This document shows, in pieces, positions 1 to 64,000 of a stretch of DNA of 64,000 nt. The stretch is from NCBI RefSeq assembly GCF_038006045.1, contig NZ_JBBOUK010000001.1:2707001-2771000 (forward strand), given 5' to 3'. Positions within the stretch are counted from its first letter, which is position 1, and each line of letters starts with the position of its first letter. A program made the position numbers and the translations under genes. The stretch is from Exiguobacterium sp. FSL W8-0210. Lineage in GTDB: Bacteria > Bacillota > Bacilli > Exiguobacteriales > Exiguobacteriaceae. Below the pieces are notes generated by a model. That model had not been told where the DNA came from. It made no database searches and saw nothing but the letters and a program-made list of their open reading frames with translations.

Positions 1-863
1 ATTGCTTCGTTTACTACAAGACCCCATGGTTCGTCACTCGAAGGCAAAATAAATATGTCACCTGCGAAGTAATGCTCGAATAGTTTTTCTTGATCTGAAA
101 TAAATCCGGTGATAATTATATCAACTGCTAATTTTTTTGCGAGGTTCATTAACTTTTCTTTTTCTTCCCCATCACCCATTACTAATAAAGTAAATTTAGA
201 ATGCCCTATACTTTTCATTGAATATAAAATATGTTCAACATTTTTTCTTGAAATCAATCTGCCACTATAGATTAAAACAATATTTTCAGCAGAGATATTA
301 TACTTATTTCTTATCTCATTTCTAAAATTTTCAGATGAATTTCCTAAACTAAAAATTTTTTCGTTATCAATACTTAAATATTGATTTATAATTTTATCCT
401 TATCATATGAAAATTTTTCAGTAAATAATTTTTTTGAAACAATCCCGTTCCCTAAAATAATTGAAGCGTTTGAAATAACGAATTTTTTTATCACATATTT
501 ATAAAAACTATCTTTTTTACTTATCTTAGTTGGATCAATCCCATCGTATATTAGAACATAGGGTTTTTTTAATACTTTGCATAGTAATGATAAGAGCATA
601 TATTTTATTCTTTCATATCCCCCTATAAAAATAATGTCGTTGTTTTTCAATAATTGAAAAGTATTAATATTATCATGTTGTTTCTTTATATAGCTTAATT
701 TTTTCTCATCAACATTCTCGATTTTTTCAACATTCCATTTCCGCCCTATTATGTTGTTGTCAATATATGCTACGGTAATATCATGATGAGTATTTTTTTG
801 AAAATCTTCGATTTGTAGCTTTCTATAAGGCGATCGAATATTCGTAACGATTGCGATTCTCAA
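1..863 (-). CDS. Glycosyltransferase, GT-B / GT4-like (3' end cut by window edge)
   Basis: Translating the minus strand gives a protein starting MRIAIVTNIRSPYRKLQ and ending at the window edge in FILPSSDEPWGLVVNEA. That end is the nucleotide-sugar binding EX7E region of GT-B retaining transferases of the GT4 group. The segment IVLIYSGRLISRKNVEHIL is the usual start of the C-terminal Rossmann half. It probably adds one sugar to a lipid-linked exopolysaccharide repeat unit on the cytoplasmic face. The start is a TTG (861-863) overlapping the upstream stop as TTGA, which indicates translational coupling to the polymerase gene. The stretch is very AT-rich compared with gmd and galU. Donor and acceptor cannot be told from sequence. 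Confidence 0.85.
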   Translation of the reverse strand, partial: MRIAIVTNIRSPYRKLQIEDFQKNTHHDITVAYIDNNIIGRKWNVEKIENVDEKKLSYIKKQHDNINTFQLLKNNDIIFIGGYERIKYMLLSLLCKVLKKPYVLIYDGIDPTKISKKDSFYKYVIKKFVISNASIILGNGIVSKKLFTEKFSYDKDKIINQYLSIDNEKIFSLGNSSENFRNEIRNKYNISAENIVLIYSGRLISRKNVEHILYSMKSIGHSKFTLLVMGDGEEKEKLMNLAKKLAVDIIITGFISDQEKLFEHYFAGDIFILPSSDEPWGLVVNEA

Positions 864-2074
864 GAAACTATCCCCTTTTTTGAATTTGCTATATAAAAAC
901 CTATTAATAACCAAAGTAACAGGCTAATTATTTCACTAGGTACCATTAAAGTTATCTCGAAAATAGCATAGTACATACAACTAACAAATATAGAATATAC
1001 ATATATATTCATTTTAATAACATTTTTATCTTTGTTTTTTCGAAAGTCTTTAATAAAGTATATAAAAAGTGATATTAATAATATAACCATTACAATTATC
1101 CCTAATAACCCCAAAGTCATATATGTATATATATACCAATTGTCAGTTATTATAATTGTATTGATATTATCATAAAAATAGCTAATATTTACAAAACCAG
1201 TTCCTACTATAATATTGTTGAATTGATTTATATAATCAAATGTATTTACCCATCCATAGTATCTATTACTATTTTCTAAAATAATTGAATAGTTTAAATT
1301 ACTATAAATCAAATAAGTAAATATAGAAAAAAGTAAACTAATCCATAAAAGAATAAAATAAACGTTTTTAAAGCGTGTTCTTAAATTTTTTTTATAATGC
1401 TTGTATATCAGTACCATCCAAAAAATTAATACTCCAGTTAACGCGGTTCTACTACCAGAATTCAAAATAATAATTATTGGAACTACAATGCCTAATAAAT
1501 ATACTAAAAAATTTTTTTTATTATCAAAATACATTTTATAAGTACAAAGCAATATTCCTACGAATCCTATGAGTCCAGCAGTGTTTGCGTGCTTTAATCC
1601 AAAATCTTGTCTTATTCGATCATCTAAATTAAAAGCATTTTTTATATCTGAAATATTAAATAGAGAAATTTGTGTTGAAAAAATTAAATAAACTAAATAA
1701 ATTAGAGTTATATAGAAAAATAGTGTGATTAGCTTACTAACTAAATTTTCTTGTGTAACTACACATGTCATTAAATACAAATATAATATATAAATAAAAT
1801 ACAAAGCCATATTATAAAATATTTGGATATTAGAAAAATTTATCAACCCAATTATAGGTATTACACAAAAAGTTATAGCCAATAACATGTATATAATTTG
1901 AATTAGGATTTTTTGTTTTTGTACTTTATAAAAAACCAATATATATATACATATAATCATAAATATTATGTATTTTAAATTTAATATGAATGCGAATTGA
2001 TTTTCTTTCTGATATGCAAAATAAAACGCTAAAAATAATAATCCATTCAAAATAATCAATATCTTATTTTTCAT
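860..2074 (-). CDS. Wzy-like polysaccharide polymerase / O-antigen ligase family membrane protein
   Basis: About 404 residues, almost entirely hydrophobic, with roughly ten or more membrane segments. A mid-protein GSRTAL motif is of the kind seen in Wzy/WaaL-type proteins. It most likely polymerises exopolysaccharide repeat units at the outer face of the membrane. The ATG at 2072-2074 is chosen because GGAGAG sits 5-7 bases upstream; an in-frame start 36 bases further upstream lacks such a site. It overlaps the next glycosyltransferase by a TTGA. Very low GC and rare codons set it apart from gmd, which suggests transfer. Assignment rests on topology and position, since Wzy proteins have little sequence conservation. 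Confidence 0.75.
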   Translation of the reverse strand: MKNKILIILNGLLFLAFYFAYQKENQFAFILNLKYIIFMIICIYILVFYKVQKQKILIQIIYMLLAITFCVIPIIGLINFSNIQIFYNMALYFIYILYLYLMTCVVTQENLVSKLITLFFYITLIYLVYLIFSTQISLFNISDIKNAFNLDDRIRQDFGLKHANTAGLIGFVGILLCTYKMYFDNKKNFLVYLLGIVVPIIIILNSGSRTALTGVLIFWMVLIYKHYKKNLRTRFKNVYFILLWISLLFSIFTYLIYSNLNYSIILENSNRYYGWVNTFDYINQFNNIIVGTGFVNISYFYDNINTIIITDNWYIYTYMTLGLLGIIVMVILLISLFIYFIKDFRKNKDKNVIKMNIYVYSIFVSCMYYAIFEITLMVPSEIISLLLWLLIGFYIANSKKGIVS

Positions 2075-2121
2075 TTTCTCTCCATTAATTTTTGTATTTG
2101 TTGAAAACAAAGATGTTTGAT

Positions 2122-3201
2122 TTAATCAAACATCTTTGTTTTTTCAAATTCTTTCTCTACTTTATTTAAATCATGTTGAACCATAATTTTTATGAGTTCC
2201 TCAAATGATGTTTTAGATGGATTCCATCCTAAAATATTTTTAGCTTTTTCTGGTGTACCGAGTAATTGTTCCACTTCTGCTGGACGGAAAAATTTCGGAT
2301 CTACTGAAACAATTAATTCTTTTGTTGCTCTGTTATAACCTTTCTCTTCCACTCCTGTACCGGACCATTCTACTTCAATACCTGCATATTTGAATGCAAG
2401 TTCAACAAATTCACGAACTGAATGCATTTCACCCGTTGCAATGACGAAGTCTTCTGGCTTATCATGTTGTAACATTAACCACATACATTCAACATAGTCT
2501 TTCGCGTATCCCCAGTCGCGTAAAGAATCGAGGTTACCTAGTTTTAATTCCTTCTGTTTGCCTTGTGCAATACGTGCTGCTGCTAATGTGATTTTACGAG
2601 TTACAAATGTTTCACCCCGACGTTCTGATTCATGGTTAAAAAGAATTCCGTTTACAGCAAACATGTTGTAGGATTCACGGTAGTTCTTCGTGATCCAGAA
2701 ACCATACATCTTTGCAACACCGTATGGTGAACGTGGATAGAATGGTGTTGTCTCCGATTGTGGAACTTCTTGCACTTTTCCGTAAAGCTCTGAAGTTGAT
2801 GCTTGATAAATTCGTGTCGTTTCAGTGAGACCAAGAATTTTAACTGCTTCTAGGATCCGTAACGTCCCGACAGCATCGACGTCAGCTGTGTATTCTGGTA
2901 CGTCAAATGATACGCGGACATGCGATTGTGCTGCTAGGTTGTAAATTTCATCTGGTTTGATTTCGCTGATCAATCGAATGACGTTTGATGTATCTGTAAT
3001 ATCTCCATAATGAAGGTGGAAGTTTTCATTATTGTACATTGACTCCGCTTCATTCTCGTTCATAACGTCTTCTAGTCGCTCCTGGTTATAAGACGAGCTA
3101 CGACGAATGACACCGTGCACTTCATAGTCCATTCCGAGTAAAAATTCTGCTAAGTACGATCCATCTTGACCTGTAACACCTGTGATTAATGCTTTTTTCA
3201 T
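2122..3201 (-). CDS. gmd: GDP-mannose 4,6-dehydratase
   Basis: 359 residues. Converts GDP-D-mannose to GDP-4-keto-6-deoxy-D-mannose in the cytoplasm, the first step to GDP-L-fucose. It is a short-chain dehydrogenase with an N-terminal NAD(P)-binding [12 protein letters not shown] motif (residues about 7-18), a catalytic STSELYG strand near residue 135 and [10 protein letters not shown] with the Tyr-Lys pair near 155-165. The family-typical [15 protein letters not shown] block is present. Length is normal for Gmd. It lies 17 bp downstream of fcl in the same operon, so both GDP-fucose steps are encoded together. Confidence 0.95.
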
Positions 3202-3218
3202 GTTTTTCGCTCCTTGAA

Positions 3219-4163
3219 TTAAACTTTTTCTAATTTATCTGTATTATTTAAGAACCAATCATATGCTTTACAAATTCCGTCTTCTAACTCTACCTTAGCT
3301 GTCCAGCCCAGTTGATTGATTTTCGTCGTATCAACTAGTTTGCGAGGTGTTCCATCTGGCTTTGTCGTATCAAATTTCAATTCACCTTCGAAGCCAACCA
3401 CACGTTGCACCGTTTCAGCGAGTTCTTTAATTGATACGTCTTCTCCCACTCCAATGTTAATGATGTCATCTTCATTGTAATGATTCATTAAGTACACACA
3501 GGCATCTGCTAAATCATCTGAATAGAGAAACTCACGCTTCGGTGTACCCGTTCCCCATACTTCAACTGACGATTGGTTCGATAATTTCGCTTCATGGAAC
3601 TTCCGAATCAAAGCTGGCATGACGTGAGAAGATTGAAGATCGAAATTATCATTTTCACCGTACAAGTTTGTTGGCATCGCTGAAATGTAATTTGTTCCAT
3701 ATTGTTTATTGTAGGATTGACACATTTTGATTCCAGCAATCTTCGCTAATGCGTAAGCATCATTTGTCGGTTCAAGTGGACCAGTTAATAAATACTCTTC
3801 TTTTAATGGTTGCGGTGCTAATTTAGGATATATACAAGTACTGCCGAGGAACAATAATTTTTCAACCTGATTTCGATACGAAGCATCAATCACGTTCGTT
3901 TGAATCATTAAATTGTCGCGGATGAAGTCCGCAGGGAATTCATTATTGGCAACGATCCCCCCTACTTTAGCCGCTGCAACGAAGACAAATTCCGGCTTTT
4001 CTTCTTTAAAGAAACTGTCCACTTGTCCTTTATCGCGTAAATCAAGCTCTTTGCTCGCCCGTACGACTAAGTTCGTATAACCATCTTTCATCAATTTCCG
4101 ATGAATAGCAGAACCAACTAAACCACGATGTCCTGCAATGTAAATTTTCGAATTTTTATTCAT
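3219..4163 (-). CDS. fcl: GDP-L-fucose synthase (GDP-4-keto-6-deoxymannose epimerase/reductase)
   Basis: 314 residues, the normal family length. Catalyses the epimerisation and NADPH reduction that complete GDP-L-fucose synthesis from the Gmd product. Visible are the nucleotide-binding [10 protein letters not shown] motif near the N-terminus, the LGSTCIYP strand, and the YALAKIAG Tyr-x-x-x-Lys pair. The C-terminal half keeps the [17 protein letters not shown] segment typical of the family. It sits between the priming sugar transferase and gmd with gaps of about 20 bp, so it is co-transcribed. It indicates a fucose-containing (or related 6-deoxyhexose) polymer. Confidence 0.94.
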
Positions 4164-4183
4164 AAGTATGTCGTCCTTTACGT

Positions 4184-4933
4184 TTAATAGGCGTCTTTTG
4201 AACCAATCATCACACCGACTGTTTTAATGATGATTTTAAGATCCATCATAAATGTGCGTGACTTAATATATAAAATGTCCAAATCTACCATCTCTTTGAA
4301 TCCAATATTACTTCTACCACTTACTTGCCACAATCCAGTACATCCTGGAGTCACGCTTAATCGCTGTAAATCATATGAAGTATACTCGGCGACCTCCCTT
4401 GGTAAAGGTGGTCTTGGACCTACTAACGACATATCACCTAACAATACATTCCATAGTTGAGGAAGTTCATCAAGACTTGTTTTCCGGATAAAACGACCCA
4501 CTTTCGTTACACGTGGATCGTTCGACATTTTAAACATCGCTCCTGCAATCTCATTATGCTCTAACAGATTATTTAATCGTTCTTCCGCATCAGATACCAT
4601 CGATCGGAATTTATACATCCGAAATCTCTTTCCATTCAATCCTACTCGATCTTGTGCAAAGAAGATCGAGGCTTTACGATCTTCCATTTTAATGATGATT
4701 GCAAGAATGATGAGTAACGGTGATAAAACGAGTATTCCTAAAAATGAGCAGATAATATCAAATACACGCTTCAATACTAAATAGTATTTAGATTCGTCAA
4801 GTGAAACAGGTGTGACGACAAACGTATCTGGAACTTCACTGTATTGAATATTTTCAACATTTGCGATACCAGAGTCTGGATTTTCAAGCGTTGTAATAGC
4901 AGTTTCTTCTTTAATCAAGGACGAATCATTCAC
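4184..4933 (-). CDS. Undecaprenyl-phosphate sugar-1-phosphate transferase (initiating glycosyltransferase, short form)
   Basis: 249 residues. Belongs to the bacterial sugar transferase family (PF02397 type) that starts a repeat unit by moving a sugar-1-phosphate from a nucleotide sugar to undecaprenyl phosphate. There is one membrane segment at about residues 70-92, then the conserved cytoplasmic domain with [12 protein letters not shown] and [20 protein letters not shown]. It lacks the four-helix N-terminal half of WbaP, so it is the short PglC/EpsL-like architecture. Its roughly 60-residue N-terminal tail is acidic and not recognisable. The sugar used cannot be decided; UDP-hexoses (galU is next door) are plausible. 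Confidence 0.9.
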
Positions 4934-4951
4934 ACTTATCCCTCCAAATGA

Positions 4952-5839
4952 TTATTCAGCTAATGAAAGCTTCTCTTGTAATAGTTCGTACATCATTTCC
5001 CGAACTTCCTCACCCAAATCTTCACGATTTAATGCAAACTCAAGTGTTGTACGAATGAATCCTAATTTTTCTCCAACATCATAGCGCTTCCCATCAAATT
5101 CATAAGCAAAGACCCGTTGCATTTCATTAAGTCGTGTAATCGCGTCTGTTAATTGAATCTCACCACCAGAACCAACATCTTGCGTTTCTAGATATTTAAA
5201 GATTTCTGGCGTTAATAGATAACGTCCTAAAATCGCTAAGTTTGATGGAGCAGTTCCCGGTGCTGGCTTTTCAACGAATGATTTTACTTTATGTAACTGC
5301 GCTGAGATGCTTGTACTTGGATCAACGATTCCGTAACGATTCGTATCCTTTTCTGGTACTGGCTGTACACCGATAATCGAACTATTCGTGATTTCATACT
5401 GCTCAATCAATTGTCGTGTACAAGGTACGTCTGCTTGAACGATATCATCCCCGAGCATAACGACGAATGGTTCGTTACCAACAAATGCTTTTGCTTGAAG
5501 AATTGCATCCCCAAGACCTTTCGGCTTCGATTGACGAATGAAATGAATGTTAATCTTCGTTGTCTCTTCGACTAAGTAAAGTAATTCTGATTTATTCTTT
5601 GAAATCAGATTCGCTTCTAGCTCTGGTACGGAATCAAAATGATCTTCAATGGATCGTTTACCTTTTCCAGTAATAATTAAAATATCTTCAATTCCCGATT
5701 CAATCGCTTCCTCGATAATGTATTGAATCGTCGGTTTATCTACAATCGGTAGCATTTCTTTCGGCATCGCCTTAGTAGCTGGTAAGAAACGTGTCCCAAG
5801 CCCCGCTGCCGGAATGACAGCTTTTTTAACTTTTATCAT
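4952..5839 (-). CDS. galU: UTP-glucose-1-phosphate uridylyltransferase
   Basis: About 295 residues. Makes UDP-glucose from UTP and glucose-1-phosphate. The nucleotidyltransferase signature [20 protein letters not shown] and the metal-binding region VVMLGDDIV are present, as is the [10 protein letters not shown] segment. Three ATGs stand in tandem; the third is preferred because GGAGA lies six bases upstream of it, against zero and three for the others. It is the first gene of the minus-strand polysaccharide operon. It is separated from the kinase/phosphatase module by a terminator and carries a cre site upstream, so UDP-glucose supply and the downstream genes may be under carbon control. Confidence 0.95.
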
Positions 5840-5956
5840 CATCATTCTCCATTCAATAATTTTAATGAAATATATAACTAAAGTTCCATTCTTTATGTAA
5901 ATTAAGATAACACATAAAAGATGGATTTTTCTATATTGTTTTCCATATTTTCATAA

Positions 5957-5970
5957 TGTAAGCGTTAACA
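5957..5970. promoter_or_regulatory. CcpA cre site upstream of the galU operon
   Basis: TGTAAGCGTTAACA matches the cre consensus TGWNANCGNTNWCA at every defined position and does so on both strands. It lies about 120 bp upstream of the galU start and just inside the terminator of the preceding operon. At that distance upstream it could activate, as CcpA does at some overflow-metabolism genes, or repress, depending on where the promoter is. No convincing -35/-10 pair was found in this gap, so the sign of regulation is unknown. Confidence 0.65.
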
Positions 5971-5976
5971 TAGAAA

Positions 5977-6002
5977 AAAGAGAGTGCGATTTCACTCTCT
6001 TT
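5977..6002 (-). terminator. Intrinsic terminator of the cps kinase/phosphatase operon
   Basis: AAAGAGAGTG (5977-5986) pairs with CACTCTCTTT (5993-6002) around a six-base loop, followed on the minus strand by a run of Ts. It ends the transcript of the three upstream genes and isolates the galU operon. Confidence 0.85.
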
Positions 6003-6023
6003 TCCTTACCTTAACAAAAAATG

Positions 6024-6788
6024 TTATACCCATTGCCCTTTCCAATTCTTTTCAATTGGGTTTGGAGGGTTAATCGTAATTAACTGATTTAATAAAACTG
6101 CTTCATTGTTTTCATAAATTTCATCAATCAACCAGTCTTCTAATTTTTTTTCAAGCACTCGTTCACATTGCTTCCAGTAAAACGGACGTTTCTCGATATG
6201 GTGCGCATCACTAGCGATGAGATGTGCTTGTGCATTTTCTAACAGAGCCAGCGCAAAGCGCTGCACATCCTTACCGTACTTTCCAACTAAACTAGCACAA
6301 GTGACTTGACTGATCGCACCATTCGAAATCAATTCAAATAATAGGGACGGATTTTGAATAATTGCCTTGTTCTTTTCTGGATGCGCAACAATCGGAATGT
6401 AGCCATCTGAAATCAATTCAGCGAATACTTGACGCGCGTACGATGGAATCCCGCTCGACGGAAACTCAATCAAGATGTAGCGCGACTCATTCAACGTCAA
6501 CGCTTGCCCTGCTTCTATGGCTTCCATCAACTCACCAATCAAACGAATCTCATGTCCTGGATAGACAGTGATTGGAATACCACGTTGTTTCAATAACACG
6601 TTGAACTCATTCACTGTCAATTGTACGTCGACGTCTTCTGTCTCGAATTGCGGATGATAGAGATGTGGTGTCGCGATGATCCGTGATACTCCCTCGGTAG
6701 CAGCTTGTTCTGCTAACTGTAACGCGTGCTCGACACTAGACGGACCGTCATCGACGAGCGGCAAGATATGACAATGGATATCAACCAT
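6024..6788 (-). CDS. PHP-type protein-tyrosine phosphatase (CpsB/YwqE family)
   Basis: About 254 residues. Removes phosphate from the C-terminal tyrosine cluster of the neighbouring kinase and so cycles polysaccharide assembly. The metal ligands of the PHP domain are visible: DIHCHILP at the N-terminus, HPEKN in the middle and ASDAHH near residue 195. The ATG at 6786-6788 is preferred over an upstream in-frame GTG because GAGGGA sits six bases before it. It is the last gene of the modulator-kinase-phosphatase operon, directly before a terminator. This manganese-dependent type replaces the low-molecular-weight phosphatase of Gram-negative systems. Confidence 0.92.
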   Translation of the reverse strand: MVDIHCHILPLVDDGPSSVEHALQLAEQAATEGVSRIIATPHLYHPQFETEDVDVQLTVNEFNVLLKQRGIPITVYPGHEIRLIGELMEAIEAGQALTLNESRYILIEFPSSGIPSYARQVFAELISDGYIPIVAHPEKNKAIIQNPSLLFELISNGAISQVTCASLVGKYGKDVQRFALALLENAQAHLIASDAHHIEKRPFYWKQCERVLEKKLEDWLIDEIYENNEAVLLNQLITINPPNPIEKNWKGQWV

Positions 6789-6799
6789 GTGAATGTCCC

Positions 6800-7495
6800 T
6801 CACTCATAAGAATAGTAGTATTGATATGCTGAATCATCTGTCAGTTCACGACGGTTCAAGACGACGCCAAGGATTTTTGCTTCAGCGAGATCAAGTTGTT
6901 CTTTTGCTTTTAAGACACGTTGACGATCTGACGTCGTACAGCCGACGACGAGTACGACACCATCCGTGAGCTTCGATGTAATGCGACTGTCTGCTACTTG
7001 TAGCAATGGTGGTGCATCGAAGATAATCACATCAAAGTCTGCTCGTAGTTGTGATACAAGGTGCTCCATCGCGCGTGACGATAATAACTCTGCTGGGTTC
7101 GGTGGAATCGGACCTGCTGTTAAAATGGATAAGTTATCAACCTTTGTCGGTAAAATTGCCTTTTCTTTTTCTGCTTGACGCGTTAAAAGACTAGATAGAC
7201 CTAAGCCGTTCGCAACTTTAAACGTGTAGTGTACTGTTGGACGCCGCATATCCGTATCAATGATCAAGACTTTTTTTCCTTGTTGCGCGTAAGCGACTGC
7301 AAGATTGGACGAAGTCGTTGACTTCCCTTCCCCTTGCGTAGCAGATGTAACAAGAATGGCCTGAATCTCACGATCGACAGCCATGAATTCAATATTCGTT
7401 CGAATCGTCCGATATTGTTCAGCAACGGGTGATTTTGGTTGTGTCACTGTAATCAACTTCCGTGCGTCTTTATTCATTTTACTTTTCTTAGCCAT
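6800..7495 (-). CDS. Polysaccharide tyrosine kinase, cytoplasmic subunit (CpsD/CapB/YwqD family)
   Basis: About 231 residues from the ATG at 7493-7495. BY-kinase motifs are clear: Walker A (SATQGEGKSTTSSN), Walker A' (LIIDTDMRRP), Walker B (VIIFDAPP) and a C-terminal tyrosine cluster (YQYYYSYE) that is the autophosphorylation site. Its activity depends on the membrane modulator encoded just upstream, with which it overlaps by eight bases (ATGGCTAA), indicating coupled translation. Together with the downstream phosphatase it controls length and export of the surface polymer. An in-frame extension of 55 codons upstream lies inside the modulator gene and is not needed. Confidence 0.93.
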   Translation of the reverse strand: MAKKSKMNKDARKLITVTQPKSPVAEQYRTIRTNIEFMAVDREIQAILVTSATQGEGKSTTSSNLAVAYAQQGKKVLIIDTDMRRPTVHYTFKVANGLGLSSLLTRQAEKEKAILPTKVDNLSILTAGPIPPNPAELLSSRAMEHLVSQLRADFDVIIFDAPPLLQVADSRITSKLTDGVVLVVGCTTSDRQRVLKAKEQLDLAEAKILGVVLNRRELTDDSAYQYYYSYE

Positions 7496-8219
7496 ATTGT
7501 TTGACCGCCTCTCGTTTGGCTGTTTTTGATGAAGACTTGAATACTTTACTGTCGATATCTGGAATACTACCGAGGACCGGTAGATCAAGGATTTGTTGGA
7601 CTTGTTCTTCTGTACGAATGCGGCGATCGAGTACTTCACGTAAGAAAGCGAGACCGACACCTAATAAGAAACCTACTACTGCAGCAATCGCTGTATTTAA
7701 GATAACGTTCGGACTGACGGGTGATGTTGGAATACCTGAAACTGATAACACTTTGACGTTATCGACATTCATCAACTTAGGAATATCTTCACTAAATACA
7801 TTCGCAACAGAGTTCGCAATGTCTGAAGCGAGTGCTGCATCTTTACTTTGAACAGATACATTAATGACCTGAGAGTTCTGTTCACTTTCGACTGTGATCA
7901 TATTATTAAGTACAGATATACTTGACGGGGCATTCGATACTTCTTTCTGAACCTTTTCTAAGATGGCTGGACTTTTAATAATGACACGATATGTATTAAC
8001 GAGCGTCACCGATGACTGGACTTGTTGTGCATCAATGATGTTGTTTTCTTGTTTCTTCGGTGTGACAAGGATTTGCGTTCCTGCCTGATACGTCGGTTTA
8101 ATTAAAAAGCTACTGACCGCAAACGAAATCAAGGACGCTACAATCGTTAGCGCTAGAATTCGCCAAAACGATTTACGTAAAATTGAAAATAATTCCTGCA
8201 AGCTAATCGTTTCATTCAT
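7488..8219 (-). CDS. Wzz-domain chain-length determinant / tyrosine-kinase modulator (CapA/YwqC-like)
   Basis: 243 residues. Two membrane segments (about 18-36 and 172-193) flank an outside loop, the Wzz topology. The PTYQAGTQILV motif follows the first helix and a proline-rich PTSPVSPN precedes the second, both typical. The cytoplasmic tail after helix two activates the kinase encoded by the overlapping downstream gene. It is the first gene of a three-gene operon. The preceding intergenic region holds an extended -10 promoter on this strand. Length is typical for the Firmicute type that lacks a fused kinase domain. Confidence 0.92.
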   Translation of the reverse strand: MNETISLQELFSILRKSFWRILALTIVASLISFAVSSFLIKPTYQAGTQILVTPKKQENNIIDAQQVQSSVTLVNTYRVIIKSPAILEKVQKEVSNAPSSISVLNNMITVESEQNSQVINVSVQSKDAALASDIANSVANVFSEDIPKLMNVDNVKVLSVSGIPTSPVSPNVILNTAIAAVVGFLLGVGLAFLREVLDRRIRTEEQVQQILDLPVLGSIPDIDSKVFKSSSKTAKREAVKQYG

Positions 8220-8277
8220 GGTTTAATTATTCTCCTTTATTTGTCTAATTCAACGTTTTCTAACACAACTAAAAGTT

Positions 8278-8286
8278 AGTATAACA
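8278..8286 (-). promoter_or_regulatory. Extended -10 promoter of the cps modulator operon
   Basis: On the minus strand TG-T-TATACT reads as an extended -10 element about 60 bp upstream of the modulator ATG. No good -35 hexamer is present, which an extended -10 can tolerate. Confidence 0.5.
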
Positions 8287-8349
8287 AATTTTTGGGAAAT
8301 GGTTGATGTTTTTTTAGGAAATATCATACGTTTTTTGAAAAACATTGCG

Positions 8350-8355
8350 TATAAT
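8350..8355 (+). promoter_or_regulatory. -10 element of the plus-strand membrane protein gene
   Basis: A perfect TATAAT lies about 60 bp upstream of the ATG at 8416. The -35 position shows no close match to TTGACA, so promoter strength is uncertain. Confidence 0.4.
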
Positions 8356-8415
8356 AAAATATGAATTGTTCCAATTTTACATTCATTCCTGCAATCAGAC
8401 ATAGGAGGATTTTTT

Positions 8416-9567
8416 ATGCACCGCTCGCTTCAAGCCTTACAATTTTATACCTCTCACTCGGCTGAGGATATTTCTCGGCTGCATGAACGGATCCGTTCAA
8501 GTCTTGCTTCGACGGAATCCCTCACCGATACGATGATTCGTATCACGGGTCAACCACCGCTCATTCCCTACGAAGAAGATACGGTGACTGCGGCGGAATG
8601 GGAAGCATATCTCGGTGGAAAACATCACCCCGTTCTCGCTGATTTTTATGGTACGCTCGTTGCTCGTCCTCTACTAGATGAAGATGGTCCGCTTCCAGAT
8701 GAAGAGGAAGAAGTAATTCCTACACTCTCACGAAGTCATCGGGAACCCGAATCCAAACGTCGTAAAAAAGAGAAGGATATTCCACATGCTGGTGCAAAAA
8801 AATCAGTTCCATGGGGCTGGATTGCACTATTGATTCTTTGTTTCTTGCTTGGTGCCGGTGGAACATACGTCTACTCGACATACTTCGCTCATTCGGCAGA
8901 TACGACACCTAAAGCAACAGTCGAAAAACCGGTCACCGTCGAGAAAACAAAAGAACAAAAACCTAAAGCAACAGAAACTGCTTCTCCTGTCGATGATGTA
9001 CTGTATGTCAAAACGCGTTCGAGCAATATCTATCAAGAAGAATCGATGACAACGTTACTCTACGAAGCTGACTTTGGCGACGGATACCGGATTGTCGAGA
9101 AGAAAGACGGTATCACAGAAGTAGAACTATCCGATGACTTAACAGGATTCATTAAAACATCTGATACAACGAAACGTTTGGAAGGTGAACCACTTGCTGA
9201 CGAAACACTCTTAACTTGGGTGAACGATCAACTCGATACAAGCTTCGTCACAGGTACACTCATTGACCTTATCGGTAAAACAAGTACAGAGTTGAATAGT
9301 CTTTATGGACAAGCTGATCGGACATTCGAAGATGAATTACATGATTATGTATTTTATGGTGATCATTTCTTTGTTTTAAAAGATGACCGCGTCATTGCAA
9401 TTGATTGGACGAACACGGATATCACGAACGCACAACTCGCTTCGCTTGCTCCGCTTCAACTCGAAACGGAAACAACGGGACTCATCACGAGTAACTCGTA
9501 TCGACTGCAACGCTTTGAAAAAGAAGGTAAGGTTAGCCGCATTCGCCTAGCTGAACAATCGTTTTAA
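8416..9567 (+). CDS. Single-pass membrane protein of unknown function
   Basis: 383 residues, ribosome site AGGAGG eight bases before the ATG. Not recognised as a known family. An approximately 130-residue N-terminal cytoplasmic part ends in an acidic stretch and a Lys/Arg-rich segment (SKRRKKEKD). A single membrane helix follows at about 136-160 (WGWIALLILCFLLG), then an outside domain of about 220 residues that begins with a Lys/Thr/Glu linker. The topology places the basic side inside. It is transcribed away from the polysaccharide kinase operon and converges on an LCP ligase, so an envelope role is likely but unproven. It ends at a strong bidirectional terminator. Confidence 0.8.
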   Translation: MHRSLQALQFYTSHSAEDISRLHERIRSSLASTESLTDTMIRITGQPPLIPYEEDTVTAAEWEAYLGGKHHPVLADFYGTLVARPLLDEDGPLPDEEEEVIPTLSRSHREPESKRRKKEKDIPHAGAKKSVPWGWIALLILCFLLGAGGTYVYSTYFAHSADTTPKATVEKPVTVEKTKEQKPKATETASPVDDVLYVKTRSSNIYQEESMTTLLYEADFGDGYRIVEKKDGITEVELSDDLTGFIKTSDTTKRLEGEPLADETLLTWVNDQLDTSFVTGTLIDLIGKTSTELNSLYGQADRTFEDELHDYVFYGDHFFVLKDDRVIAIDWTNTDITNAQLASLAPLQLETETTGLITSNSYRLQRFEKEGKVSRIRLAEQSF

Positions 9568-9570
9568 ACG

Positions 9571-9604
9571 AAAAGCACCAAATCCTCGTGGATTCGGTGC
9601 TTTT
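9571..9604. terminator. Bidirectional terminator between convergent genes
   Basis: A stem of about 15 bp with one mismatch (AAAAGCACCAAATCC at 9571-9585 with 9590-9604) around TCGT, with A and T runs on both sides. It serves both the membrane protein gene and the LCP gene. Confidence 0.88.
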
Positions 9605-9606
9605 TA

Positions 9607-10533
9607 TCATTCCATATCAAGTGAATACCGCAATGCTGTCTGTGTTTCTTTCAGTGAATCATCTGTCGGATGCCAGTAGTAAATGCCGTCACCCTCTTTT
9701 CCACCTGTTCCTTCAAGCTTTAAGTTCTTTTGGTTACGGAAAGCGTCCATATAATCAAAGGCTAGCGTCCGCATCGGTTTGAACGAAACGTTCGTTTGAG
9801 CGTTCTTCCCGACGACGTCCATGATCGCATTGAAGTTACTAATCGACACATCTGAAGATAATTTACCTACTACTTGCTCGATGACTTGACGTTGACGCAT
9901 TTGTCGACCGAAGTCACCACGTGGATCTTCGTAACGCATCCGCGTGTATTTAAGAGCATCTGCTCCTGTTAAATTGATTTTCCCAACAGAAAAATGTGTA
10001 CCAGCACTCGTAAAGTCTAAATCATTATAAACCGTTACACCACCGACTGCATCAACCAAGGACGTGAACCCTTCCATGTTGATTTCTGCATAGTAGTTAA
10101 TTGGGATATTAAGAAACTTTTCGACTGTCTTGATTGCCATCTCCGGTCCACCAAATGAATAGGCATGGTTGATTTTATCATTTGTTCCTTTTCCGACGAT
10201 ATCAACCTTCGTGTCCCGGGGAATACTGATCAATCGACTTTCATTTCGTGTCGGGTTCAATGTCATGACCATGATTGAGTCACTACGCCCGCGCTCGCCT
10301 GGACGTTGGTCGACACCAAGTAACAGAACCGACACCGGCTTTTGCTCTTCGACGACTTTGTCTCCCGTATTCTTGACGGGTGATTGAATTTTTTTGACCG
10401 TTTGGTCGACTTGATAATATGTATAGCCGATGAATCCACCGACACCGACGACGAGGACAAGCGCAATCAATAGCATGATTTTCAGTGGCGTCCAGCGTTT
10501 TTTCATCTTACGTCTTTTTTTGACTCGTTCCAA
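9607..10533 (-). CDS. LytR-CpsA-Psr (LCP) family cell-wall polymer ligase
   Basis: About 308 residues. LCP enzymes move undecaprenyl-linked teichoic acid or capsule polymers onto peptidoglycan on the outer face of the membrane. There is a basic N-terminus, one membrane helix at about 17-38, then the LCP domain with LLLGVDQRPGERGRSDSIM, SIPRDTKVDI and GRQMRQRQVIEQV, which hold the arginines and aspartates that bind the pyrophosphate lipid. The first codon is probably the TTG at 10533, supported by an upstream GAAGGGA; an ATG nine codons in lacks a good site. A strong promoter lies upstream. Its place beside the cps genes fits attachment of their product. Confidence 0.92.
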   Translation of the reverse strand: MERVKKRRKMKKRWTPLKIMLLIALVLVVGVGGFIGYTYYQVDQTVKKIQSPVKNTGDKVVEEQKPVSVLLLGVDQRPGERGRSDSIMVMTLNPTRNESRLISIPRDTKVDIVGKGTNDKINHAYSFGGPEMAIKTVEKFLNIPINYYAEINMEGFTSLVDAVGGVTVYNDLDFTSAGTHFSVGKINLTGADALKYTRMRYEDPRGDFGRQMRQRQVIEQVVGKLSSDVSISNFNAIMDVVGKNAQTNVSFKPMRTLAFDYMDAFRNQKNLKLEGTGGKEGDGIYYWHPTDDSLKETQTALRYSLDME

Positions 10534-10602
10534 CTGCGTCCATTCCCTTCTGTGTTTTGCTTCTCGTTAATATCGGTTGTGTATGAAAAGACTTACAGTC
10601 CG

Positions 10603-10633
10603 AGTATAACGAAATTTAAGCGTGATTTGTCAA
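10603..10633 (-). promoter_or_regulatory. SigA-type promoter of the LCP gene
   Basis: Minus strand: perfect TTGACA (10628-10633) and TATACT (10603-10608) separated by 19 bp. It lies about 70-100 bp upstream of the LCP start and just beyond the terminator of the tandem-paralogue operon. Confidence 0.6.
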
Positions 10634-10652
10634 AAACGGGAAAAGATGAAAA

Positions 10653-10681
10653 AAAGAGCCTATCGTTCAGATAAGCTCTTT
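10653..10681 (-). terminator. Terminator of the subtilase / GMT-repeat paralogue operon
   Basis: AAAGAGCCTATC (10653-10664) pairs with GATAAGCTCTTT (10670-10681) with one mismatch, followed by Ts on the minus strand. It stands directly after the last of the five paralogues; none was found between them. Confidence 0.85.
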
Positions 10682-10687
10682 CGTTCA

Positions 10688-11374
10688 TTAGAGTGATGTT
10701 TGACTTTCTACCGTGTATGTTTTCTTTTCATAGTCATAGTTCATAATGACGAGTTTACGTTGAGTTGTCGAAGTCGGGAATACGTATGTTTTCGAGAGTG
10801 CTTTAATTCCGAGTCCATAGTCCAGTTCTTGTTTCGATTGAATCGATGTCCAGTCAATCGAATCCACTCCTGTCCACTCACCAAGACCAGTTCCAGATAA
10901 TACTGCATCCAATTGTTTCTCCGTCATACCCGTCTTGATTTTCTTTCCTTTGAGCAATTTCATCTTACTTTCACGCGCACCTGAGTAAGTATCAACACGA
11001 AACAGATCTAACGACTTTCCTGTCAGACGATAAACCGAACTGTTCTTTTTCGTCATGAACTGGAAAACAGACATATTCGTGAAGTTCTTTTCATCAGAGA
11101 ACGTGTATGCCGTTGTTTTTTGACCTTGTGAAACGGTTGTATACTCTGCTTTTTTCTTTAGTACCGTCGAACCACTCTTTTTCGTCAGCTGCTTCTTATA
11201 TTCTTTCCCATAGATGACTTTTGCCGCTTGCTCGATTGTCATCCCCGCTTTTAATGCTGTGTAACGGTCGGTTACTTTTGTTTCGTCTTTTGTCGCTGCA
11301 GAGGCTACTCCTCCGAATAAAGTTGTTCCTGCGATTACTGTTGCTACTGCAACTTTCGTAAATGTCGTTTTCAT
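10688..11374 (-). CDS. Secreted double GMT-repeat (BamE/BLIP-like) protein, paralogue 5 of 5
   Basis: 228 residues with a signal peptide ending ASAAT near residue 28. Two copies of the motif that marks the SmpA/OmlA(BamE)-BLIP-like fold follow: LKAGMTIEQAAKVIYG (about 41-56) and IKTGMTEKQLDAVLSG (about 145-160), each leading into a beta-rich stretch. The first copy continues into YKKQLTKKSGSTVL, conserved in the tandem neighbours. No catalytic residues are apparent. Last gene of a probable six-gene operon headed by a subtilase. Function unknown; the fold family includes protein-protein binders and the beta-lactamase inhibitor BLIP, so a binding role is possible. Confidence 0.85.
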   Translation of the reverse strand: MKTTFTKVAVATVIAGTTLFGGVASAATKDETKVTDRYTALKAGMTIEQAAKVIYGKEYKKQLTKKSGSTVLKKKAEYTTVSQGQKTTAYTFSDEKNFTNMSVFQFMTKKNSSVYRLTGKSLDLFRVDTYSGARESKMKLLKGKKIKTGMTEKQLDAVLSGTGLGEWTGVDSIDWTSIQSKQELDYGLGIKALSKTYVFPTSTTQRKLVIMNYDYEKKTYTVESQTSL

Positions 11375-11389
11375 GTTCCTATCCCCTTT

Positions 11390-12079
11390 TTAGAATGTCT
11401 CGTGATTTTCAATAACGTAGGCTTTCTTTTTCGTGTCATAGCTCAGCTCAACGTAAACGCGTGATTTCGTTGATTTTTGGAAGACATACAATTTTCCTTT
11501 AAACGCTTCAATCTCATATGCTTTGATTTCTTTCGCACTGAAGACGATTCGTGCATCTTCCTCAAGCAATCCAGCCCACTCCCCAAGACCAGAACCTGAA
11601 AGCACAGCATCGAGTTGTTTCTCCGTCATTCCCGTCTTGATTTTAGCGCCCGCGTTTAATTTCCGTGTACTCTCGCGGTATTCAGAATATGTATTCCGTC
11701 CCATTTCGACTTGTTTCGAGATAAGACGATAGACGGAATCGTTCTTTTTCGTCATAAAACCGAGCGACATCAAAGTCGGAGGAATCTTTGCCTTCCGATC
11801 ATAGATTTCGTAATAAATTTCTTTACGCTTATCTTCAACGTCCTTAAACTCTTCTTTCGTCTTTAGTACTTGTGAACCGCTTTTCGTTGTTAATTGCTTT
11901 TTGTAGTCTTTGCCGTATAAGACTTTTGCGACTTGCTCCATCGTCATACCCGCTTTAAGTGCTGTGTATTGATTTGTCGCTGTTGTCTCGACTTTCGTCG
12001 CCGCCGATGCCGTTCCACTAAAGAGTGTTGATCCCGCGATGATTGTCGCCACTGTGATTTTCATGAAGGTCGTGTTCAT
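11390..12079 (-). CDS. Secreted double GMT-repeat (BamE/BLIP-like) protein, paralogue 4 of 5
   Basis: 229 residues. Very close to the next gene downstream: the same signal peptide pattern (VATIIAGSTLFSG then ASAA), LKAGMTMEQVAKVLYG, a YKKQLTTKSGSQVL block, and IKTGMTEKQLDAVLSGSGLG in the second half. The gap to paralogue 5 is only 15 bp. The central segment between the two repeats is the part that differs most from its relatives. Exported; no wall anchor or membrane helix beyond the signal peptide, so it is released or loosely held. The similarity of 4 and 5 suggests the most recent duplication. Confidence 0.85.
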   Translation of the reverse strand: MNTTFMKITVATIIAGSTLFSGTASAATKVETTATNQYTALKAGMTMEQVAKVLYGKDYKKQLTTKSGSQVLKTKEEFKDVEDKRKEIYYEIYDRKAKIPPTLMSLGFMTKKNDSVYRLISKQVEMGRNTYSEYRESTRKLNAGAKIKTGMTEKQLDAVLSGSGLGEWAGLLEEDARIVFSAKEIKAYEIEAFKGKLYVFQKSTKSRVYVELSYDTKKKAYVIENHETF

Positions 12080-12094
12080 ACTTTACTCTCCTTT

Positions 12095-12796
12095 TTAATA
12101 CTGACTATGATCTTCGACACGATACGCTTTCTTTTCCGTGTCATAGATAAAAAAGATGTATTGCCATTTGTTTGTTGCCGTCGGAAAAACGTATGATTTC
12201 GTATGAATGATCGTCGCTTTCCCTGCTTTGACTTCTTTTTTTCGAAGAACGGATGTCGTATCGACGTGACCGAGTGTTCCGAATGCCCCGAGCCCTTTCC
12301 CTGTCAATACTCGATCGACTTGTTGTTCCGTCATTCCGTTTTTGATTTTCGCACCTTTGATTAGTTTGCGATCACTCGTCCGGAATCCGGCTGCTGTGTC
12401 ACGCTTGAACTCCATTTGTTTCATCGTCAGCCGATACTTCGTTCCGCCCGTCTCCGTCATGAACATCAGGACACCGATTGCTGATGGGAATTCCACTTTT
12501 CGATTCACGAGATCATAAATTAGGACGTTCCGATCCCATTCCTCCATCTCGATTTCTGTGTTCAATCGTAAGACTTGTGAACCGTTTTTCATCTTCAGTT
12601 GTTTTTTATACGTCTTGCCATAGAGGATTTTGGCGACTTGCTCCACTGTCATCCCCGGTTTTAAAGCACGATATTGTTTTGTCGCGATCGTCTCAGCTTT
12701 CGTTGCAGCACCCGCCGTTACTGGATTGAGGCAAACTATTGCGATCAGTACCATGAGAAGCCGTCGTTTGACGTTCCACTTCTGCATCCATTTCAC
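12095..12796 (-). CDS. Secreted double GMT-repeat (BamE/BLIP-like) protein, paralogue 3 of 5
   Basis: 233 residues with an N-terminal signal peptide (LLMVLIAIVCLNPVTAGAA). The first repeat reads LKPGMTVEQVAKILYG, followed by YKKQLKMKNGSQVL; the second is IKNGMTEQQVDRVLTGKGLG. The second-half Glu-Lys of relatives is Glu-Gln here. Separated from paralogue 4 by 15 bp. It belongs to the same array and the same function is expected. The N-terminus starts MKWMQKWNVKRR, which is more basic than in the neighbours. Confidence 0.84.
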   Translation of the reverse strand: MKWMQKWNVKRRLLMVLIAIVCLNPVTAGAATKAETIATKQYRALKPGMTVEQVAKILYGKTYKKQLKMKNGSQVLRLNTEIEMEEWDRNVLIYDLVNRKVEFPSAIGVLMFMTETGGTKYRLTMKQMEFKRDTAAGFRTSDRKLIKGAKIKNGMTEQQVDRVLTGKGLGAFGTLGHVDTTSVLRKKEVKAGKATIIHTKSYVFPTATNKWQYIFFIYDTEKKAYRVEDHSQY

Positions 12797-12817
12797 TCAC
12801 TTTCTGTTGCACGTGCT

Positions 12818-13516
12818 TTAGTTCTTCGCCTTAATCGTCCGCATGTCACTGATTTCGTAGGTTTTCGCTTGTTCGTTATACGTCAACTCGACATGTTTCC
12901 ATTTGTCTATCGTCGATTTAAAGACATATTCTTTGATCCGAGACACTTCAGCAAACCCACGTTTTTGTTCGTCCAGCGTATAAGCAGACGCTGTATCCAT
13001 ATGACCGAGCATCGTCCAGTTGCCAAGATCCTTCCCCGTCAATTTCGCATCGAGCTCTTTTTCCGTCATCCCGTTCTGAAGCGCGGCACCTTTGACGAGC
13101 GATCGTGTACTTTCGCGATACCCTGTCTTCGTCTTCCGTTCGATGAACAAGCCTTTCGTCACTAAGCGATACTTCGTACTCTTCTGTTTCGTCATGAATT
13201 GTAAGACCAGTTCAGTCGGGGGATGTGTTGTTGTCGAATCGGAGAGGACATGGATCAATTGCTTATGTCCTTCTTCATCCCCTTCGAAGTTGATTGGAAG
13301 TTTAAGAACAGTCGATCCGTTTCTTTTCTTCAGGTGTTTCTGATACGACTTGCCATACAGGACTTGCGCGACTTGTTCCATCGTCATTCCATTTTTCAAG
13401 CCCTTGTACTGTGTCGTCGCAAGCGTTTCTGCTTTTGTTGCTGCGGATACTGTTCCTGGAACAAACAGACCAAGCAACAGTACTAAACAGAGTGACACTA
13501 TCATAATGCGTTTCAT
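12818..13516 (-). CDS. Secreted double GMT-repeat (BamE/BLIP-like) protein, paralogue 2 of 5
   Basis: 232 residues, signal peptide IMIVSLCLVLLLGLFVPG cleaved about at SAA. LKNGMTMEQVAQVLYG plus YQKHLKKRNGSTVL form repeat one, LQNGMTEKELDAKLTGKDLG repeat two. The C-terminus KTYEISDMRTIKAKN is longer and more basic than in 3-5. Gap of 21 bp to the next gene and 44 bp to the previous. Nothing in it suggests an enzyme. Confidence 0.84.
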   Translation of the reverse strand: MKRIMIVSLCLVLLLGLFVPGTVSAATKAETLATTQYKGLKNGMTMEQVAQVLYGKSYQKHLKKRNGSTVLKLPINFEGDEEGHKQLIHVLSDSTTTHPPTELVLQFMTKQKSTKYRLVTKGLFIERKTKTGYRESTRSLVKGAALQNGMTEKELDAKLTGKDLGNWTMLGHMDTASAYTLDEQKRGFAEVSRIKEYVFKSTIDKWKHVELTYNEQAKTYEISDMRTIKAKN

Positions 13517-13560
13517 ACCTGTTTCCTACTCCCCTCGATGACTCCATGAATCATCATTAT

Positions 13561-14244
13561 TCATTTTTCATACTTCAATGAAATCCCGATTTCTGTATCC
13601 ACCTCATATCGCTTTTTCTGCGTGTTATAGGACAAGGTGACGACCTGCATCTTTTTCGAATGCGACCGGTGGAATTGATAGATTTTATAGCGTCCATTTT
13701 TCATCGGACTTTTTTTAATGACGGACGAAACGTTCCAACTCAAATACATCGACACCTGTCCGAGCTTTTTGCCGGACACCAGTTGGTCGAGTTGTTTCTC
13801 CGTCATCCCGTGGCGTAATGACGCCGGCTTCATGAGTGTCCGGCTATTTTCATACAAGCCATTTTCCGTATCGGCTTGGTAGTACAGCGCTTTTTGTGTC
13901 AGATAATATGTCTTCTGGTGCTGTTTCGTACTAAATTCAAGAAGCGTTGTCGTTGGAAGGTCTTTGGAGGGGCGATCCAGTACGTATCCGAGGGACCGAT
14001 ACCCTTGTTCGTTATCGGTCGTTCCCGGTTTTTTCGTAAAGACGACGCTACCATTTTGTTTCTTGATGTATTTCCGGTACCCCTTTCCATATATTGTATT
14101 CGCGACTTCCGTTAGCGTCATACCGAACTTAAGTGCTTTGTACTCTTGTTTGATCTGCAGTGCTTCCTTTGACGCTGCTTGTCCTTCGAGTGTCCCACTG
14201 AAACAAAGGACACCAATCAGGAAAACACATAGAATACGTTTCAT
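13561..14244 (-). CDS. Secreted double GMT-repeat (BamE/BLIP-like) protein, paralogue 1 of 5, most divergent
   Basis: 227 residues with a signal peptide (ILCVFLIGVLCFSGTLEGQAA). Repeats are LKFGMTLTEVANTIYG with YRKYIKKQNGSVVF, and LRHGMTEKQLDQLVSGKKLG. It is the copy closest to the subtilase gene (17 bp gap) and the most diverged of the five, both between the repeats and at the C-terminus (TEIGISLKYEK). That order, protease then divergent copy then similar copies, fits an array that grew outward by duplication at its distal end. Confidence 0.84.
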   Translation of the reverse strand: MKRILCVFLIGVLCFSGTLEGQAASKEALQIKQEYKALKFGMTLTEVANTIYGKGYRKYIKKQNGSVVFTKKPGTTDNEQGYRSLGYVLDRPSKDLPTTTLLEFSTKQHQKTYYLTQKALYYQADTENGLYENSRTLMKPASLRHGMTEKQLDQLVSGKKLGQVSMYLSWNVSSVIKKSPMKNGRYKIYQFHRSHSKKMQVVTLSYNTQKKRYEVDTEIGISLKYEK

Positions 14245-14261
14245 CGTTCGACCTACTTTCC

Positions 14262-15821
14262 TTATTTCACGAGCTGAACGGCACGATCAGCATTCAAGCG
14301 ACCGTATCCGTACGTCGTGTCGCGACCTTTTTTGCCGAGGTCCTTCGCTGACTTCCGAAGAATCGATTCGACGTCCGTCACTTTGATACTTGGCTTTAAG
14401 CTATAGAGGACACTCGCGACACCTGCGACATGCGGTGTTGCCATCGATGTGCCACTCCAAAAGATCGATTCGCCGTCTTGCAAATAACTCGCGATATCTT
14501 GTCCCGGTGCGACGAGATCCAGTCCTTCGCCATAGTTCGAAAACGACGCTCGTTTATCGAATCGGTTCGTCGCCCCGACCGAGAACGCATATTTCGAACG
14601 TGCCGGATAGGACAGTTTCGATGCGCCTTCATTGCCGGTTGCTGCTGCGACGAAGATTCCTTTTTTGCGCGCTTCTGCTAAAGCATCTTCAATCGCTAAG
14701 GAGACACCGCCACCACCAAGACTCAAGTTGATGACTTTTGCCTTTTGTTTCACAGCGAACAGAATGCCTTTCGCGATATTCGAGTTCGAAGCGTAGTTAT
14801 TGCGCGAAATGACCTTAATCGGAATGATGCTCGCCCGATCATTGATCCCCGTCATCCCGTAACCATTGTTCGATGCTGCGGCAATGACACCCGCGACGTG
14901 TGTACCGTGTCCATGATCGTCATAAGCGAGCTGTCGCTTATGAACGAAATCGTATCCGAGATCCATCCGGACGCGTCCGGCGAAATCCGCATAGGTCGGA
15001 TTAATCCCCGTATCGACGACTGCTACACGAACGGTCGAACGTGACTTGTTGGCAATCCGTTTGACCATCGCGTGATAACCGATATCGGCTCCTTTAACGC
15101 CTCCGCGTTGTCCGGTGTTTTTTAATGCCCACTGGACCGATTGGAACGGATCGGTACTGAGTAACTTCATCGGTTGATCGAGTTCGACGTACCGGACGCT
15201 CTTCGTTTTTTCCAGTTGGCGTTTGGCTGCCATCGCTTGGATGAAGCTGTTGTAGGAAAACTTCTCGAGCCGTAACGTACTATCAATCGTTTCGTGATCA
15301 GTAGCCCGTGACGTCTGTGACAACGTACTCGCTTTCGTCGCCCCGTTCAGACGAACGACGAGACTCGTTGCCTGTCCGGTTGTCGTTGATTTTGTCGCGT
15401 ATTCGCGAATGGGTTCAAGGCGTTCGAGTTTATAGGGAATCGTAAAAGCTTTATTCTTCGCCCCCGTCACTTCGATGTATTGTCGCCCACTCCATGTCAG
15501 TGGGAAAAAGAGTGTTTGTTTACTATTCGCATACCGCGCATATGGATCTTTTTGTTTGTATTCCGTCTGCGACGTATAAACGGTCGCTTTTTTGGAAGCG
15601 TCAAAGGCGAACTTCAAGTGTGTTCCACCTGACAGATACGTCTTCGTATCAAAATAGAACAAGGCTTTCCCGCTCGCATCGAACGTTCCTTTGATGTAGC
15701 CTTTTTTCGTTTTCGCTTCGATGGCTGGGACTTTTTTCGCCGTTGTCGCAGCCTCTGTCGTATCCCATGTATATGTACCAAATGCACTCACGAGGAGAGC
15801 ACTGACGATGACCTGTTTCAT
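14262..15821 (-). CDS. Secreted subtilisin-like serine protease (S8)
   Basis: 519 residues. Signal peptide ends at TTEAAT near 25. The catalytic triad is complete: Asp270 in VAVVDTGIN, His305 in HGHGTHVAG, Ser459 in SGTSMATPHVAG, with oxyanion Asn397 in ATGNEG. Between signal and catalytic domain are about 225 residues: a beta domain with FYFDTKTYLSGGTH and LFFPLTWSGRQYIEV, then a short inhibitor-like propeptide segment just before WALKNTGQ. Start has AAGGAG at normal spacing and a TATAAT upstream. It probably heads the operon containing the five GMT-repeat proteins. Confidence 0.93.
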   Translation of the reverse strand: MKQVIVSALLVSAFGTYTWDTTEAATTAKKVPAIEAKTKKGYIKGTFDASGKALFYFDTKTYLSGGTHLKFAFDASKKATVYTSQTEYKQKDPYARYANSKQTLFFPLTWSGRQYIEVTGAKNKAFTIPYKLERLEPIREYATKSTTTGQATSLVVRLNGATKASTLSQTSRATDHETIDSTLRLEKFSYNSFIQAMAAKRQLEKTKSVRYVELDQPMKLLSTDPFQSVQWALKNTGQRGGVKGADIGYHAMVKRIANKSRSTVRVAVVDTGINPTYADFAGRVRMDLGYDFVHKRQLAYDDHGHGTHVAGVIAAASNNGYGMTGINDRASIIPIKVISRNNYASNSNIAKGILFAVKQKAKVINLSLGGGGVSLAIEDALAEARKKGIFVAAATGNEGASKLSYPARSKYAFSVGATNRFDKRASFSNYGEGLDLVAPGQDIASYLQDGESIFWSGTSMATPHVAGVASVLYSLKPSIKVTDVESILRKSAKDLGKKGRDTTYGYGRLNADRAVQLVK

Positions 15822-15854
15822 TTGATTTCACTCCTTATCGTTGTATCCTTTTTC

Positions 15855-15860
15855 ATTATA
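15855..15860 (-). promoter_or_regulatory. -10 element upstream of the subtilase/GMT-repeat operon
   Basis: A perfect TATAAT on the minus strand about 35 bp upstream of the protease ATG, in a 100-bp gap after the terminator of the other protease gene. No clear -35 is seen. Confidence 0.4.
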
Positions 15861-15921
15861 ATGGAAAAAATTGATTTTCCTAGTTCTTTTTACCTCTATC
15901 AATCAATGAATTGACTGAAAA

Positions 15922-15949
15922 AAGAAGCCCTGTTCGCACAGGACTTCTT
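15922..15949 (-). terminator. Terminator of the upstream subtilase gene
   Basis: AAGAAGCCCTGT (15922-15933) pairs with ACAGGACTTCTT (15938-15949) around TCGC with one mismatch, then Ts on the minus strand. Confidence 0.87.
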
Positions 15950-15956
15950 GACTGCA

Positions 15957-17531
15957 TTAAGGGATTAGTTTGACGGCGTTATCGGTATTCAAACGACCGG
16001 CACCATAACTCGTATCATAGCCTTTTTTACCGAGATCCTTCGCTGATTTCTTGAGGATACTTTCCACACTACTTGCCTTCAAGGACGGCTTCAGACTGAT
16101 CATAAGACTCGCGACACCCGCGACGTGTGGCGTCGCCATCGAAGTACCACTTCCATATAACAGCTCCCCATCTGCAAGGTAGCTTGGGATCGAGACACCT
16201 GGAGCGACGAGGTCCAGTCCCGTTCCGTAATTCGAGAACGAGGCTTTCGTATCTTTTCGTCCGGTTGCACCGACCGACAAGACATATTTCGAACGGGCCG
16301 GATATGCGACCGTTCCGCGTCCTTCGTTCCCGGAAGCAGCGACGATCAGGATGTTCTTCTTGACTGCCGCTGCTAATGCCGACTCGATCGATTTCGAAGA
16401 AGAACTACCGCCGAGACTCATGTTGATGACTCGGGCACCTTGTTTCGTTGCATGCTGGATGCCTTTGACGAGTCCCGACACCGAACCAGCCCCTGACTCA
16501 TCGAGCACCTTGATCGGAATCAACGTCGTCATCGGATTGATGCCGGTCATCCCGTACGTATTATTTCCACCCGCTGCAATAATTCCGGCGATGTGTGAAC
16601 CATGTCCGTTGTCATCCCACGCTGTCTTATCGCCATTGATGAAATCATAGCCGAGATCCATCCGGACTTTACCTGCGAAGTCGGCATACGTCGGATTGAT
16701 GCCGGAGTCGAGAACTGCGACTTTCGTTGCAGACAGCTTCTTGCCTTTGATGCGTTTTTGCATGGCGACGAAGCCGATGTCTGCTCCTTTCAGTCCCTTC
16801 TTTTGTCCCGTGTTCTGCAGCGACCATTGATGTTTTTGATAGGCGTCGACACCGAAGGCTTGAATCGGTGCATCGAACTCCGCGAACGCCACGCTGTTCG
16901 ATCGCTCGAACTTTTTCTTCGCTGCTTCAGCGTCAGCATAGGAATTATAGACGAGTCGTTCGATGCGGAGCTCAGACGCTAATGATTCGACTTTTGAGGC
17001 CCCGAACGATTGCGCCCGCATTGCACCAGAACGTGTCTGAACAAGTAACGCCGGTTTGACTGCTTTGACGGCAGCCGTCATCGATTCCTCAATCGGTTCA
17101 TAACGCGAGACGTAGGCGGGAACAGAATAACGGTCGCCCGGATAGCCTTCGAGGACTAAGTACTGCCGTCCGCTCCAACTGAGTGGGAAGTAGAGTGTAT
17201 CGTCCGTAACTTGATAGTAGCGGTTGTAGACGCGACCTGCTTCCGCGTCGGCTTTGCTGGCGAACATCGTTCCGTACGTATCGTAGTCGAGTTCGAACTC
17301 AAAGTGCGTCCCTTTTGCGACAAACTCCTTCGCATCAAAATACCATACGGCAAATCCATCCGAGTCGAAACGACCTGTCAAAGCACTCCCAGCTTGTTTC
17401 GAAAACGCTGGAACTTCCTTTGCCTTAATTAGTGTTGCCGGACGAATCATTTCCTGCTTTTCAAGCGCCTTGACTGGTAGCGTACTACAGATCAAACCAA
17501 GCGCTAAGCTCCCTGCTATCCATGTGCGCAT
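15957..17531 (-). CDS. Secreted subtilisin-like serine protease (S8), second copy
   Basis: About 524 residues. A close paralogue of the neighbouring protease with the same layout: signal peptide, beta domain with WYFDAKEFVAKGTHFEFE and LYFPLSWSGRQYLVL, propeptide region, then the S8 domain with VLDSGINPTYADF, HGSHIAG and GTSMATPHVAG. The His motif has Ser-His-Ile instead of the usual Thr-His-Val, a conservative change. Two ATGs stand in tandem; the second (17529-17531) has GGAGG seven bases upstream and is preferred. It is transcribed alone, bounded by terminators on both sides. Confidence 0.92.
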   Translation of the reverse strand: MRTWIAGSLALGLICSTLPVKALEKQEMIRPATLIKAKEVPAFSKQAGSALTGRFDSDGFAVWYFDAKEFVAKGTHFEFELDYDTYGTMFASKADAEAGRVYNRYYQVTDDTLYFPLSWSGRQYLVLEGYPGDRYSVPAYVSRYEPIEESMTAAVKAVKPALLVQTRSGAMRAQSFGASKVESLASELRIERLVYNSYADAEAAKKKFERSNSVAFAEFDAPIQAFGVDAYQKHQWSLQNTGQKKGLKGADIGFVAMQKRIKGKKLSATKVAVLDSGINPTYADFAGKVRMDLGYDFINGDKTAWDDNGHGSHIAGIIAAGGNNTYGMTGINPMTTLIPIKVLDESGAGSVSGLVKGIQHATKQGARVINMSLGGSSSSKSIESALAAAVKKNILIVAASGNEGRGTVAYPARSKYVLSVGATGRKDTKASFSNYGTGLDLVAPGVSIPSYLADGELLYGSGTSMATPHVAGVASLMISLKPSLKASSVESILKKSAKDLGKKGYDTSYGAGRLNTDNAVKLIP

Positions 17532-17626
17532 CATCGTTCCTCCCTCTAGGTCTTTCTTACCAATACCCGGATTAGATGGAATTATGTGGAATATATTGAA
17601 ACATTGACGCAAATCATAAAAAAACA

Positions 17627-17647
17627 CCACTCTCGTGTTGAGAGTGG
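17627..17647 (-). terminator. Terminator of the glucanotransferase gene
   Basis: Perfect eight-base stem CCACTCTC (17627-17634) with GAGAGTGG (17640-17647), five-base loop, T run on the minus strand. Confidence 0.85.
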
Positions 17648-17656
17648 CGCTTGATG

Positions 17657-20335
17657 TTACTTGACTGTAACTGTGAATGTTTTAACGACTTTGTAGTTAC
17701 CCGCTGTCGTGTACGTGACACGAATCGTCGTTTTGCCTGCTTTAATGCCTCTGACGTTACCGCGTGACGAGACTTGTGCGACTTTTTTGTTTGCTGACGT
17801 ATACTGAACGGATTTGATTTTATCCGTTGCTGAAGTATAGGCAATCCGTGTCGTCTGGTTCTTCTTCAGTGTTGCTTTTGTTGCTTTCAGCGTGACGCTG
17901 TTTGCTTTTGTTTCGATTGGTAAAACTGTTTTCAAGACAAAACCGTCTTTTAACGTAACCGTTGCTTCGACTGTCGTCTTACCTGTTGCTTTACCTGTCA
18001 GGCGACCTTTTGAATCAACTGTCGCTTTTTTCGTATCCAGGACACGGTAGCGTGTTGACGCAACTGCTGCTGTCGTGTTCGTAACTGTCGTTTTCAAGTC
18101 GAGTGCTTTTCCTTGATAGACCGCACCGGCTTTGATCGTTGCGACTGGTGCTTTTGTTGTTTGTGGGACGAAGACGCCGACGTAACCGTTGACTTCAGCT
18201 GTTTTGATCCCTTTGACTGGAACCGTCAAGATACCGTTCTTATCTGTGACGAGTTTCGTTTTCGTAACGCCACTAGCATCGACGAAGACTTGATTCGCGT
18301 GTGTTTTACCCATGTTGACTTGAACTGTCGTATCCAGCGCTGCATTTTTCCCGATGACTGTCGCGACACCTGTGTTGCGGTCTTTTCCGAAACGGACGCT
18401 TGAGATCAAGTCTTTGCCCGCTTCTTTTGACGTGTTCGATGTGTGGTACGCAACGTGCTGTTTACCGTATGCATACTGTTTACGGACTTTTAGGAGATTC
18501 GTGATTTCGTCATAGTACGGTGTCGTTTTCGACATGTACGATGCATCCGTCTGATAGAGATCACCGTAGTAGACCGTTGGGACCGTATTTTTGTTCGAAA
18601 GAAGGAACGCGTATTGCGCGACGACGTTTTCCGTCGAGTATTTCTTCGTCGGACTTGCGAGTTCTTTGTTGTAGATCGCAAGTGCCTTCGCTTCATCTTC
18701 TTTATTGTAGAGCTTCTCGAACGATTTCGGCTCGCCGTCTTTTCCGTACTGCGTATTCGTTTTGATGCCGTAAGTATCAAGCATGATTTGGTTGATGCGG
18801 TTTTTCTCTTGGTCATGGTTGTTGACGAATGACCAGTTCGCTTGAACGTTCGTCGCGCCGTCACCTTCACGGTTAACGACTGAGACTTTCGCTAAGTCAC
18901 GGAGTGCACGTTTGTTTGATGGCGTAAGTGCTGAACGGAGCGTGAAGTAAAGCTCTCCGTCCATGACGAGTTGTTCGTTATTGTTTGCTTTCATGTAAGC
19001 ATTCTGTTCTGTTTTATAGCTCTCGATGTAGCTGAGGTAATCTTTTTTACCGAAGTGCGCTTTTGACACTTCTGCTTCTGCATTCAAGATTCTCGTATCA
19101 TAGTGTGATGCTGCATCGATCCGGAAACCGTCGAACTTATATGTTTCAAGCATCCACTTCATCCAGTTCTTTTGTTCCTTGATGACTTCTGGGTTCGAGT
19201 TCGCCAGGTCGACACCAACCAAGAACTCATCGTTGTTCGTCATTGTTTTGTTGTATGCCTGCGTTGGGAAACCAGTCTCATCGACGAAGAGGAACTGATC
19301 TTCGATGTCGATGCCTGAGTTATCGTTTTGGTATGAACGTTCTTCTGATCCATAACCGTACGCAGCTTGTGTCTTCATGTATTCTTCCGTCAACGAAGCA
19401 ATCTTGCTGTTTTCCGTTGAAGTAAGCAAAGCTTCTTTTGTTTCGAAGCCATTTTGTTTCATGTACTCGAGGTATCCTTCATCCTTCGCATATTGCGAAA
19501 GCATCGGCTTCCAGTTCTCTGGTGAGACTTCATACCAACCATCTGCTGCGAGGTACGTATCGACGACATTCAAGTTCTGTGTCTTCGCTGCGTCAAGCAA
19601 CCATTCTGGTAAGTAGTTCTTCGCATCATCTTTACCGAAGTAACGGTATGGTTTACCGTCTTTGTCCGTCATGACGCGGCCCATCCCCTGCCCTTGCAGT
19701 GATGTCCCATTGATGAACGATTTGTTCCACTCTTTGAGGTAACCGTATTTTGCTTGTCCCATACCGCCACCTTTTGTGTAAGCGAGGTAAGGCGTTGCGA
19801 GGGTCTTCGTTTTTTCTCCACCTGTGTATGGGTTTGTGAACGGCTCACCTGAGCTTGTCGCACGACGAACGAAAACAGCTTCACGTTTGTTGAGACCGAG
19901 CATTTGGTTCGGAACGAGATCCATCTGGACTTTGATGTTGTCGTCATGCAACATGTCGACCATCATCTCGAGTTGTGTGGCTTTACCGTATTTCGTCGCA
20001 ACCGCTCCACCTGGTCCTTGTGGGAATTCACCGAGGTCATAACGGTCAGCGATTGCATAGCCTTCCATGTAACGTGCCATATCGAATGAACGATACGCAG
20101 GTGGCAACCATACATCTGTTACACCCCACGAGTTGAGCAAATCACCTTTTTTAGCAAGCGTCCGGTACATATTGCTTTCGTACGGTTGATACAGGCTGAA
20201 GCTTTGGAAAATAACGCGATTGTCGAGTTTTTCACTTGGTGCGAAAGCCTTTGCGCTTTCTGGTGCATACGTTAGTCCGCTTGTCGCGACCAATGCCGCA
20301 AGCAAACCTGTCGAGACTTTTTTCGTCTTGTTCAT
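17657..20335 (-). CDS. gtfC: GH70 4,6-alpha-glucanotransferase, non-permuted GtfC type
   Basis: 892 residues, secreted (signal peptide ends ESAKA about 30). The N-terminal catalytic part is GH70-like (LYQPYESNMYRTLAKKGD, LPPAYRSFDMARYMEGYAI) rather than ordinary amylase. Motif order is I-II-III-IV as in GH13: DLVPNQ (139-144), FRIDAASH with nucleophile Asp407, VMDGEL with acid/base Glu461, NNHDQE with Asp508. Classical glucansucrases are circularly permuted, so this is the GtfC subfamily described from Exiguobacterium sibiricum, which converts starch or maltodextrin to alpha-1,6-linked products. Two Big_2 Ig-like domains form the C-terminus. Single-gene transcript. Confidence 0.9.
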   Translation of the reverse strand: MNKTKKVSTGLLAALVATSGLTYAPESAKAFAPSEKLDNRVIFQSFSLYQPYESNMYRTLAKKGDLLNSWGVTDVWLPPAYRSFDMARYMEGYAIADRYDLGEFPQGPGGAVATKYGKATQLEMMVDMLHDDNIKVQMDLVPNQMLGLNKREAVFVRRATSSGEPFTNPYTGGEKTKTLATPYLAYTKGGGMGQAKYGYLKEWNKSFINGTSLQGQGMGRVMTDKDGKPYRYFGKDDAKNYLPEWLLDAAKTQNLNVVDTYLAADGWYEVSPENWKPMLSQYAKDEGYLEYMKQNGFETKEALLTSTENSKIASLTEEYMKTQAAYGYGSEERSYQNDNSGIDIEDQFLFVDETGFPTQAYNKTMTNNDEFLVGVDLANSNPEVIKEQKNWMKWMLETYKFDGFRIDAASHYDTRILNAEAEVSKAHFGKKDYLSYIESYKTEQNAYMKANNNEQLVMDGELYFTLRSALTPSNKRALRDLAKVSVVNREGDGATNVQANWSFVNNHDQEKNRINQIMLDTYGIKTNTQYGKDGEPKSFEKLYNKEDEAKALAIYNKELASPTKKYSTENVVAQYAFLLSNKNTVPTVYYGDLYQTDASYMSKTTPYYDEITNLLKVRKQYAYGKQHVAYHTSNTSKEAGKDLISSVRFGKDRNTGVATVIGKNAALDTTVQVNMGKTHANQVFVDASGVTKTKLVTDKNGILTVPVKGIKTAEVNGYVGVFVPQTTKAPVATIKAGAVYQGKALDLKTTVTNTTAAVASTRYRVLDTKKATVDSKGRLTGKATGKTTVEATVTLKDGFVLKTVLPIETKANSVTLKATKATLKKNQTTRIAYTSATDKIKSVQYTSANKKVAQVSSRGNVRGIKAGKTTIRVTYTTAGNYKVVKTFTVTVK

Positions 20336-20475
20336 GAGTCTAATCTCCCTTTGAGTAATATATATTTCTGATTATTTATACCTAAAATTCCAAATAACAT
20401 AACATAATTTAACATCTTTTTTCAAAGTAAAGACAGTTGTATTTTTTAAAAATAGGTAAATGAATTTATCTAGAT

Positions 20476-20487
20476 GCAATCGATTGC
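20476..20487. promoter_or_regulatory. Perfect palindrome GCAATCGATTGC, candidate LacI/MalR-family operator
   Basis: A 12-bp perfect palindrome centred on CG, the form used by LacI-family regulators such as MalR and CcpA. It lies about 140 bp upstream of the glucanotransferase and next to the terminator of the surface protein gene. It fails the cre consensus at three positions, so a sugar-specific LacI member is more likely than CcpA. No promoter position is certain here. Confidence 0.4.
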
Positions 20488-20506
20488 GCTATTTTGTCAC
20501 AAAAAA

Positions 20507-20530
20507 CTCTCCCTACCGAAGTAGGAAGAG
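20507..20530 (-). terminator. Terminator of the S-layer-like gene
   Basis: CTCTCCCTAC (20507-20516) pairs with GTAGGAAGAG (20521-20530) with one mismatch around CGAA, then a run of Ts on the minus strand. Confidence 0.85.
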
Positions 20531-20541
20531 ATTTTCATTGC

Positions 20542-23500
20542 TTAGTTCAGTCCGAGAAGAACTGCTTTCTCGTAACCACCAGTCAAGACAGAGTTGTCAT
20601 ACGACTGAAGCTCTTTGTTGACCGTGATGACGTTCGACAATGTTTTAAGTGTTCCAGCTGGAACTTTGATCTTAACGATGTCGAGACCGTTCGTGATATC
20701 ATCATCCGAATCAGCAAGCGAGATGCTTGTGCCGACTGGGAGATTTTTTCCGTTCAACGTGTACTGTGCAGTGTTCGTTGCATCGTACATACCAGTGTAT
20801 TGTACACCTTCTGTGAACTTGATACGGATGACATCTTTTTCATCTTTTGCGTTAGCTGTGACTTTAGCGATTTCGAATGGCGAAGCCACTGGTGTGACTG
20901 GCGTTTTCGAAACTTTAAAGTCGTGTGTTGCTGTAGCGACCGTGTTACCGACATCGTCAGAAAGTGACTTGACGACGACTTTCCACTCTTCTCCATAACC
21001 GTCTTTGTCGACGAGGTACTGGAGGCTATCGTTCGCTTTAACGCGGAAGTTCGAATCCGAACTGTTCGTGTAACCGACGACTGATCCGTCGATCGTAACG
21101 GTTTTACCATTTTTATCTTTACCGATGAACTCGACAGTCGTTTCAGGAAGATCAACCAATCCATCTTTACCTTTTAACGGCGTATCGTACTGGTCGAGAC
21201 CTTTCAATTTAACCGGTTCGCTCATCAAGACGTTGAAGTCATTCGAGAGAAGGATACGGTCGATTGCAGTGATTTCCGCACTCTTCAGATCTGGAGAGTT
21301 GAGCGGTGAACCAGCATAGTTGAGTTCAAGTGTCAACGCATCGTTCTTCTCACCGTTCGCTTCTGCTTTGACAGCATCTTTTGCGAGCGAAAGTTTAAAC
21401 TTATCGTTGTAGTAGTTCTCTTTCGTGTTGACCGTATCGTAAATTTCCGTCCAGTCCTTATTGAGTTCGACGAGAACTTCACCTGTTTCATCGTTGTAGT
21501 ATGTCACGTCAACATACTGACTGAAGTCTTCGTACAGCTTCGTGCTTGAGTTATAACGCTCGAGTTTCAACTTCTTCGAAGCAAGCAATGCTTTGACTGC
21601 GTCGAGGTCGAGACCTTTCAGCTGTTTGCTGAACATGATACGGAATTGTTCTGGCGACTCAACAACGACGCCTGCAGTTGGCTTGACTGTATCAGCAGCA
21701 ACTGTGAAGTCGAGGTTTTGTGTTGTTCCGATGTTCGACTCATCCGAAAGGGCTGCGAAGTCCATCGTGTTCCAAATTTGGAGTGAGTGTTTACCAGGCG
21801 TGAAGTAGCCTTTCTTCGGTCCTGGGTAAGCTTCTTCTGCTTTTGCACCCATCATCATCTGCTCATCGTTCAACGTGATGATGACTGTATCACGGCGATC
21901 GACGCCTGTTTTGTTATCAAATCCGAGGTATTCGACTTTGAAGTACTTCTCGCCGTATTGACCATCGATTTTGAACTTCGCGCCCGCGATTGCTTCTGAG
22001 AATTTCACTTCAAGTTGGTTCAGACCGACTGGTTTGACCGAAGTGACTTCCGGCTGACGTGCATCCGTCAACTTGAAGCTTGCTTTTGACTTCACTTCTG
22101 TATCCGTGCTGCTTGTGATTTTCGCAAGCACTTTAACAGTTGCGTTGTCTTGGAGTGGTGTTTCTTTATCAAGGATCAATTCGAATGCTTTTGGATTCGA
22201 AGGAATCGATTTGATACCGATGACGCGTTTCGAACCATCGAATTGCTCGATTTGGATGTTGTCGTTTGCAAGGTATTCGCTCTCATCAACCGTCGGTAAT
22301 TTCTTATCGAGACCGAACGATTTCAAGAGAAGATCACGTGAGACGGCTTTATCGAGGAAGATCGTCACACGATCCGCTTGGTTCGATTCCGCTGCAAGGA
22401 CGTTGATCAATTCAACTGGTGCTGGTGTAACCATGACCGTGCTGAATTTGACTTTCGCTTGTCCATCGATTTTACCGATCAAGTCTTTGTACTCACCGTT
22501 GACTGTCTCGATGATTTGCGCGTCGATTGTTGCTTCGATGTCTGTGTTGCTGAACTCAGACGTCAAGAGAACCGTCGCTTTACCATCTTGGATCGTAACG
22601 CGTTCTTTCGCGAGTGATCCGAATGATGTCGATAATTTCAAGACGATATCGTCTGCTTTCGTATCGACTTCACCTGTCGCTTTGTTTTTCAACTGGAATG
22701 TGACTTCCGTGTTGTCTGATCCGTTTGCAAGGATCGAAGACGCTTTGGGTGTCACTTCAAGCATCCAGATGTTTTCGACGCTTTGCGTCATGAAGCTGAG
22801 TGAACCGAGGTCTTTTGCAACGCCACCGATTAAGATGCCTTTTGCGTCAACTGAGTAGTCCATGCCGTACTCGAGTCCTTCGACTTCAAGAACTGCTGAC
22901 TTCTTGTCTGCGCTAAGTGTCGCTGACTTGACTGTCGCACCTGCGATTTTGAAGTTGTCTGCTGAGACAGAGTCAACGGCACGCGAGAATGAGACTTCGA
23001 CTTTCTCTTTGCCGATTGCTTTTGCTGAAGCGAGAACTGTGTTTGCAATCGTGAAGTCCATCGGAGCTGATTTGACATCGCCGACTTTGACGACGTAGCT
23101 GTGTGTTCCTTCTGGAATGCCACCTTGTGATGCCATGAACTTCCCTTTCGAGAGCGTTCCTTTTGCAACGATTGGAGTTGCTGACATGTCTTTTCCTGGG
23201 TAGATCAAGAGTTCTGCCATTGCGCCGACTGCCGGGTACATGACGTCTGCTTTGACTGAAAGCATCTGATCATCGACGCTTCCCATGACGTTCGAGATGC
23301 TTGCTGCCTTGACTTCGTAGTTGATGTAACCTGTTACGACAGAGTTAGCACCTTTGTACGAGTAAGCCAGTTTATATTTTCCTGCTTTTGAAGTCGATGG
23401 AGTTTTGAGATTGAACTTGCTGATTGGGCGTTTAACGATGATACCTGATTTGTACTGGATGCTGATCGTGCTTGGCAATTGAACTTTTCCGCCAACAGCG

Positions 23501-23886
23501 ATCGGCTCGAGGACTGGTTCGAGAACATCAACTGGGTAGTTTTGAAGTTCGACTTTGAGGATCGCTTTTTTCGTCGTACCCGCTACCTTACCGTAAAGGA
23601 CTTGGTATTTGTTGATGTATTTCTTTTCGAATTTGACAGAACCGCTCCATTTGACTGAGCGCATTTCGTACTTGCCGTTTGAAAGTTTGACTTTGACTTT
23701 CGTCGGAAGCGTCAATTTCTTGACTGCATATTTCGAACCACCAGCGTGCTTCATCAAGATTGGAGAGATGTATTTAACCGAGACCTTCGATGCTGCATCA
23801 GCAGCAACCGGTGCTACGACAGACGCCGTGACTGCAAGCGCAGCTGCAGCAGCGTACAATTTGTTCGTTTTCTTCGAATAACCCAT
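20542..23886 (-). CDS. Large Ig-repeat surface protein, S-layer-like
   Basis: 1114 residues. Typical signal peptide (LYAAAAALAVTASVVAPVAA, then ADAA). The mature protein begins with a Lys-rich region containing repeated 'KVKVKLSNGKYEMRSVKWSG'-style Big_4 domains, then several SbsA-type Ig-like domains recognised by strings such as KVEVSFSRAVDSVSADNFKI and QLEVKFSEAIAGAKFKI. There is no SLH domain, LPXTG motif or C-terminal helix, so wall attachment is probably through the basic N-terminus. AGGAGG ribosome site, long leader with a perfect hairpin and a strong terminator fit an abundantly made protein. S-layer identity is inference from architecture. Confidence 0.8.
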   Translation of the reverse strand: MGYSKKTNKLYAAAAALAVTASVVAPVAADAASKVSVKYISPILMKHAGGSKYAVKKLTLPTKVKVKLSNGKYEMRSVKWSGSVKFEKKYINKYQVLYGKVAGTTKKAILKVELQNYPVDVLEPVLEPIAVGGKVQLPSTISIQYKSGIIVKRPISKFNLKTPSTSKAGKYKLAYSYKGANSVVTGYINYEVKAASISNVMGSVDDQMLSVKADVMYPAVGAMAELLIYPGKDMSATPIVAKGTLSKGKFMASQGGIPEGTHSYVVKVGDVKSAPMDFTIANTVLASAKAIGKEKVEVSFSRAVDSVSADNFKIAGATVKSATLSADKKSAVLEVEGLEYGMDYSVDAKGILIGGVAKDLGSLSFMTQSVENIWMLEVTPKASSILANGSDNTEVTFQLKNKATGEVDTKADDIVLKLSTSFGSLAKERVTIQDGKATVLLTSEFSNTDIEATIDAQIIETVNGEYKDLIGKIDGQAKVKFSTVMVTPAPVELINVLAAESNQADRVTIFLDKAVSRDLLLKSFGLDKKLPTVDESEYLANDNIQIEQFDGSKRVIGIKSIPSNPKAFELILDKETPLQDNATVKVLAKITSSTDTEVKSKASFKLTDARQPEVTSVKPVGLNQLEVKFSEAIAGAKFKIDGQYGEKYFKVEYLGFDNKTGVDRRDTVIITLNDEQMMMGAKAEEAYPGPKKGYFTPGKHSLQIWNTMDFAALSDESNIGTTQNLDFTVAADTVKPTAGVVVESPEQFRIMFSKQLKGLDLDAVKALLASKKLKLERYNSSTKLYEDFSQYVDVTYYNDETGEVLVELNKDWTEIYDTVNTKENYYNDKFKLSLAKDAVKAEANGEKNDALTLELNYAGSPLNSPDLKSAEITAIDRILLSNDFNVLMSEPVKLKGLDQYDTPLKGKDGLVDLPETTVEFIGKDKNGKTVTIDGSVVGYTNSSDSNFRVKANDSLQYLVDKDGYGEEWKVVVKSLSDDVGNTVATATHDFKVSKTPVTPVASPFEIAKVTANAKDEKDVIRIKFTEGVQYTGMYDATNTAQYTLNGKNLPVGTSISLADSDDDITNGLDIVKIKVPAGTLKTLSNVITVNKELQSYDNSVLTGGYEKAVLLGLN

Positions 23887-23951
23887 GTTTACTATTCCTC
23901 CTCTTTTCTAACAAATCAAGAGCGCAAATCCCAATTTTAAATCTACAATAT

Positions 23952-23977
23952 AAGTAAAATATAGAAATATTTTACTT
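23952..23977 (-). promoter_or_regulatory. Perfect AT-rich inverted repeat in the S-layer leader
   Basis: AAGTAAAATAT (23952-23962) and ATATTTTACTT (23967-23977) form an 11-bp perfect inverted repeat with loop AGAA, 65-90 bp upstream of the start codon. A TATATT hexamer lies next to it on the coding strand, so it could be an operator overlapping the promoter. If transcription starts upstream it would be a 5' stabilising hairpin instead. Confidence 0.45.
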
Positions 23978-24031
23978 TAAAGCAGTTAAAAAATTCTTTA
24001 GTCGTCTTAGGAGGAGTACGTTCTGTTTCAC

Positions 24032-24241
24032 GTGCGACTTTTCGTCTATCATCAAGACGATCCATGCGTGAGCCATTATGTATCCGATTGGGATGAACTA
24101 AAGAAACTGCCGAAATCGCTCCAAGAAGCCATTTCTGATTGTAGATTCGTGCGTTCCATCGTTTCGTTTTTGAGAATCGGTAGAAACGCTACAGGTCAAA
24201 TATACAAAACTGGGAAGGACGCTACAATAGCTTTTTTGTAA
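24032..24241 (+). CDS. Possible small protein, doubtful
   Basis: 69 codons from a GTG. The AGGAGG at 24009-24014 is too far (17 bases) for this start, but correctly spaced for an in-frame CTG at 24023. The middle (YVSDWDELKKLPKSLQEAI) looks like real protein; the final third does not, so this may be the remnant of a longer gene. No family recognised and no promoter or terminator is evident. Confidence 0.25.
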   Translation: MRLFVYHQDDPCVSHYVSDWDELKKLPKSLQEAISDCRFVRSIVSFLRIGRNATGQIYKTGKDATIAFL

Positions 24242-24386
24242 AAAATAGGTGAATAGTAGTAAGATAAAATATATTTATATGGGCTGTGCATGGAAATTAA
24301 TTTTTGGATTCACCCCTTTAAAGAAAACGCTTACATTTTATTAAGTTTTTGCCTTATTTTCGTTTTATTAAAATAAAGTTTTGATT

Positions 24387-24797
24387 TCACGAGATAAAAT
24401 GATCTGCTTTTTCGATTGCTTGAAGGAACGATTCCCGATGCAAGCGATGGACATCATCAGCCCACATTTCAATCTTCTCTCCACGTCGTTTGAGTTCAAT
24501 CGGTAATCCGCGACTAATCCAATCGAGCTGTCGTTGCAGGACATGACGTTTTCGTCCATCTTGTCGCTCCGCCTCCGTGAACTGGCGCAGATACTGTAAG
24601 ACATAACCGAATCCGAACTCGATCGGAATCCGCAGTTCCGCTCCTTTGTCTCGTATCCGGATGATCCCGGCTCCATAATGGATGACTCGAAACAATTCCT
24701 CATTGATGCGCTGATACCACGTTCCTTGTGTCAGACAGTGCGGCTCTAGTGCGCCTTTTTTCCCACTCGGTAAGACTGCGAAATAATCAATGACCAT
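24387..24797 (-). CDS. Conserved-looking small cytoplasmic protein of unknown function
   Basis: 136 residues. Not recognised. The ATG at 24795-24797 is chosen because AAGGAG stands seven bases upstream; an in-frame extension passes through the terminator of ugd. Soluble, with a GFGYVLQYLRQFTEAERQD helix and a charged second half (ELKRRGEKIEMWADDVHRL). No signal peptide, membrane helix or cofactor motif. It lies downstream of UDP-glucose dehydrogenase but is separated from it by a terminator. Its 3' side (24242-24386) holds no further gene. Confidence 0.65.
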   Translation of the reverse strand: MVIDYFAVLPSGKKGALEPHCLTQGTWYQRINEELFRVIHYGAGIIRIRDKGAELRIPIEFGFGYVLQYLRQFTEAERQDGRKRHVLQRQLDWISRGLPIELKRRGEKIEMWADDVHRLHRESFLQAIEKADHFIS

Positions 24798-24820
24798 GTA
24801 TCTGCTCCTTTTTATCAAAA

Positions 24821-24849
24821 ATAGGTGAGTCCGCGAGGGGCTCACCTAT
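24821..24849 (-). terminator. Terminator after ugd
   Basis: ATAGGTGAG (24821-24829) and CTCACCTAT (24841-24849) form a perfect nine-base stem, followed on the minus strand by TTTTGAT. The T run is short, so read-through into the next small gene is possible. Confidence 0.75.
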
Positions 24850-24858
24850 CATGACAGG

Positions 24859-26100
24859 TCAAACGGTTCGATTGTTCGAAAATGATTTAGCCGGTCGTCC
24901 AATACTTTCGTATTGAACATCTCCCAGTTGATCCGTGAATGACCAACAGTTACGTCCATCAACGACACGGGGTTGACGCATCTGACGAACGAATTGCTCT
25001 GGTGTAATATTACGGAGTTCTTCCCATTCCGTCATGATGACCGCGACATCTGCATCCTTCAATGCTTCTTCTACCGTTTGTTTTTGGTCGAGTAACGTCC
25101 GGGCAACTGGATCATAGCCGGTTACACTGACGCCAAGTTGCTCCAGACGTGTTGCGAGGCGTAGTGCTGGCGCGTCTCGTAAGTCATCCGTTCCTGGTTT
25201 AAAGGCGAGACCGAGTAGCGCTACGCGCATTCCCGTCTGCGGTTGGATTTTTTGTAAGACATAATCCAGTTGAGCTTCATTCGTTTTATCTGCTGCTTCA
25301 ATGACATGAAGTTGTTGCTCATGCTCACGGGCAAGCGTCGTAAGCGCTGCGATATCTTTCGGGAAACAAGACCCTCCGTATCCGGCTCCAGCTCGCAAGA
25401 ACGAGGAACCGATCCGTGGATCGAGACCGATTCCTTTTGCAACATCCGATACGTCAGCCCCAACAGCATCCGCTAGTCGCGCGATTTCATTGATAAAACT
25501 GATTTTCACTGCCAGAAAACTATTCGCCGCATATTTCGTCAACTCAGCCGTCGTCGGGTCGACTTCAACAAGAGGTGCTGTCGTCGCAAATAATGTCGCT
25601 AGTTCTTGCGATAAATCGTCATCGTTGGTTCCGATGACGACTCGATGAGGATTCCGCATATCAGCAAGAGCCGTACCCTCCCGTAAAAACTCAGGGACCA
25701 TCGCAAAGCGTAGCGTCGGATACTGCAACGCTAGTTGCATCGTCGTACCAGGTGGAACTGTCGATTTAATAATGACAGCCGCAGTTGGTGCGATTCGTTC
25801 AATATGAGCGACGACAGCTTCTACTGCCGACAAGTCACAACTCCCGTCCGCTTTCTCCGGTGTTCCGACAGCGACAAGATATGTCTTTGCGACTGGGTAT
25901 TCCGTCGTGAATGTCATTCGTTGTTGATTCGCGACTAGCGCTTCTTCGATCCCCTCTTCTTTAATCGGCGGGATCCCTCGTGTCAATTGCGCCATCCGTT
26001 CTGCATTCAAGTCAACGCACGTTACGTCGTGTCCGTTTTCCGCCAGTCCAATTGCGGTCACGAGACCGACATATCCTGTTCCAATCACTGTCAGTTGCAT
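24859..26100 (-). CDS. ugd: UDP-glucose 6-dehydrogenase
   Basis: About 413 residues. Oxidises UDP-glucose twice to UDP-glucuronate with NAD. Motifs: N-terminal VIGTGYVGLVTA Rossmann loop, catalytic cysteine in YGGSCFPKD, and FKPGTDDLRDAPA in the C-terminal UDP-binding domain. The ATG at 26098-26100 starts exactly at the Rossmann strand; 21 codons of in-frame extension upstream have no support. It stands alone, divergent from a small membrane protein gene. It provides uronic acid for the surface polymer (or a teichuronic acid) using the galU product encoded in this window. Confidence 0.95.
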   Translation of the reverse strand: MQLTVIGTGYVGLVTAIGLAENGHDVTCVDLNAERMAQLTRGIPPIKEEGIEEALVANQQRMTFTTEYPVAKTYLVAVGTPEKADGSCDLSAVEAVVAHIERIAPTAAVIIKSTVPPGTTMQLALQYPTLRFAMVPEFLREGTALADMRNPHRVVIGTNDDDLSQELATLFATTAPLVEVDPTTAELTKYAANSFLAVKISFINEIARLADAVGADVSDVAKGIGLDPRIGSSFLRAGAGYGGSCFPKDIAALTTLAREHEQQLHVIEAADKTNEAQLDYVLQKIQPQTGMRVALLGLAFKPGTDDLRDAPALRLATRLEQLGVSVTGYDPVARTLLDQKQTVEEALKDADVAVIMTEWEELRNITPEQFVRQMRQPRVVDGRNCWSFTDQLGDVQYESIGRPAKSFSNNRTV

Positions 26101-26185
26101 TCCATCACGTCCTTCGATAGTTTCTCTGTCTCCACTATACGGGAGAGCAGAAGATTTGTGCATCGAAAAAGCTTTCCGAATACGC

Positions 26186-26191
26186 TATACT
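26186..26191 (+). promoter_or_regulatory. -10 element of the small membrane protein gene
   Basis: TATACT, with TCGAAA at 26163-26168 giving a 17-bp spacer. The -35 match is partial (4 of 6). It lies 27 bp upstream of the GTG start. Confidence 0.4.
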
Positions 26192-26217
26192 GGATTACGG
26201 GAATGGGAGGAATGCTC

Positions 26218-26463
26218 GTGGCTATCATTATCTTTTGCCTCGTCTGTCTCATTGCGTATCGGATCCGCAAGCTTCCCGAAGCACTACGGACGATTTTACT
26301 CATCCTCGGTTTGATCAGTGGATGGTTCGCGCTCTTTGAGATGATCAGCTTCATCGAAGCTAACCCGTACTTGGCTGCAATCCCGATTGGACTGGGACTT
26401 GCTTACTGGTACTGGTACCGTAAAAAGAAACAAGCAAACGACAAAACCCCTTCCGACTCGTGA
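26218..26463 (+). CDS. Small membrane protein, two helices, unknown function
   Basis: 81 residues from a GTG with GGGAGG seven bases upstream; the nearer ATG leaves only one base of spacing and is rejected. Two or three hydrophobic segments: residues about 2-15, 21-42 (RTILLILGLISGWFALFEMI) and 49-66, ending in a Lys-rich cytoplasmic tail (YRKKKQANDK). Not recognised. Divergent from ugd and followed at once by a terminator, so it is a single-gene unit. Confidence 0.7.
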   Translation: MAIIIFCLVCLIAYRIRKLPEALRTILLILGLISGWFALFEMISFIEANPYLAAIPIGLGLAYWYWYRKKKQANDKTPSDS

Positions 26464-26473
26464 AGTGGGTTTT
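26443..26473 (+). terminator. Terminator of the small membrane protein gene
   Basis: AAAACCCCTTC (26443-26453) pairs with GAAGTGGGTTTT (26462-26473) with one bulge, then Ts. The stem overlaps the last codons and stop of the gene. Confidence 0.75.
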
Positions 26474-26491
26474 TCTTATGGTCGAACGAAA

Positions 26492-26527
26492 AAAAGCGAT
26501 GTCTCCTCAATTGGGGACATCGCTTTT
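26492..26527 (-). terminator. Terminator of the helix-turn-helix gene
   Basis: AAAAGCGATGTCTCC (26492-26506) pairs with GGGGACATCGCTTTT (26513-26527), one G-T pair, then Ts on the minus strand. Confidence 0.88.
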
Positions 26528-26532
26528 CGTAT

Positions 26533-26964
26533 TCAGGACTGAACTTTTCGTTCGATTGCTGCGATCTTTTCTTCGATCTCAAGCAACTTCAGTTCGTGCT
26601 CAAGTTCGAGACGACGTTTTTTGCGTTTTAGACGATCGAGTTCTTCTGCGAGTGACTCGTTCGATGCTTCCGGCTTCGGTGGCGCTTGCTCCATCGATTG
26701 ACGGAGTGGGTCAAACAAGTTCGATTTCGCGAACTGAGCCGCTTCTGGTCCGAACATGTCTTGGATGAGTGGGAGAATCTTGTTCATCGCGGTTCCTGGA
26801 ATCTGTGACTTCTCATCGACGAGACGTTTGAGCGCCAATTCATCGACGAGATAGCCTTTTCCGTCCTGTTCGGCATGCAATTCGCCTGTCCGGATCCAGC
26901 GACGGACCGTTTCTTCTGAGACACGTAACAATTCACTGATCTGTTTTGTCGTTAACATCGTCAT
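26533..26964 (-). CDS. MerR/excisionase-type helix-turn-helix protein with coiled-coil tail
   Basis: 143 residues. The N-terminal 50 residues are a DNA-binding domain of the HTH_17/MerR kind: LTTKQISELLRVSEETVRRW, then IRTGELHAEQDGKGYLVD. A middle segment of about 45 residues is not recognised. The last 45 residues are a highly charged coiled coil (ELDRLKRKKRRLELEHELKL), probably for dimerisation. Single-gene unit with a near-consensus promoter in which a CACACATGTGTG palindrome fills the spacer; autoregulation is likely. Targets unknown; the neighbouring wall-anchored protein gene is one candidate. Confidence 0.82.
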   Translation of the reverse strand: MTMLTTKQISELLRVSEETVRRWIRTGELHAEQDGKGYLVDELALKRLVDEKSQIPGTAMNKILPLIQDMFGPEAAQFAKSNLFDPLRQSMEQAPPKPEASNESLAEELDRLKRKKRRLELEHELKLLEIEEKIAAIERKVQS

Positions 26965-26990
26965 CCCTCTTTCCTTCTAGTAGTATCTTT

Positions 26991-27034
26991 ACTATACACA
27001 CATGTGTGCGTGTGTGTCAAAAGATACACACATC
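26991..27034 (-). promoter_or_regulatory. Promoter with embedded palindrome and repeated half-sites, HTH gene
   Basis: Minus strand TTGACA (27015-27020) and TATAGT (26991-26996) with an 18-bp spacer. The spacer contains the perfect palindrome CACACATGTGTG (26997-27008 on the plus strand) and further GTGTGTG. The plus-strand motif ATACACACAT occurs twice (26994-27003 and 27024-27033), once overlapping each end of the promoter. This is the layout of an autorepressor operator. Confidence 0.65.
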
Positions 27035-27040
27035 AAAAAA

Positions 27041-27065
27041 AGAGACCTTCTGATTGAAGGTCTCT
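27041..27065 (-). terminator. Terminator of the wall-anchored Cna-B protein gene
   Basis: Perfect ten-base stem AGAGACCTTC (27041-27050) with GAAGGTCTCT (27056-27065), loop TGATT, seven As before it giving the T run on the minus strand. Confidence 0.9.
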
Positions 27066-27070
27066 AATCA

Positions 27071-28660
27071 TTATGCTCCCCGACGAACGAGTAACCAAAG
27101 ACCGACGATGGCAAGTCCTGCTCCCGTTGCTGCATATGGGAATGGCTTGTCTTCCCCAGCTTGTGGTAATGTTCCCGTTGCTGATGTTGTCGACTGTTTT
27201 GTCGCAGCATCGACTGCTTTGACCGGCGTTTTTGTTGACGTTGGTGTTGGCGTCGGTTTCGCGACCGGTTCTACTTTCGCAATTTCTGCGAGCAAGATCG
27301 TACCGAAGCTATCGTCTTCAATCGTCACACCTGCTTCCGGTGATTTCCGCTCAAAGTACTTCAACAACTCATCGACCATTTCTTGTTCTTCTGGCGCCAA
27401 GGCTTCTTCATCGCTCGCCATCAATTTCATCGCTTTTGCTTGCTGGGCGAATGACTCATAGTCTTCATACATTTCTTCATCCATATCTTCCATCAAAGCA
27501 TCCATGTCCAGGTGATGCATCGCTTTGATCGTATAGCCTTCTGCGACTTCCGTCTTGACTGTGTACGTACCTGGATCGAGTTGGATCATCATCAAGTCAT
27601 CTTTTGAAATCTTCTCTTGATAGACATCTTTGCCTGTGATGGCATCGGTCACCGTATACGTTGCAGGAACCGTTTCTTCATCGTAATCCGGTTTTTGATT
27701 CCCGTTCGCATCCAAGAAGTTGACGACAGCTAACCAATGCTCGAACATACCATCGAGCTCTTCGTCGCCGTAGAGACCAGCATCGATCACTTCCGTTTGT
27801 CCTGCGACGAGACGGACTTTTTTCGTTCCCATGTCTTCGTCGACATCGGAATCGATCGTCCGGTCGTCACCGACGTTTTGCTCGGAATAGAAGTAGTAAC
27901 CCATATCATATCCGTCGACTTCCACTTCATACGTTCCTGGCTTCAAATTCTTGAAGCTGTATGTGCCGTTCTTCGTGTAGGCTTCATCGATGACATCTTC
28001 GTTCCGATTCATCAAAGAGACGAGGATATCATCGAGACGTGTTTCCTTCTCTTGACGGATCCCGTCCTCGTTCTCATCGAACCAGATCGTTCCTTCGATC
28101 GTTGCCGTCGTCGGTGTTTCGACTGGTGTCGGTGTCGCATCATCACCCGTCTCTGGCTCGTCTGTCGTCGGCTCTTCCTTGACCGGTTCTTCCTTGACTG
28201 GATCTTCCTTCACAGGATCTTCCGGTGTTGGTTCTTCCTTGACGGGTTCGTCAGTCGCTGGTTCTTCTGTGACTGGCTCATCCGTCTTTGGTGTCTCTGT
28301 CTTCGGTTCGTCTGTCGTTGGTTCGTCTGTCGTCGGCTCATCTGGTGTAACGACTTTACCGAACTGGACGAGAACCGTCCGCTGGCCATCTGCTGAGACG
28401 ACCTTGACGACAGGTGCCGTCTCTGCCGTAAACGTCACGACCGGTGTTTCTTCGATGTTGACGTCTTTTCCTGTCACGCCCTCTTCAAAGATAAGTGCTG
28501 TCTCCGACGTGATATCGACGATGCCTGCGCCCTTAAACGTTAACGTATACGGACCCGTGCCCGTTCCTGTGACATCCCACTCGACAGTTTCCGCGTAGAC
28601 CGGTAGCTTCAGACCAAACGCAACAACGAGTGCCATCAAAAGTAAGCTTAATTTTTTCAT
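27071..28660 (-). CDS. Wall-anchored surface protein: Pro/Glu/Thr repeat, SdrD-B/Cna-B domain, LPQAG sorting signal
   Basis: 529 residues. Signal peptide (LLLMALVVAFGLKLPVYA). An N-terminal beta domain of about 80 residues is followed by a low-complexity region of about 70 residues built from DEP-T and EEPVK units, a flexible wall-spanning stalk. Next is an SdrD-B/Cna-B type domain (GTIWFDENEDGIRQEKE, FKNLKPGTYEVEVDGYDMG), then an acidic unit with a Met/Asp-rich helix (DMDALMEDMDEEMYEDYE). The C-terminus is a sorting signal: LPQAGED, hydrophobic helix, RRGA. The fourth motif residue is Ala where Thr is usual, so a non-class-A sortase may be needed. Confidence 0.87.
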   Translation of the reverse strand: MKKLSLLLMALVVAFGLKLPVYAETVEWDVTGTGTGPYTLTFKGAGIVDITSETALIFEEGVTGKDVNIEETPVVTFTAETAPVVKVVSADGQRTVLVQFGKVVTPDEPTTDEPTTDEPKTETPKTDEPVTEEPATDEPVKEEPTPEDPVKEDPVKEEPVKEEPTTDEPETGDDATPTPVETPTTATIEGTIWFDENEDGIRQEKETRLDDILVSLMNRNEDVIDEAYTKNGTYSFKNLKPGTYEVEVDGYDMGYYFYSEQNVGDDRTIDSDVDEDMGTKKVRLVAGQTEVIDAGLYGDEELDGMFEHWLAVVNFLDANGNQKPDYDEETVPATYTVTDAITGKDVYQEKISKDDLMMIQLDPGTYTVKTEVAEGYTIKAMHHLDMDALMEDMDEEMYEDYESFAQQAKAMKLMASDEEALAPEEQEMVDELLKYFERKSPEAGVTIEDDSFGTILLAEIAKVEPVAKPTPTPTSTKTPVKAVDAATKQSTTSATGTLPQAGEDKPFPYAATGAGLAIVGLWLLVRRGA

Positions 28661-28844
28661 AAGGGTATGTATGCTCCTATCGTGTTTTAATATTACCTCC
28701 CTAAATAGTAAACAAATACGCCAAAAATAACTAGAAAAATCTTGAATTTATTCTATTTTTTTATATTAAAAAAGGGGCTGACTCATATGTTGTCCTCTAC
28801 AAAGATAAGGGTGGCAGAATGATGATCCGCCACCCTTATCACGT
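28661..28844. other. Intergenic region with a perfect 12-bp hairpin at 28803-28839
   Basis: No coding sequence seen. 28803-28814 (GATAAGGGTGGC) pairs perfectly with 28828-28839 around a 13-base loop. Neither strand has a clean T run next to it, so it is not a standard terminator. It lies 5 bp before structured repeat copy A. The first 120 bp contain the AT-rich leader of the Cna-B gene. Confidence 0.6.
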
Positions 28845-29002
28845 AAAAAAAGAATGACGCGTCACACGCTACTCCTACAGGAAAAAGCGCATTATGCGCT
28901 GTCAGAGACAAATAAGACCCGCTTTCCTGCTTGAATGAAGCAGGAAAGCGGGCTTGTGTCTCTCATGAGGAAAGGGCGTGAAAAGACTCGTCATTCTTTT
29001 TT
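28845..29002 (+). repeat. Structured intergenic repeat, copy A
   Basis: The ends AAAAAAGAATGACG (28845-28858) and CGTCATTCTTTTTT (28989-29002) are exact inverted repeats of 14 bp. Inside are conserved blocks ACTCCTACAGGAAAAAG (28871-28887) and GAGGAAAG (28967-28974). A small hairpin AGCGC-GCGCT (28886-28900) follows the first block, then a long arm: GAGAC/GTCTC closing a perfect 15-bp stem CCCGCTTTCCTGCTT with AAGCAGGAAAGCGGG. Its flanking T runs could let the outer stem terminate the copper-protein gene. Confidence 0.8.
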
Positions 29003-29014
29003 GAGTCGGCCTCT

Positions 29015-29329
29015 TTACACAAGCTGACTACATGCTTGCGCGCATTCTGTACATGCTTTCGCACAAGCTTGGCAATGGTCATGATCATGTTTACTACACT
29101 CAGCGGCACATGCTTCGCATATCTCCTGACATGCTTTTGCAAGGACCGCGACATTTGCACTGTTTCGAGTGATCGCTTGCAGCAATAAGCTACAGATATC
29201 GGCACAATCGCGGTCGAGTCGAATACAATCTGACATATGTCCGACATGTTCCTCGTTCAGGCAGGCATCAAAACAATGATTACAGGCGAGAATACAATCC
29301 GTCAGTCGTTGCTGTACTGCGTGATCCAT
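29015..29329 (-). CDS. Cys-rich four-helix-bundle copper-binding protein (DUF326/Csp-like)
   Basis: 104 residues from the ATG at 29327-29329, preceded by AAAGGAGG. It carries 16 cysteines, mostly as CxxxC or CxxC pairs along helices (CILACNHCFDAC, CQEICEACAAEC, CQACAKACTECAQAC), plus a His-rich turn (SKHDHDHC). This is the pattern of cytosolic copper storage proteins (Csp) and YhjQ-like four-helix bundles, which line the bundle core with Cys to hold Cu(I). No signal peptide, so cytosolic. No copper exporter or CsoR gene is adjacent. Single-gene unit between a terminator and repeat copy A. Confidence 0.87.
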   Translation of the reverse strand: MDHAVQQRLTDCILACNHCFDACLNEEHVGHMSDCIRLDRDCADICSLLLQAITRNSANVAVLAKACQEICEACAAECSKHDHDHCQACAKACTECAQACSQLV

Positions 29330-29384
29330 ATTGATTCCTCCTTTGTATAGGTTTTGATTACCCTGATGACTTGAAACAAAACAA

Positions 29385-29431
29385 AAATAAGACAGCATCT
29401 GGAGCAAAATGCTCACCATGCTGTCTTATTT
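29385..29431 (-). terminator. Terminator of the fabZ operon
   Basis: Perfect 14-bp stem AAATAAGACAGCAT (29385-29398) with ATGCTGTCTTATTT (29418-29431), enclosing a second helix GAGC-GCTC. It overlaps the stop codon of the lipoprotein gene; T-rich sequence follows on the minus strand. Confidence 0.88.
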
Positions 29432-29848
29432 AACGATCTCAAGCGGAATCTCGATCCCACGCCCTGCTCCTGCATCAATGATGAGGACCGGAAGACGTTG
29501 GTCATCGAAGACTTCTTTTTCGATCGTCGTATTGGACGTATAGGTCCGGATTTCCCCCATCTTCTTCGCTTCGAAGGAGACGAACGGAAACGGAATCGAT
29601 TGATTGGCGACTTCGAGCCGAATATCGACCTGTTGGTCATCGAGTCGAATGTCATTCGCTGTCCGGATAACGAGACGCATCCGGTCATTTTCCGTCAGAG
29701 TGACCTGAGCGGAAATGTTCTCGGTCTGTCCTGCACGCTTAACGGGATCTACGATGACCGTCGGGGAAGCGGTCTTCGCTTGTTCTGCGCGCTGACAACC
29801 AGGAACGACGAGTAAGGAAATCGCGAGGGGGAGAAGCCAGCGTTTCAT
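29426..29848 (-). CDS. Putative lipoprotein of unknown function
   Basis: 140 residues. A type II signal peptide ends in VVPGC at residues 14-18, so Cys18 is the likely lipid attachment site; the Pro at -2 is unusual but tolerated. The mature part is beta-rich (IRLEVANQSIPFPFVSFEAK) and resembles a small Ig-like intracellular-proteinase-inhibitor (BsuPI) fold, which is only a guess. Its start has no strong ribosome site and lies 7 bp after fabZ, which suggests coupling. Last gene of the operon with fabZ and the EpuA-like gene. Confidence 0.75.
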   Translation of the reverse strand: MKRWLLPLAISLLVVPGCQRAEQAKTASPTVIVDPVKRAGQTENISAQVTLTENDRMRLVIRTANDIRLDDQQVDIRLEVANQSIPFPFVSFEAKKMGEIRTYTSNTTIEKEVFDDQRLPVLIIDAGAGRGIEIPLEIVK

Positions 29849-29855
29849 GTTCGCT

Positions 29856-30278
29856 TCACTTCATAGCAAACGTCAGTTCAGCGACACAGGCGACTTCCCC
29901 ATCGACTGTGGCTGTGGCACGACCTTTACCGATTGGTCCGCGGACCTTCGTCAATTCGACTTCGAGGCGGAGCTGATCCCCGGGTACGACTTGACGTTTG
30001 AAGCGGCATCCTTCAATTCCTGCGAAGAAAGCGAGCTTCCCTTGGTTCTCTTCCATCTTCAATACGGCGAAGGCACCGACTTGCGCGAGTGCTTCGACGA
30101 TCAAGACGCCGGGCATGACATTGTATTCTGGAAAATGGCCATTGAAGAATTCTTCGTTCGCCGTGACGTTCTTGATTCCAACGGCGCGTTTTCCCTCTTC
30201 GACTTCCAAAATGCGGTCAACGAGTAAAAACGGATGCCGGTGCGGAATGACTTCCTTGATTTGTTCGATCGTATACAT
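29856..30278 (-). CDS. fabZ: 3-hydroxyacyl-[acyl-carrier-protein] dehydratase
   Basis: 140 residues, standard FabZ length. Dehydrates 3-hydroxyacyl-ACP in type II fatty acid elongation. The hot-dog fold signature is complete: [13 protein letters not shown] at the N-terminus, then [20 protein letters not shown] with catalytic His and Glu. In Bacillus the gene lies downstream of mbl-flhO-flhP; here the same order holds but about 9 kb of other genes intervene. Probably co-transcribed from the EpuA-like gene 27 bp upstream. Confidence 0.95.
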
Positions 30279-30305
30279 ATTCGACAGCTCCCATCACTGA
30301 TTAAA

Positions 30306-30599
30306 TTAAGATTTCATCCAAAAATCGGTGATGCGGGTCCATGTGTCGAGCTTTAACACATCCATTGCCTCGCCACCACCAAACGTCGCATAACCCACCA
30401 TTGCGCCGACGATCAGTGCTACGACGATGAGAACGAGAACGATCAGTACGCGTACGATGATCGGAACTCGGCGTGTCGAGTACGCACGAAGACGTCGCTC
30501 TGATTTGTGCTCCGGATTGCCGGTTTCCTGGTTCGAAGGCTGTTGCTTCTTCAGGCGTTCACGCGTTGGCTGATCCGTGCCTGTTTGGTTTTGTACCAT
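30306..30599 (-). CDS. EpuA-like small membrane protein (annotated in many genomes as 'RNA polymerase subunit beta')
   Basis: 97 residues from the ATG at 30597-30599, with AAAGGTG upstream. A basic cytoplasmic half (RERLKKQQ, RRLRAYSTRRVP) is followed by a helix (VRVLIVLVLIVVALIVGAMVG) and the invariant GYATFGGGEAMDVLKLDTW tail that defines the EpuA/PF11772 family. In spite of the database name it is not an RNA polymerase core subunit. Found beside fabZ or mbl in several Firmicutes. Molecular role not established; likely first gene of the fabZ operon. Confidence 0.85.
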   Translation of the reverse strand: MVQNQTGTDQPTRERLKKQQPSNQETGNPEHKSERRLRAYSTRRVPIIVRVLIVLVLIVVALIVGAMVGYATFGGGEAMDVLKLDTWTRITDFWMKS

Positions 30600-31003
30600 C
30601 TTGATCACCTTTCATTGATTCAGTCTGAGAACAGTATAGCATATTAGTACCTGGTATTAATTAGTTCCAAATTCGCTACAAAACGTGTTCCGCAACTAGT
30701 GTAACACGACCAGACAGGCAATTTCTCTAAAAAATTTTAGTTTGTATATAAGGAAGCAGAAAAACAGTTTCCCACGATCTGCGGGCTTTTACGATTTTTT
30801 TAAATCCAAAATGAACTGCTCGGCGTAAGCTTTCCAGAACGACGCAGCAACGGTCCACCGGATGGCATGAAACATCACTTCGACAGTCTTTTGAAAAAAA
30901 ATAAAACTTCATGCAATCCAAATCGACCAGTGATGCGTAAGCTATTCAGAACAGGCAAGAAACACTTACCAAATAAACCAAAAACTGAGAGGAATGATTT
31001 AAG
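30600..31003. other. 404-bp intergenic region with an 18-bp direct repeat
   Basis: Between divergent transcription units. GCGTAAGCT-T-TCCAGAAC at 30823-30840 recurs at 30935-30952 with two differences (GCGTAAGCTATTCAGAAC). The downstream copy is 51 bp before the ATG of the duplicated wall protein and so lies in its promoter or leader. A 64-codon minus-strand frame here has odd composition and no ribosome site and is not called. No clear promoter hexamers were identified. Confidence 0.5.
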
Positions 31004-32371
31004 ATGAAACACACGAAAAAATTCGCAGCATCAGCAATGGCAGCAGCACTCGTACTACCAGGAACGGCAGCATTCGCTTCCGGTGGCGGAGAAGACATGA
31101 AACAAGATGCACCGAAAAACGTCACGGTCAAAACAAAAGCCGCTGACCTTCGTGCAACACTCGATCAATTACTCTCTGAGCACTTCGTCCTTGCCGTCAT
31201 GGACATGAAGAAACAATATGACGGTTCAAAAGACGCACAATATTACGAAGCAGCACTCAAACAAAACGCACTCGACATGACTCCAGCAATCGCTTCAGTC
31301 TATGGCGAAGAAGGCGCGAAACAATTCGAGAAAATCTTCGTTGATCACAACAAATATACGACAGACCTCGTCAAAGCTGTAAAAGCGGACGACCAAGACG
31401 GTATCAACGCTTCGAAGAAAGAAACAGAAGAGTTTGTTCAAGATCTCTCAAGCTTCCTCGATACAGCTACGGAAGGTAAACTCCCGAAAGCAGCTGCTGA
31501 AGAAGTTCTCCGTGCTCACGAAGCAGACGTCTACAAAACATTCCAACAATATGCAGCTGGTGACTACGAAGGATCGTACAACACGTTCCGTGAAGGTTAC
31601 AGCCGCATGTACGATATCTCAAAAGCACTTTCTGTTGCGATCACAACACAGATGCCTGAGAAATTCGACAACACGAAAGCTGATTCAAAAGCAGCAGATC
31701 TTCGTTCAACACTCAATAGCCTTGCAGCTGAACACGTTGCTCTTGCAAACCTCAGCATGACAGCTGGTGTCGATCAAGCGAAAGATTACGATGCAGCAAA
31801 CTGGGCTGAAGATATGCATACAGCTGACTTCAAAGCAGCAATGAAATCAGTATACGGTCAAGCCGGTGCAGATCAGTTCGAGCAAGTTTGGACGAAAAAC
31901 CACATCGAAGCACAAGCTAATCTCGTCACAGCAGCAATCAATGACGACAAAAAATTGATGGGTGACGCACAAGATATGCTCAAAATGTTCTCGAACGACT
32001 TCGGTGCATTCCTTGGTGCAGCTACAGAAGAAAACCTTCCAACAAAAGCAGCACAAGAAGCCGTATCAGGTCACGAGACTTACGTCCAAGATACGTTCAT
32101 GCAGTATGTTGAAGGCGACTACAAAGGTTCTGTCGACACATTCCGTGAGTCTTACGCTTACATGTACGGCGTAGGAGCTAACCTCGGTGATGCAATCGTT
32201 AAACAATCACCAGAGAAGTTCATGGATGGTACTCCAGGATCAATGCCTAACACAGGTAACGGTGGAATGAGCGACAACAACTCAGCTGCAACAACTGGTG
32301 CAATCGCAGTATTCGGTCTTGCACTCGGAGCAGTCGGTCTTGTCCTCGCACGTAAACGTCAAAACGCCTAA
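31004..32371 (+). CDS. Wall-anchored protein with two tandem helical domains and MPNTG sorting signal
   Basis: 455 residues. Signal peptide ends AAFAS near 26. Two copies of an all-helical domain of about 175 residues follow; matching landmarks are KAADLRATLDQLLSEHFVLA / KAADLRSTLNSLAAEHVALA, SVYGEEGAKQFE / SVYGQAGADQFE, and YAAGDYEGSYNTFREGYSRM / YVEGDYKGSVDTFRESYAYM. Conserved His and Asp/Glu residues (AEHVAL, GHE/AHE) could bind metal but this is unproven. The C-terminus has SMPNTGNGG, a Gly/Ala helix and ARKRQ, a sorting signal with Met in place of Leu. A sortase gene follows 96 bp later. Family name not known to me. Confidence 0.85.
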   Translation: MKHTKKFAASAMAAALVLPGTAAFASGGGEDMKQDAPKNVTVKTKAADLRATLDQLLSEHFVLAVMDMKKQYDGSKDAQYYEAALKQNALDMTPAIASVYGEEGAKQFEKIFVDHNKYTTDLVKAVKADDQDGINASKKETEEFVQDLSSFLDTATEGKLPKAAAEEVLRAHEADVYKTFQQYAAGDYEGSYNTFREGYSRMYDISKALSVAITTQMPEKFDNTKADSKAADLRSTLNSLAAEHVALANLSMTAGVDQAKDYDAANWAEDMHTADFKAAMKSVYGQAGADQFEQVWTKNHIEAQANLVTAAINDDKKLMGDAQDMLKMFSNDFGAFLGAATEENLPTKAAQEAVSGHETYVQDTFMQYVEGDYKGSVDTFRESYAYMYGVGANLGDAIVKQSPEKFMDGTPGSMPNTGNGGMSDNNSAATTGAIAVFGLALGAVGLVLARKRQNA

Positions 32372-32387
32372 GAAATTGGGTATAATC

Positions 32388-32423
32388 AATAACAGGATAG
32401 CGACATGCTATCCTGTTATTTTT
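32388..32423 (+). terminator. Terminator of the duplicated wall protein gene
   Basis: Perfect 14-bp stem AATAACAGGATAGC (32388-32401) with GCTATCCTGTTATT (32407-32420), followed by TTT. Partial read-through to the sortase is possible but the sortase probably has its own start. Confidence 0.88.
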
Positions 32424-32467
32424 GTACATAGAGGGAATCCCTTCTCTCGGAAAGGAGATACGCGTTT

Positions 32468-33400
32468 ATGAAACGTTGGTTATTACCAGCGAGCATTCTT
32501 TTGATGGTCGCATCGGTCGGAACATTGCTGTTCCTCTTATTCGGTCAACCAAAACCGGACACATCGAACATCACGCAAGGTGATGTTAAAACAGAATCCG
32601 CGGCCTCTTCCGAGACGAAGGAAGATCCGCTCAAGCCGTCAGAAATCTTCAAGAAGGAGTTCAAGGATCTCTCGACGACGGAGGTCGAGCTCCCAAAACA
32701 ACTCTTCATCCCGAAACACGACATCAAGACGAAGGTCGAACAAGTCGGACTTGATCAAGACGGCGCCATGGCAACGCCTAAAAATGAACAACAAGCCGGG
32801 TGGTATAAGTTCGGTCCGCGTCCAGGTGATGTCGGGAACGCCGTCATTGACGGGCACACCGATACGAAGACCGGTCCAGCCATCTTCTATAAACTGCATG
32901 AACTAAAAAAGGGCGATCCAGTCGAAGTGACGGACGCTTCCGGACGGAAGCTCGTCTTCCGCGTCAAAGAGCTCGTCCAGTATGATCACTTAAAAGCACC
33001 ACTGAAGAAAATCTTTGGTCCAGCCGATACCCGGAACCTCAACTTGATCACGTGTATCGGGACGTATAATCAGAACCAAGGCACTTATGATGACCGACTC
33101 GTCGTCTTCACGGAACTCGACGAGAAAGCATCGGGTCCAGTCAAGACGCCACCAAAACCAGCGACGAACATTCGTGTCAGTGGTGGATTCATCAACTGGT
33201 ATGCGTCAACCGATGAAGACGTCGTCAAATACAACGTCTATCAAGAGAAGGATGGAAAACGCAAAAAACTCGGTACGACAGAATCGATCGAGCGTAAAGC
33301 GTTCCCACTCCCAGAAGATGCAACAGGTCGTTTCGTCGTCACAGCGGTCAATAAAGCAGGAATCGAATCAGAAGACGCGTTCAGCGCCGTCCAAAAATGA
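32468..33400 (+). CDS. Sortase (class F/D-like) with C-terminal Fn3-like extension
   Basis: 310 residues. An N-terminal membrane anchor (residues 3-26) and a Ser/Glu/Lys linker precede the sortase beta-barrel. The triad is present: His130 in VIDGHTDTKTGP, Cys196 in LNLITCIGTY, Arg210 in YDDRLVVF. Spacing and the TKTGPAIFYKL segment resemble class F more than class A. The last 90 residues look like an added fibronectin-III-type domain (NIRVSGGFINWYASTDEDVV), unusual for a sortase. It is next to an MPNTG protein, its probable substrate, and could also serve the LPQAG protein 4 kb away. Confidence 0.88.
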   Translation: MKRWLLPASILLMVASVGTLLFLLFGQPKPDTSNITQGDVKTESAASSETKEDPLKPSEIFKKEFKDLSTTEVELPKQLFIPKHDIKTKVEQVGLDQDGAMATPKNEQQAGWYKFGPRPGDVGNAVIDGHTDTKTGPAIFYKLHELKKGDPVEVTDASGRKLVFRVKELVQYDHLKAPLKKIFGPADTRNLNLITCIGTYNQNQGTYDDRLVVFTELDEKASGPVKTPPKPATNIRVSGGFINWYASTDEDVVKYNVYQEKDGKRKKLGTTESIERKAFPLPEDATGRFVVTAVNKAGIESEDAFSAVQK

Positions 33401-33401
33401 T

Positions 33402-33443
33402 AGTAGAGCAGGAACCAACGGATGATTTGGTTCCTGCTCTACT
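33402..33443 (+). terminator. Terminator of the sortase gene
   Basis: A 17-bp perfect stem (33402-33418 with 33427-33443) begins two bases after the stop; a T run follows. Confidence 0.9.
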
Positions 33444-33570
33444 TTTATCTGCTACACTTCAAGTTCTCTCGTTCAGAAGCATTGAAGAAGACATGCATCG
33501 CCTTGTTTTGACCCGGTTCTTTCCTACGCATGCCATTTTTATAGGAGGATCGCTTCAAAACACGCAAAAA

Positions 33571-33598
33571 AGACCTCTGAGCAGCTGCTCAGAGGTCT
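33571..33598 (-). terminator. Loopless 28-bp perfect palindrome, terminator of the winged-helix gene
   Basis: AGACCTCTGAGCAG followed directly by CTGCTCAGAGGTCT, with six As before it giving the T run on the minus strand. In RNA the central AGCAGCTGCT must open to form a loop. The 120 bp between this and the sortase terminator holds nothing recognisable. Confidence 0.85.
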
Positions 33599-33611
33599 AG
33601 AATCCTGCTTT

Positions 33612-33935
33612 TTAATATCGGATATGCTGTTTACTCCACCGGATCGATTCCGTGAATTGTCGGACAAGGTCTTCTGCCGGTGCCGTCAAATAATAGGCCA
33701 GTCCATGCACTTTTTCAGACATCTGCTGGATGACGAGTCCGTCTTCAATCAGCTCCTGCAGTTGCTCGAGGATTTGCCCGTGCGACTGATCAATCCGTTG
33801 CTCGAGTTCCCCGATCGTCAATGCGCCATCACGCAAGAGATAAATGATGCTCGACTTGAGACTGTTTTCGAAGTTGTGTTGAAATTTTTGCAACGCCAGT
33901 AGATCGGCTTGTTCTTCGGTATGACGTGAATCCAT
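33612..33935 (-). CDS. Small winged-helix transcriptional regulator (HxlR/PadR-like)
   Basis: 107 residues. The pattern FENSLKSSIIYLLRDGALTIGELEQRI - ILEQLQELIEDGLVIQQ is a winged helix-turn-helix with wing near residues 70-85 (VHGLAYYLTAPAEDL). No effector domain and no Cys sensor. Single-gene unit with its own terminator. HxlR-like regulators act as dimers near their targets; the AI-2E family gene upstream on the same strand is the nearest candidate. Confidence 0.72.
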   Translation of the reverse strand: MDSRHTEEQADLLALQKFQHNFENSLKSSIIYLLRDGALTIGELEQRIDQSHGQILEQLQELIEDGLVIQQMSEKVHGLAYYLTAPAEDLVRQFTESIRWSKQHIRY

Positions 33936-34001
33936 CTGATTCTTGCCCCCTTCTCTTAGCTACCTCTTCAGTATGACGCACTTTTACATGAATTTCAAAA
34001 C

Positions 34002-35159
34002 TCAATCGCGCTCGGTGATGATCGTATCGAACGTCTTTTCTTCCTCCGTGATGACCATCTTCTTCTGCGATCGGAGGTGATAGAGACGACGGATGTTTAG
34101 AATGACGACCTTCATGACAGCGTAGAACGGTACACCGAGCAAGACTCCGAAGAAACCGGCGATGTTCCCCGCGACGAGCAAGACGATGATGATCGTCAAC
34201 GGGTGGACATCGAGTGTCTTCCCTTGTACAAGTGGTGACATGATGTGCGAATCGATCTGTTGCGCGACCGTCATGACGATGATCGCATAAATCGCAAGGA
34301 TTGGATCCTGGATGAACCCAACGATCAATGCCGGAATGACACCGAGAACCGGACCGAGAAACGGAATGATATTCGTCAGTGTCGCAAACAAGGCGAGTAA
34401 CAACGCATAATCGATTCCGATGATGAGATATCCGATATAGGCGATGATCCCGACACCGATACTGACGATGACTTGCCCGCGGATGTAGCTCATGATCGTC
34501 ACGTGGACGTCCCCGAGGATTTTTTGCGTTTCCTTATGGTACTCATACGGCATCAGCTTAACGAGATTGCCTTTAAGCTTATCGCCGTCAAGCAGCATAT
34601 AGATCAACATGATCGGAATGATGATGATCGTCACGACCGCTGTCGTCAGGACACTGACGAACCCACCGACACCCGTACCGATGTTCTTCAGGAACGTCGA
34701 TGCGTATTCCGAGATGTTCCCTGAGAACTTATTGAACAAGTTATCTGGTCCTGATAGGAAGCGTGAAAAGGCTGCACTGTTTTCGAGTTGATCCCGGACG
34801 TCAATCAATTGGCGCTGGAACTGTGTCGCGAGCGTCGGTATCGAATTGACGAACTGCGTGACCTGCTCCGACAACATCGGACCAAAGATGAAGCCGAGTG
34901 TCGTTAAAATACCGATTAAACCGACGAGCACGATTAAGACAGCAGGTCGCCGCTTCATCTTTTTCTCGAGCAACTCGACGATTGGCAACAGGACATAGTA
35001 GAGAATCCCAGCGATTGCAAGGGGTGGTACGACCATTTGAAGCAGAATTGCGATTGGTCGGAACAAGAACGTAACATGATCGCCAATCCAGACGATGATG
35101 AGCAATGTCATGACCCACCATGCGAATCGATACCATTTGTTTTCAAACATTTTTTGCAT
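34002..35159 (-). CDS. AI-2E family transporter / PerM-like permease
   Basis: 385 residues with eight predicted membrane segments. Family features: paired N-terminal helices, the large loop after helix three (about 75-150), and the C-terminal block with TNIIPFLGPVLGVIPALIVG and AQQIDSHIMSPLVQGKTLDVHPL. The family (PF01594) includes exporters of autoinducer-2 and Na+/H+ antiporters, so the substrate is open. Divergent from an orphan histidine kinase gene; the 250-bp gap between them holds a palindrome. Confidence 0.88.
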   Translation of the reverse strand: MQKMFENKWYRFAWWVMTLLIIVWIGDHVTFLFRPIAILLQMVVPPLAIAGILYYVLLPIVELLEKKMKRRPAVLIVLVGLIGILTTLGFIFGPMLSEQVTQFVNSIPTLATQFQRQLIDVRDQLENSAAFSRFLSGPDNLFNKFSGNISEYASTFLKNIGTGVGGFVSVLTTAVVTIIIIPIMLIYMLLDGDKLKGNLVKLMPYEYHKETQKILGDVHVTIMSYIRGQVIVSIGVGIIAYIGYLIIGIDYALLLALFATLTNIIPFLGPVLGVIPALIVGFIQDPILAIYAIIVMTVAQQIDSHIMSPLVQGKTLDVHPLTIIIVLLVAGNIAGFFGVLLGVPFYAVMKVVILNIRRLYHLRSQKKMVITEEEKTFDTIITERD

Positions 35160-35269
35160 CTAACCACTTCCCTACTTAAAATGATGAAGTTCAATATCTT
35201 CTATGGTTTTTCCTTAAAACATTGCTTCTTAATCCTTATTCTTAAAAAATGTATCATTTGATATCAATT

Positions 35270-35292
35270 AACAAATATATGATATATTTGTT
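35270..35292. promoter_or_regulatory. 10-bp perfect inverted repeat between divergent genes
   Basis: AACAAATATA (35270-35279) and TATATTTGTT (35283-35292) separated by TGA. It lies 110 bp upstream of the transporter start and 118 bp upstream of the kinase start, a position for a shared operator. The rest of the 250-bp gap shows no convincing promoter pair. Confidence 0.4.
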
Positions 35293-35409
35293 TTAGTGGT
35301 TTTTGCAGATTCAAATTTGCCGAGACCTTTAAAACTACGTAAGATGAATATATTCGGCATTTAAGCAATCTTTTTCATACATGTAAAACAGAATACGGAG
35401 GATACCCCA

Positions 35410-37950
35410 GTGAAATGGATTAATCGTACCATCGGTCGTCAATTGATGTTCGCCTTCTATATGGTGTTCGTCGCGCTTAGCATCACGTCTGCGATCGTCT
35501 ATTTCTATACGGAACAGAAGATCGATCAAGCCAATGCAACATTTGATGATTTACGTGAACGGCGGACGAATGCGAATGCACTCGCTAACGAATGGACCGT
35601 CGCGCAAAGTAACGTCAAATCTTACTTATTGACTGGTTCACAGGAAACACTTGATCAGGTGAAGACGAATCAGCAGGAAATCAATCGTCTGACGACGTGG
35701 TTCGAAAAGTATGCAATTTATGAGCAAGGGAAAGAATATGCGACAGCGACTCGTCGCATTTATGACGATTATTTCGGCACATCTCTTCCACTTCTCAACG
35801 AATACGTCGAAGGAAAAAAGGACGGGAAGATCAATGAAGACTTTGTGACTCCTGACACGCTCGCTGCTCTTTCCAACGGGAAAGACTTGTTCACCAAAAA
35901 TGGGACGTTACGCGGGTCGGTCAGCTTATCAGAAGCAGACGTCGACATGACACGGATTGATACGTTGCTTTCAGATTATCTGACGTTGATCGAAAAGAAG
36001 GAAGTGGACGCGAAAAACGATCTTTTAAGTGAGATGCGTGTCGCGCAGTTCATCTGGCTGTCGAATCTCGTCGTCTTGATTCTCGTCCTCTTATCTCTCG
36101 TTCGCCCATTCATCAGCCGCGTCACGAAACAGGTCAATACGCTATCCCACGACAGTGCTCTACTTGCATCAGGGGAAGATATCCAAGCAATTCCGTTACC
36201 GAAACGTAAGGACGAATTGCATACGCTAACGGCATCGTTCAATCAGATGGCGACTTCGATCGCGGATAACAAGGTCCATATGCTCGCGAAGAACGAAGAA
36301 CTCCAAGCGCAACAGGAAGAACTCGTCGCGCAGCAAGAAGAATTGCAAGCGCAGCAGGAAGAACTCGAGGAAGCACTTGATATCACGCTTCGGAGTGAAC
36401 AACACCTCAAGTATCGTAACGAACTGACTGAGACGCTTGCTTCTCGTGAAACGTTGACGGCTTATCCAGAAATCATCGAGAAACTCGTCTCGATCACGCA
36501 TTCTGAAATCGGTGCCCTCTTGTTCCTCGATCATCAGGAAGTCCGCTCGACGATCGATTACGGGATGACAGAAGAGATGGTCGGTCGTCTCGTCTCTGAT
36601 GATCAGTCACTCCTGCACCGGGCACGTCTTCTGAAGCGTCCTGTGCACTCATCGAAACAGGTAGCGCACGATAGCCCGCTTCCGTACCCGTACTATATGT
36701 ATGAGGTCGCGGTTCCGGTCCTTGATCCGTCAAAAGAGCATATGATCGCCTGCATCTATCTCGTTCGTTATCGTGATGCCTTCACGACGGAGCAGATGAG
36801 CGACATCTTGTCGTTCTCGCATCAATTGTCGCTCTCCCTCCTACGGATGGGGATCTATGAGGAAATGATCCGCGAGAAGAACAAGACGACGCAACTGTTG
36901 AACTCGATTCGGGAAGCTGTCGTCTACATCGAACATGAGACGGATGAGTTGCTCGTCAACGAACCCCTCATGACGTTGTTTCCGGAAGTCCCAACAACGT
37001 TCGAAGACGAAGAACGCTCTGCCTTCGAACAAGCGATGCAGGCACTCGCTGACATCATTGACGAACCGGCAGCGTTCGAACGTTACATCGAACAAATCGT
37101 CGAACTCGATTTACCGAAAGACAGCTTGATCGTCTCGATCCGCAAGCATAGTACTTACATCCAGATCTACGCTGAGAAAATCGAGGTCGATGGCCTGTGG
37201 GTCGGTACGATGCTCGTTCTCCGCGACGTGACGAAAGAAACGGAAGCCGAGCGAATGAAGGAAGAGTTCGTCTCGACCGTTTCGCATGAGTTACGGACAC
37301 CGCTCTCTTCCATCTACGGCTTCACGGAGTTGATGCTCAACAAACGGTTCGAGGAGGAACGGCAACGGAAGTACCTCCAGACGATCCACTCCGAGACTGG
37401 TCGCCTGACGACACTCGTCAACGACTTCCTCGACGTCCAGCGCATGGAGTCGAGTGAACACCGTTATGAGATGACGACGTTTGATGTCGTCGAACTCGCT
37501 CAGGACTTGATCGAGTTCTATGATGTCTCGCATGAGACGCATACGATTGATTTTGAGGCCCGTGGACCGATCATGATCGACGGGGATGCGGAAAAGATGA
37601 AGCAGTTGCTGAACAACCTGCTCAGCAACGCCGTCAAGTACTCGCCGAGCGGTGGTACAGTCTTGATACGGATTACAAATGAACTTGGTTTCGCTCAAAT
37701 CCGTATCCAAGATGAAGGCATCGGAATTCCGCAAAACGCCCTTCCCAAATTGTTCGATAAGTTCTATCGTGTCGATAACTCCGAGACACGCAAAATTGGC
37801 GGAACCGGTCTTGGTCTGTCGATCTGTAAGGAGATCGTCAAGCACCACAACGGAACGATTGATGTCGAATCTGTCGTCGGTGTCGGCTCGACCTTTACGA
37901 TTCGTTTCCCAATCGCCGTCATCTCGACCATCCTCACGTATGAAGATTAA
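35410..37950 (+). CDS. Orphan sensor histidine kinase with coiled coil and GAF/PAS-like domains
   Basis: 846 residues from a GTG with GGAGG eight bases upstream. Layout: helix 1 (about 13-33), outside helical sensor of about 180 residues, helix 2 (about 213-231), HAMP (232-285), a striking Q/E coiled coil (EELQAQQEELVAQQEE and continuing, about 296-325), GAF-like domain (about 345-480), PAS-like domain (about 485-605), HisKA with His626 in FVSTVSHELRTPLS, HATPase with DEGIGIPQNALPKLFDKF and a GGTGLGLSI lid. No response regulator gene is adjacent. A terminator follows. Confidence 0.9.
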   Translation: MKWINRTIGRQLMFAFYMVFVALSITSAIVYFYTEQKIDQANATFDDLRERRTNANALANEWTVAQSNVKSYLLTGSQETLDQVKTNQQEINRLTTWFEKYAIYEQGKEYATATRRIYDDYFGTSLPLLNEYVEGKKDGKINEDFVTPDTLAALSNGKDLFTKNGTLRGSVSLSEADVDMTRIDTLLSDYLTLIEKKEVDAKNDLLSEMRVAQFIWLSNLVVLILVLLSLVRPFISRVTKQVNTLSHDSALLASGEDIQAIPLPKRKDELHTLTASFNQMATSIADNKVHMLAKNEELQAQQEELVAQQEELQAQQEELEEALDITLRSEQHLKYRNELTETLASRETLTAYPEIIEKLVSITHSEIGALLFLDHQEVRSTIDYGMTEEMVGRLVSDDQSLLHRARLLKRPVHSSKQVAHDSPLPYPYYMYEVAVPVLDPSKEHMIACIYLVRYRDAFTTEQMSDILSFSHQLSLSLLRMGIYEEMIREKNKTTQLLNSIREAVVYIEHETDELLVNEPLMTLFPEVPTTFEDEERSAFEQAMQALADIIDEPAAFERYIEQIVELDLPKDSLIVSIRKHSTYIQIYAEKIEVDGLWVGTMLVLRDVTKETEAERMKEEFVSTVSHELRTPLSSIYGFTELMLNKRFEEERQRKYLQTIHSETGRLTTLVNDFLDVQRMESSEHRYEMTTFDVVELAQDLIEFYDVSHETHTIDFEARGPIMIDGDAEKMKQLLNNLLSNAVKYSPSGGTVLIRITNELGFAQIRIQDEGIGIPQNALPKLFDKFYRVDNSETRKIGGTGLGLSICKEIVKHHNGTIDVESVVGVGSTFTIRFPIAVISTILTYED

Positions 37951-37956
37951 TCACGC

Positions 37957-37987
37957 GACCGTTCACATCATGTGGACGGTCTTTTTT
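37957..37987 (+). terminator. Terminator of the orphan kinase gene
   Basis: GACCGTTCAC (37957-37966) pairs with GTGGACGGTC (37972-37981) with one mismatch, then six Ts. Confidence 0.88.
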
Positions 37988-38050
37988 GTCGTTAGATTCA
38001 GCGAAGCGCGGGGTATAGTCAAAAGCGCATCATGATAAGGAGGAATCGAC

Positions 38051-38899
38051 ATGCAACTCGGATGGATCGGTTTAGGACATATGGGTGTACCGATGGCAAA
38101 ACGTTTAATTGATGGTGGTCATGATTTGCTCGTCTATAATCGGACGTATGAAAAGACAGCTCCGCTGACTGAACGAGGAGCAATAGCTGTTAAAGAAGCA
38201 CAGGACGTCGTGCGTCAAAGCGATATCATCTTCGTCATGCTAGCGGACGGACCTGCCGTCGCGTCCGTTCTCGAAAGTATCCAAGAGAACCTCACCGGTA
38301 AGACAATCGTTAACTTAAGTACAATCTCACCGGAAGAAACGAAGGAGATGGCTCGTCTCGTCGAAAAGAATGGCGGGACGTATCTGGAATCGCCTGTCTC
38401 AGGCTCCGTTCCGGTCGCAGAAAACGGTCAGCTCGTCCTGCTTGCCGGTGGTGACGCGAACGTCGTCGCGACTTGTCAGCCGTATCTTGAGCTACTTGGC
38501 AAGGAAACGATTCATTTTGGACCACATGGCTCAGGCAGTGCGGCGAAACTCGCCATCAATTTATTGCTCGCAGTCGTCGGTCAAGGGGTCGCGGAAACAT
38601 TACTGCTTGGGGAAGGTGCCGGGCTCGAAAAAGAGAAGCTGATCCAGATGATCAGTGCTTCCGGGATGAACACTCCCCTCTTCAGCGGTAAACGTGACAT
38701 GTACCGGAAGAACGACTTCCCGTCTGCTTTCCCGCTCCGTCTGATGGCAAAGGATCTTGGACTCATCACGGCAGAAGCGAGACGCCAACAGCTTGAGCTA
38801 CCCCTTGCGCAAGCAACGGACGCTAGCTACACTAATGCGAAACCCGCTTACGGCGACGCGGACATGGCTGCGATCTATCTTGCGTTACAGGAAAAATAA
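38051..38899 (+). CDS. NAD(P)-dependent beta-hydroxyacid dehydrogenase (GlxR/3-hydroxyisobutyrate dehydrogenase family)
   Basis: 282 residues. Rossmann N-terminus (LGWIGLGHMGVPMAKRLIDG), substrate-binding SPVSGSVPVAENGQL, and catalytic Lys in GSGSAAKLAINLLL near residue 167. Reactions of this family include 3-hydroxyisobutyrate, tartronate semialdehyde and succinic semialdehyde reduction; the exact substrate cannot be read. AAGGAGG precedes the ATG. It converges on flhP with a shared terminator and forms a single-gene unit. Confidence 0.88.
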   Translation: MQLGWIGLGHMGVPMAKRLIDGGHDLLVYNRTYEKTAPLTERGAIAVKEAQDVVRQSDIIFVMLADGPAVASVLESIQENLTGKTIVNLSTISPEETKEMARLVEKNGGTYLESPVSGSVPVAENGQLVLLAGGDANVVATCQPYLELLGKETIHFGPHGSGSAAKLAINLLLAVVGQGVAETLLLGEGAGLEKEKLIQMISASGMNTPLFSGKRDMYRKNDFPSAFPLRLMAKDLGLITAEARRQQLELPLAQATDASYTNAKPAYGDADMAAIYLALQEK

Positions 38900-38901
38900 T
38901 G

Positions 38902-38941
38902 AAAAGGGTGATACCTCTCTTGCGAGAAGCGTCACCCTTTT
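38902..38941. terminator. Bidirectional terminator between the dehydrogenase and flhP
   Basis: AAAAGGGTGA (38902-38911) with TCACCCTTTT (38932-38941), a perfect ten-base stem with a second short helix inside; A and T runs serve both directions. Confidence 0.85.
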
Positions 38942-38949
38942 GTGATGTT

Positions 38950-39732
38950 TTATTTCAGTGACGTGACGATCCCCATCATCTGATCACTCGTCATCAACGC
39001 TTTCGAGTTAAACTGATACGCCCGCTGGAGTTGCGTCAAGTTCGTCATCTCAAGCGCCATATCGACGTTCGATGTCTCAAGCCGACCGACCGTCAACGGA
39101 TTCCCTGTCGCATTCTGGTATTGTCCGGTTGCTGTGAACAAGCCACCCCCGACTTCCGTCAGCTCTCCGTAGTTCGGGATGTTCGCGACACCCACTCGAG
39201 CGAGGACACGACGATCCCCGTTTAAGATGCCGGTGATGTTGCCGTCCTTGTTCAGTTCAATCTCGGTCGCGTTCGCCGGTAAGACGATTGGATCATTCGC
39301 CTGATTGATGACGGAGCGCCCGGCATCGTCCGTCAACAGAACTTGTCCGTTCGCTTGCGGCGACAACTGGAAGTTTCCGTCCCGCGTAAACTTCGTCACG
39401 CCATCCGTATCGATGACACCGAAGAAATGGTGCGGGTTTCCGAGTGCCGCATCGAGTTTTCGATCCGTCGTCCGGAATGTTCCGACGCCAAAACGTGTCG
39501 CTTCGTTCGCGACATAACCACCAACGCCGAGTCGAAGACCCTCTGGCGTCGTCAAGGGACCTGGTGTGAAGCCTGTCGCTTGGTTATTGATGTTACGGAC
39601 GAGCAGTTCATTGAACTGAGCATCCCGCCGTTTATAGCCGTTCGTATCCACATTGGCAAGGTTTTGCCCGGTCGTATCAAGCTGTTTTTGCAATTGTCCC
39701 ATCGTACTTGCGGATGTATAGATTGATTGCAT
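38950..39732 (-). CDS. flhP: Flagellar hook/basal-body rod protein, FlgG-type (FlhP)
   Basis: About 260 residues. N-terminal rod signature (LQKQLDTTGQNLANVDTNGY) and C-terminal LTQLQRAYQFNSKAL that form the coiled-coil D0 domain. In Bacillus FlhO and FlhP form the distal rod and lie downstream of mbl, as here. Two tandem ATGs: the second has AGGAGG five bases upstream and is preferred. Ten bp after flhO, so same transcript. Confidence 0.9.
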   Translation of the reverse strand: MQSIYTSASTMGQLQKQLDTTGQNLANVDTNGYKRRDAQFNELLVRNINNQATGFTPGPLTTPEGLRLGVGGYVANEATRFGVGTFRTTDRKLDAALGNPHHFFGVIDTDGVTKFTRDGNFQLSPQANGQVLLTDDAGRSVINQANDPIVLPANATEIELNKDGNITGILNGDRRVLARVGVANIPNYGELTEVGGGLFTATGQYQNATGNPLTVGRLETSNVDMALEMTNLTQLQRAYQFNSKALMTSDQMMGIVTSLK

Positions 39733-39744
39733 CATATCCTCCTA

Positions 39745-40533
39745 TTAGCGAACGCGTCCGATTTCGGAAACAGCTTTTTCTGCTGTCCGGTCGTACGCTT
39801 GAATGACTTTTTGATTGGCTTCGAACTGACGTAGACCAGCATTCATCTCCGCCATCGTCTGTTCAATCTCGACATTTCCGAGTTCGAGTACACCTTGATC
39901 GACTCGAACGTTTCCGGCATTCAATGGATTGGCTGACCGGAACAAACCATTTCCTGTCCGTTCGAGCGTCTCCGGTTGATCCGTTACGACGAGACCAAGG
40001 TTTCCGATTGCTTGACCATTTCCATCCGTGACGGCTCCGTCCGCGTCAACTTTGAAGTCCTCATTGACGACGTCGAGTGGTTGTCCGTTCGTATCAAGAA
40101 CGAGATCATTTTCTGTCGTCCGGAGTAACCCGTCTTGTCCGACGGCAAACTGTCCGTTCGTCGTATAAAGCGTCTCTTCCTCTCCTGTCAATGGATCCCG
40201 GTGACGAATCGTGAACAGCGGTGCTCCTTCAAGTGAACTGATTTGTAGATCGGTCGCATTGCCTGTCTCCGTGATCGAACCTTGCGTGAAGTTCGGGGTC
40301 GCTGCCTGCATGAAGACACCGGTCGCGAGTTTCCCGACCGTCGCGACTCCTCGCACGCCCGTCCGTTCATTGTTTGCTGTCTGCTGGATCAGCATCTCCG
40401 GAAACGTCCGGAGTGACGCTTGATCAGCGCGGAAGCCCGGCGTCCGCGCATTCGCCAAGTTGTTACTGAGCATTTCCTGTTGACGTTGTAATGCCTGCAT
40501 CGCATTCGACGCCGTATACATTCCTCGTAGCAT
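39745..40533 (-). CDS. flhO: Flagellar hook/basal-body rod protein (FlhO)
   Basis: 262 residues. MLRGMYTASNAMQALQRQQE then LSNNLANARTPGFRAD at the N-terminus and ELGNVEIEQTMAEMNAGLRQ at the C-terminus are the conserved rod-protein ends. GAGGAG precedes the ATG. With flhP it forms a two-gene operon. No other flagellar genes are in the window, consistent with the Bacillus arrangement where these two are apart from the main fla/che operon. The cell is therefore probably motile. Confidence 0.9.
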   Translation of the reverse strand: MLRGMYTASNAMQALQRQQEMLSNNLANARTPGFRADQASLRTFPEMLIQQTANNERTGVRGVATVGKLATGVFMQAATPNFTQGSITETGNATDLQISSLEGAPLFTIRHRDPLTGEEETLYTTNGQFAVGQDGLLRTTENDLVLDTNGQPLDVVNEDFKVDADGAVTDGNGQAIGNLGLVVTDQPETLERTGNGLFRSANPLNAGNVRVDQGVLELGNVEIEQTMAEMNAGLRQFEANQKVIQAYDRTAEKAVSEIGRVR

Positions 40534-40766
40534 GCGTTCATCTCCTCATTGACTTCATGTTCAATTCTTTCCTTTCAGTATATCGGTCGACTGAAGAGGA
40601 ATTATGAGCTTTTTTGAACAAAACGGTAATATCCAGCAGAGATGCATCGAAAGACCTACCTCAATTACATAATTCGCTTTTCCATAGTTTACATATTGAA
40701 AATTGACAAATTTTGTTATACTTTAGATAATAATTTAAAGATACTTAAGGTGAATCCTATGAAAAA

Positions 40767-40807
40767 AAGCTTCCGTTCCCCAAACACAGTCTAGGAAATG
40801 GAAGCTT
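40767..40807 (-). terminator. Terminator of the MFS gene
   Basis: AAGCTTCC (40767-40774) pairs with GGAAGCTT (40800-40807), with further imperfect pairing inside, then seven Ts on the minus strand. The 230 bp between this and flhO contains no gene. Confidence 0.8.
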
Positions 40808-40811
40808 CTCA

Positions 40812-42011
40812 TTAGTTATTCGGATTTTTCTTTAAAACAGCCGTTTGTGTTCGCTCTAGCACCGCATTCGTGATGACGATCAAGCCAGTAAAGAGGAACA
40901 GCGCTTCAAAACCAAAGTGACCGGCAATCTGTCCACCTGCGAGTGGTCCGAGGAAGTTCCCCATGAACTGCGCGGACTGATTATATCCAAAGATACGTCC
41001 TGATGCATTGGCTGGCGTATTCTTCCGGAGCAGTGCCTGTACCGACGGCATCAGTGCTGCTGTCGCAAAACCGATTCCCATCCGTAAGACGATCAATTGA
41101 CTTGTATCCGTGACGAATGCTTGCGGAATCAAGAAAGCGGCAAAGACAAGTAATGCAAAGAATAAGACACGCTCTGCGCCAATCTTATCGGAGAGACGAC
41201 CGAGCCGTTGCGCCGCAATCAAGGCCGCGATACCAGGTGCCGAAGCGACGATTCCGGATAGTAACGCCAGACGTTCTGTTCCAGGACTGAGTTCCCGGAC
41301 ATAGAGCGACAGGATCGGACTGATCGATTGTGCCGCGAACTGAATCAGGAACGTCGTCAAAAAGAGGCTTAAGATGAGTTCCGGATGACGAAGCGACTGG
41401 ATGATTTCCTTCGCGGACGCCATTTTTTTGACTTCCATTGGGACGAATTCTTCTTTGACTAAGAAGTAGGTCACGAGGAAGGTAATGAAGAGCGGAACGC
41501 TCGTAAAGAGAAAAACGGGTCGAAGCCCAACAACGTCGGCGAGGAATCCTCCAATGAGAGGTCCTAGCAATCCACCGGCAATCCCACCGGTCGACAGGGT
41601 GCCGAGCGCCCAGCCACTTTTCTCTTTTGAGGTTTGGGAAGCAACGAGTGTGATACCGGCTGAGATGAATCCGGATACGGCTCCCATGACAAGACGTAGA
41701 AAGACGAGTTGATAGACGTCTTGAACGAAACTAATCAAGAACATGACGATCGACATACCAAGACTTGCGCGAAGCAACATCAGCTTCCGTCCTTTTCGAT
41801 CGGCGAGACGTCCCCAGATTGGTGAGACGATCGCAGCGACGAGGAAGGTTGCACCAAAGGCGATACCAGACCAGGTCGTAATATCTTGTCGGCTGTCGAC
41901 ACCGAGTTCTTCAATGAATAAAGGCAAAAACGGTAATACGAGACTGAGGGCTGCGGCGGTCAAAAAACTACCAAACCAAACGACGACTAAATTTCTTTTC
42001 CACAATGGCAT
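40812..42011 (-). CDS. MFS transporter, drug/proton antiporter type (MdtG-like)
   Basis: About 399 residues with 12 membrane segments. The loop 2-3 motif GRLADRKGRKLMLLRA and the motif-C-like helix 5 (GGIAGGLLGPLIGG) place it in the drug:H+ antiporter group; SVQALLRKNTPANASGRIFG is typical of MdtG/YitZ-like members. The ATG at 42009-42011 is the first start in front of the first helix; 20 codons of in-frame extension lack features. It interrupts the mbl-flhO synteny seen in Bacillus. Confidence 0.87.
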   Translation of the reverse strand: MPLWKRNLVVVWFGSFLTAAALSLVLPFLPLFIEELGVDSRQDITTWSGIAFGATFLVAAIVSPIWGRLADRKGRKLMLLRASLGMSIVMFLISFVQDVYQLVFLRLVMGAVSGFISAGITLVASQTSKEKSGWALGTLSTGGIAGGLLGPLIGGFLADVVGLRPVFLFTSVPLFITFLVTYFLVKEEFVPMEVKKMASAKEIIQSLRHPELILSLFLTTFLIQFAAQSISPILSLYVRELSPGTERLALLSGIVASAPGIAALIAAQRLGRLSDKIGAERVLFFALLVFAAFLIPQAFVTDTSQLIVLRMGIGFATAALMPSVQALLRKNTPANASGRIFGYNQSAQFMGNFLGPLAGGQIAGHFGFEALFLFTGLIVITNAVLERTQTAVLKKNPNN

Positions 42012-42191
42012 TGTGGCATCACTTCCTTTTATTTTACAATTCGTTTCAATACAACAACTTTTAATATACACTTCACATTATGAAATGTCTAGGATTTGAA
42101 CTGTCAAAGTGTAGAACAGGACCTTTGATGCATATAAGCAACTACTTGACGACCGATAGTAAGGTAATCCACACGAAGGAGTGAAATTGAA

Positions 42192-43061
42192 ATGAAACGC
42201 TTTTTGATTGGCGTAGTCTGTCTGTCGTTGCTTCAATTCGGACTACCACTCAAGAGTTCAGCTGCCGTTTCCGTCACTCGTCACACGGTCATCTGGTCCA
42301 TCCCAAAGGCCAACTCCATTTCAACGAAGATCAATCAGCTGGCAAACAGACAGATGAAACGTGTCTATCTGCATGTCGCTGTCGAGGGTGACCGTACTCT
42401 CTACCGAACGTTCGTTGAAAAAGCGCATGCTGTCGGCATTGAAGTGTACTTCCTATTCGGACAGCCGCGCTGGATCACAAACGAAGGAACGACAGCTCGA
42501 CCAAACGTCGAGGATCCGTTAGCCTGGATTTCGACCTATCAGCAGGAAACGATCAGTCATCCGGACGGCATCAGCATTGATCTCGAACCGTATGCCTTAC
42601 CGGAATGGGAGACGGACCAACCACGTGTCATCGCCTCCTACGAACGGATCTTACTCGCCTTTCGCGAGAAAGCCTCTACTGAAGGACTACCGCTTCAACT
42701 GTTCCTCCCGTTCTGGTTCCATACCGTACAGGATGCGAACGGTCGCCCTCTCAGCGAGTGGGCAATGGATCTCGCCGACGAAGTCACATTGATGAGTTAC
42801 CGGACCGTTTACGGTGGCGGTAACGGACTTGGCGCCATCACGATGACGGATGCACTGTATGCGGCGAGTAACGGATATCGTTTATCGTATGCGATCGAAT
42901 TCACGGAGCTTCCGGAAACACCAGACATTACGTTCTACGGCAAAACACGGACTCAGCTGAATCAGCTCGTCAATCAGACGATGGCAAGTTCGTTGCCACC
43001 AAGCGCCATTGTCTATCATGATTTTGAAGCCTACCAGGCTTTCATGCGTAGTACGCGGTGA
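42192..43061 (+). CDS. Secreted TIM-barrel-like protein, possible glycoside hydrolase
   Basis: 289 residues. Signal peptide (FLIGVVCLSLLQFGLPL then SSAA). The mature part resembles a beta/alpha barrel: KRVYLHVAVEG, VEVYFLFGQPRW-like strands, and HPDGISIDLEPYALPEW, in which the DxxE-like DLE motif at the end of a strand recalls GH18/GH26-type active sites. DEVTLMSYRTVYGGG and YAIEFTELPET continue the barrel. No wall-binding domain. Exact family not recognised and the substrate is unknown. AAGGAG ribosome site; single gene followed by structured repeat B. Confidence 0.75.
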   Translation: MKRFLIGVVCLSLLQFGLPLKSSAAVSVTRHTVIWSIPKANSISTKINQLANRQMKRVYLHVAVEGDRTLYRTFVEKAHAVGIEVYFLFGQPRWITNEGTTARPNVEDPLAWISTYQQETISHPDGISIDLEPYALPEWETDQPRVIASYERILLAFREKASTEGLPLQLFLPFWFHTVQDANGRPLSEWAMDLADEVTLMSYRTVYGGGNGLGAITMTDALYAASNGYRLSYAIEFTELPETPDITFYGKTRTQLNQLVNQTMASSLPPSAIVYHDFEAYQAFMRSTR

Positions 43062-43087
43062 ACTATCTTCATCTGTCTGCCCCCCCT

Positions 43088-43208
43088 TTCATCCGCTTTC
43101 CTCAGGGGAGACACAAGCCAGTCTTCACTGTTCGTATAACAGTGAAGCCAGGTCTTGTTTGTCTCTGACAGCGCAAAATCGCGCTTTTTCCTGTAGAAGT
43201 CGGATGAA
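43088..43208 (-). repeat. Structured intergenic repeat, copy B
   Basis: Read on the minus strand. Outer helix TTCATCCG (43201-43208 side) with CGGATGAA is exact over 8 bp. It contains the block ACTTCTACAGGAAAAAGCGC, hairpin GCGC-GATTTT-GCGC, a long arm closed by GAGACA...TGTCTC with CAAG/CTTG and a tip TTCACTGTT/AACAGTGAA, and the closing block CCTGAGGAAAG. Confidence 0.8.
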
Positions 43209-43264
43209 GCACAAGGAGGCACATAATCATTTAGTACCATGGCATTGCATTATGTTTAAAATAA

Positions 43265-43308
43265 AGGGAGTCCAGTTTCCGATACGTACTTCGGAAACTG
43301 GACTCCCT
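43265..43308. repeat. Perfect 18-bp hairpin between repeat copies B and C
   Basis: AGGGAGTCCAGTTTCCGA (43265-43282) is exactly complementary to 43291-43308 around an eight-base loop. There is no T run on the plus side. It lies midway between two oppositely oriented copies of the structured repeat, as a similar hairpin lies beside copy A. Confidence 0.75.
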
Positions 43309-43335
43309 ATTGGTTTGATTCATATCGAACGAACC

Positions 43336-43467
43336 TGTCCATTCTCGACTCCTGCAGGAAAAGAAAGTGCAAGCAGCACTTTCGTCAGGGATAGGTAAGA
43401 CCCGACAACTCGCATGAAATGCGCGCTGTCGCGGCTTACCTCCCGCCTGTGGAAAGCGAGAAGGACA
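43336..43467 (+). repeat. Structured intergenic repeat, copy C
   Basis: Outer helix TGTCC-A-TTCTCG with CGAGAA-GGACA. Block ACTCCTGCAGGAAAAG, hairpin GAAAGTG-CAAGCA-GCACTTTC, long arm GGTAAG..CCGACA with TGTCG.GGCTTACC tipped by GCAT-GAA-ATGC, then CCTGTGGAAAG. Same architecture as A, B and D but different helix sequences. With B and the hairpin it fills most of the gap 43062-43527, which has no gene. Confidence 0.78.
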
Positions 43468-43527
43468 AGACGGTCGTTATAGGAATGAATTTTTACGAAA
43501 AATCATATCCTTTACGCTGACACGCTC

Positions 43528-44508
43528 TTACTTCCCAAGATTGTCGAGCATGATCCCTGTACCGCGTGCGACACATAACATCGGATCTTCTGCGATCAGA
43601 ACCGGTAGGCCGAGTTCTTTTGCAAGTAACTGGTCGATTCCGTCAAGAAGTGCGCCCCCACCCGTCAGGATGATGCCACGGTCGATGATGTCCGCTGCAA
43701 GCTCTGGTGGTGTCTTCTCGAGCACACGCTTCGTCGCTTCGACGATCTCCATCGCTGCTTCTGCGAGTGCATCATGCATCTCTTCTGATGTCACCGTGAT
43801 GTTGTGCGGTAAGCCCGTCACGAGATTACGTCCGCGAATTTCCATCTGTTCCCGACGTCCGTCTTCTGAGACCGTCGCGACCGTCGTCTTGACGGCTTGC
43901 GCTGTTCGCTCCCCGATGATCAACTTATGCGTATCCTTGATCGAGCGGATGATGTCGTGGTCAAACCGGTCGCCTGCGACTTTGATCGTTTCACCGCAAA
44001 CGATATCACCCATTGAAAGGACGGCAACATCCGTCGTTCCACCACCGATATCAATGACCATGTGCCCTGCTGGCATCCAAATGTCCATACCGGCCCCAAC
44101 TGCTGCGACCTTCGGCTCGACTTCAAGGAAGACCGTCTTCGCACCTGATTTTTCACCAGCTTGGCGAATCGCTTTTGCTTCGACCGTCGTGATGCTTGCT
44201 GGTGTACAAATCAACATGCGGACTCCACCAAACATCTTACGGACCTCAATCTTATCGATGAAATGGCGTAGCATCGCTTCTGTCATTTCGAAATCGGCAA
44301 TGACACCGTCTTGAAGTGGTCGAATGGCTACGATGTTCCCCGGTGTCCGCCCTACCATCAAATGTGCTTCCGTACCTACCGCATGAATCTTACCTGTTGC
44401 CTTATCGATCGCGACGACCGATGGCTCATCGAGGACGATGCCTCTCCCTTTGACATGAATGACGACGTTCGCCGTCCCTAAGTCGATTCCGATATCTCTT
44501 GAAAACAT
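43528..44508 (-). CDS. mbl: Rod-shape determining actin homologue, Mbl/MreB
   Basis: 326 residues. Bacterial actin motifs: phosphate-1 DIGIDLGTANVVIHVKG, connect-1, phosphate-2 VIDIGGGTTDVAVLS, adenosine motif RGIILTGGGALLDG. Forms membrane-bound filaments that direct lateral wall synthesis. Its place after murA and upstream of flhO/flhP is the Bacillus mbl position, so Mbl is preferred over MreB (which sits with mreCD). AAGGAG precedes the ATG. Likely cotranscription with murA is blocked by a terminator. Confidence 0.92.
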   Translation of the reverse strand: MFSRDIGIDLGTANVVIHVKGRGIVLDEPSVVAIDKATGKIHAVGTEAHLMVGRTPGNIVAIRPLQDGVIADFEMTEAMLRHFIDKIEVRKMFGGVRMLICTPASITTVEAKAIRQAGEKSGAKTVFLEVEPKVAAVGAGMDIWMPAGHMVIDIGGGTTDVAVLSMGDIVCGETIKVAGDRFDHDIIRSIKDTHKLIIGERTAQAVKTTVATVSEDGRREQMEIRGRNLVTGLPHNITVTSEEMHDALAEAAMEIVEATKRVLEKTPPELAADIIDRGIILTGGGALLDGIDQLLAKELGLPVLIAEDPMLCVARGTGIMLDNLGK

Positions 44509-44683
44509 CTCGTGTGCTCTCCTTTACCCACTGGCTATTCTTCCAAAATATAGAACGTCGTTTGGACGTCTAACCCATTTATGTATACATACCTTTCAAT
44601 TCTAGCATATGCCCCCTCATGAAACGACTTTCTTTTTCCCCTTTTCGGATTTCATTGTCGTCATTTTCAAAAGACGACAAAAA

Positions 44684-44716
44684 AGAGCACCATCCCGCAA
44701 AATGGGATGATGCTCT
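44684..44716 (-). terminator. Terminator of murA
   Basis: AGAGCACCATCCC (44684-44696) with GGGATGATGCTCT (44704-44716), one mismatch, T run on the minus strand. The remaining gap to mbl (44509-44683) is where Bacillus carries spoIID-spoIIQ-spoIIID; nothing of these is left. Confidence 0.87.
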
Positions 44717-44727
44717 CATATAAGTGC

Positions 44728-46032
44728 TTAAAGTTTTGTAGCAGCTGTTTCTTCAACGACTGTCGCTTCTTCTGTCACACGTTCTACGTCTGCACCAAGT
44801 GCTTGTAACTTCAAGTGGAAGTCAACGTATCCACGGTCGATGTGGTGAAGCGCACCAACGCGTGTTTCGCCTTCAGCGATCAATCCTGCTGTGACGAGTG
44901 CCGCACCTGAACGAAGATCCGTTGAAAGAACTTCTGCGCCTTGTAACTGTACGCCACCGTTGATGATCGATGAACGACCTTCGATCTTGATGTCAGCGTT
45001 CATGCGACGGAATTCTTCAACGTGCATGAAGCGGTTTTCGAAGACCGTTTCCGTGATGACTGATGTGCCGCCTGCTTTGAGGACGAGCGCCATCATTTGT
45101 GCTTGAACATCTGTCGGGAAGCCTGGGTGTGGCATCGTCTTGACGTCGACTGCTTCGAGTTTCGCTGGACCGACGACACGGAGACCTTCTTCTGTATCCG
45201 TGATCTTAACGCCCATCTCTTCCATCTTCGAGATGAGTGGACGAAGGTGTTCGCGCTCTGCGCCGATGACTTCGACGTCACCTTCTGTGATCGCTGCTGC
45301 GATCATGAACGTACCTGCTTCGATCCGGTCAGGAATGACGTAGTGTGTTGCACCGTGTAATTTCTCGACGCCTTCGATGCGGATCGTTTCTGTACCTGCA
45401 CCGCGGACTTTTGCGCCCATTGCGTTCAAGAAGTTAGCAAGGTCAACGATTTCTGGTTCTTTTGCGACGTTTTCGATGACTGTCGTTCCTTCTGCGAGTG
45501 TTGCAGCCATCATGATGTTCTCTGTCGCACCGACTGATGGGAAGTCGAGGTAGATTTTTGCACCTTGGAGGCGACCGTCAACATGCGCTTCAACGAATCC
45601 GTTTCCGATGATCGTTTTTGCGCCCATCGCTTCGAATCCTTTCAAGTGAAGATCGATCGGACGTGATCCGATTGCACATCCACCTGGCATTGCGACACGT
45701 GCGCGCCCGAGGCGTGCAAGTAATGGACCCATGACGAGAATCGAAGCTCGCATCTTACGCACGTACTCGAGTGGTGCCTCGTCTTTGAGATTCGGCTCTG
45801 CATTGACCGTCACCGTGTTTGCTTCTGCGTCGAATTCGACTTCCGCGTTCAAGTTTCGTAAGACGTTATTGATTGTATAGACGTCTGCTAGACGTGGTAC
45901 GTTTTGAAGAACTGATTGTCCCTCTGATGCAAGCAATGTCGCGACGAGTGTTTTTAAGACCGCGTTCTTTGCACCTTCTACTTTGACTGTTCCAGCTAAT
46001 TTACGTCCGCCACGGACAACGATTTTTTCCAT
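44728..46032 (-). CDS. murA: UDP-N-acetylglucosamine 1-carboxyvinyltransferase
   Basis: About 434 residues. First committed step of peptidoglycan synthesis: transfers enolpyruvate from PEP to UDP-GlcNAc. N-terminal [20 protein letters not shown] and the active-site loop [16 protein letters not shown] with the catalytic cysteine (the fosfomycin target) are present. The ATG at 46030-46032 follows GAGGAG at good spacing; an in-frame upstream extension is not needed. The murAA-type gene next to ywzB and the atp operon matches Bacillus. Confidence 0.95.
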
Positions 46033-46283
46033 TCTCCCTACTCCTCTGCTTCGTTTCTGTTCTAGTATGTTCAATTCGTGATTGGTGAGGATCATAGTTG
46101 GAATTCAACGAATGTTAGAAAAGAAACTTCCCTATAGTTGATCTCTTACTCCAAAGCCAATACGACGTTTCGATTGTAATGTTAGATGATTGCTAAATGA
46201 CTGTGTTCCTTCATTGAAAGAGCAGTGTCCTGTTCCATGGTAAAACAAATTACCATTTCAGGGTTTACAATGCAGTTACAAGT

Positions 46284-46517
46284 TCACCCGATTAAAAACT
46301 GAAGACGTTGTGCAAAACCGGCATAATCCAGTAAAAAGCGCGCTACGATGGATCCGAGTGCAATCGCAAGAATCGTTCGTAAGGCTACCGCATGCGGTCC
46401 TTTAGGATGTTGCAGGATTTTCTCCCATTTGACTGGTAACAAGGACCACCAAGCGAGCAAAATCGCTACGATATAGACCAGCATACTAACTAACGCACTC
46501 ACACCAATAGATGTCAC
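46284..46517 (-). CDS. ywzB: DUF1146 membrane protein, YwzB homologue
   Basis: 77 residues, two membrane helices (residues about 7-27 and 46-62) with a conserved basic loop (VKWEKILQHPKGPHAV). Starts at a GTG with GAGGTG upstream. Position directly downstream of atpC and upstream of murA is that of Bacillus ywzB. Function unknown. The 251 bp to the start of murA contain only a weak hairpin near 46237-46257. Confidence 0.85.
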   Translation of the reverse strand: MTSIGVSALVSMLVYIVAILLAWWSLLPVKWEKILQHPKGPHAVALRTILAIALGSIVARFLLDYAGFAQRLQFLIG

Positions 46518-46792
46518 TTTCGTTGCACCTCTTCTTCATAGTTTCTTCAACTCTACTATGATTTCACAAAATGAATGATTGCGCAAACAAAAAAGAACAC
46601 GCTGAATTAATTTTAGCGTATAAAATATATTTATTGAAGATAAATTTGGTCTTCTACTGAAAAAAGGTTGAAGAATTCGTGAAGACGAGGCATATAGTGT
46701 ACTTTTACATATTTGCAGTATTTTAAACCTGTATCCTTCATCGTGTTGCGAAAACGGTTGCCATTCGAAAAATCATTGATGCGTCGTACAAA
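46518..46792. other. Intergenic region upstream of ywzB
   Basis: Contains no gene. On the minus strand TTCAAT and TAAAAT with 17-bp spacing near 46605-46635 could be the ywzB promoter, but the -35 match is poor. The rest is AT-rich without repeats. Confidence 0.35.
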
Positions 46793-46828
46793 AAAAGACC
46801 CGATTCCTTAAAGGAAATCGAGCCTTTT
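46793..46828 (-). terminator. Terminator of the ATP synthase operon
   Basis: An 18-base arm (46793-46810) folds on 46811-46828 with a few mismatches; six or more Ts follow on the minus strand, eight bases after the atpC stop. Confidence 0.82.
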
Positions 46829-46836
46829 CATCAAAA

Positions 46837-47250
46837 TCAATCGCGACCGTAGTCTTTCAAGCTGAGACGGTTAACTGCTCGTTTCAGTGAAAGTTCAGCA
46901 CGCTTGAATTCGAGTTCTGATAATTTCGTGTCCTGGAGACGACGTTCTGCACGAACCTTCGCAGCTGCAGCACGGTCGTAATCGACCTTGTCTGCTTGCT
47001 CCGCAGTTTCCGCAAGAACCGTTACAGTATCCTGGCGCACTTCCATAAAGCCACCGCTGATAGCGATCAACGTGCGTCCGCCATCTTCGTGGCGCAACTT
47101 CAAGATGCTGATGTCGAGTGGTGTCACGAGTGGGACGTGGTGCGGGAGAACCCCGATCTCACCAGAAATCGTCTTCGCAACGACCATACGGACATCGCCA
47201 TCATACACTTCGCCATCCGGGGTGACGATATTGACATGAAGTGTGTTCAT
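46837..47250 (-). CDS. atpC: F1-ATPase epsilon subunit
   Basis: 137 residues, beta-sandwich N-terminal domain ([34 protein letters not shown]) and a C-terminal helical hairpin ([14 protein letters not shown]) that inhibits rotation in response to ATP. Good ribosome site AAGGGGG. Last gene of the operon. Confidence 0.96.
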
Positions 47251-47276
47251 CTCAAGTCCCCCTTATGCTTTGTCAC

Positions 47277-48710
<1,434 letters not shown>

Positions 48711-48731
48711 CTATCGTTACGTCAGTCGGGA

Positions 48732-49589
<858 letters not shown>

Positions 49590-49625
49590 TCACCACCTTG
49601 TTAGTATCAAGAGCGTTCCGCCGGA

Positions 49626-52259
<2,634 letters not shown>

Positions 52260-52347
52260 CTACATAAGGGAGCCTAAGCTCCCGTGACGGTTCACTCAAA
52301 CGTTGAACGAATAGCGCCCTATGTAGTCCGTTCTCGTTAATCGTGGA

Positions 52348-52635
<288 letters not shown>

Positions 52636-53379
52636 TTAATGGTCGTGCGCTGCCTTATGTCCGATGTAAACCATCGTCAAGATAAGGAAGATATACGCTT
52701 GGATACCACCGATGAAGAGTGAGAATCCTTGCCAGATCAACATCGGGATACCCGAGATGATCGCGCCGACTGGTCCGAGGAATTGGAAATCGTTCGTACC
52801 AGAGACGATACCGATCGAAAGAATAATTCCGATCATGATTTCACCAGCGAAGATGTTTCCGTAAAGACGAAGACCGAGCGTCAACGTGTTTGCAAACTCC
52901 TCGATGATGGTAATGATAAACATCGGTGTCATGAATGTTTTCGCATAAGCACCGAAGCCTCGCATCTTCACACCGTAGTAATGACTTAAGACTACTACGA
53001 GAGATGAAAGTGCCAGTGTCACGTAAGGATCTGCAGTTGGTGAGTTGAACCAAATGTAGTGTCCCGTCACGACGTTGAATGGGAGACCCATGATGTTGGA
53101 CACAAGGATGAACAGGAATAATGTCATTCCGAACGTAAGGAAGCGACCCCCTGTTTTCCAGTCCATCGTGCTGCTGATGATTCCGCGAACGAATTCAAGG
53201 AACATCTCCATCACGTTTTGAGCACCGGTTGGCTTCATCACAAGACGTCGCGTACCGGCCACGGCAATCAAGAAGACGAGAGCAGCAGCAATCAATACTG
53301 TGATCAAGTTCGTCCAGCTACCGTACAGAACGAAGTCACCCCAGAGTGGGATTTCGTAAAGTGGCATTTCGTGGTTCAT
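52636..53379 (-). CDS. atpB: Fo a subunit (proton channel)
   Basis: About 247 residues. Essential Arg in NTLTLGLRLYGNIFAGE; C-terminal GGIQAYIFLILTMVYIGHKA. The ATG at 53377-53379 has GAGGTG nine bases upstream; a GTG four codons earlier overlaps the atpI stop but lacks a site. Confidence 0.95.
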   Translation of the reverse strand: MNHEMPLYEIPLWGDFVLYGSWTNLITVLIAAALVFLIAVAGTRRLVMKPTGAQNVMEMFLEFVRGIISSTMDWKTGGRFLTFGMTLFLFILVSNIMGLPFNVVTGHYIWFNSPTADPYVTLALSSLVVVLSHYYGVKMRGFGAYAKTFMTPMFIITIIEEFANTLTLGLRLYGNIFAGEIMIGIILSIGIVSGTNDFQFLGPVGAIISGIPMLIWQGFSLFIGGIQAYIFLILTMVYIGHKAAHDH

Positions 53380-53387
53380 TTGACTAT

Positions 53388-53774
53388 TCACCTCTTTTCC
53401 CGCTTGAGTTCGTGAGTCAAGAACTCACAAAATTGTATGACGTGGCCGGCGAGAAGGCCTATTACCACCGCAGTTAATGACAATTCAGTTTGATATTTCA
53501 AACCGATCATCACACAAAGTACCGCGACCGCCATGCGTGAAACGGTCCCTCGAGACACTGGCTTACGCCCGGTCTCAATTACACGATACATACGATCGAC
53601 GCTGAGTCGTTGAAGCGTCAAGATCAGAAAGCTGCCAGTTCCACCAAGTGCTAGTCCATAAATGACCGGGTCACTCGGGCGTCCGATGAGCAGCAGGACA
53701 GCCAGGATTCCATAAAAGAGTCCAAACCATCGTAAGTACGCACGATACAACGCATCTTGAAGGATGATGTTCAT
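53388..53774 (-). CDS. atpI: ATP synthase i subunit
   Basis: 128 residues from the ATG at 53772-53774, preceded by GGGGAGAAG. Four membrane helices; AtpI helps assemble the c-ring. Longer in-frame extension overlaps atpZ in another frame and is rejected. Overlaps the atpZ stop as ATGA. Confidence 0.9.
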   Translation of the reverse strand: MNIILQDALYRAYLRWFGLFYGILAVLLLIGRPSDPVIYGLALGGTGSFLILTLQRLSVDRMYRVIETGRKPVSRGTVSRMAVAVLCVMIGLKYQTELSLTAVVIGLLAGHVIQFCEFLTHELKREKR

Positions 53775-53989
53775 GTCTTCTCCCCTAACAAGTGCCTGAT
53801 CATGGCGATCATGCAAAGAATGCCGATGAAAATCCCGATGAACACGGCGAACGTCGCACCCATTTTTTCCCACCATTGTTGTTGTTCCCCATAGTTCCCA
53901 ACCAAAAAGCCAATGACGATCGGTGCAGCCAGTGCCGTCGAAATTTGCGAGGCCATGACCATACTCTTCGCGAGCCCACTTTGGCGCAC
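53771..53989 (-). CDS. atpZ: AtpZ/AtpI-type small membrane protein
   Basis: 72 residues from the GTG at 53987-53989, two helices (ISTALAAPIVIGFLVGNYG and KMGATFAVFIGIFIGILCMI). AAGGGGG stands eight bases upstream of this GTG. A longer form starting at an ATG at 54055 is unlikely because the operon promoter -10 ends only 9 bp before it. AtpZ is the first gene of many Firmicute atp operons and is linked to Mg/Ca handling or Fo assembly. Confidence 0.85.
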   Translation of the reverse strand: MRQSGLAKSMVMASQISTALAAPIVIGFLVGNYGEQQQWWEKMGATFAVFIGIFIGILCMIAMIRHLLGEKT

Positions 53990-54063
53990 TAGAGACGACC
54001 CCCTTTTTTCCCAATTGTGAGTTCTTTTTCTTTCCCACAATTTGCGGATTTTCATACTAGTCA

Positions 54064-54093
54064 AGAATACAATGAAGCAGCTTTCATAGTCAA
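54064..54093 (-). promoter_or_regulatory. Promoter of the ATP synthase operon
   Basis: Minus strand TTGACT (54088-54093) and TATTCT (54064-54069), 18-bp spacer. Predicted start near 54057 gives a leader of about 70 bases before the atpZ GTG. Confidence 0.6.
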
Positions 54094-54602
54094 ATGAATT
54101 CACAATAAAAACAGAGCCGAAAAACCTATACATATCAACGATTGATAAGGTTTTCACAGATGTCTTACATGCAAGTCATTTCACGAAGATGTGAAGAAAA
54201 TATGTAGTACTATCAACGGTTAAAGAGATTGTTCATATGGTGAACAAAACCGTTGAATAGTAACGTTATATCGTGCCCGTTAAAGCGAAACAAGCCCTCT
54301 AAAATTGATTTGTGTCGATTTTGTGAAAAAACATTTTTTGTTCACAATTGAAAACGCTTCCGAATCGGGACATAAAAACAGCTCTGACATCTGTTTGTAA
54401 CAATACATTTCAGCGATTTCCATTTTTTTAATCGTGCGCTACGTCACAGCTTGAATCGTCATCGCTTCCCTTCCAGTTTCAAGGTCATTTGGTTTTACAT
54501 TTTCTAAACAAATGGGCTGATTTTAGTGGAAATGGTAAGATTTAAAGATATTATCCTCCTAAATCAACTATTGCGATTACACGAAATTCAAGACATAACA
54601 AA
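54094..54602. other. 509-bp gene-free region upstream of the atp promoter
   Basis: No coding sequence supported. It contains a nested hairpin at 54214-54255: CAACGGTT pairs with AACCGTTG, and after a seven-base bulge TTGTTCA pairs with TGAACAA around TATGG. No T run follows it on either strand. The remainder is AT-rich without further strong structure. Confidence 0.55.
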
Positions 54603-54747
54603 GAATCGCTCACATCACGCGACTCCTACAGGAAAAAGCACGAGTTTTCGTGCTGTCAGAGACAAGTGAGATCCGACTCCTCGTCTAAAGACGAAGGAGG
54701 CGCGGCTCACGTCTCGCCTGAGGAAAGCAAGTGAATGCAAGCGATTC
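54603..54747 (+). repeat. Structured intergenic repeat, copy D
   Basis: Outer helix GAATCGCT (54603-54610) with AGCGATTC (54740-54747), exact. Block ACTCCTACAGGAAAAAG, hairpin AGCACGA-GTTT-TCGTGCT, long arm GAGAC..GTGAG..CCG with CGG-CTCAC-GTCTC and tip CTCCTCGT/ACGAAGGAG, then CCTGAGGAAAG. It separates the end of wecB from the atp upstream region. Confidence 0.8.
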
Positions 54748-54762
54748 GAGGATGATCGTTTT

Positions 54763-55896
54763 TTATTGCGTGAGTAACGGTGCCGGTGCTTCTCCTTGAC
54801 CGAAGTGATGCAGAATTGCTTGGACGATGCGTTCGGACGCGTGACCGTCTCCATACGGGTTTGAAGCATGCGCCATCTCCTGATAAAGTGTTTTGTTCGT
54901 CAAAAGTTCTGTTGCCATCTGATAGATCGTCTCTTCTTCCGTTCCGGCAAGCTTCAACGTTCCGGCAGTAATCCCTTCCGGACGTTCCGTCGTATCGCGT
55001 AAGACAAGAACAGGAACACCGAGTGATGGTGCTTCTTCTTGTACGCCACCCGAGTCAGTTAAAATCAAATGGGCACGGCTCGCGAAGTTATGGAAATCGA
55101 AGACGTCGAGTGGAGCAATCAACGAAATCCGATCATGTCCTTCAAAAACCTTCTTCGCGGCTTCTTGAACGACTGGATTGAGGTGGACCGGATAGACGAC
55201 GTGCGTCTCCGGGAACGCATCGACGAGGCGACGAATCGCCCGGAACATTTGGTGCATTTTCTCGCCTTGGTTCTCACGACGGTGCGCTGTCATCAAGATC
55301 AACTTCCGGTCCCCGACCGTCTCGAGCATCGGGTGGACGTAATCGGTTTGGACGGTCGTTTGCAGGGCATCGATTGCCGTGTTTCCTGTGATGTAAACAC
55401 CGGCGTGACGATTTTCGGATGCGAGATTCGCTGCCGCTTGCGCTGTCGGAGCGAAATGTAAGTCCGCGAGCGTCGACGTCAACTGACGATTGACCTCTTC
55501 CGGGAACGGAGAGTACTTATTATAGGTCCGCAGTCCCGCCTCGACGTGACCGACCGCGATCTGATTGTAATAAGCAGCAAGGCTTCCAACGAACGTCGTC
55601 GTCGTATCCCCATGGACGAGGACGAGATCCGGTTTGATGTCCTTCATGATGGCATCAAGTCCTTCAAGACCACGCGTCGTAATGTCGACGAGTGTTTGAC
55701 GTTGTTTCATGATATTCAAATCATGATCCGGTTCGATCTCAAACAGATCGAGCACTTGATCGAGCATCTCGCGGTGTTGGGCAGTGATCGTAACATGAAC
55801 ATCAAAAGCAGGGTGTTGCTTTAGGGCGTTGACGAGCGGTGCCATCTTGATGGCTTCCGGTCGTGTCCCGAAAATCGGCATGACTGTAATCGGCAT
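54763..55896 (-). CDS. wecB: UDP-N-acetylglucosamine 2-epimerase (non-hydrolysing)
   Basis: 377 residues. Converts UDP-GlcNAc to UDP-ManNAc for teichoic acid linkage units or exopolysaccharide. Family motifs: FGTRPEAIKMAPLV, LVHGDTTTTFVGSLAAYY, HVEAGLRT, and LTDSGGVQEEAPSLGVPVLV. AGGAGG ribosome site. Also called mnaA in Bacillus, where it likewise lies near upp and the atp operon. Confidence 0.95.
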   Translation of the reverse strand: MPITVMPIFGTRPEAIKMAPLVNALKQHPAFDVHVTITAQHREMLDQVLDLFEIEPDHDLNIMKQRQTLVDITTRGLEGLDAIMKDIKPDLVLVHGDTTTTFVGSLAAYYNQIAVGHVEAGLRTYNKYSPFPEEVNRQLTSTLADLHFAPTAQAAANLASENRHAGVYITGNTAIDALQTTVQTDYVHPMLETVGDRKLILMTAHRRENQGEKMHQMFRAIRRLVDAFPETHVVYPVHLNPVVQEAAKKVFEGHDRISLIAPLDVFDFHNFASRAHLILTDSGGVQEEAPSLGVPVLVLRDTTERPEGITAGTLKLAGTEEETIYQMATELLTNKTLYQEMAHASNPYGDGHASERIVQAILHHFGQGEAPAPLLTQ

Positions 55897-55925
55897 GGTG
55901 ACTTCCTCCTGATTTTTTATTTTTA

Positions 55926-56165
55926 TTAATCTTTAATCCAATTTTTACTGAACTCATCGCTTTTTCGAGTGATTTCTTCAGCTAAAGAACATTCTCTAAG
56001 TAATTTTTCTTTAGTATCATTTAATAAAAATCGACTCGAAACATTTTTATATAAATATGCATTTTCTGTTATGACTAATAATCCATGAAAATTATTAAAA
56101 ATATTTATATAGCAACTAATTCTATTTTTATTTTTTATTAACAGAGCAATATGAGAATGAGACCG
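55926..56165 (-). pseudogene. 3' remnant of a gene broken next to the IS element
   Basis: An open frame of 79 codons ending at a TAA (55926-55928) with no start; it is preceded by an in-frame TGA 9 bp from the IS end. The translation HIALLIKNKNRISCYINIF and LNDTKEKLLRECSLAEEI reads like real protein. GC is as low as in the truncated HNH gene on the other side of the IS, so it may be the tail of that gene or of a close relative, left after insertion and a small deletion. Confidence 0.6.
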
Positions 56166-56176
56166 TCAATAATTAT

Positions 56177-57481
56177 GTGTAAATAAGTAAATCCTTTTCT
56201 TGTATATATGTTGATTAAGCCTGTTTGAACATCTCAACCAGCTCTGCACGAGCTTGATCGAATCCGATATGGCAACGGGTGGAGAAGTTCTGATTATAGA
56301 TTTCGAATTGGGAAACCAGGAAGCGGTCCAAGGAATCTTCGTTCGGGAATTGCTCCTTGCGCTTGCTGTATTTCTTCACTTTCTTATTGAACGACTCGAT
56401 GAGGTTTGTCGAATAGATGCTTCGCCAAATCGATTTTGGGAAGTCGTAGAAGGTGAAAATAAAGGGATTGGATTCCAATGATCTTGTCACTTTCGGATAG
56501 GCGGTTTTCCATTTCTCGACAAAGGCTTTCAGTGCCTCTTCGCCCAGTTTCCGGCTTTCCGCCCGGTACACCGATTTGAAGTCTTCACAGATTTCTGGCC
56601 GGTCAGCGACACGGACTTTGTGGGAGATGTTGCGCGACAGATGGACGCAGCACGCTTGATACTTGGCATCCGGAAAAACCGCAAAGATGCGATCGGTGAT
56701 GCCTTTCAAGCCGTCGGAGATAAACAGAAGCACCTCTTCGACACCGCGCTCCTTTAAGTCCAATAGGACTTCTTCCCAAACGAACGCGGATTCCGTGGGC
56801 GCCACTGTATAAGCCAGGACTTCTTTCGAGCCATCCTCCCGGATGCCAACTGCGATATAGACGGCTTCCTTGGAGACGGTGTCGCGCTTGAGGGAAATGT
56901 AAGTCGCATCCAGATAGACACAGGCATAGCGCTTATCCAACGGACGAGATTTAAACGCTTCGACCTGTTCACTCATCGCTTTCGTCATATTGGAAATCGT
57001 TTGCGGGGTGTAGTGATGGCCGTACATCTTCTCAATCAGATCCGAGATCTCGGACATCGTGACGCCTTTCTGGAACATGTGAATGACGAAAGATTCCAGC
57101 GTATCGTTTGAGCGCTTGTATGGAGCGACCGTCTGTTGGTTGAATTCGCCGTTCCGGTCACGTGGAATCGACAGGTTTAAATCCCCGTACTCCGTATGGA
57201 GTGTCCGCGTGTAGACGCCATTCCGGGAATTGCCGGAGTTGAAGCCGATGCGGTCATATTTTTCGTAATCCAGGAAAGCTGTGAGTTCGGTCTGAAGGAG
57301 CGTATTGACCGCTGTCTCCAGATGCTTGCGGAAAACTTCGGAGATGTCTTCTTTTTTTACTAGAGCTTGCATGATATCTGTTGTAAACTGAGTCATAGGG
57401 AAGGCCTCTTTTCTGTGAATGGGTTGTGGTGACTTAATTCTACAAGAAAAGGTCTTCCTTTTTCTATTTATTCATTTACAC
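56177..57481 (-). mobile_element. IS256-family insertion sequence, 1305 bp
   Basis: The ends begin GTGTAAAT on each side in inverted orientation; 14 of the first 16 bases agree, and both ends carry CCTTTTCTTGTA further in. It holds one complete transposase. The 8-9 bp flanks (TAATTAT side and AAGATATT side) do not match, so no target duplication is visible. Only one copy is present in the window. Confidence 0.85.
56215..57396 (-). CDS. IS256-family transposase
   Basis: 393 residues, full length. N-terminal helical region (MTQFTTDIMQALVKKEDI), then the RNase-H-like DDE core: Asp in VYLDATYI, Asp in LLFISDGLKGI, the CxxH motif (CCVHLSRN) and Glu in STNLIESFNKKVKK. No frameshift or stop, so possibly active. 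Its GC is near the chromosomal average and higher than the flanking gene fragments. Confidence 0.93.
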   Translation of the reverse strand: MTQFTTDIMQALVKKEDISEVFRKHLETAVNTLLQTELTAFLDYEKYDRIGFNSGNSRNGVYTRTLHTEYGDLNLSIPRDRNGEFNQQTVAPYKRSNDTLESFVIHMFQKGVTMSEISDLIEKMYGHHYTPQTISNMTKAMSEQVEAFKSRPLDKRYACVYLDATYISLKRDTVSKEAVYIAVGIREDGSKEVLAYTVAPTESAFVWEEVLLDLKERGVEEVLLFISDGLKGITDRIFAVFPDAKYQACCVHLSRNISHKVRVADRPEICEDFKSVYRAESRKLGEEALKAFVEKWKTAYPKVTRSLESNPFIFTFYDFPKSIWRSIYSTNLIESFNKKVKKYSKRKEQFPNEDSLDRFLVSQFEIYNQNFSTRCHIGFDQARAELVEMFKQA

Positions 57482-58219
57482 AAGATATTTTACGCTCTCA
57501 TGAGAATCTGGATGAGCAAAATTTGTCAGAAAATCTTTTTTATCATTAACCGATTCAACATTTCCGATCAGTTTGTCTAATTTTAGTTCATTTGATAATA
57601 TGTAATTTCTTATTTTGGTTGCCATTTTATCATTAAGATAATCTTTACCAAGCCAAAAGTAAGTCATTTCATAAATAATTTTGATTATTGCTTTTTGATA
57701 ACTATGCATATCTAATTCCATTTTAATATTCACTCGAGGATTTTCTATTTTTTCGTATTTTGCGCTTGAAAATACCTCTTCTTTTGTCATAGACTCCGAT
57801 CCGTTTCTTTTTAATACTTTATTTACGGTTTCAACAAGTTTATCAGGTTCGCTTGCATCTACCATTACTCTGTACTTTCCGTCATTATTAGGTATTACAT
57901 TTGGAACAACATAAAGAGTCTTTGGTATTCCATCATTCGTATGTTTATATCGTAAAGTCATATCTGGATCATCTATACTTTTTCCAACACTTAAGGGATT
58001 AGGAATAGTTCCCTTTTTACCTTTTAATCTTTTAGCAAATCTAGCTAATTGCATTAATCCATGATCAACTAAATGATAATCAACCTTCCCACCTAACTTA
58101 TCATTACATTCTTTACATACATCGTGTATTACCAACAACCCTCCTAAAGAATCAGGAAAAACATGTTCTTTTGATGGTGTTTTTTCTTCTAAACAAAAAA
58201 TACATTGAATAGTACTCAT
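57476..58219 (-). CDS. HNH-type nuclease-like protein, 3' end truncated by the IS
   Basis: 247 residues from the ATG at 58217-58219 (GGAGGT upstream). An N-terminal zinc/HNH module (CIFCLEEKTPSKEHVFPDSL, then CKECNDKLG) is followed by a helical, Lys-rich region of about 190 residues without known motifs. The reading frame runs into the IS: the last codon (GTG) and the stop (TAA) are the first bases of the IS inverted repeat, so the natural C-terminus is missing. Strongly AT-rich compared with upp and wecB. Possibly an acquired defence or phage-related gene, now inactive or altered; that is inference. Confidence 0.75.
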   Translation of the reverse strand: MSTIQCIFCLEEKTPSKEHVFPDSLGGLLVIHDVCKECNDKLGGKVDYHLVDHGLMQLARFAKRLKGKKGTIPNPLSVGKSIDDPDMTLRYKHTNDGIPKTLYVVPNVIPNNDGKYRVMVDASEPDKLVETVNKVLKRNGSESMTKEEVFSSAKYEKIENPRVNIKMELDMHSYQKAIIKIIYEMTYFWLGKDYLNDKMATKIRNYILSNELKLDKLIGNVESVNDKKDFLTNFAHPDSHESVKYLV

Positions 58220-58379
58220 TTTTACCTCCAGTAAAAAATTATTTTTACAAAAACTAAAATAAAAAGTACTTTTCATGCCATTAATTTTTATTAAATTTAA
58301 ATCTTTTATCAACAGTATGCAAATTACTTACGATTTTCTCTGTAAAAATCATAAGTAATTTCGCTTAGCTTAGCTTGAA

Positions 58380-58416
58380 AAAAAGCTGCAGACAAATAAA
58401 TTGTCCACAGCTTTTT
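58380..58416 (-). terminator. Terminator of upp
   Basis: AAAAAGCTG (58380-58388) with CAGCTTTTT (58408-58416), plus inner GACAA/TTGTC; T run on the minus strand. Confidence 0.87.
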
Positions 58417-58431
58417 CTTTCAAACTTTCTC

Positions 58432-59061
58432 TTACTTCGTTCCGAAGAGACGGTCTCCTGCATCACCGAGTCCAGGGACGATGTATCCGTGGTCGTTCAA
58501 CTTCTCGTCGAGTGCCGCGAGATAGATGTCGACGTCTGGGTGTTCTTCTTGAACGCGTTTAACGCCTTCAGGTGCTGCACAGAGACATGCGAGCTTGATG
58601 CTCTTCGCCCCTTGTTTCTTTAAGGAGGAGATGGCGTCTGCCGCCGAACCACCTGTCGCAAGCATCGGGTCAACGACGACGAAATCACGTTCTGCGACGT
58701 CTGTTGGGAGCTTGAGGTAGTATTCCGTTGGCTCGAGTGTCTCCGGATCACGGTACAAACCGATGTGACCGACTTTGACGTTCGGCATCATGCGGAGCAT
58801 CCCGTCGACCATACCGAGACCGGCGCGGAGAATCGGGACGATCCCGAGTTTCTTGCCTTCGATCATCTTTTGCGTCGTCTTCGTGACCGGTGTCTCGATC
58901 GCGACATCTGTGAGTGGAAGGTCACGTGTGATTTCATATGCCATCAATGAAGCCACCTCGTCGACAAGTTCCCGGAATTGTTTCGTTCCTGTTTCGACTT
59001 TACGCATGATCGTCATCTTGTGCTGAATCAATGGGTGATCAAATACATGTACTTTACTCAT
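58432..59061 (-). CDS. upp: Uracil phosphoribosyltransferase
   Basis: 209 residues from the ATG at 59059-59061 (GGAG nine bases upstream), the standard length. Converts uracil and PRPP to UMP in salvage. PRPP-binding loop [19 protein letters not shown] and the C-terminal [17 protein letters not shown] uracil site are intact. Confidence 0.96.
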
Positions 59062-59117
59062 TGTTTGCATCTCCTCTCCATTCTCTTTTCGCATTGTACT
59101 CTAAAAACGTACTGCTT

Positions 59118-59142
59118 GGGAACTGTTTTTTCGTCAGTTCCC
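59118..59142 (-). terminator. Hairpin terminator overlapping the stop of the coiled-coil membrane protein gene
   Basis: GGGAACTG (59118-59125) with CAGTTCCC (59135-59142), exact; a GTTTTTA run follows on the minus strand after a ten-base gap, so efficiency may be modest. Confidence 0.65.
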
Positions 59143-60090
59143 GAGCGTACTCTTCCCTGATAGAATTGCTTTTGCGGCGTAAGACCATTCATTGTCCGGT
59201 TGTTTCGCGAGTTCTTGTAAGGTCGCACGATAATCACCTTTTTTATATTTTTGTTCATAGACCGCTTGCATCCAGAGGACGTCACTCATGTATCCGGACT
59301 TCGGGAAATCTTTCCGATAGGCAATATAATCCACCTGTGTCGTCTGCTTGAGCTTTCCGGCAGTGATCAACTTATAGAAGCGTGCCATACCTGCTGTCTC
59401 TTTGTTCGTCAAGACGGATCCGGTCAAGACACTGTCTGCTCGTTTGTAGTCTTTCGCCTGAACGGCAGCAACCCCTTGCTCGAGTGCTTCTTTCGGAGGT
59501 AGTTGCGTCTGCTTTGTTTCGGAAGAAGTCTCCTTCTTCTCTGGCTTAATCGCTTTCGCTTTTTCTTGCTCACTTGCCAGCTGCTCGTTTTTTTCTTTTA
59601 ACTGTTCGACTTCCGTTTGCAGCGCTGCGAGTTGTTGCTCGACCTCTGTTTGTTTCGTTGCGACTGGTGTTGCGGGTTCGCTATCCAACTGTGTCCAGAC
59701 GAGAACGAGAGAGACGACAGCAACGGCTCCACCAATCCACCATGGATTCAGTTTTCCGAGTCGCTTCCAGTCTTTCAATTGCGGATGATTCTGAACCGTC
59801 ATGGGAAAGGATGCCAATCGCTTCTGGGCAAGACGCTTCCCACCTGCTTTTCCTGCGATCGCCAGGCGATAACGATAGACTTCTGCTGGCATCGGTAAGG
59901 TCTTCCACTGTTCAAAACGAGCATCTGCCTGTTCATAAAATCCTGCCTGTTGCATGATGACGATTGCTTTGAAATCTTCGAGCATCCGGTGATATTCCCG
60001 GCGCTCGTGGCTTTTATGGGTGAACCATTCTGTCAGGCGTTCCGTTTGAATGGCTTGAAGTTCTGATTGGATCAAGGTTGATAAGTTCAC
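59134..60090 (-). CDS. Single-pass membrane protein with coiled coil and helical-repeat C-terminus
   Basis: About 318 residues, starting at the GTG 60088-60090, which has GGTGG eight bases upstream. Cytoplasmic helical domain (1-110), one helix (WWIGGAVAVVSLVLVWTQL), then outside a Glu/Lys/Gln coiled coil (QQLAALQTEVEQLKEKNEQL) and a region like TPR repeats (EALEQGVAAVQAKDYKRADS, YEQKYKKGDYRATLQELAKQ). No family recognised. Topology recalls envelope or division scaffold proteins. Single-gene unit. Confidence 0.78.
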   Translation of the reverse strand: MNLSTLIQSELQAIQTERLTEWFTHKSHERREYHRMLEDFKAIVIMQQAGFYEQADARFEQWKTLPMPAEVYRYRLAIAGKAGGKRLAQKRLASFPMTVQNHPQLKDWKRLGKLNPWWIGGAVAVVSLVLVWTQLDSEPATPVATKQTEVEQQLAALQTEVEQLKEKNEQLASEQEKAKAIKPEKKETSSETKQTQLPPKEALEQGVAAVQAKDYKRADSVLTGSVLTNKETAGMARFYKLITAGKLKQTTQVDYIAYRKDFPKSGYMSDVLWMQAVYEQKYKKGDYRATLQELAKQPDNEWSYAAKAILSGKSTLGN

Positions 60091-60197
60091 ATTTATTTCC
60101 ACCTTTATCTTTTTTTACTACGGTTAAGTATAGCAAAGATAACGCTTCCGCAAATGGTTCGTTTCCCCTATCTTCTTGACGAAGCATTGAAAAAAAA

Positions 60198-60235
60198 CCT
60201 CTTGTTTTCGTACGTCGATGTACGAAAACAAGAGG
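60198..60235 (-). terminator. Terminator of the ABC exporter operon
   Basis: A perfect 16-bp stem (60198-60213 with 60220-60235) around GTCGAT, followed by a run of Ts on the minus strand. Confidence 0.92.
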
Positions 60236-60244
60236 ATGAATCGT

Positions 60245-60913
60245 TTAACGATGAGAATAGGATCGGAATACTTTTGTTTCCGTGATGCGTCCGTCTTCAA
60301 TCCGCCAAATCCGGTCACAGACATCAAGCATCCGTTCGTCATGCGTGATGACGATGACGGTCTTGTTAGAAACATGCGCTTGTTGTTGCAACAGCTCCAT
60401 CACCCGGCGACCATTCGGATAATCGAGACTTGCCGTCGGTTCATCCGCGAGTACAAGTCGTGGTTCATTGACGAAGGCTCGGGCAATCGCGACACGTTGT
60501 CGTTCGCCACCTGATAAGGCGTGCGGCAAATGGTCTTTCCGGTGCTCGAGTCCGAACACGGCGAGAGCCGATGTCACGTCAACGGTTCGCCCCGCTTCCT
60601 GCGCGACCAGCTCTAGTTGCTCTCCTGCTGTCAAAAATGGTACGAGATGCGATTCTTGAAAGATGAATCCGACTTCCTCAAGTCGCAAACGACGACGTTC
60701 TTCGTCCGCTGCTTCACTGACGCACGTATCATCGAAGTAGACGGCACCCTTCGTTGGTGTCTGTAACAATCCAAGCAACTGGAGCAATGTACTTTTCCCG
60801 CTACCACTTGGTCCGACGAGGGCAATCAACTCACCCGCTTCTGCTTGTAAGTTGATGTCATGTAAAACCGTCATCTCACCATAACTTTGTTCAATCTGAT
60901 CTAATCGGATCAT
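60245..60913 (-). CDS. ABC transporter ATP-binding protein (LolD/MacB type)
   Basis: About 222 residues from the ATG 60911-60913 with GGGAGG upstream. Walker A GPSGSGKSTLLQLLG, Q-loop FIFQESHLVPFL, signature LSGGERQRVAIARA, Walker B LVLADEPTASLD, H-loop VITHDE. It overlaps its permease gene by ATGA. The LolD/MacB class exports or mechanically transmits rather than imports. Confidence 0.94.
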   Translation of the reverse strand: MIRLDQIEQSYGEMTVLHDINLQAEAGELIALVGPSGSGKSTLLQLLGLLQTPTKGAVYFDDTCVSEAADEERRRLRLEEVGFIFQESHLVPFLTAGEQLELVAQEAGRTVDVTSALAVFGLEHRKDHLPHALSGGERQRVAIARAFVNEPRLVLADEPTASLDYPNGRRVMELLQQQAHVSNKTVIVITHDERMLDVCDRIWRIEDGRITETKVFRSYSHR

Positions 60914-61938
60914 CCGTTCATTCCTCCCATCGCATCTGCTGCCTCGAGTTTTTTGACCATCCGTAACGGAACGAGCGCACCGAGGATTGCCGTTACGAGT
61001 AAAATGCCCCCGTACATCAGACTGGTCGACCATTCAAAACGGAATGGAAGATCCGACGGTAGGAAACGACTCGTCAGATAGGTGATGGCGACGCTGACAG
61101 TAAAGGCGAGGCTCGTCAAGAGGATGACTTGTACGAGTAGACTCGCACCCATCGTCCGTGTCCGGATACCGATTGCCTTTAAGACACCAAGCTGTTTCAT
61201 CTTCTGCATCGTCAAAATATAGAAGAAGGCTGTCAGGATCAATGCTCCGATGACGACGAGCGCGACCCGCATCATCTGAAAGGAGTTTTGCTCCGCTGCA
61301 TAGCCTGGTACGTTCTCAACGACTGCTTGTTTTGAGAAGACCGCTTGATCCGTTTGCAACGACTGACCGATATACGCTGAGACGTATGATGCCCCCATCT
61401 TCGATTGCCATGCTTGCCACGATTCATCCGTCATCCAGAGAACGGGTGCATGACTATAACGACCGTCCGTCACTGTACCGGCAATCTGGAACGTCTCCTT
61501 CGTTCGAAAATCCGTGATCGTATCGCCGACGCGCGTTCCGCGTTGCTCCGCATACGCAGCATCAACAAGTACCTCCCCTTTTTGCAACGATTGCAGCTGT
61601 TTGGGACCATATTTCGTAGTCTGTGATAACGCAAAGACCGTTACGTCGTCCTTCGTTTTATTCTTCTTCTCAAGCACCATGTTCTGGACACCGAGTGCTT
61701 CCGCGCCCTTTGGTGTCTCATCCGCCTGTAAGAATGAACGGGTCAGCTGCCCTTCTGCATCTTTACTTAGCGCAAACTGTTCGACCGGCAGATTACGGAC
61801 GGCTGCCCCATTGTCATAAGCTAGTCCATCTGCAAGACCGGTGATCATCAAGATCAATAAGACGATCAACATCGTCACAATCGTCATCCAACTGAATCGC
61901 CCTTTCATCCGGACGAGTTCTTTCCATCCTAGTTTCAT
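60910..61938 (-). CDS. ABC transporter permease, FtsX/MacB type
   Basis: 342 residues. One N-terminal helix (WMTIVTMLIVLLILMITGLA), a large extracellular MacB-PCD-like domain, and three C-terminal helices with the FtsX signature (KQLGVLKAIGIRTRTMGASL). Probably exports or resists an envelope-active compound. First gene of the exporter operon; upstream is a tandem GTTCATR repeat likely bound by the neighbouring response regulator. Confidence 0.9.
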   Translation of the reverse strand: MKLGWKELVRMKGRFSWMTIVTMLIVLLILMITGLADGLAYDNGAAVRNLPVEQFALSKDAEGQLTRSFLQADETPKGAEALGVQNMVLEKKNKTKDDVTVFALSQTTKYGPKQLQSLQKGEVLVDAAYAEQRGTRVGDTITDFRTKETFQIAGTVTDGRYSHAPVLWMTDESWQAWQSKMGASYVSAYIGQSLQTDQAVFSKQAVVENVPGYAAEQNSFQMMRVALVVIGALILTAFFYILTMQKMKQLGVLKAIGIRTRTMGASLLVQVILLTSLAFTVSVAITYLTSRFLPSDLPFRFEWSTSLMYGGILLVTAILGALVPLRMVKKLEAADAMGGMNG

Positions 61939-61973
61939 TGTGTGTTCCCTCCTGTATGTTCGCTACAGGATTG

Positions 61974-62007
61974 ATGATACAGCCACAATATGAACGGAAC
62001 ATGAACG
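61974..62007 (-). promoter_or_regulatory. Direct-repeat response-regulator site and -10 of the ABC exporter operon
   Basis: ATGAACG occurs at 61990-61996 and 62001-62007, an 11-bp period, i.e. one helical turn, the arrangement bound by tandem OmpR-family dimers. On the minus strand it precedes TATCAT (61974-61979); the -35 position is degenerate, as expected of an activated promoter. Confidence 0.55.
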
Positions 62008-62013
62008 CAGGTG

Positions 62014-63369
62014 TCACGCGCGTAAAAAAGTTAACGTTACGGTTAGACCCGATGAAGCGGACGACAAGCTCGCATCCCCGCCGAGTTGACGCATCGTCTC
62101 TTTGACAATCGCTAGACCAAGACCCGTTCCGCGCGTCGTCCGGGATGCATCGCCTTGATAAAAGCGTTCGAAGGCATGTTTCATCTGTTCATCAGTCATG
62201 CCTGGTCCTTCATCCTTGATTCGGATGATGATCTGATCCGCTTGTTCCTCTGCTTGAATCTGGATCGTCGCTCCGTCTTTTGAGACCGAGACAGCGTTTC
62301 GGATGACATTTTGGAAGACATGTTCCAACGCACTGACATCCGCTTGTATTTGTATCACCGTCGGAACATCGAGTGCGACAGCGATTCCTTGCTCATCCAG
62401 CTGGAAGGCAAGTGTCGTGAGTGTCGCCTCAAGAGTCGTCCGCAGATTAAGTGCTTGTCGTTTGAAGCGTCGTCCTTCATCGAGCTTCGCTAAGATCAAC
62501 AGTTGACGCGTCAGCTCCGACATTCGCTCCGCCTCTTGACGGATGACCGTCCGTTTCCTGACGTCTTCTCCCGTCACATCGAGTTGTCCCGCGTAACCAG
62601 CAATCGTCGTCAGCGGCGACTGGAATTCATGCGAGACGTTCGCAACGAATCGGCGCCGTTCCGTATCAGACGCTTCGACTGCCGTTGCCATTTCGTCAAA
62701 CCGCCGGGACAGCTCACCAATTTCATCGCGTGCCTTCGTTCCGACGCGGATTCCGTAGTCACCGTCTGCCATCTGTTCCGTCGCTTTTGTCAGGCGTCGG
62801 ATCGGACGAACGAGATAGCGGATTGAAAAGACAAGCAAAAGGAAACTGATCACGACAAGCAGTCCGAGGAACAGACCGACGAACAGATGCAACTCACGGA
62901 TCTGACGACTCAAGTCCGGTCGGACGAAGATCGCGTCCGTGCCTTGCGCCGTCTTGACCGACGTGCCGTACGTATTGATGACTTCGTTATCGAACAGACC
63001 GAGCAAGAAGAGATGGAACGGATATTCACGCATTCCGTAATACGGTTGACCACTCTTCACTTGCTCGACGACCCGATTCGAGAGCGCTTCATTGCGAAAC
63101 GGGTTTCCGTAACGCTCGATTGCGTCGTCCGTGCGCACATAAAGTTGAAAGCCGGTCGCTTGTAACATCCGGTAAAACGACTCCGTCTTTCCGTCCCCGT
63201 GCGTTTCATAATAATCGATCGCCGTCTCGACCGCTTCCTCGACTTTTTGGCTATAGCTGTCCTGCCAAAAGGAATAATAGGCAATATTACTAATCAGGAG
63301 CGCCAGTAGTGCCGACACGAGTAAGACAACGCAGACGAGTCCGACGATTTTCGTATAGAGGGATCTCAT
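62014..63369 (-). CDS. Sensor histidine kinase of a two-component system
   Basis: 451 residues. Two membrane helices (about 8-30 and 166-190) bound an outside sensor of about 135 residues; HAMP, then HisKA (FVANVSHEFQSPLTTIAG) and HATPase (EDEGPGMT-like, GTGLGLAIVKE). Its start overlaps the regulator stop by four bases. The stop lies directly beside the direct-repeat site in front of the ABC exporter. Confidence 0.93.
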   Translation of the reverse strand: MRSLYTKIVGLVCVVLLVSALLALLISNIAYYSFWQDSYSQKVEEAVETAIDYYETHGDGKTESFYRMLQATGFQLYVRTDDAIERYGNPFRNEALSNRVVEQVKSGQPYYGMREYPFHLFLLGLFDNEVINTYGTSVKTAQGTDAIFVRPDLSRQIRELHLFVGLFLGLLVVISFLLLVFSIRYLVRPIRRLTKATEQMADGDYGIRVGTKARDEIGELSRRFDEMATAVEASDTERRRFVANVSHEFQSPLTTIAGYAGQLDVTGEDVRKRTVIRQEAERMSELTRQLLILAKLDEGRRFKRQALNLRTTLEATLTTLAFQLDEQGIAVALDVPTVIQIQADVSALEHVFQNVIRNAVSVSKDGATIQIQAEEQADQIIIRIKDEGPGMTDEQMKHAFERFYQGDASRTTRGTGLGLAIVKETMRQLGGDASLSSASSGLTVTLTFLRA

Positions 63370-64000
63370 GCGTTGACCTCCAACCGGTAGCCGAGTCCGC
63401 GGACCGTCTCAATCTTCACCTGATTCGTTTCCTTTAAGCGTCCACGGAGACGTTTGATGTGAACATCAATCGTCCGGTCATCCCCCATGAAATCGAGTCC
63501 CCAGACATGTTCGATCAATTCCTCGCGGCTGAAGACCCGTCCCGGGAAACTCGCCAACTGATGCAACAATTCGAATTCACGTCGCGGGAGTGTCCACTCG
63601 GTCGACTGAATCGTCACGAGCTGACTACGTTTATCGATCGTGACATCTCCAAGATGCAAAACAGGTTGCGCCGCTTTTTGATAGCGCCGAGCCACAGCGT
63701 GGAGGCGAAATATTAATTCTTCCGGATCAAACGGTTTTGTGATGTAATCATCGGCACCTGCTGCGAAACCGTCCCGTTTATCTGTCAGCTCCCCGAGTGC
63801 CGTCAGCATCAAGATCGGGATGTCCCCGTGTTGCCGTAATCGCTCGCATAAGACGAGACCGGTCTGTCCGGGGAGCAGGACATCAAGTACGGCTGCTTCG
63901 AACGTCATCTTCTCGATCCAAGCAAGCGCTTCGTTTCCGTCTGCTGTCGCTCGGATGGAATGCCCGTCGGCTTGTAACGTTGACACGACAAGGGCTTGGA
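63366..64000 (-). CDS. OmpR-family response regulator (5' end outside window)
   Basis: The frame is open to the window edge. Receiver domain with phospho-acceptor Asp in AVLDVLLPGQTG, switch Thr in ILMLTALGE and Lys in YITKPFDPEEL; winged-helix DNA-binding domain ending RTIDVHIKRLRGRLKET and VRGLGYRLEV. The first 15 or so residues (acidic pocket) are missing only because of the window limit. Partner of the overlapping kinase. Confidence 0.93.
   Translation of the reverse strand, partial: QALVVSTLQADGHSIRATADGNEALAWIEKMTFEAAVLDVLLPGQTGLVLCERLRQHGDIPILMLTALGELTDKRDGFAAGADDYITKPFDPEELIFRLHAVARRYQKAAQPVLHLGDVTIDKRSQLVTIQSTEWTLPRREFELLHQLASFPGRVFSREELIEHVWGLDFMGDDRTIDVHIKRLRGRLKETNQVKIETVRGLGYRLEVNA

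Follow-up and report, generated by a model that had tools for sequence, protein, structure and literature searches.

A secreted subtilase of Exiguobacterium sp. FSL W8-0210 and the five genes directly downstream of it may constitute one operon for a protease and its cognate inhibitors, a plausible reading that we advance tentatively and with somewhat less than even confidence. The genes lie within a 64,000-nucleotide stretch of contig NZ_JBBOUK010000001.1 (the window), to which all coordinates refer. On this reading, the products of the five-gene array would be exported, would fold as tandem BLIP-type domains and would bind the subtilase, limiting its activity near the producing cell; they would probably also bind related cell-surface serine hydrolases. 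The several diverged paralogues would then differ in affinity or target, and their C-terminal residue, fixed by class (Lys in class I, mostly Leu/Tyr/Phe elsewhere), may occupy the S1 pocket in the manner of a propeptide end. Co-transcription, binding, inhibition and the role of the C-terminus are each what we infer.

Gene organization of the locus

Five ORFs of 227–233 codons run in the same direction on the minus strand, from 13561–14244 down to 10688–11374 in the ORF list. In order of transcription they are p1 (13561–14244, 227 aa, the protease-proximal copy, paralogue class I, C-terminal Lys), p2 (12818–13516, 232 aa, C-terminal Asn), p3 (12095–12796, 233 aa counted from a GTG, C-terminal Tyr), p4 (11390–12079, 229 aa, C-terminal Phe, the protein used for the structure model) and p5 (10688–11374, 228 aa, C-terminal Leu, the LCP-proximal copy). 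The subtilase and p1 are separated by 17 bp, and the successive array genes by 44, 21, 15 and 15 bp. The GTG of p3 has no clear ribosome site, and an ATG at 12787 is equally likely as its start. An intrinsic-terminator-like site of 13 pairs (10652–10682, minus strand) closes the array; the scan found no minus-strand site inside the array and none in the 17-bp gap before p1. Single sites of this kind are weak evidence, since the scan of 9500–19000 returned 14 in all, little above the 11.3 expected in shuffles. The first-pass annotation had described five adjacent, co-oriented genes with two motifs each and gaps of 15–44 bp, starting 17 bp past an S8 protease gene and ending at one terminator with none between them, and both the coordinates and the scan agree with it.

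Each of the five N-termini carries a hydrophobic stretch finishing near A-A-[ST]-K, and the products look secreted, as had been proposed, with signal peptides called by eye. The mature proteins comprise 203–208 aa, have a pI of 9.4–9.9 and contain no cysteine in any of the five. All five keep GMT in the first half and GMTE in the second without exception, and hhalign, comparing profiles of the two halves, finds them homologous (E 4.3e-6, probability 87%).

The proximal S8 subtilase (14262–15821, minus strand, 519 aa; PF00082, 185.8 bits) consists of a signal peptide (by eye), an N-terminal part, a region that is propeptide-like by position and a catalytic domain, with intact D, H and S motifs starting at residues 266, 305 and 457. 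The distal S8 subtilase (15957–17534, minus strand, 525 aa), with ~52% identity to the proximal one, has its best start at 17534, just downstream of a ribosome-site-like stretch; its PF00082 score of 193.2 bits was obtained on the longer frame 15957–17630, and a fervidolysin prodomain scored 16.6 bits on it, under the cut-off of 21. Both proteins are members of family S8, with PF00082 over cut-off and the catalytic Asp, His and Ser motifs, and both match subtilase-type models in PHROGs and PADLOC. A QW motif marks the start of the catalytic domain; the residue nine positions ahead of its Q, a possible P1 of propeptide cleavage, is L in 7/7 proximal and F in 7/7 distal subtilases of the window and the named loci.

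Only the proximal subtilase probably forms a unit with the array, the distal one being a separate unit, because a terminator-like site (15922–15949, minus strand) and a conserved –10-like element lie between the two genes. The latter, a putative promoter element upstream of the proximal subtilase (TATAAT at 15855–15860, minus strand), is present in all 14 genomes that keep the gene order described below, as TATAAT in six and TATACT in eight. The distal gene is moreover absent from one of these genomes (G016) and split in two (G004 and G005). Thus, the pairing of the array with two subtilases, as first suggested, holds for the proximal one, which is co-directional and adjacent in 14/14, and is unsupported for the distal one.

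Predicted fold and family membership

The AlphaFold model of p4 (window 11390–12079) reached a pLDDT of 89.4 and a pTM of 0.83, with 195 of 229 residues at a pLDDT of at least 90 and residues 1–24 as the sole stretch below 50. The best 15 rows of a VIA-align comparison were all BLIP, BLIP-I or BLP (Z 8.7–7.4; best Z values of 7–8 are common also for models with no clear match), aligned over 142–149 residues across both repeats (model residues 29 or 33 to 229) at 14–17% identity. The first row after these had a Z of 6.2, and BamE rows had a Z of at most 5.6. Foldseek with the same model gave nothing at E 0.001 or better. Judged from this one predicted model, the fold of the array proteins is a tandem BLIP-like one, with two helix–helix–four-strand domains superposable on BLIP, in keeping with the fold first proposed from the motifs.

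In the accompanying check against BLIP, BamE and DUF3862 profiles, the closest approach was BamE (PF04355) on p3, at 23.1 bits where the cut-off is 23.2, the best for any window protein; in the Pfam scan the array proteins fell below every cut-off. Of 65 array-family members, 15 matched PF04355 with E-values of up to 0.5, the lowest being 5.2e-5, and five matched BLIP (PF07467) within the same limit, the lowest being 0.022; at E 0.001, PF07467 matched in none of the 19 genomes of the genus. DUF3862 (PF12978) had no match in the window Pfam scan or in the source genome, where the search was silent in all 14 control genomes too. Scans with half-domains returned BamE in 3/30 first and 1/30 second halves and BLIP in 1/30 second halves, all weak. 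PDB sequences searched with profiles of the whole family and of its half-domains yielded neither a BLIP nor a BamE chain up to E 10; the chains that did match were ribosomal or otherwise chance-looking (best ribosomal S8, E 0.0029) and were set aside. PADLOC had no match for the array, p4 had none among plasmids and phages, and the two PHROGs matches of the array (E 0.00018 and E 0.006) were weak and to groups without a known function.

Distribution in Exiguobacterium and other Bacilli

Clear array relatives were present in 17/19 Exiguobacterium, 0/19 sister-genus and 0/360 other Bacilli genomes, in a class-wide search that scored up to seven candidates per genome. A match in L044 (Kuenenia) was taken to be a false positive; it falls within a protein that by eye is of an efflux type. 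The order subtilase, array (one to six copies), LCP gene, whose conservation the first-pass annotation had made a check, is kept in 14/19 Exiguobacterium genomes, so the five-gene arrangement is more than chance; as the genomes are related, such counts are not independent events. In every genome that has the proximal subtilase (14/14), an array copy lies directly downstream on the same strand, the terminator scan covering the window only. G016 and G018 have a single array copy each.

The 520-aa subtilase type occurs in 18/19 Exiguobacterium genomes. Sister-genus genomes match it in 15/19 cases, only over approximately residues 203–511, at 38–42% identity and in longer frames. This subtilase type and the array family were thus both seen, in sequence searches, confined to one genus among the genomes searched. 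Everything between the LCP gene and the homologue of the gene at 24387, array and subtilases included, is missing from G008. In G006 this subtilase type occurs with no array copy adjacent, while G007, G010 and G017 each have one array-family gene with no neighbouring subtilase, and unlinked intact array paralogues occur in 14/19 Exiguobacterium genomes. A large secreted surface-type protein with Big_4 (20542–23886, minus strand, 1114 aa) is linked and full-length in 14/14 genomes with the proximal subtilase, as an association only, and has no match in G008. The lone array-family genes of G007, G010 and G017 adjoin two large proteins related to it.

Paralogue classes, selection and C-termini

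The tree places some array paralogue classes before the species split, and groups the lone copies of G016, G018, G007, G010 and G017 with those that lie farthest from the protease gene; the earlier suggestion that the array grew outward from the protease is not demonstrated. Pairwise dN/dS, for pairs drawn from six closely related genomes only, was 0.04–0.29 in 38 orthologous array pairs compared to 0.02–0.06 in 30 protease pairs. The tested array genes are under purifying selection, maintained but diverging faster than the protease, and no positive selection was seen, dN/dS being below 0.3 in 38/38 array pairs.

The C-terminal residue is K in 12/12 class I copies and L, Y or F in 34/38 non-class-I array-family proteins, p2 of the window (ending in N) being an exception. 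For comparison, 10.4% of 450 neighbouring frames end in L, Y or F, and 0/10 do so in a crude set of secreted frames too small to serve as a baseline; a binomial estimate for this contrast disregards relatedness and was not relied on. As picking class I by its tails would be circular, the count was repeated with class I defined as a 12-row clade of the tree, which gave the same 12 proteins. Of 15 unlinked paralogues, 11 have a terminal K and just one a terminal L, Y or F.

Possible functions of the array

An inhibitor-like gene beside a protease gene, on the same strand, 17 bp away and with no terminator between them, is what the window contains, and inhibitor genes co-transcribed with secreted proteases are described for Staphylococcus, Streptococcus and Bacteroides (PMC3462683). 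Members of the BLIP superfamily have been proposed as inhibitors (PMC2954215, section 3.3). The BLIP-like model, the 14/14 linkage, the confinement of the pair to one genus and its joint absence from G008 count for a protease-inhibitor operon, as do the promoter-like element in 14/14, the dN/dS values, the C-terminus pattern and the possible P1 residue. Counting against it are the apparent propeptide-like regions of the subtilases themselves, the array-family genes that have no neighbouring subtilase (G007, G010, G017, and the unlinked paralogues in 14/19 genomes), the G006 subtilase without an array, the prevalence of K at the ends of the unlinked paralogues, and the terminal N of p2. A model of a fused protease–array chain had a pLDDT of 68.5 and a pTM of 0.53, with the subtilase part folded poorly, and is neutral as to docking.

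It is rather unlikely, though the most probable of the alternatives, that the array proteins are basic secreted binders of the envelope with a BLIP fold, directed at wall polymers, the surface-type protein, or PBPs and D-Ala carboxypeptidases, and merely co-expressed with the protease. Their high pI would suit such a role, as would the surface-type protein, which accompanies the proximal subtilase in 14/14 and has no match in the array-less G008, and the three genomes whose lone gene sits beside two of its relatives and no subtilase. Envelope maintenance has been reported for other BLIP-like domains (PMC10653890), and serine hydrolases of beta-lactamase fold exist in the genus, PF13354 being over cut-off in 19/19 genomes. 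In the source genome both PF13354 matches are D-Ala-D-Ala carboxypeptidases of the Peptidase_S11 family (212.7 and 130.6 bits); in the remaining 18 genomes the matching frames are comparable in length (411–485 aa). Envelope binding leaves unexplained, however, the direct adjacency to the subtilase in 14/14 and the class-fixed C-terminal residue. The same carboxypeptidase identity of both source-genome matches speaks against inhibition of class A beta-lactamases, for instance those of competitors, which the BLIP-like predicted fold would otherwise suggest; the mature proteins are cysteine-free and under the BLIP Pfam cut-off, and the adjoining gene is that of a protease, making this role extremely improbable.

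Other roles would tie the array to the proximal subtilase without inhibition. Foldases or stabilisers aiding its extracellular maturation would fit the conserved linkage and what is likely one transcript led by the protease gene. Against them, the protease seems to bring a propeptide-like region of its own, and a single client would hardly call for as many as six diverged copies; G016 and G018 keep just one, and in three genomes a copy is present without a protease beside it. We regard this role as quite improbable. That the subtilase cuts the array proteins, as substrates, decoys or cargo, is consistent with the co-expression arrangement and with their faster divergence, but their compact tandem fold, as predicted at high pLDDT for most of p4, argues against it. 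The fixing of the terminal residue by class also suggests that the C-terminal end is kept, and we consider cleavage very improbable.

In a more specific form of the inhibitor reading, the genus-specific tandem BLIP repertoire would act as subtilase inhibitors resembling detached propeptides, the body docking on the enzyme while the C-terminal residue (mostly Leu/Tyr/Phe, Lys in class I) fills the S1 pocket, with several specificities towards own and foreign proteases. This is speculative, and we think it distinctly unlikely. If the inhibitor reading as a whole is right, the locus would provide a BLIP-fold inhibitor of a protease, and would tie the proposed and mostly untried inhibitor role of the BLIP-like superfamily (PMC2954215) to a defined enzyme–inhibitor set of six proteins. 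The array is a natural paralogue series in which to measure how a scaffold of tandem repeats shifts from one target to another, and could yield inhibitors of subtilisin-type enzymes.

Relation to known systems

The first-pass annotation knew of no described system of this make-up, and there was likewise none among the open-licence literature matches listed. Streptomyces BLIP, BLIP-I and BLP (PF07467) share with the array, as predicted for it, secretion and tandem BLIP-type repeats, and are its best structural match over both repeats. BLIP has a disulfide in each repeat, whereas the array proteins are cysteine-free, longer, without a Pfam match over cut-off, and arrayed beside a subtilase. BamE/SmpA/OmlA (PF04355) share the GMT motif and the helix–helix–four-strand domain; BamE is a single-domain lipoprotein of an outer-membrane complex.

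BLIP-domain matches at E 0.001 occur in 10/398 Bacilli genomes, in proteins with one or two repeats that are not arrayed. No window-like subtilase adjoins these ten loci, apart from a fragment that lies ~7 kb off, at the very edge of L130; neighbours were recognised solely through similarity to window proteins, and in L133 the marked frame is on the strand opposite the match. A broad array profile weakly matched L125 (22.5 bits, E 4.8e-7) and L127 (14.6 bits, E 0.00013) around the GMT motifs, E-values that refer to a small set of 135 frames; the class-wide search, with its limit of seven candidates per genome, did not list the genome concerned.

The staphostatin, Spi and Bacteroides Bfi–Bti operons likewise have an inhibitor-like gene closely beside a secreted protease gene, the two being co-transcribed; their inhibitor genes are few, B. 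thetaiotaomicron having three for four proteases (PMC3462683). Their proteases are cysteine proteases (C10, C47), their inhibitors have other folds and some are thought to be cytoplasmic, whereas the Exiguobacterium locus has an S8 protease, a predicted BLIP fold and up to six copies. A secreted stand-alone subtilase inhibitor is described in Plasmodium (PMC6993865): SUB1-ProM has a propeptide fold, its inhibition is shown and propeptide tails enter the active-site groove, whereas the array has a predicted BLIP fold and a putative inhibitory role.

The array and its transcription unit

The five genes of the array were confirmed on the minus strand where the first-pass annotation had placed them: p1 (13561–14244), which begins 17 bp after the proximal S8 subtilase gene (14262–15821), followed after gaps of 44, 21, 15 and 15 bp by p2 (12818–13516), p3 (12095–12796), p4 (11390–12079) and p5 (10688–11374). 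In an alignment of the five proteins, the other four share 33–38% identity with the protease-proximal copy, each half carries one GMT motif, and the hydrophobic N-terminus, by eye a putative signal peptide, ends in A-A-[ST]-K. The mature proteins (pI 9.4–9.9) contain no cysteine and are therefore not lipoproteins. Profile comparison shows that each protein is made of two homologous halves (E 4.3e-6).

The array is closed by a terminator-like site, and a second such site (15949–15922) separates the proximal from the distal S8 subtilase gene (15957–17534, minus strand). Upstream of the proximal gene, at a similar distance, TATAAT (6) or TATACT (8) was found in all 14 genomes that have this gene. 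Together, the conserved hexamer and the intervening terminator-like site indicate that the proximal subtilase and the array are likely a single transcription unit, and the distal subtilase a separate one; we infer that the first two are co-transcribed. The distal subtilase is absent from G016 and broken into two frames in both G004 and G005; all three genomes retain the proximal subtilase and array.

Predicted fold

An AlphaFold2 model of p4, computed from 24 sequences from the window and named loci, had a mean pLDDT of 89.4 and a pTM of 0.83; 195 of its 229 residues scored at least 90. Foldseek returned no match to the model at E 0.001. When 999 of its 1000 top chains were realigned with VIA-align, the first 15 rows were all beta-lactamase inhibitory protein (BLIP), BLIP-I or BLP, with 142–149 aligned residues covering both repeats, rmsd 3.7–4.5, identity 14–17% and Z 8.7–7.4, a best Z of 7–8 being common even for models with no clear match; the rows that follow have Z of 6.2 and below (BamE, 5.6). 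The match gains its weight from one family filling the top rows, from the full-length cover and from an independent sequence signal. By sequence, BamE was matched at 23.1 bits (cut-off 23.2), and at E 0.5 or better by 15 of 65 family members, with 5 of 65 matching BLIP; PDB sequence-profile searches found no BLIP or BamE chain. A BamE/BLIP-type fold had been proposed at first pass: on the model, a tandem BLIP-like fold is likely but not proven, and our conclusion does not extend to membership of the BLIP or BamE Pfam families.

Distribution and variation of the locus

A profile of the five proteins detected relatives in 17 of the 19 Exiguobacterium genomes (E 0.001), and nine of ten loci from a named-genome scan were Exiguobacterium, the tenth being a false positive. 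With a broader profile, the two remaining genomes gave weak matches only: a diverged protein of 216 aa in G006 and an open stretch of 25 residues in G008. No match to the broader profile was found in the 19 genomes of the sister genus, nor to the array profile in the 360 genomes outside both genera in a class-wide Bacilli sample (398 genomes, 38 from the two genera, few candidates scored per genome). Plasmid and phage collections contained no match to p4. At the motif level the array profile reaches some of the BLIP-domain proteins found in other Bacilli (best score 22.5 bits), so that "genus-specific" refers to the array family as a whole and not to the domain. At E 0.001 such proteins were detected in 10 of the 398 genomes, three exceeding the cut-off, and none of the ten loci has an adjoining window-like subtilase, save an edge fragment in L130.

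The arrangement noted in the window extends to other members of the genus: in 14 of 19 genomes the subtilase is followed by one to six array copies and then the LCP gene, additional frames separating the LCP gene from the array in G002 and G013. Two of the 49 array genes at this locus in the 14 genomes are split into two frames each, the last in G002 (L046:9489–10174) and the third in G011 (L056 from 11273), a sign of array gene birth and death. G007, G010 and G017 carry a single copy elsewhere, adjoining two large surface-type proteins and 24–36 kb from the genome's only subtilase of window type. In G008 (L115) the LCP gene and the 24387–24845 homologue lie only ~0.5 kb apart: the entire intervening segment is absent, with its array, two subtilases, amylase and surface protein, and no gene of the block lies between the two. 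Window 10534–24386 thus behaves as one gained-or-lost block.

Intact unlinked paralogues are present in 14 of 19 genomes (L065–L079; n = 15, 229–267 aa); G002, G004 and G016 contain broken pieces of one. The intact copies occupy one conserved chromosomal place in seven genomes and another in six, with L070 and L073 at two further sites, and no neighbour resembles the window subtilases. The G008 fragment sits at the second conserved place. In G006 (L116:7384–9455) the diverged relative is flanked on either side by another small gene of secreted appearance and like orientation, ~17 kb from that genome's subtilase of window type; a second, weaker match lies at L117:13725–14276 (14.9 bits).

Evolution of the paralogues

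In a maximum-likelihood tree of 65 proteins (long branches flagged, root for drawing only), the protease-proximal class I unites copies from both main species clades, as do other classes, and at least some paralogues are therefore older than the species split. The sole remaining copies (G016, G018, G007, G010 and G017) cluster with LCP-proximal copies, partly with modest support, which counts against the simple form of the earlier suggestion that the array grew outward from the protease. In six close genomes, pairwise dN/dS was 0.04–0.29 for 38 orthologous array pairs, 0.02–0.06 for 30 protease pairs and 0.01–0.07 for 15 LCP pairs, indicating that the array classes tested are maintained under weaker constraint than the proteases.

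C-terminal residue and possible function

Among 50 array-family proteins (47 intact at the locus and three lone copies), Lys is last in all 12 of tree-defined class I despite differing tails; Leu, Tyr or Phe is last in 34 of the other 38, and in 22 of their 25 distinct last-six-residue tails, the sequences being related and a p-value on these counts meaningless. Of the four exceptions, two have a terminal Asn, one of them the window's p2, and two a terminal Asp. Leu, Tyr and Phe account for only 10.4% of 450 other frames of at least 150 aa in the same stretches, and the unlinked paralogues are off-pattern (Lys in 11 of 15, Phe in 1 of 15). Within the array, the last residue is kept while adjacent residues drift. 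In the subtilases examined, the residue at position −9 relative to the Q of the QW motif is Leu in 7/7 proximal and Phe in 7/7 distal sequences; if this were the putative propeptide cleavage site, an S1 preference for such residues would fit, and propeptide tails are described as going into the subtilase groove (PMC6993865). Alternatively, the class-fixed residue may have a structural role or be recognised by a PDZ-type protease.

We tentatively favour the reading that the array proteins are secreted inhibitors cognate to the proximal subtilase. Among the strongest points for this are the linkage in 14/14 genomes, an enzyme inhibitor as the best-known member of the fold, and the precedent of inhibitor genes adjoining secreted protease genes (PMC3462683); members of the BLIP superfamily have also been proposed as inhibitors (PMC2954215). 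Among the strongest against it are array-family copies without an adjacent subtilase and the envelope context. Action on the envelope ranks second and seems unlikely; the genome encodes two D-Ala-D-Ala carboxypeptidases of beta-lactamase fold as possible targets. Protease and array protein modelled as a single natural read-through chain gave a pTM of 0.53, the subtilase part being poorly folded. A separate precedent from Bacillus, the intracellular inhibitor IPI of subtilisin Isp1, differs in fold and is reportedly not near a subtilisin gene (PMC3901451). Protease-inhibitor operons and BLIP-like inhibitors are each already known; the novelty lies in bringing the two together, with an S8 protease as partner and the genes in a tandem array, no subtilase/BLIP-fold-array operon being described among the matches listed in a search of mainly open-licence literature.

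Other genes of the block

The protein at 17657–20335, secreted and GH70/alpha-amylase-like, contains two Big_2 stretches and is missing from the block in G003, G011, G014 and G016. Full-length orthologues of the secreted surface-type protein of 1114 aa (20542–23886) are present in every one of the 14 genomes that carry the proximal subtilase; its relatives in G006, G007, G010 and G017 are partial or diverged, and G008 has none. N-terminal relatives occur in six of 19 sister-genus genomes, in five of which a larger subtilase gene lies no more than ~8 kb away. Beside the LCP gene, a 383-aa protein (8416–9567) is conserved in the 14 syntenic genomes and G008, and its C-terminal stretch appears by eye to be putatively BamE-like.
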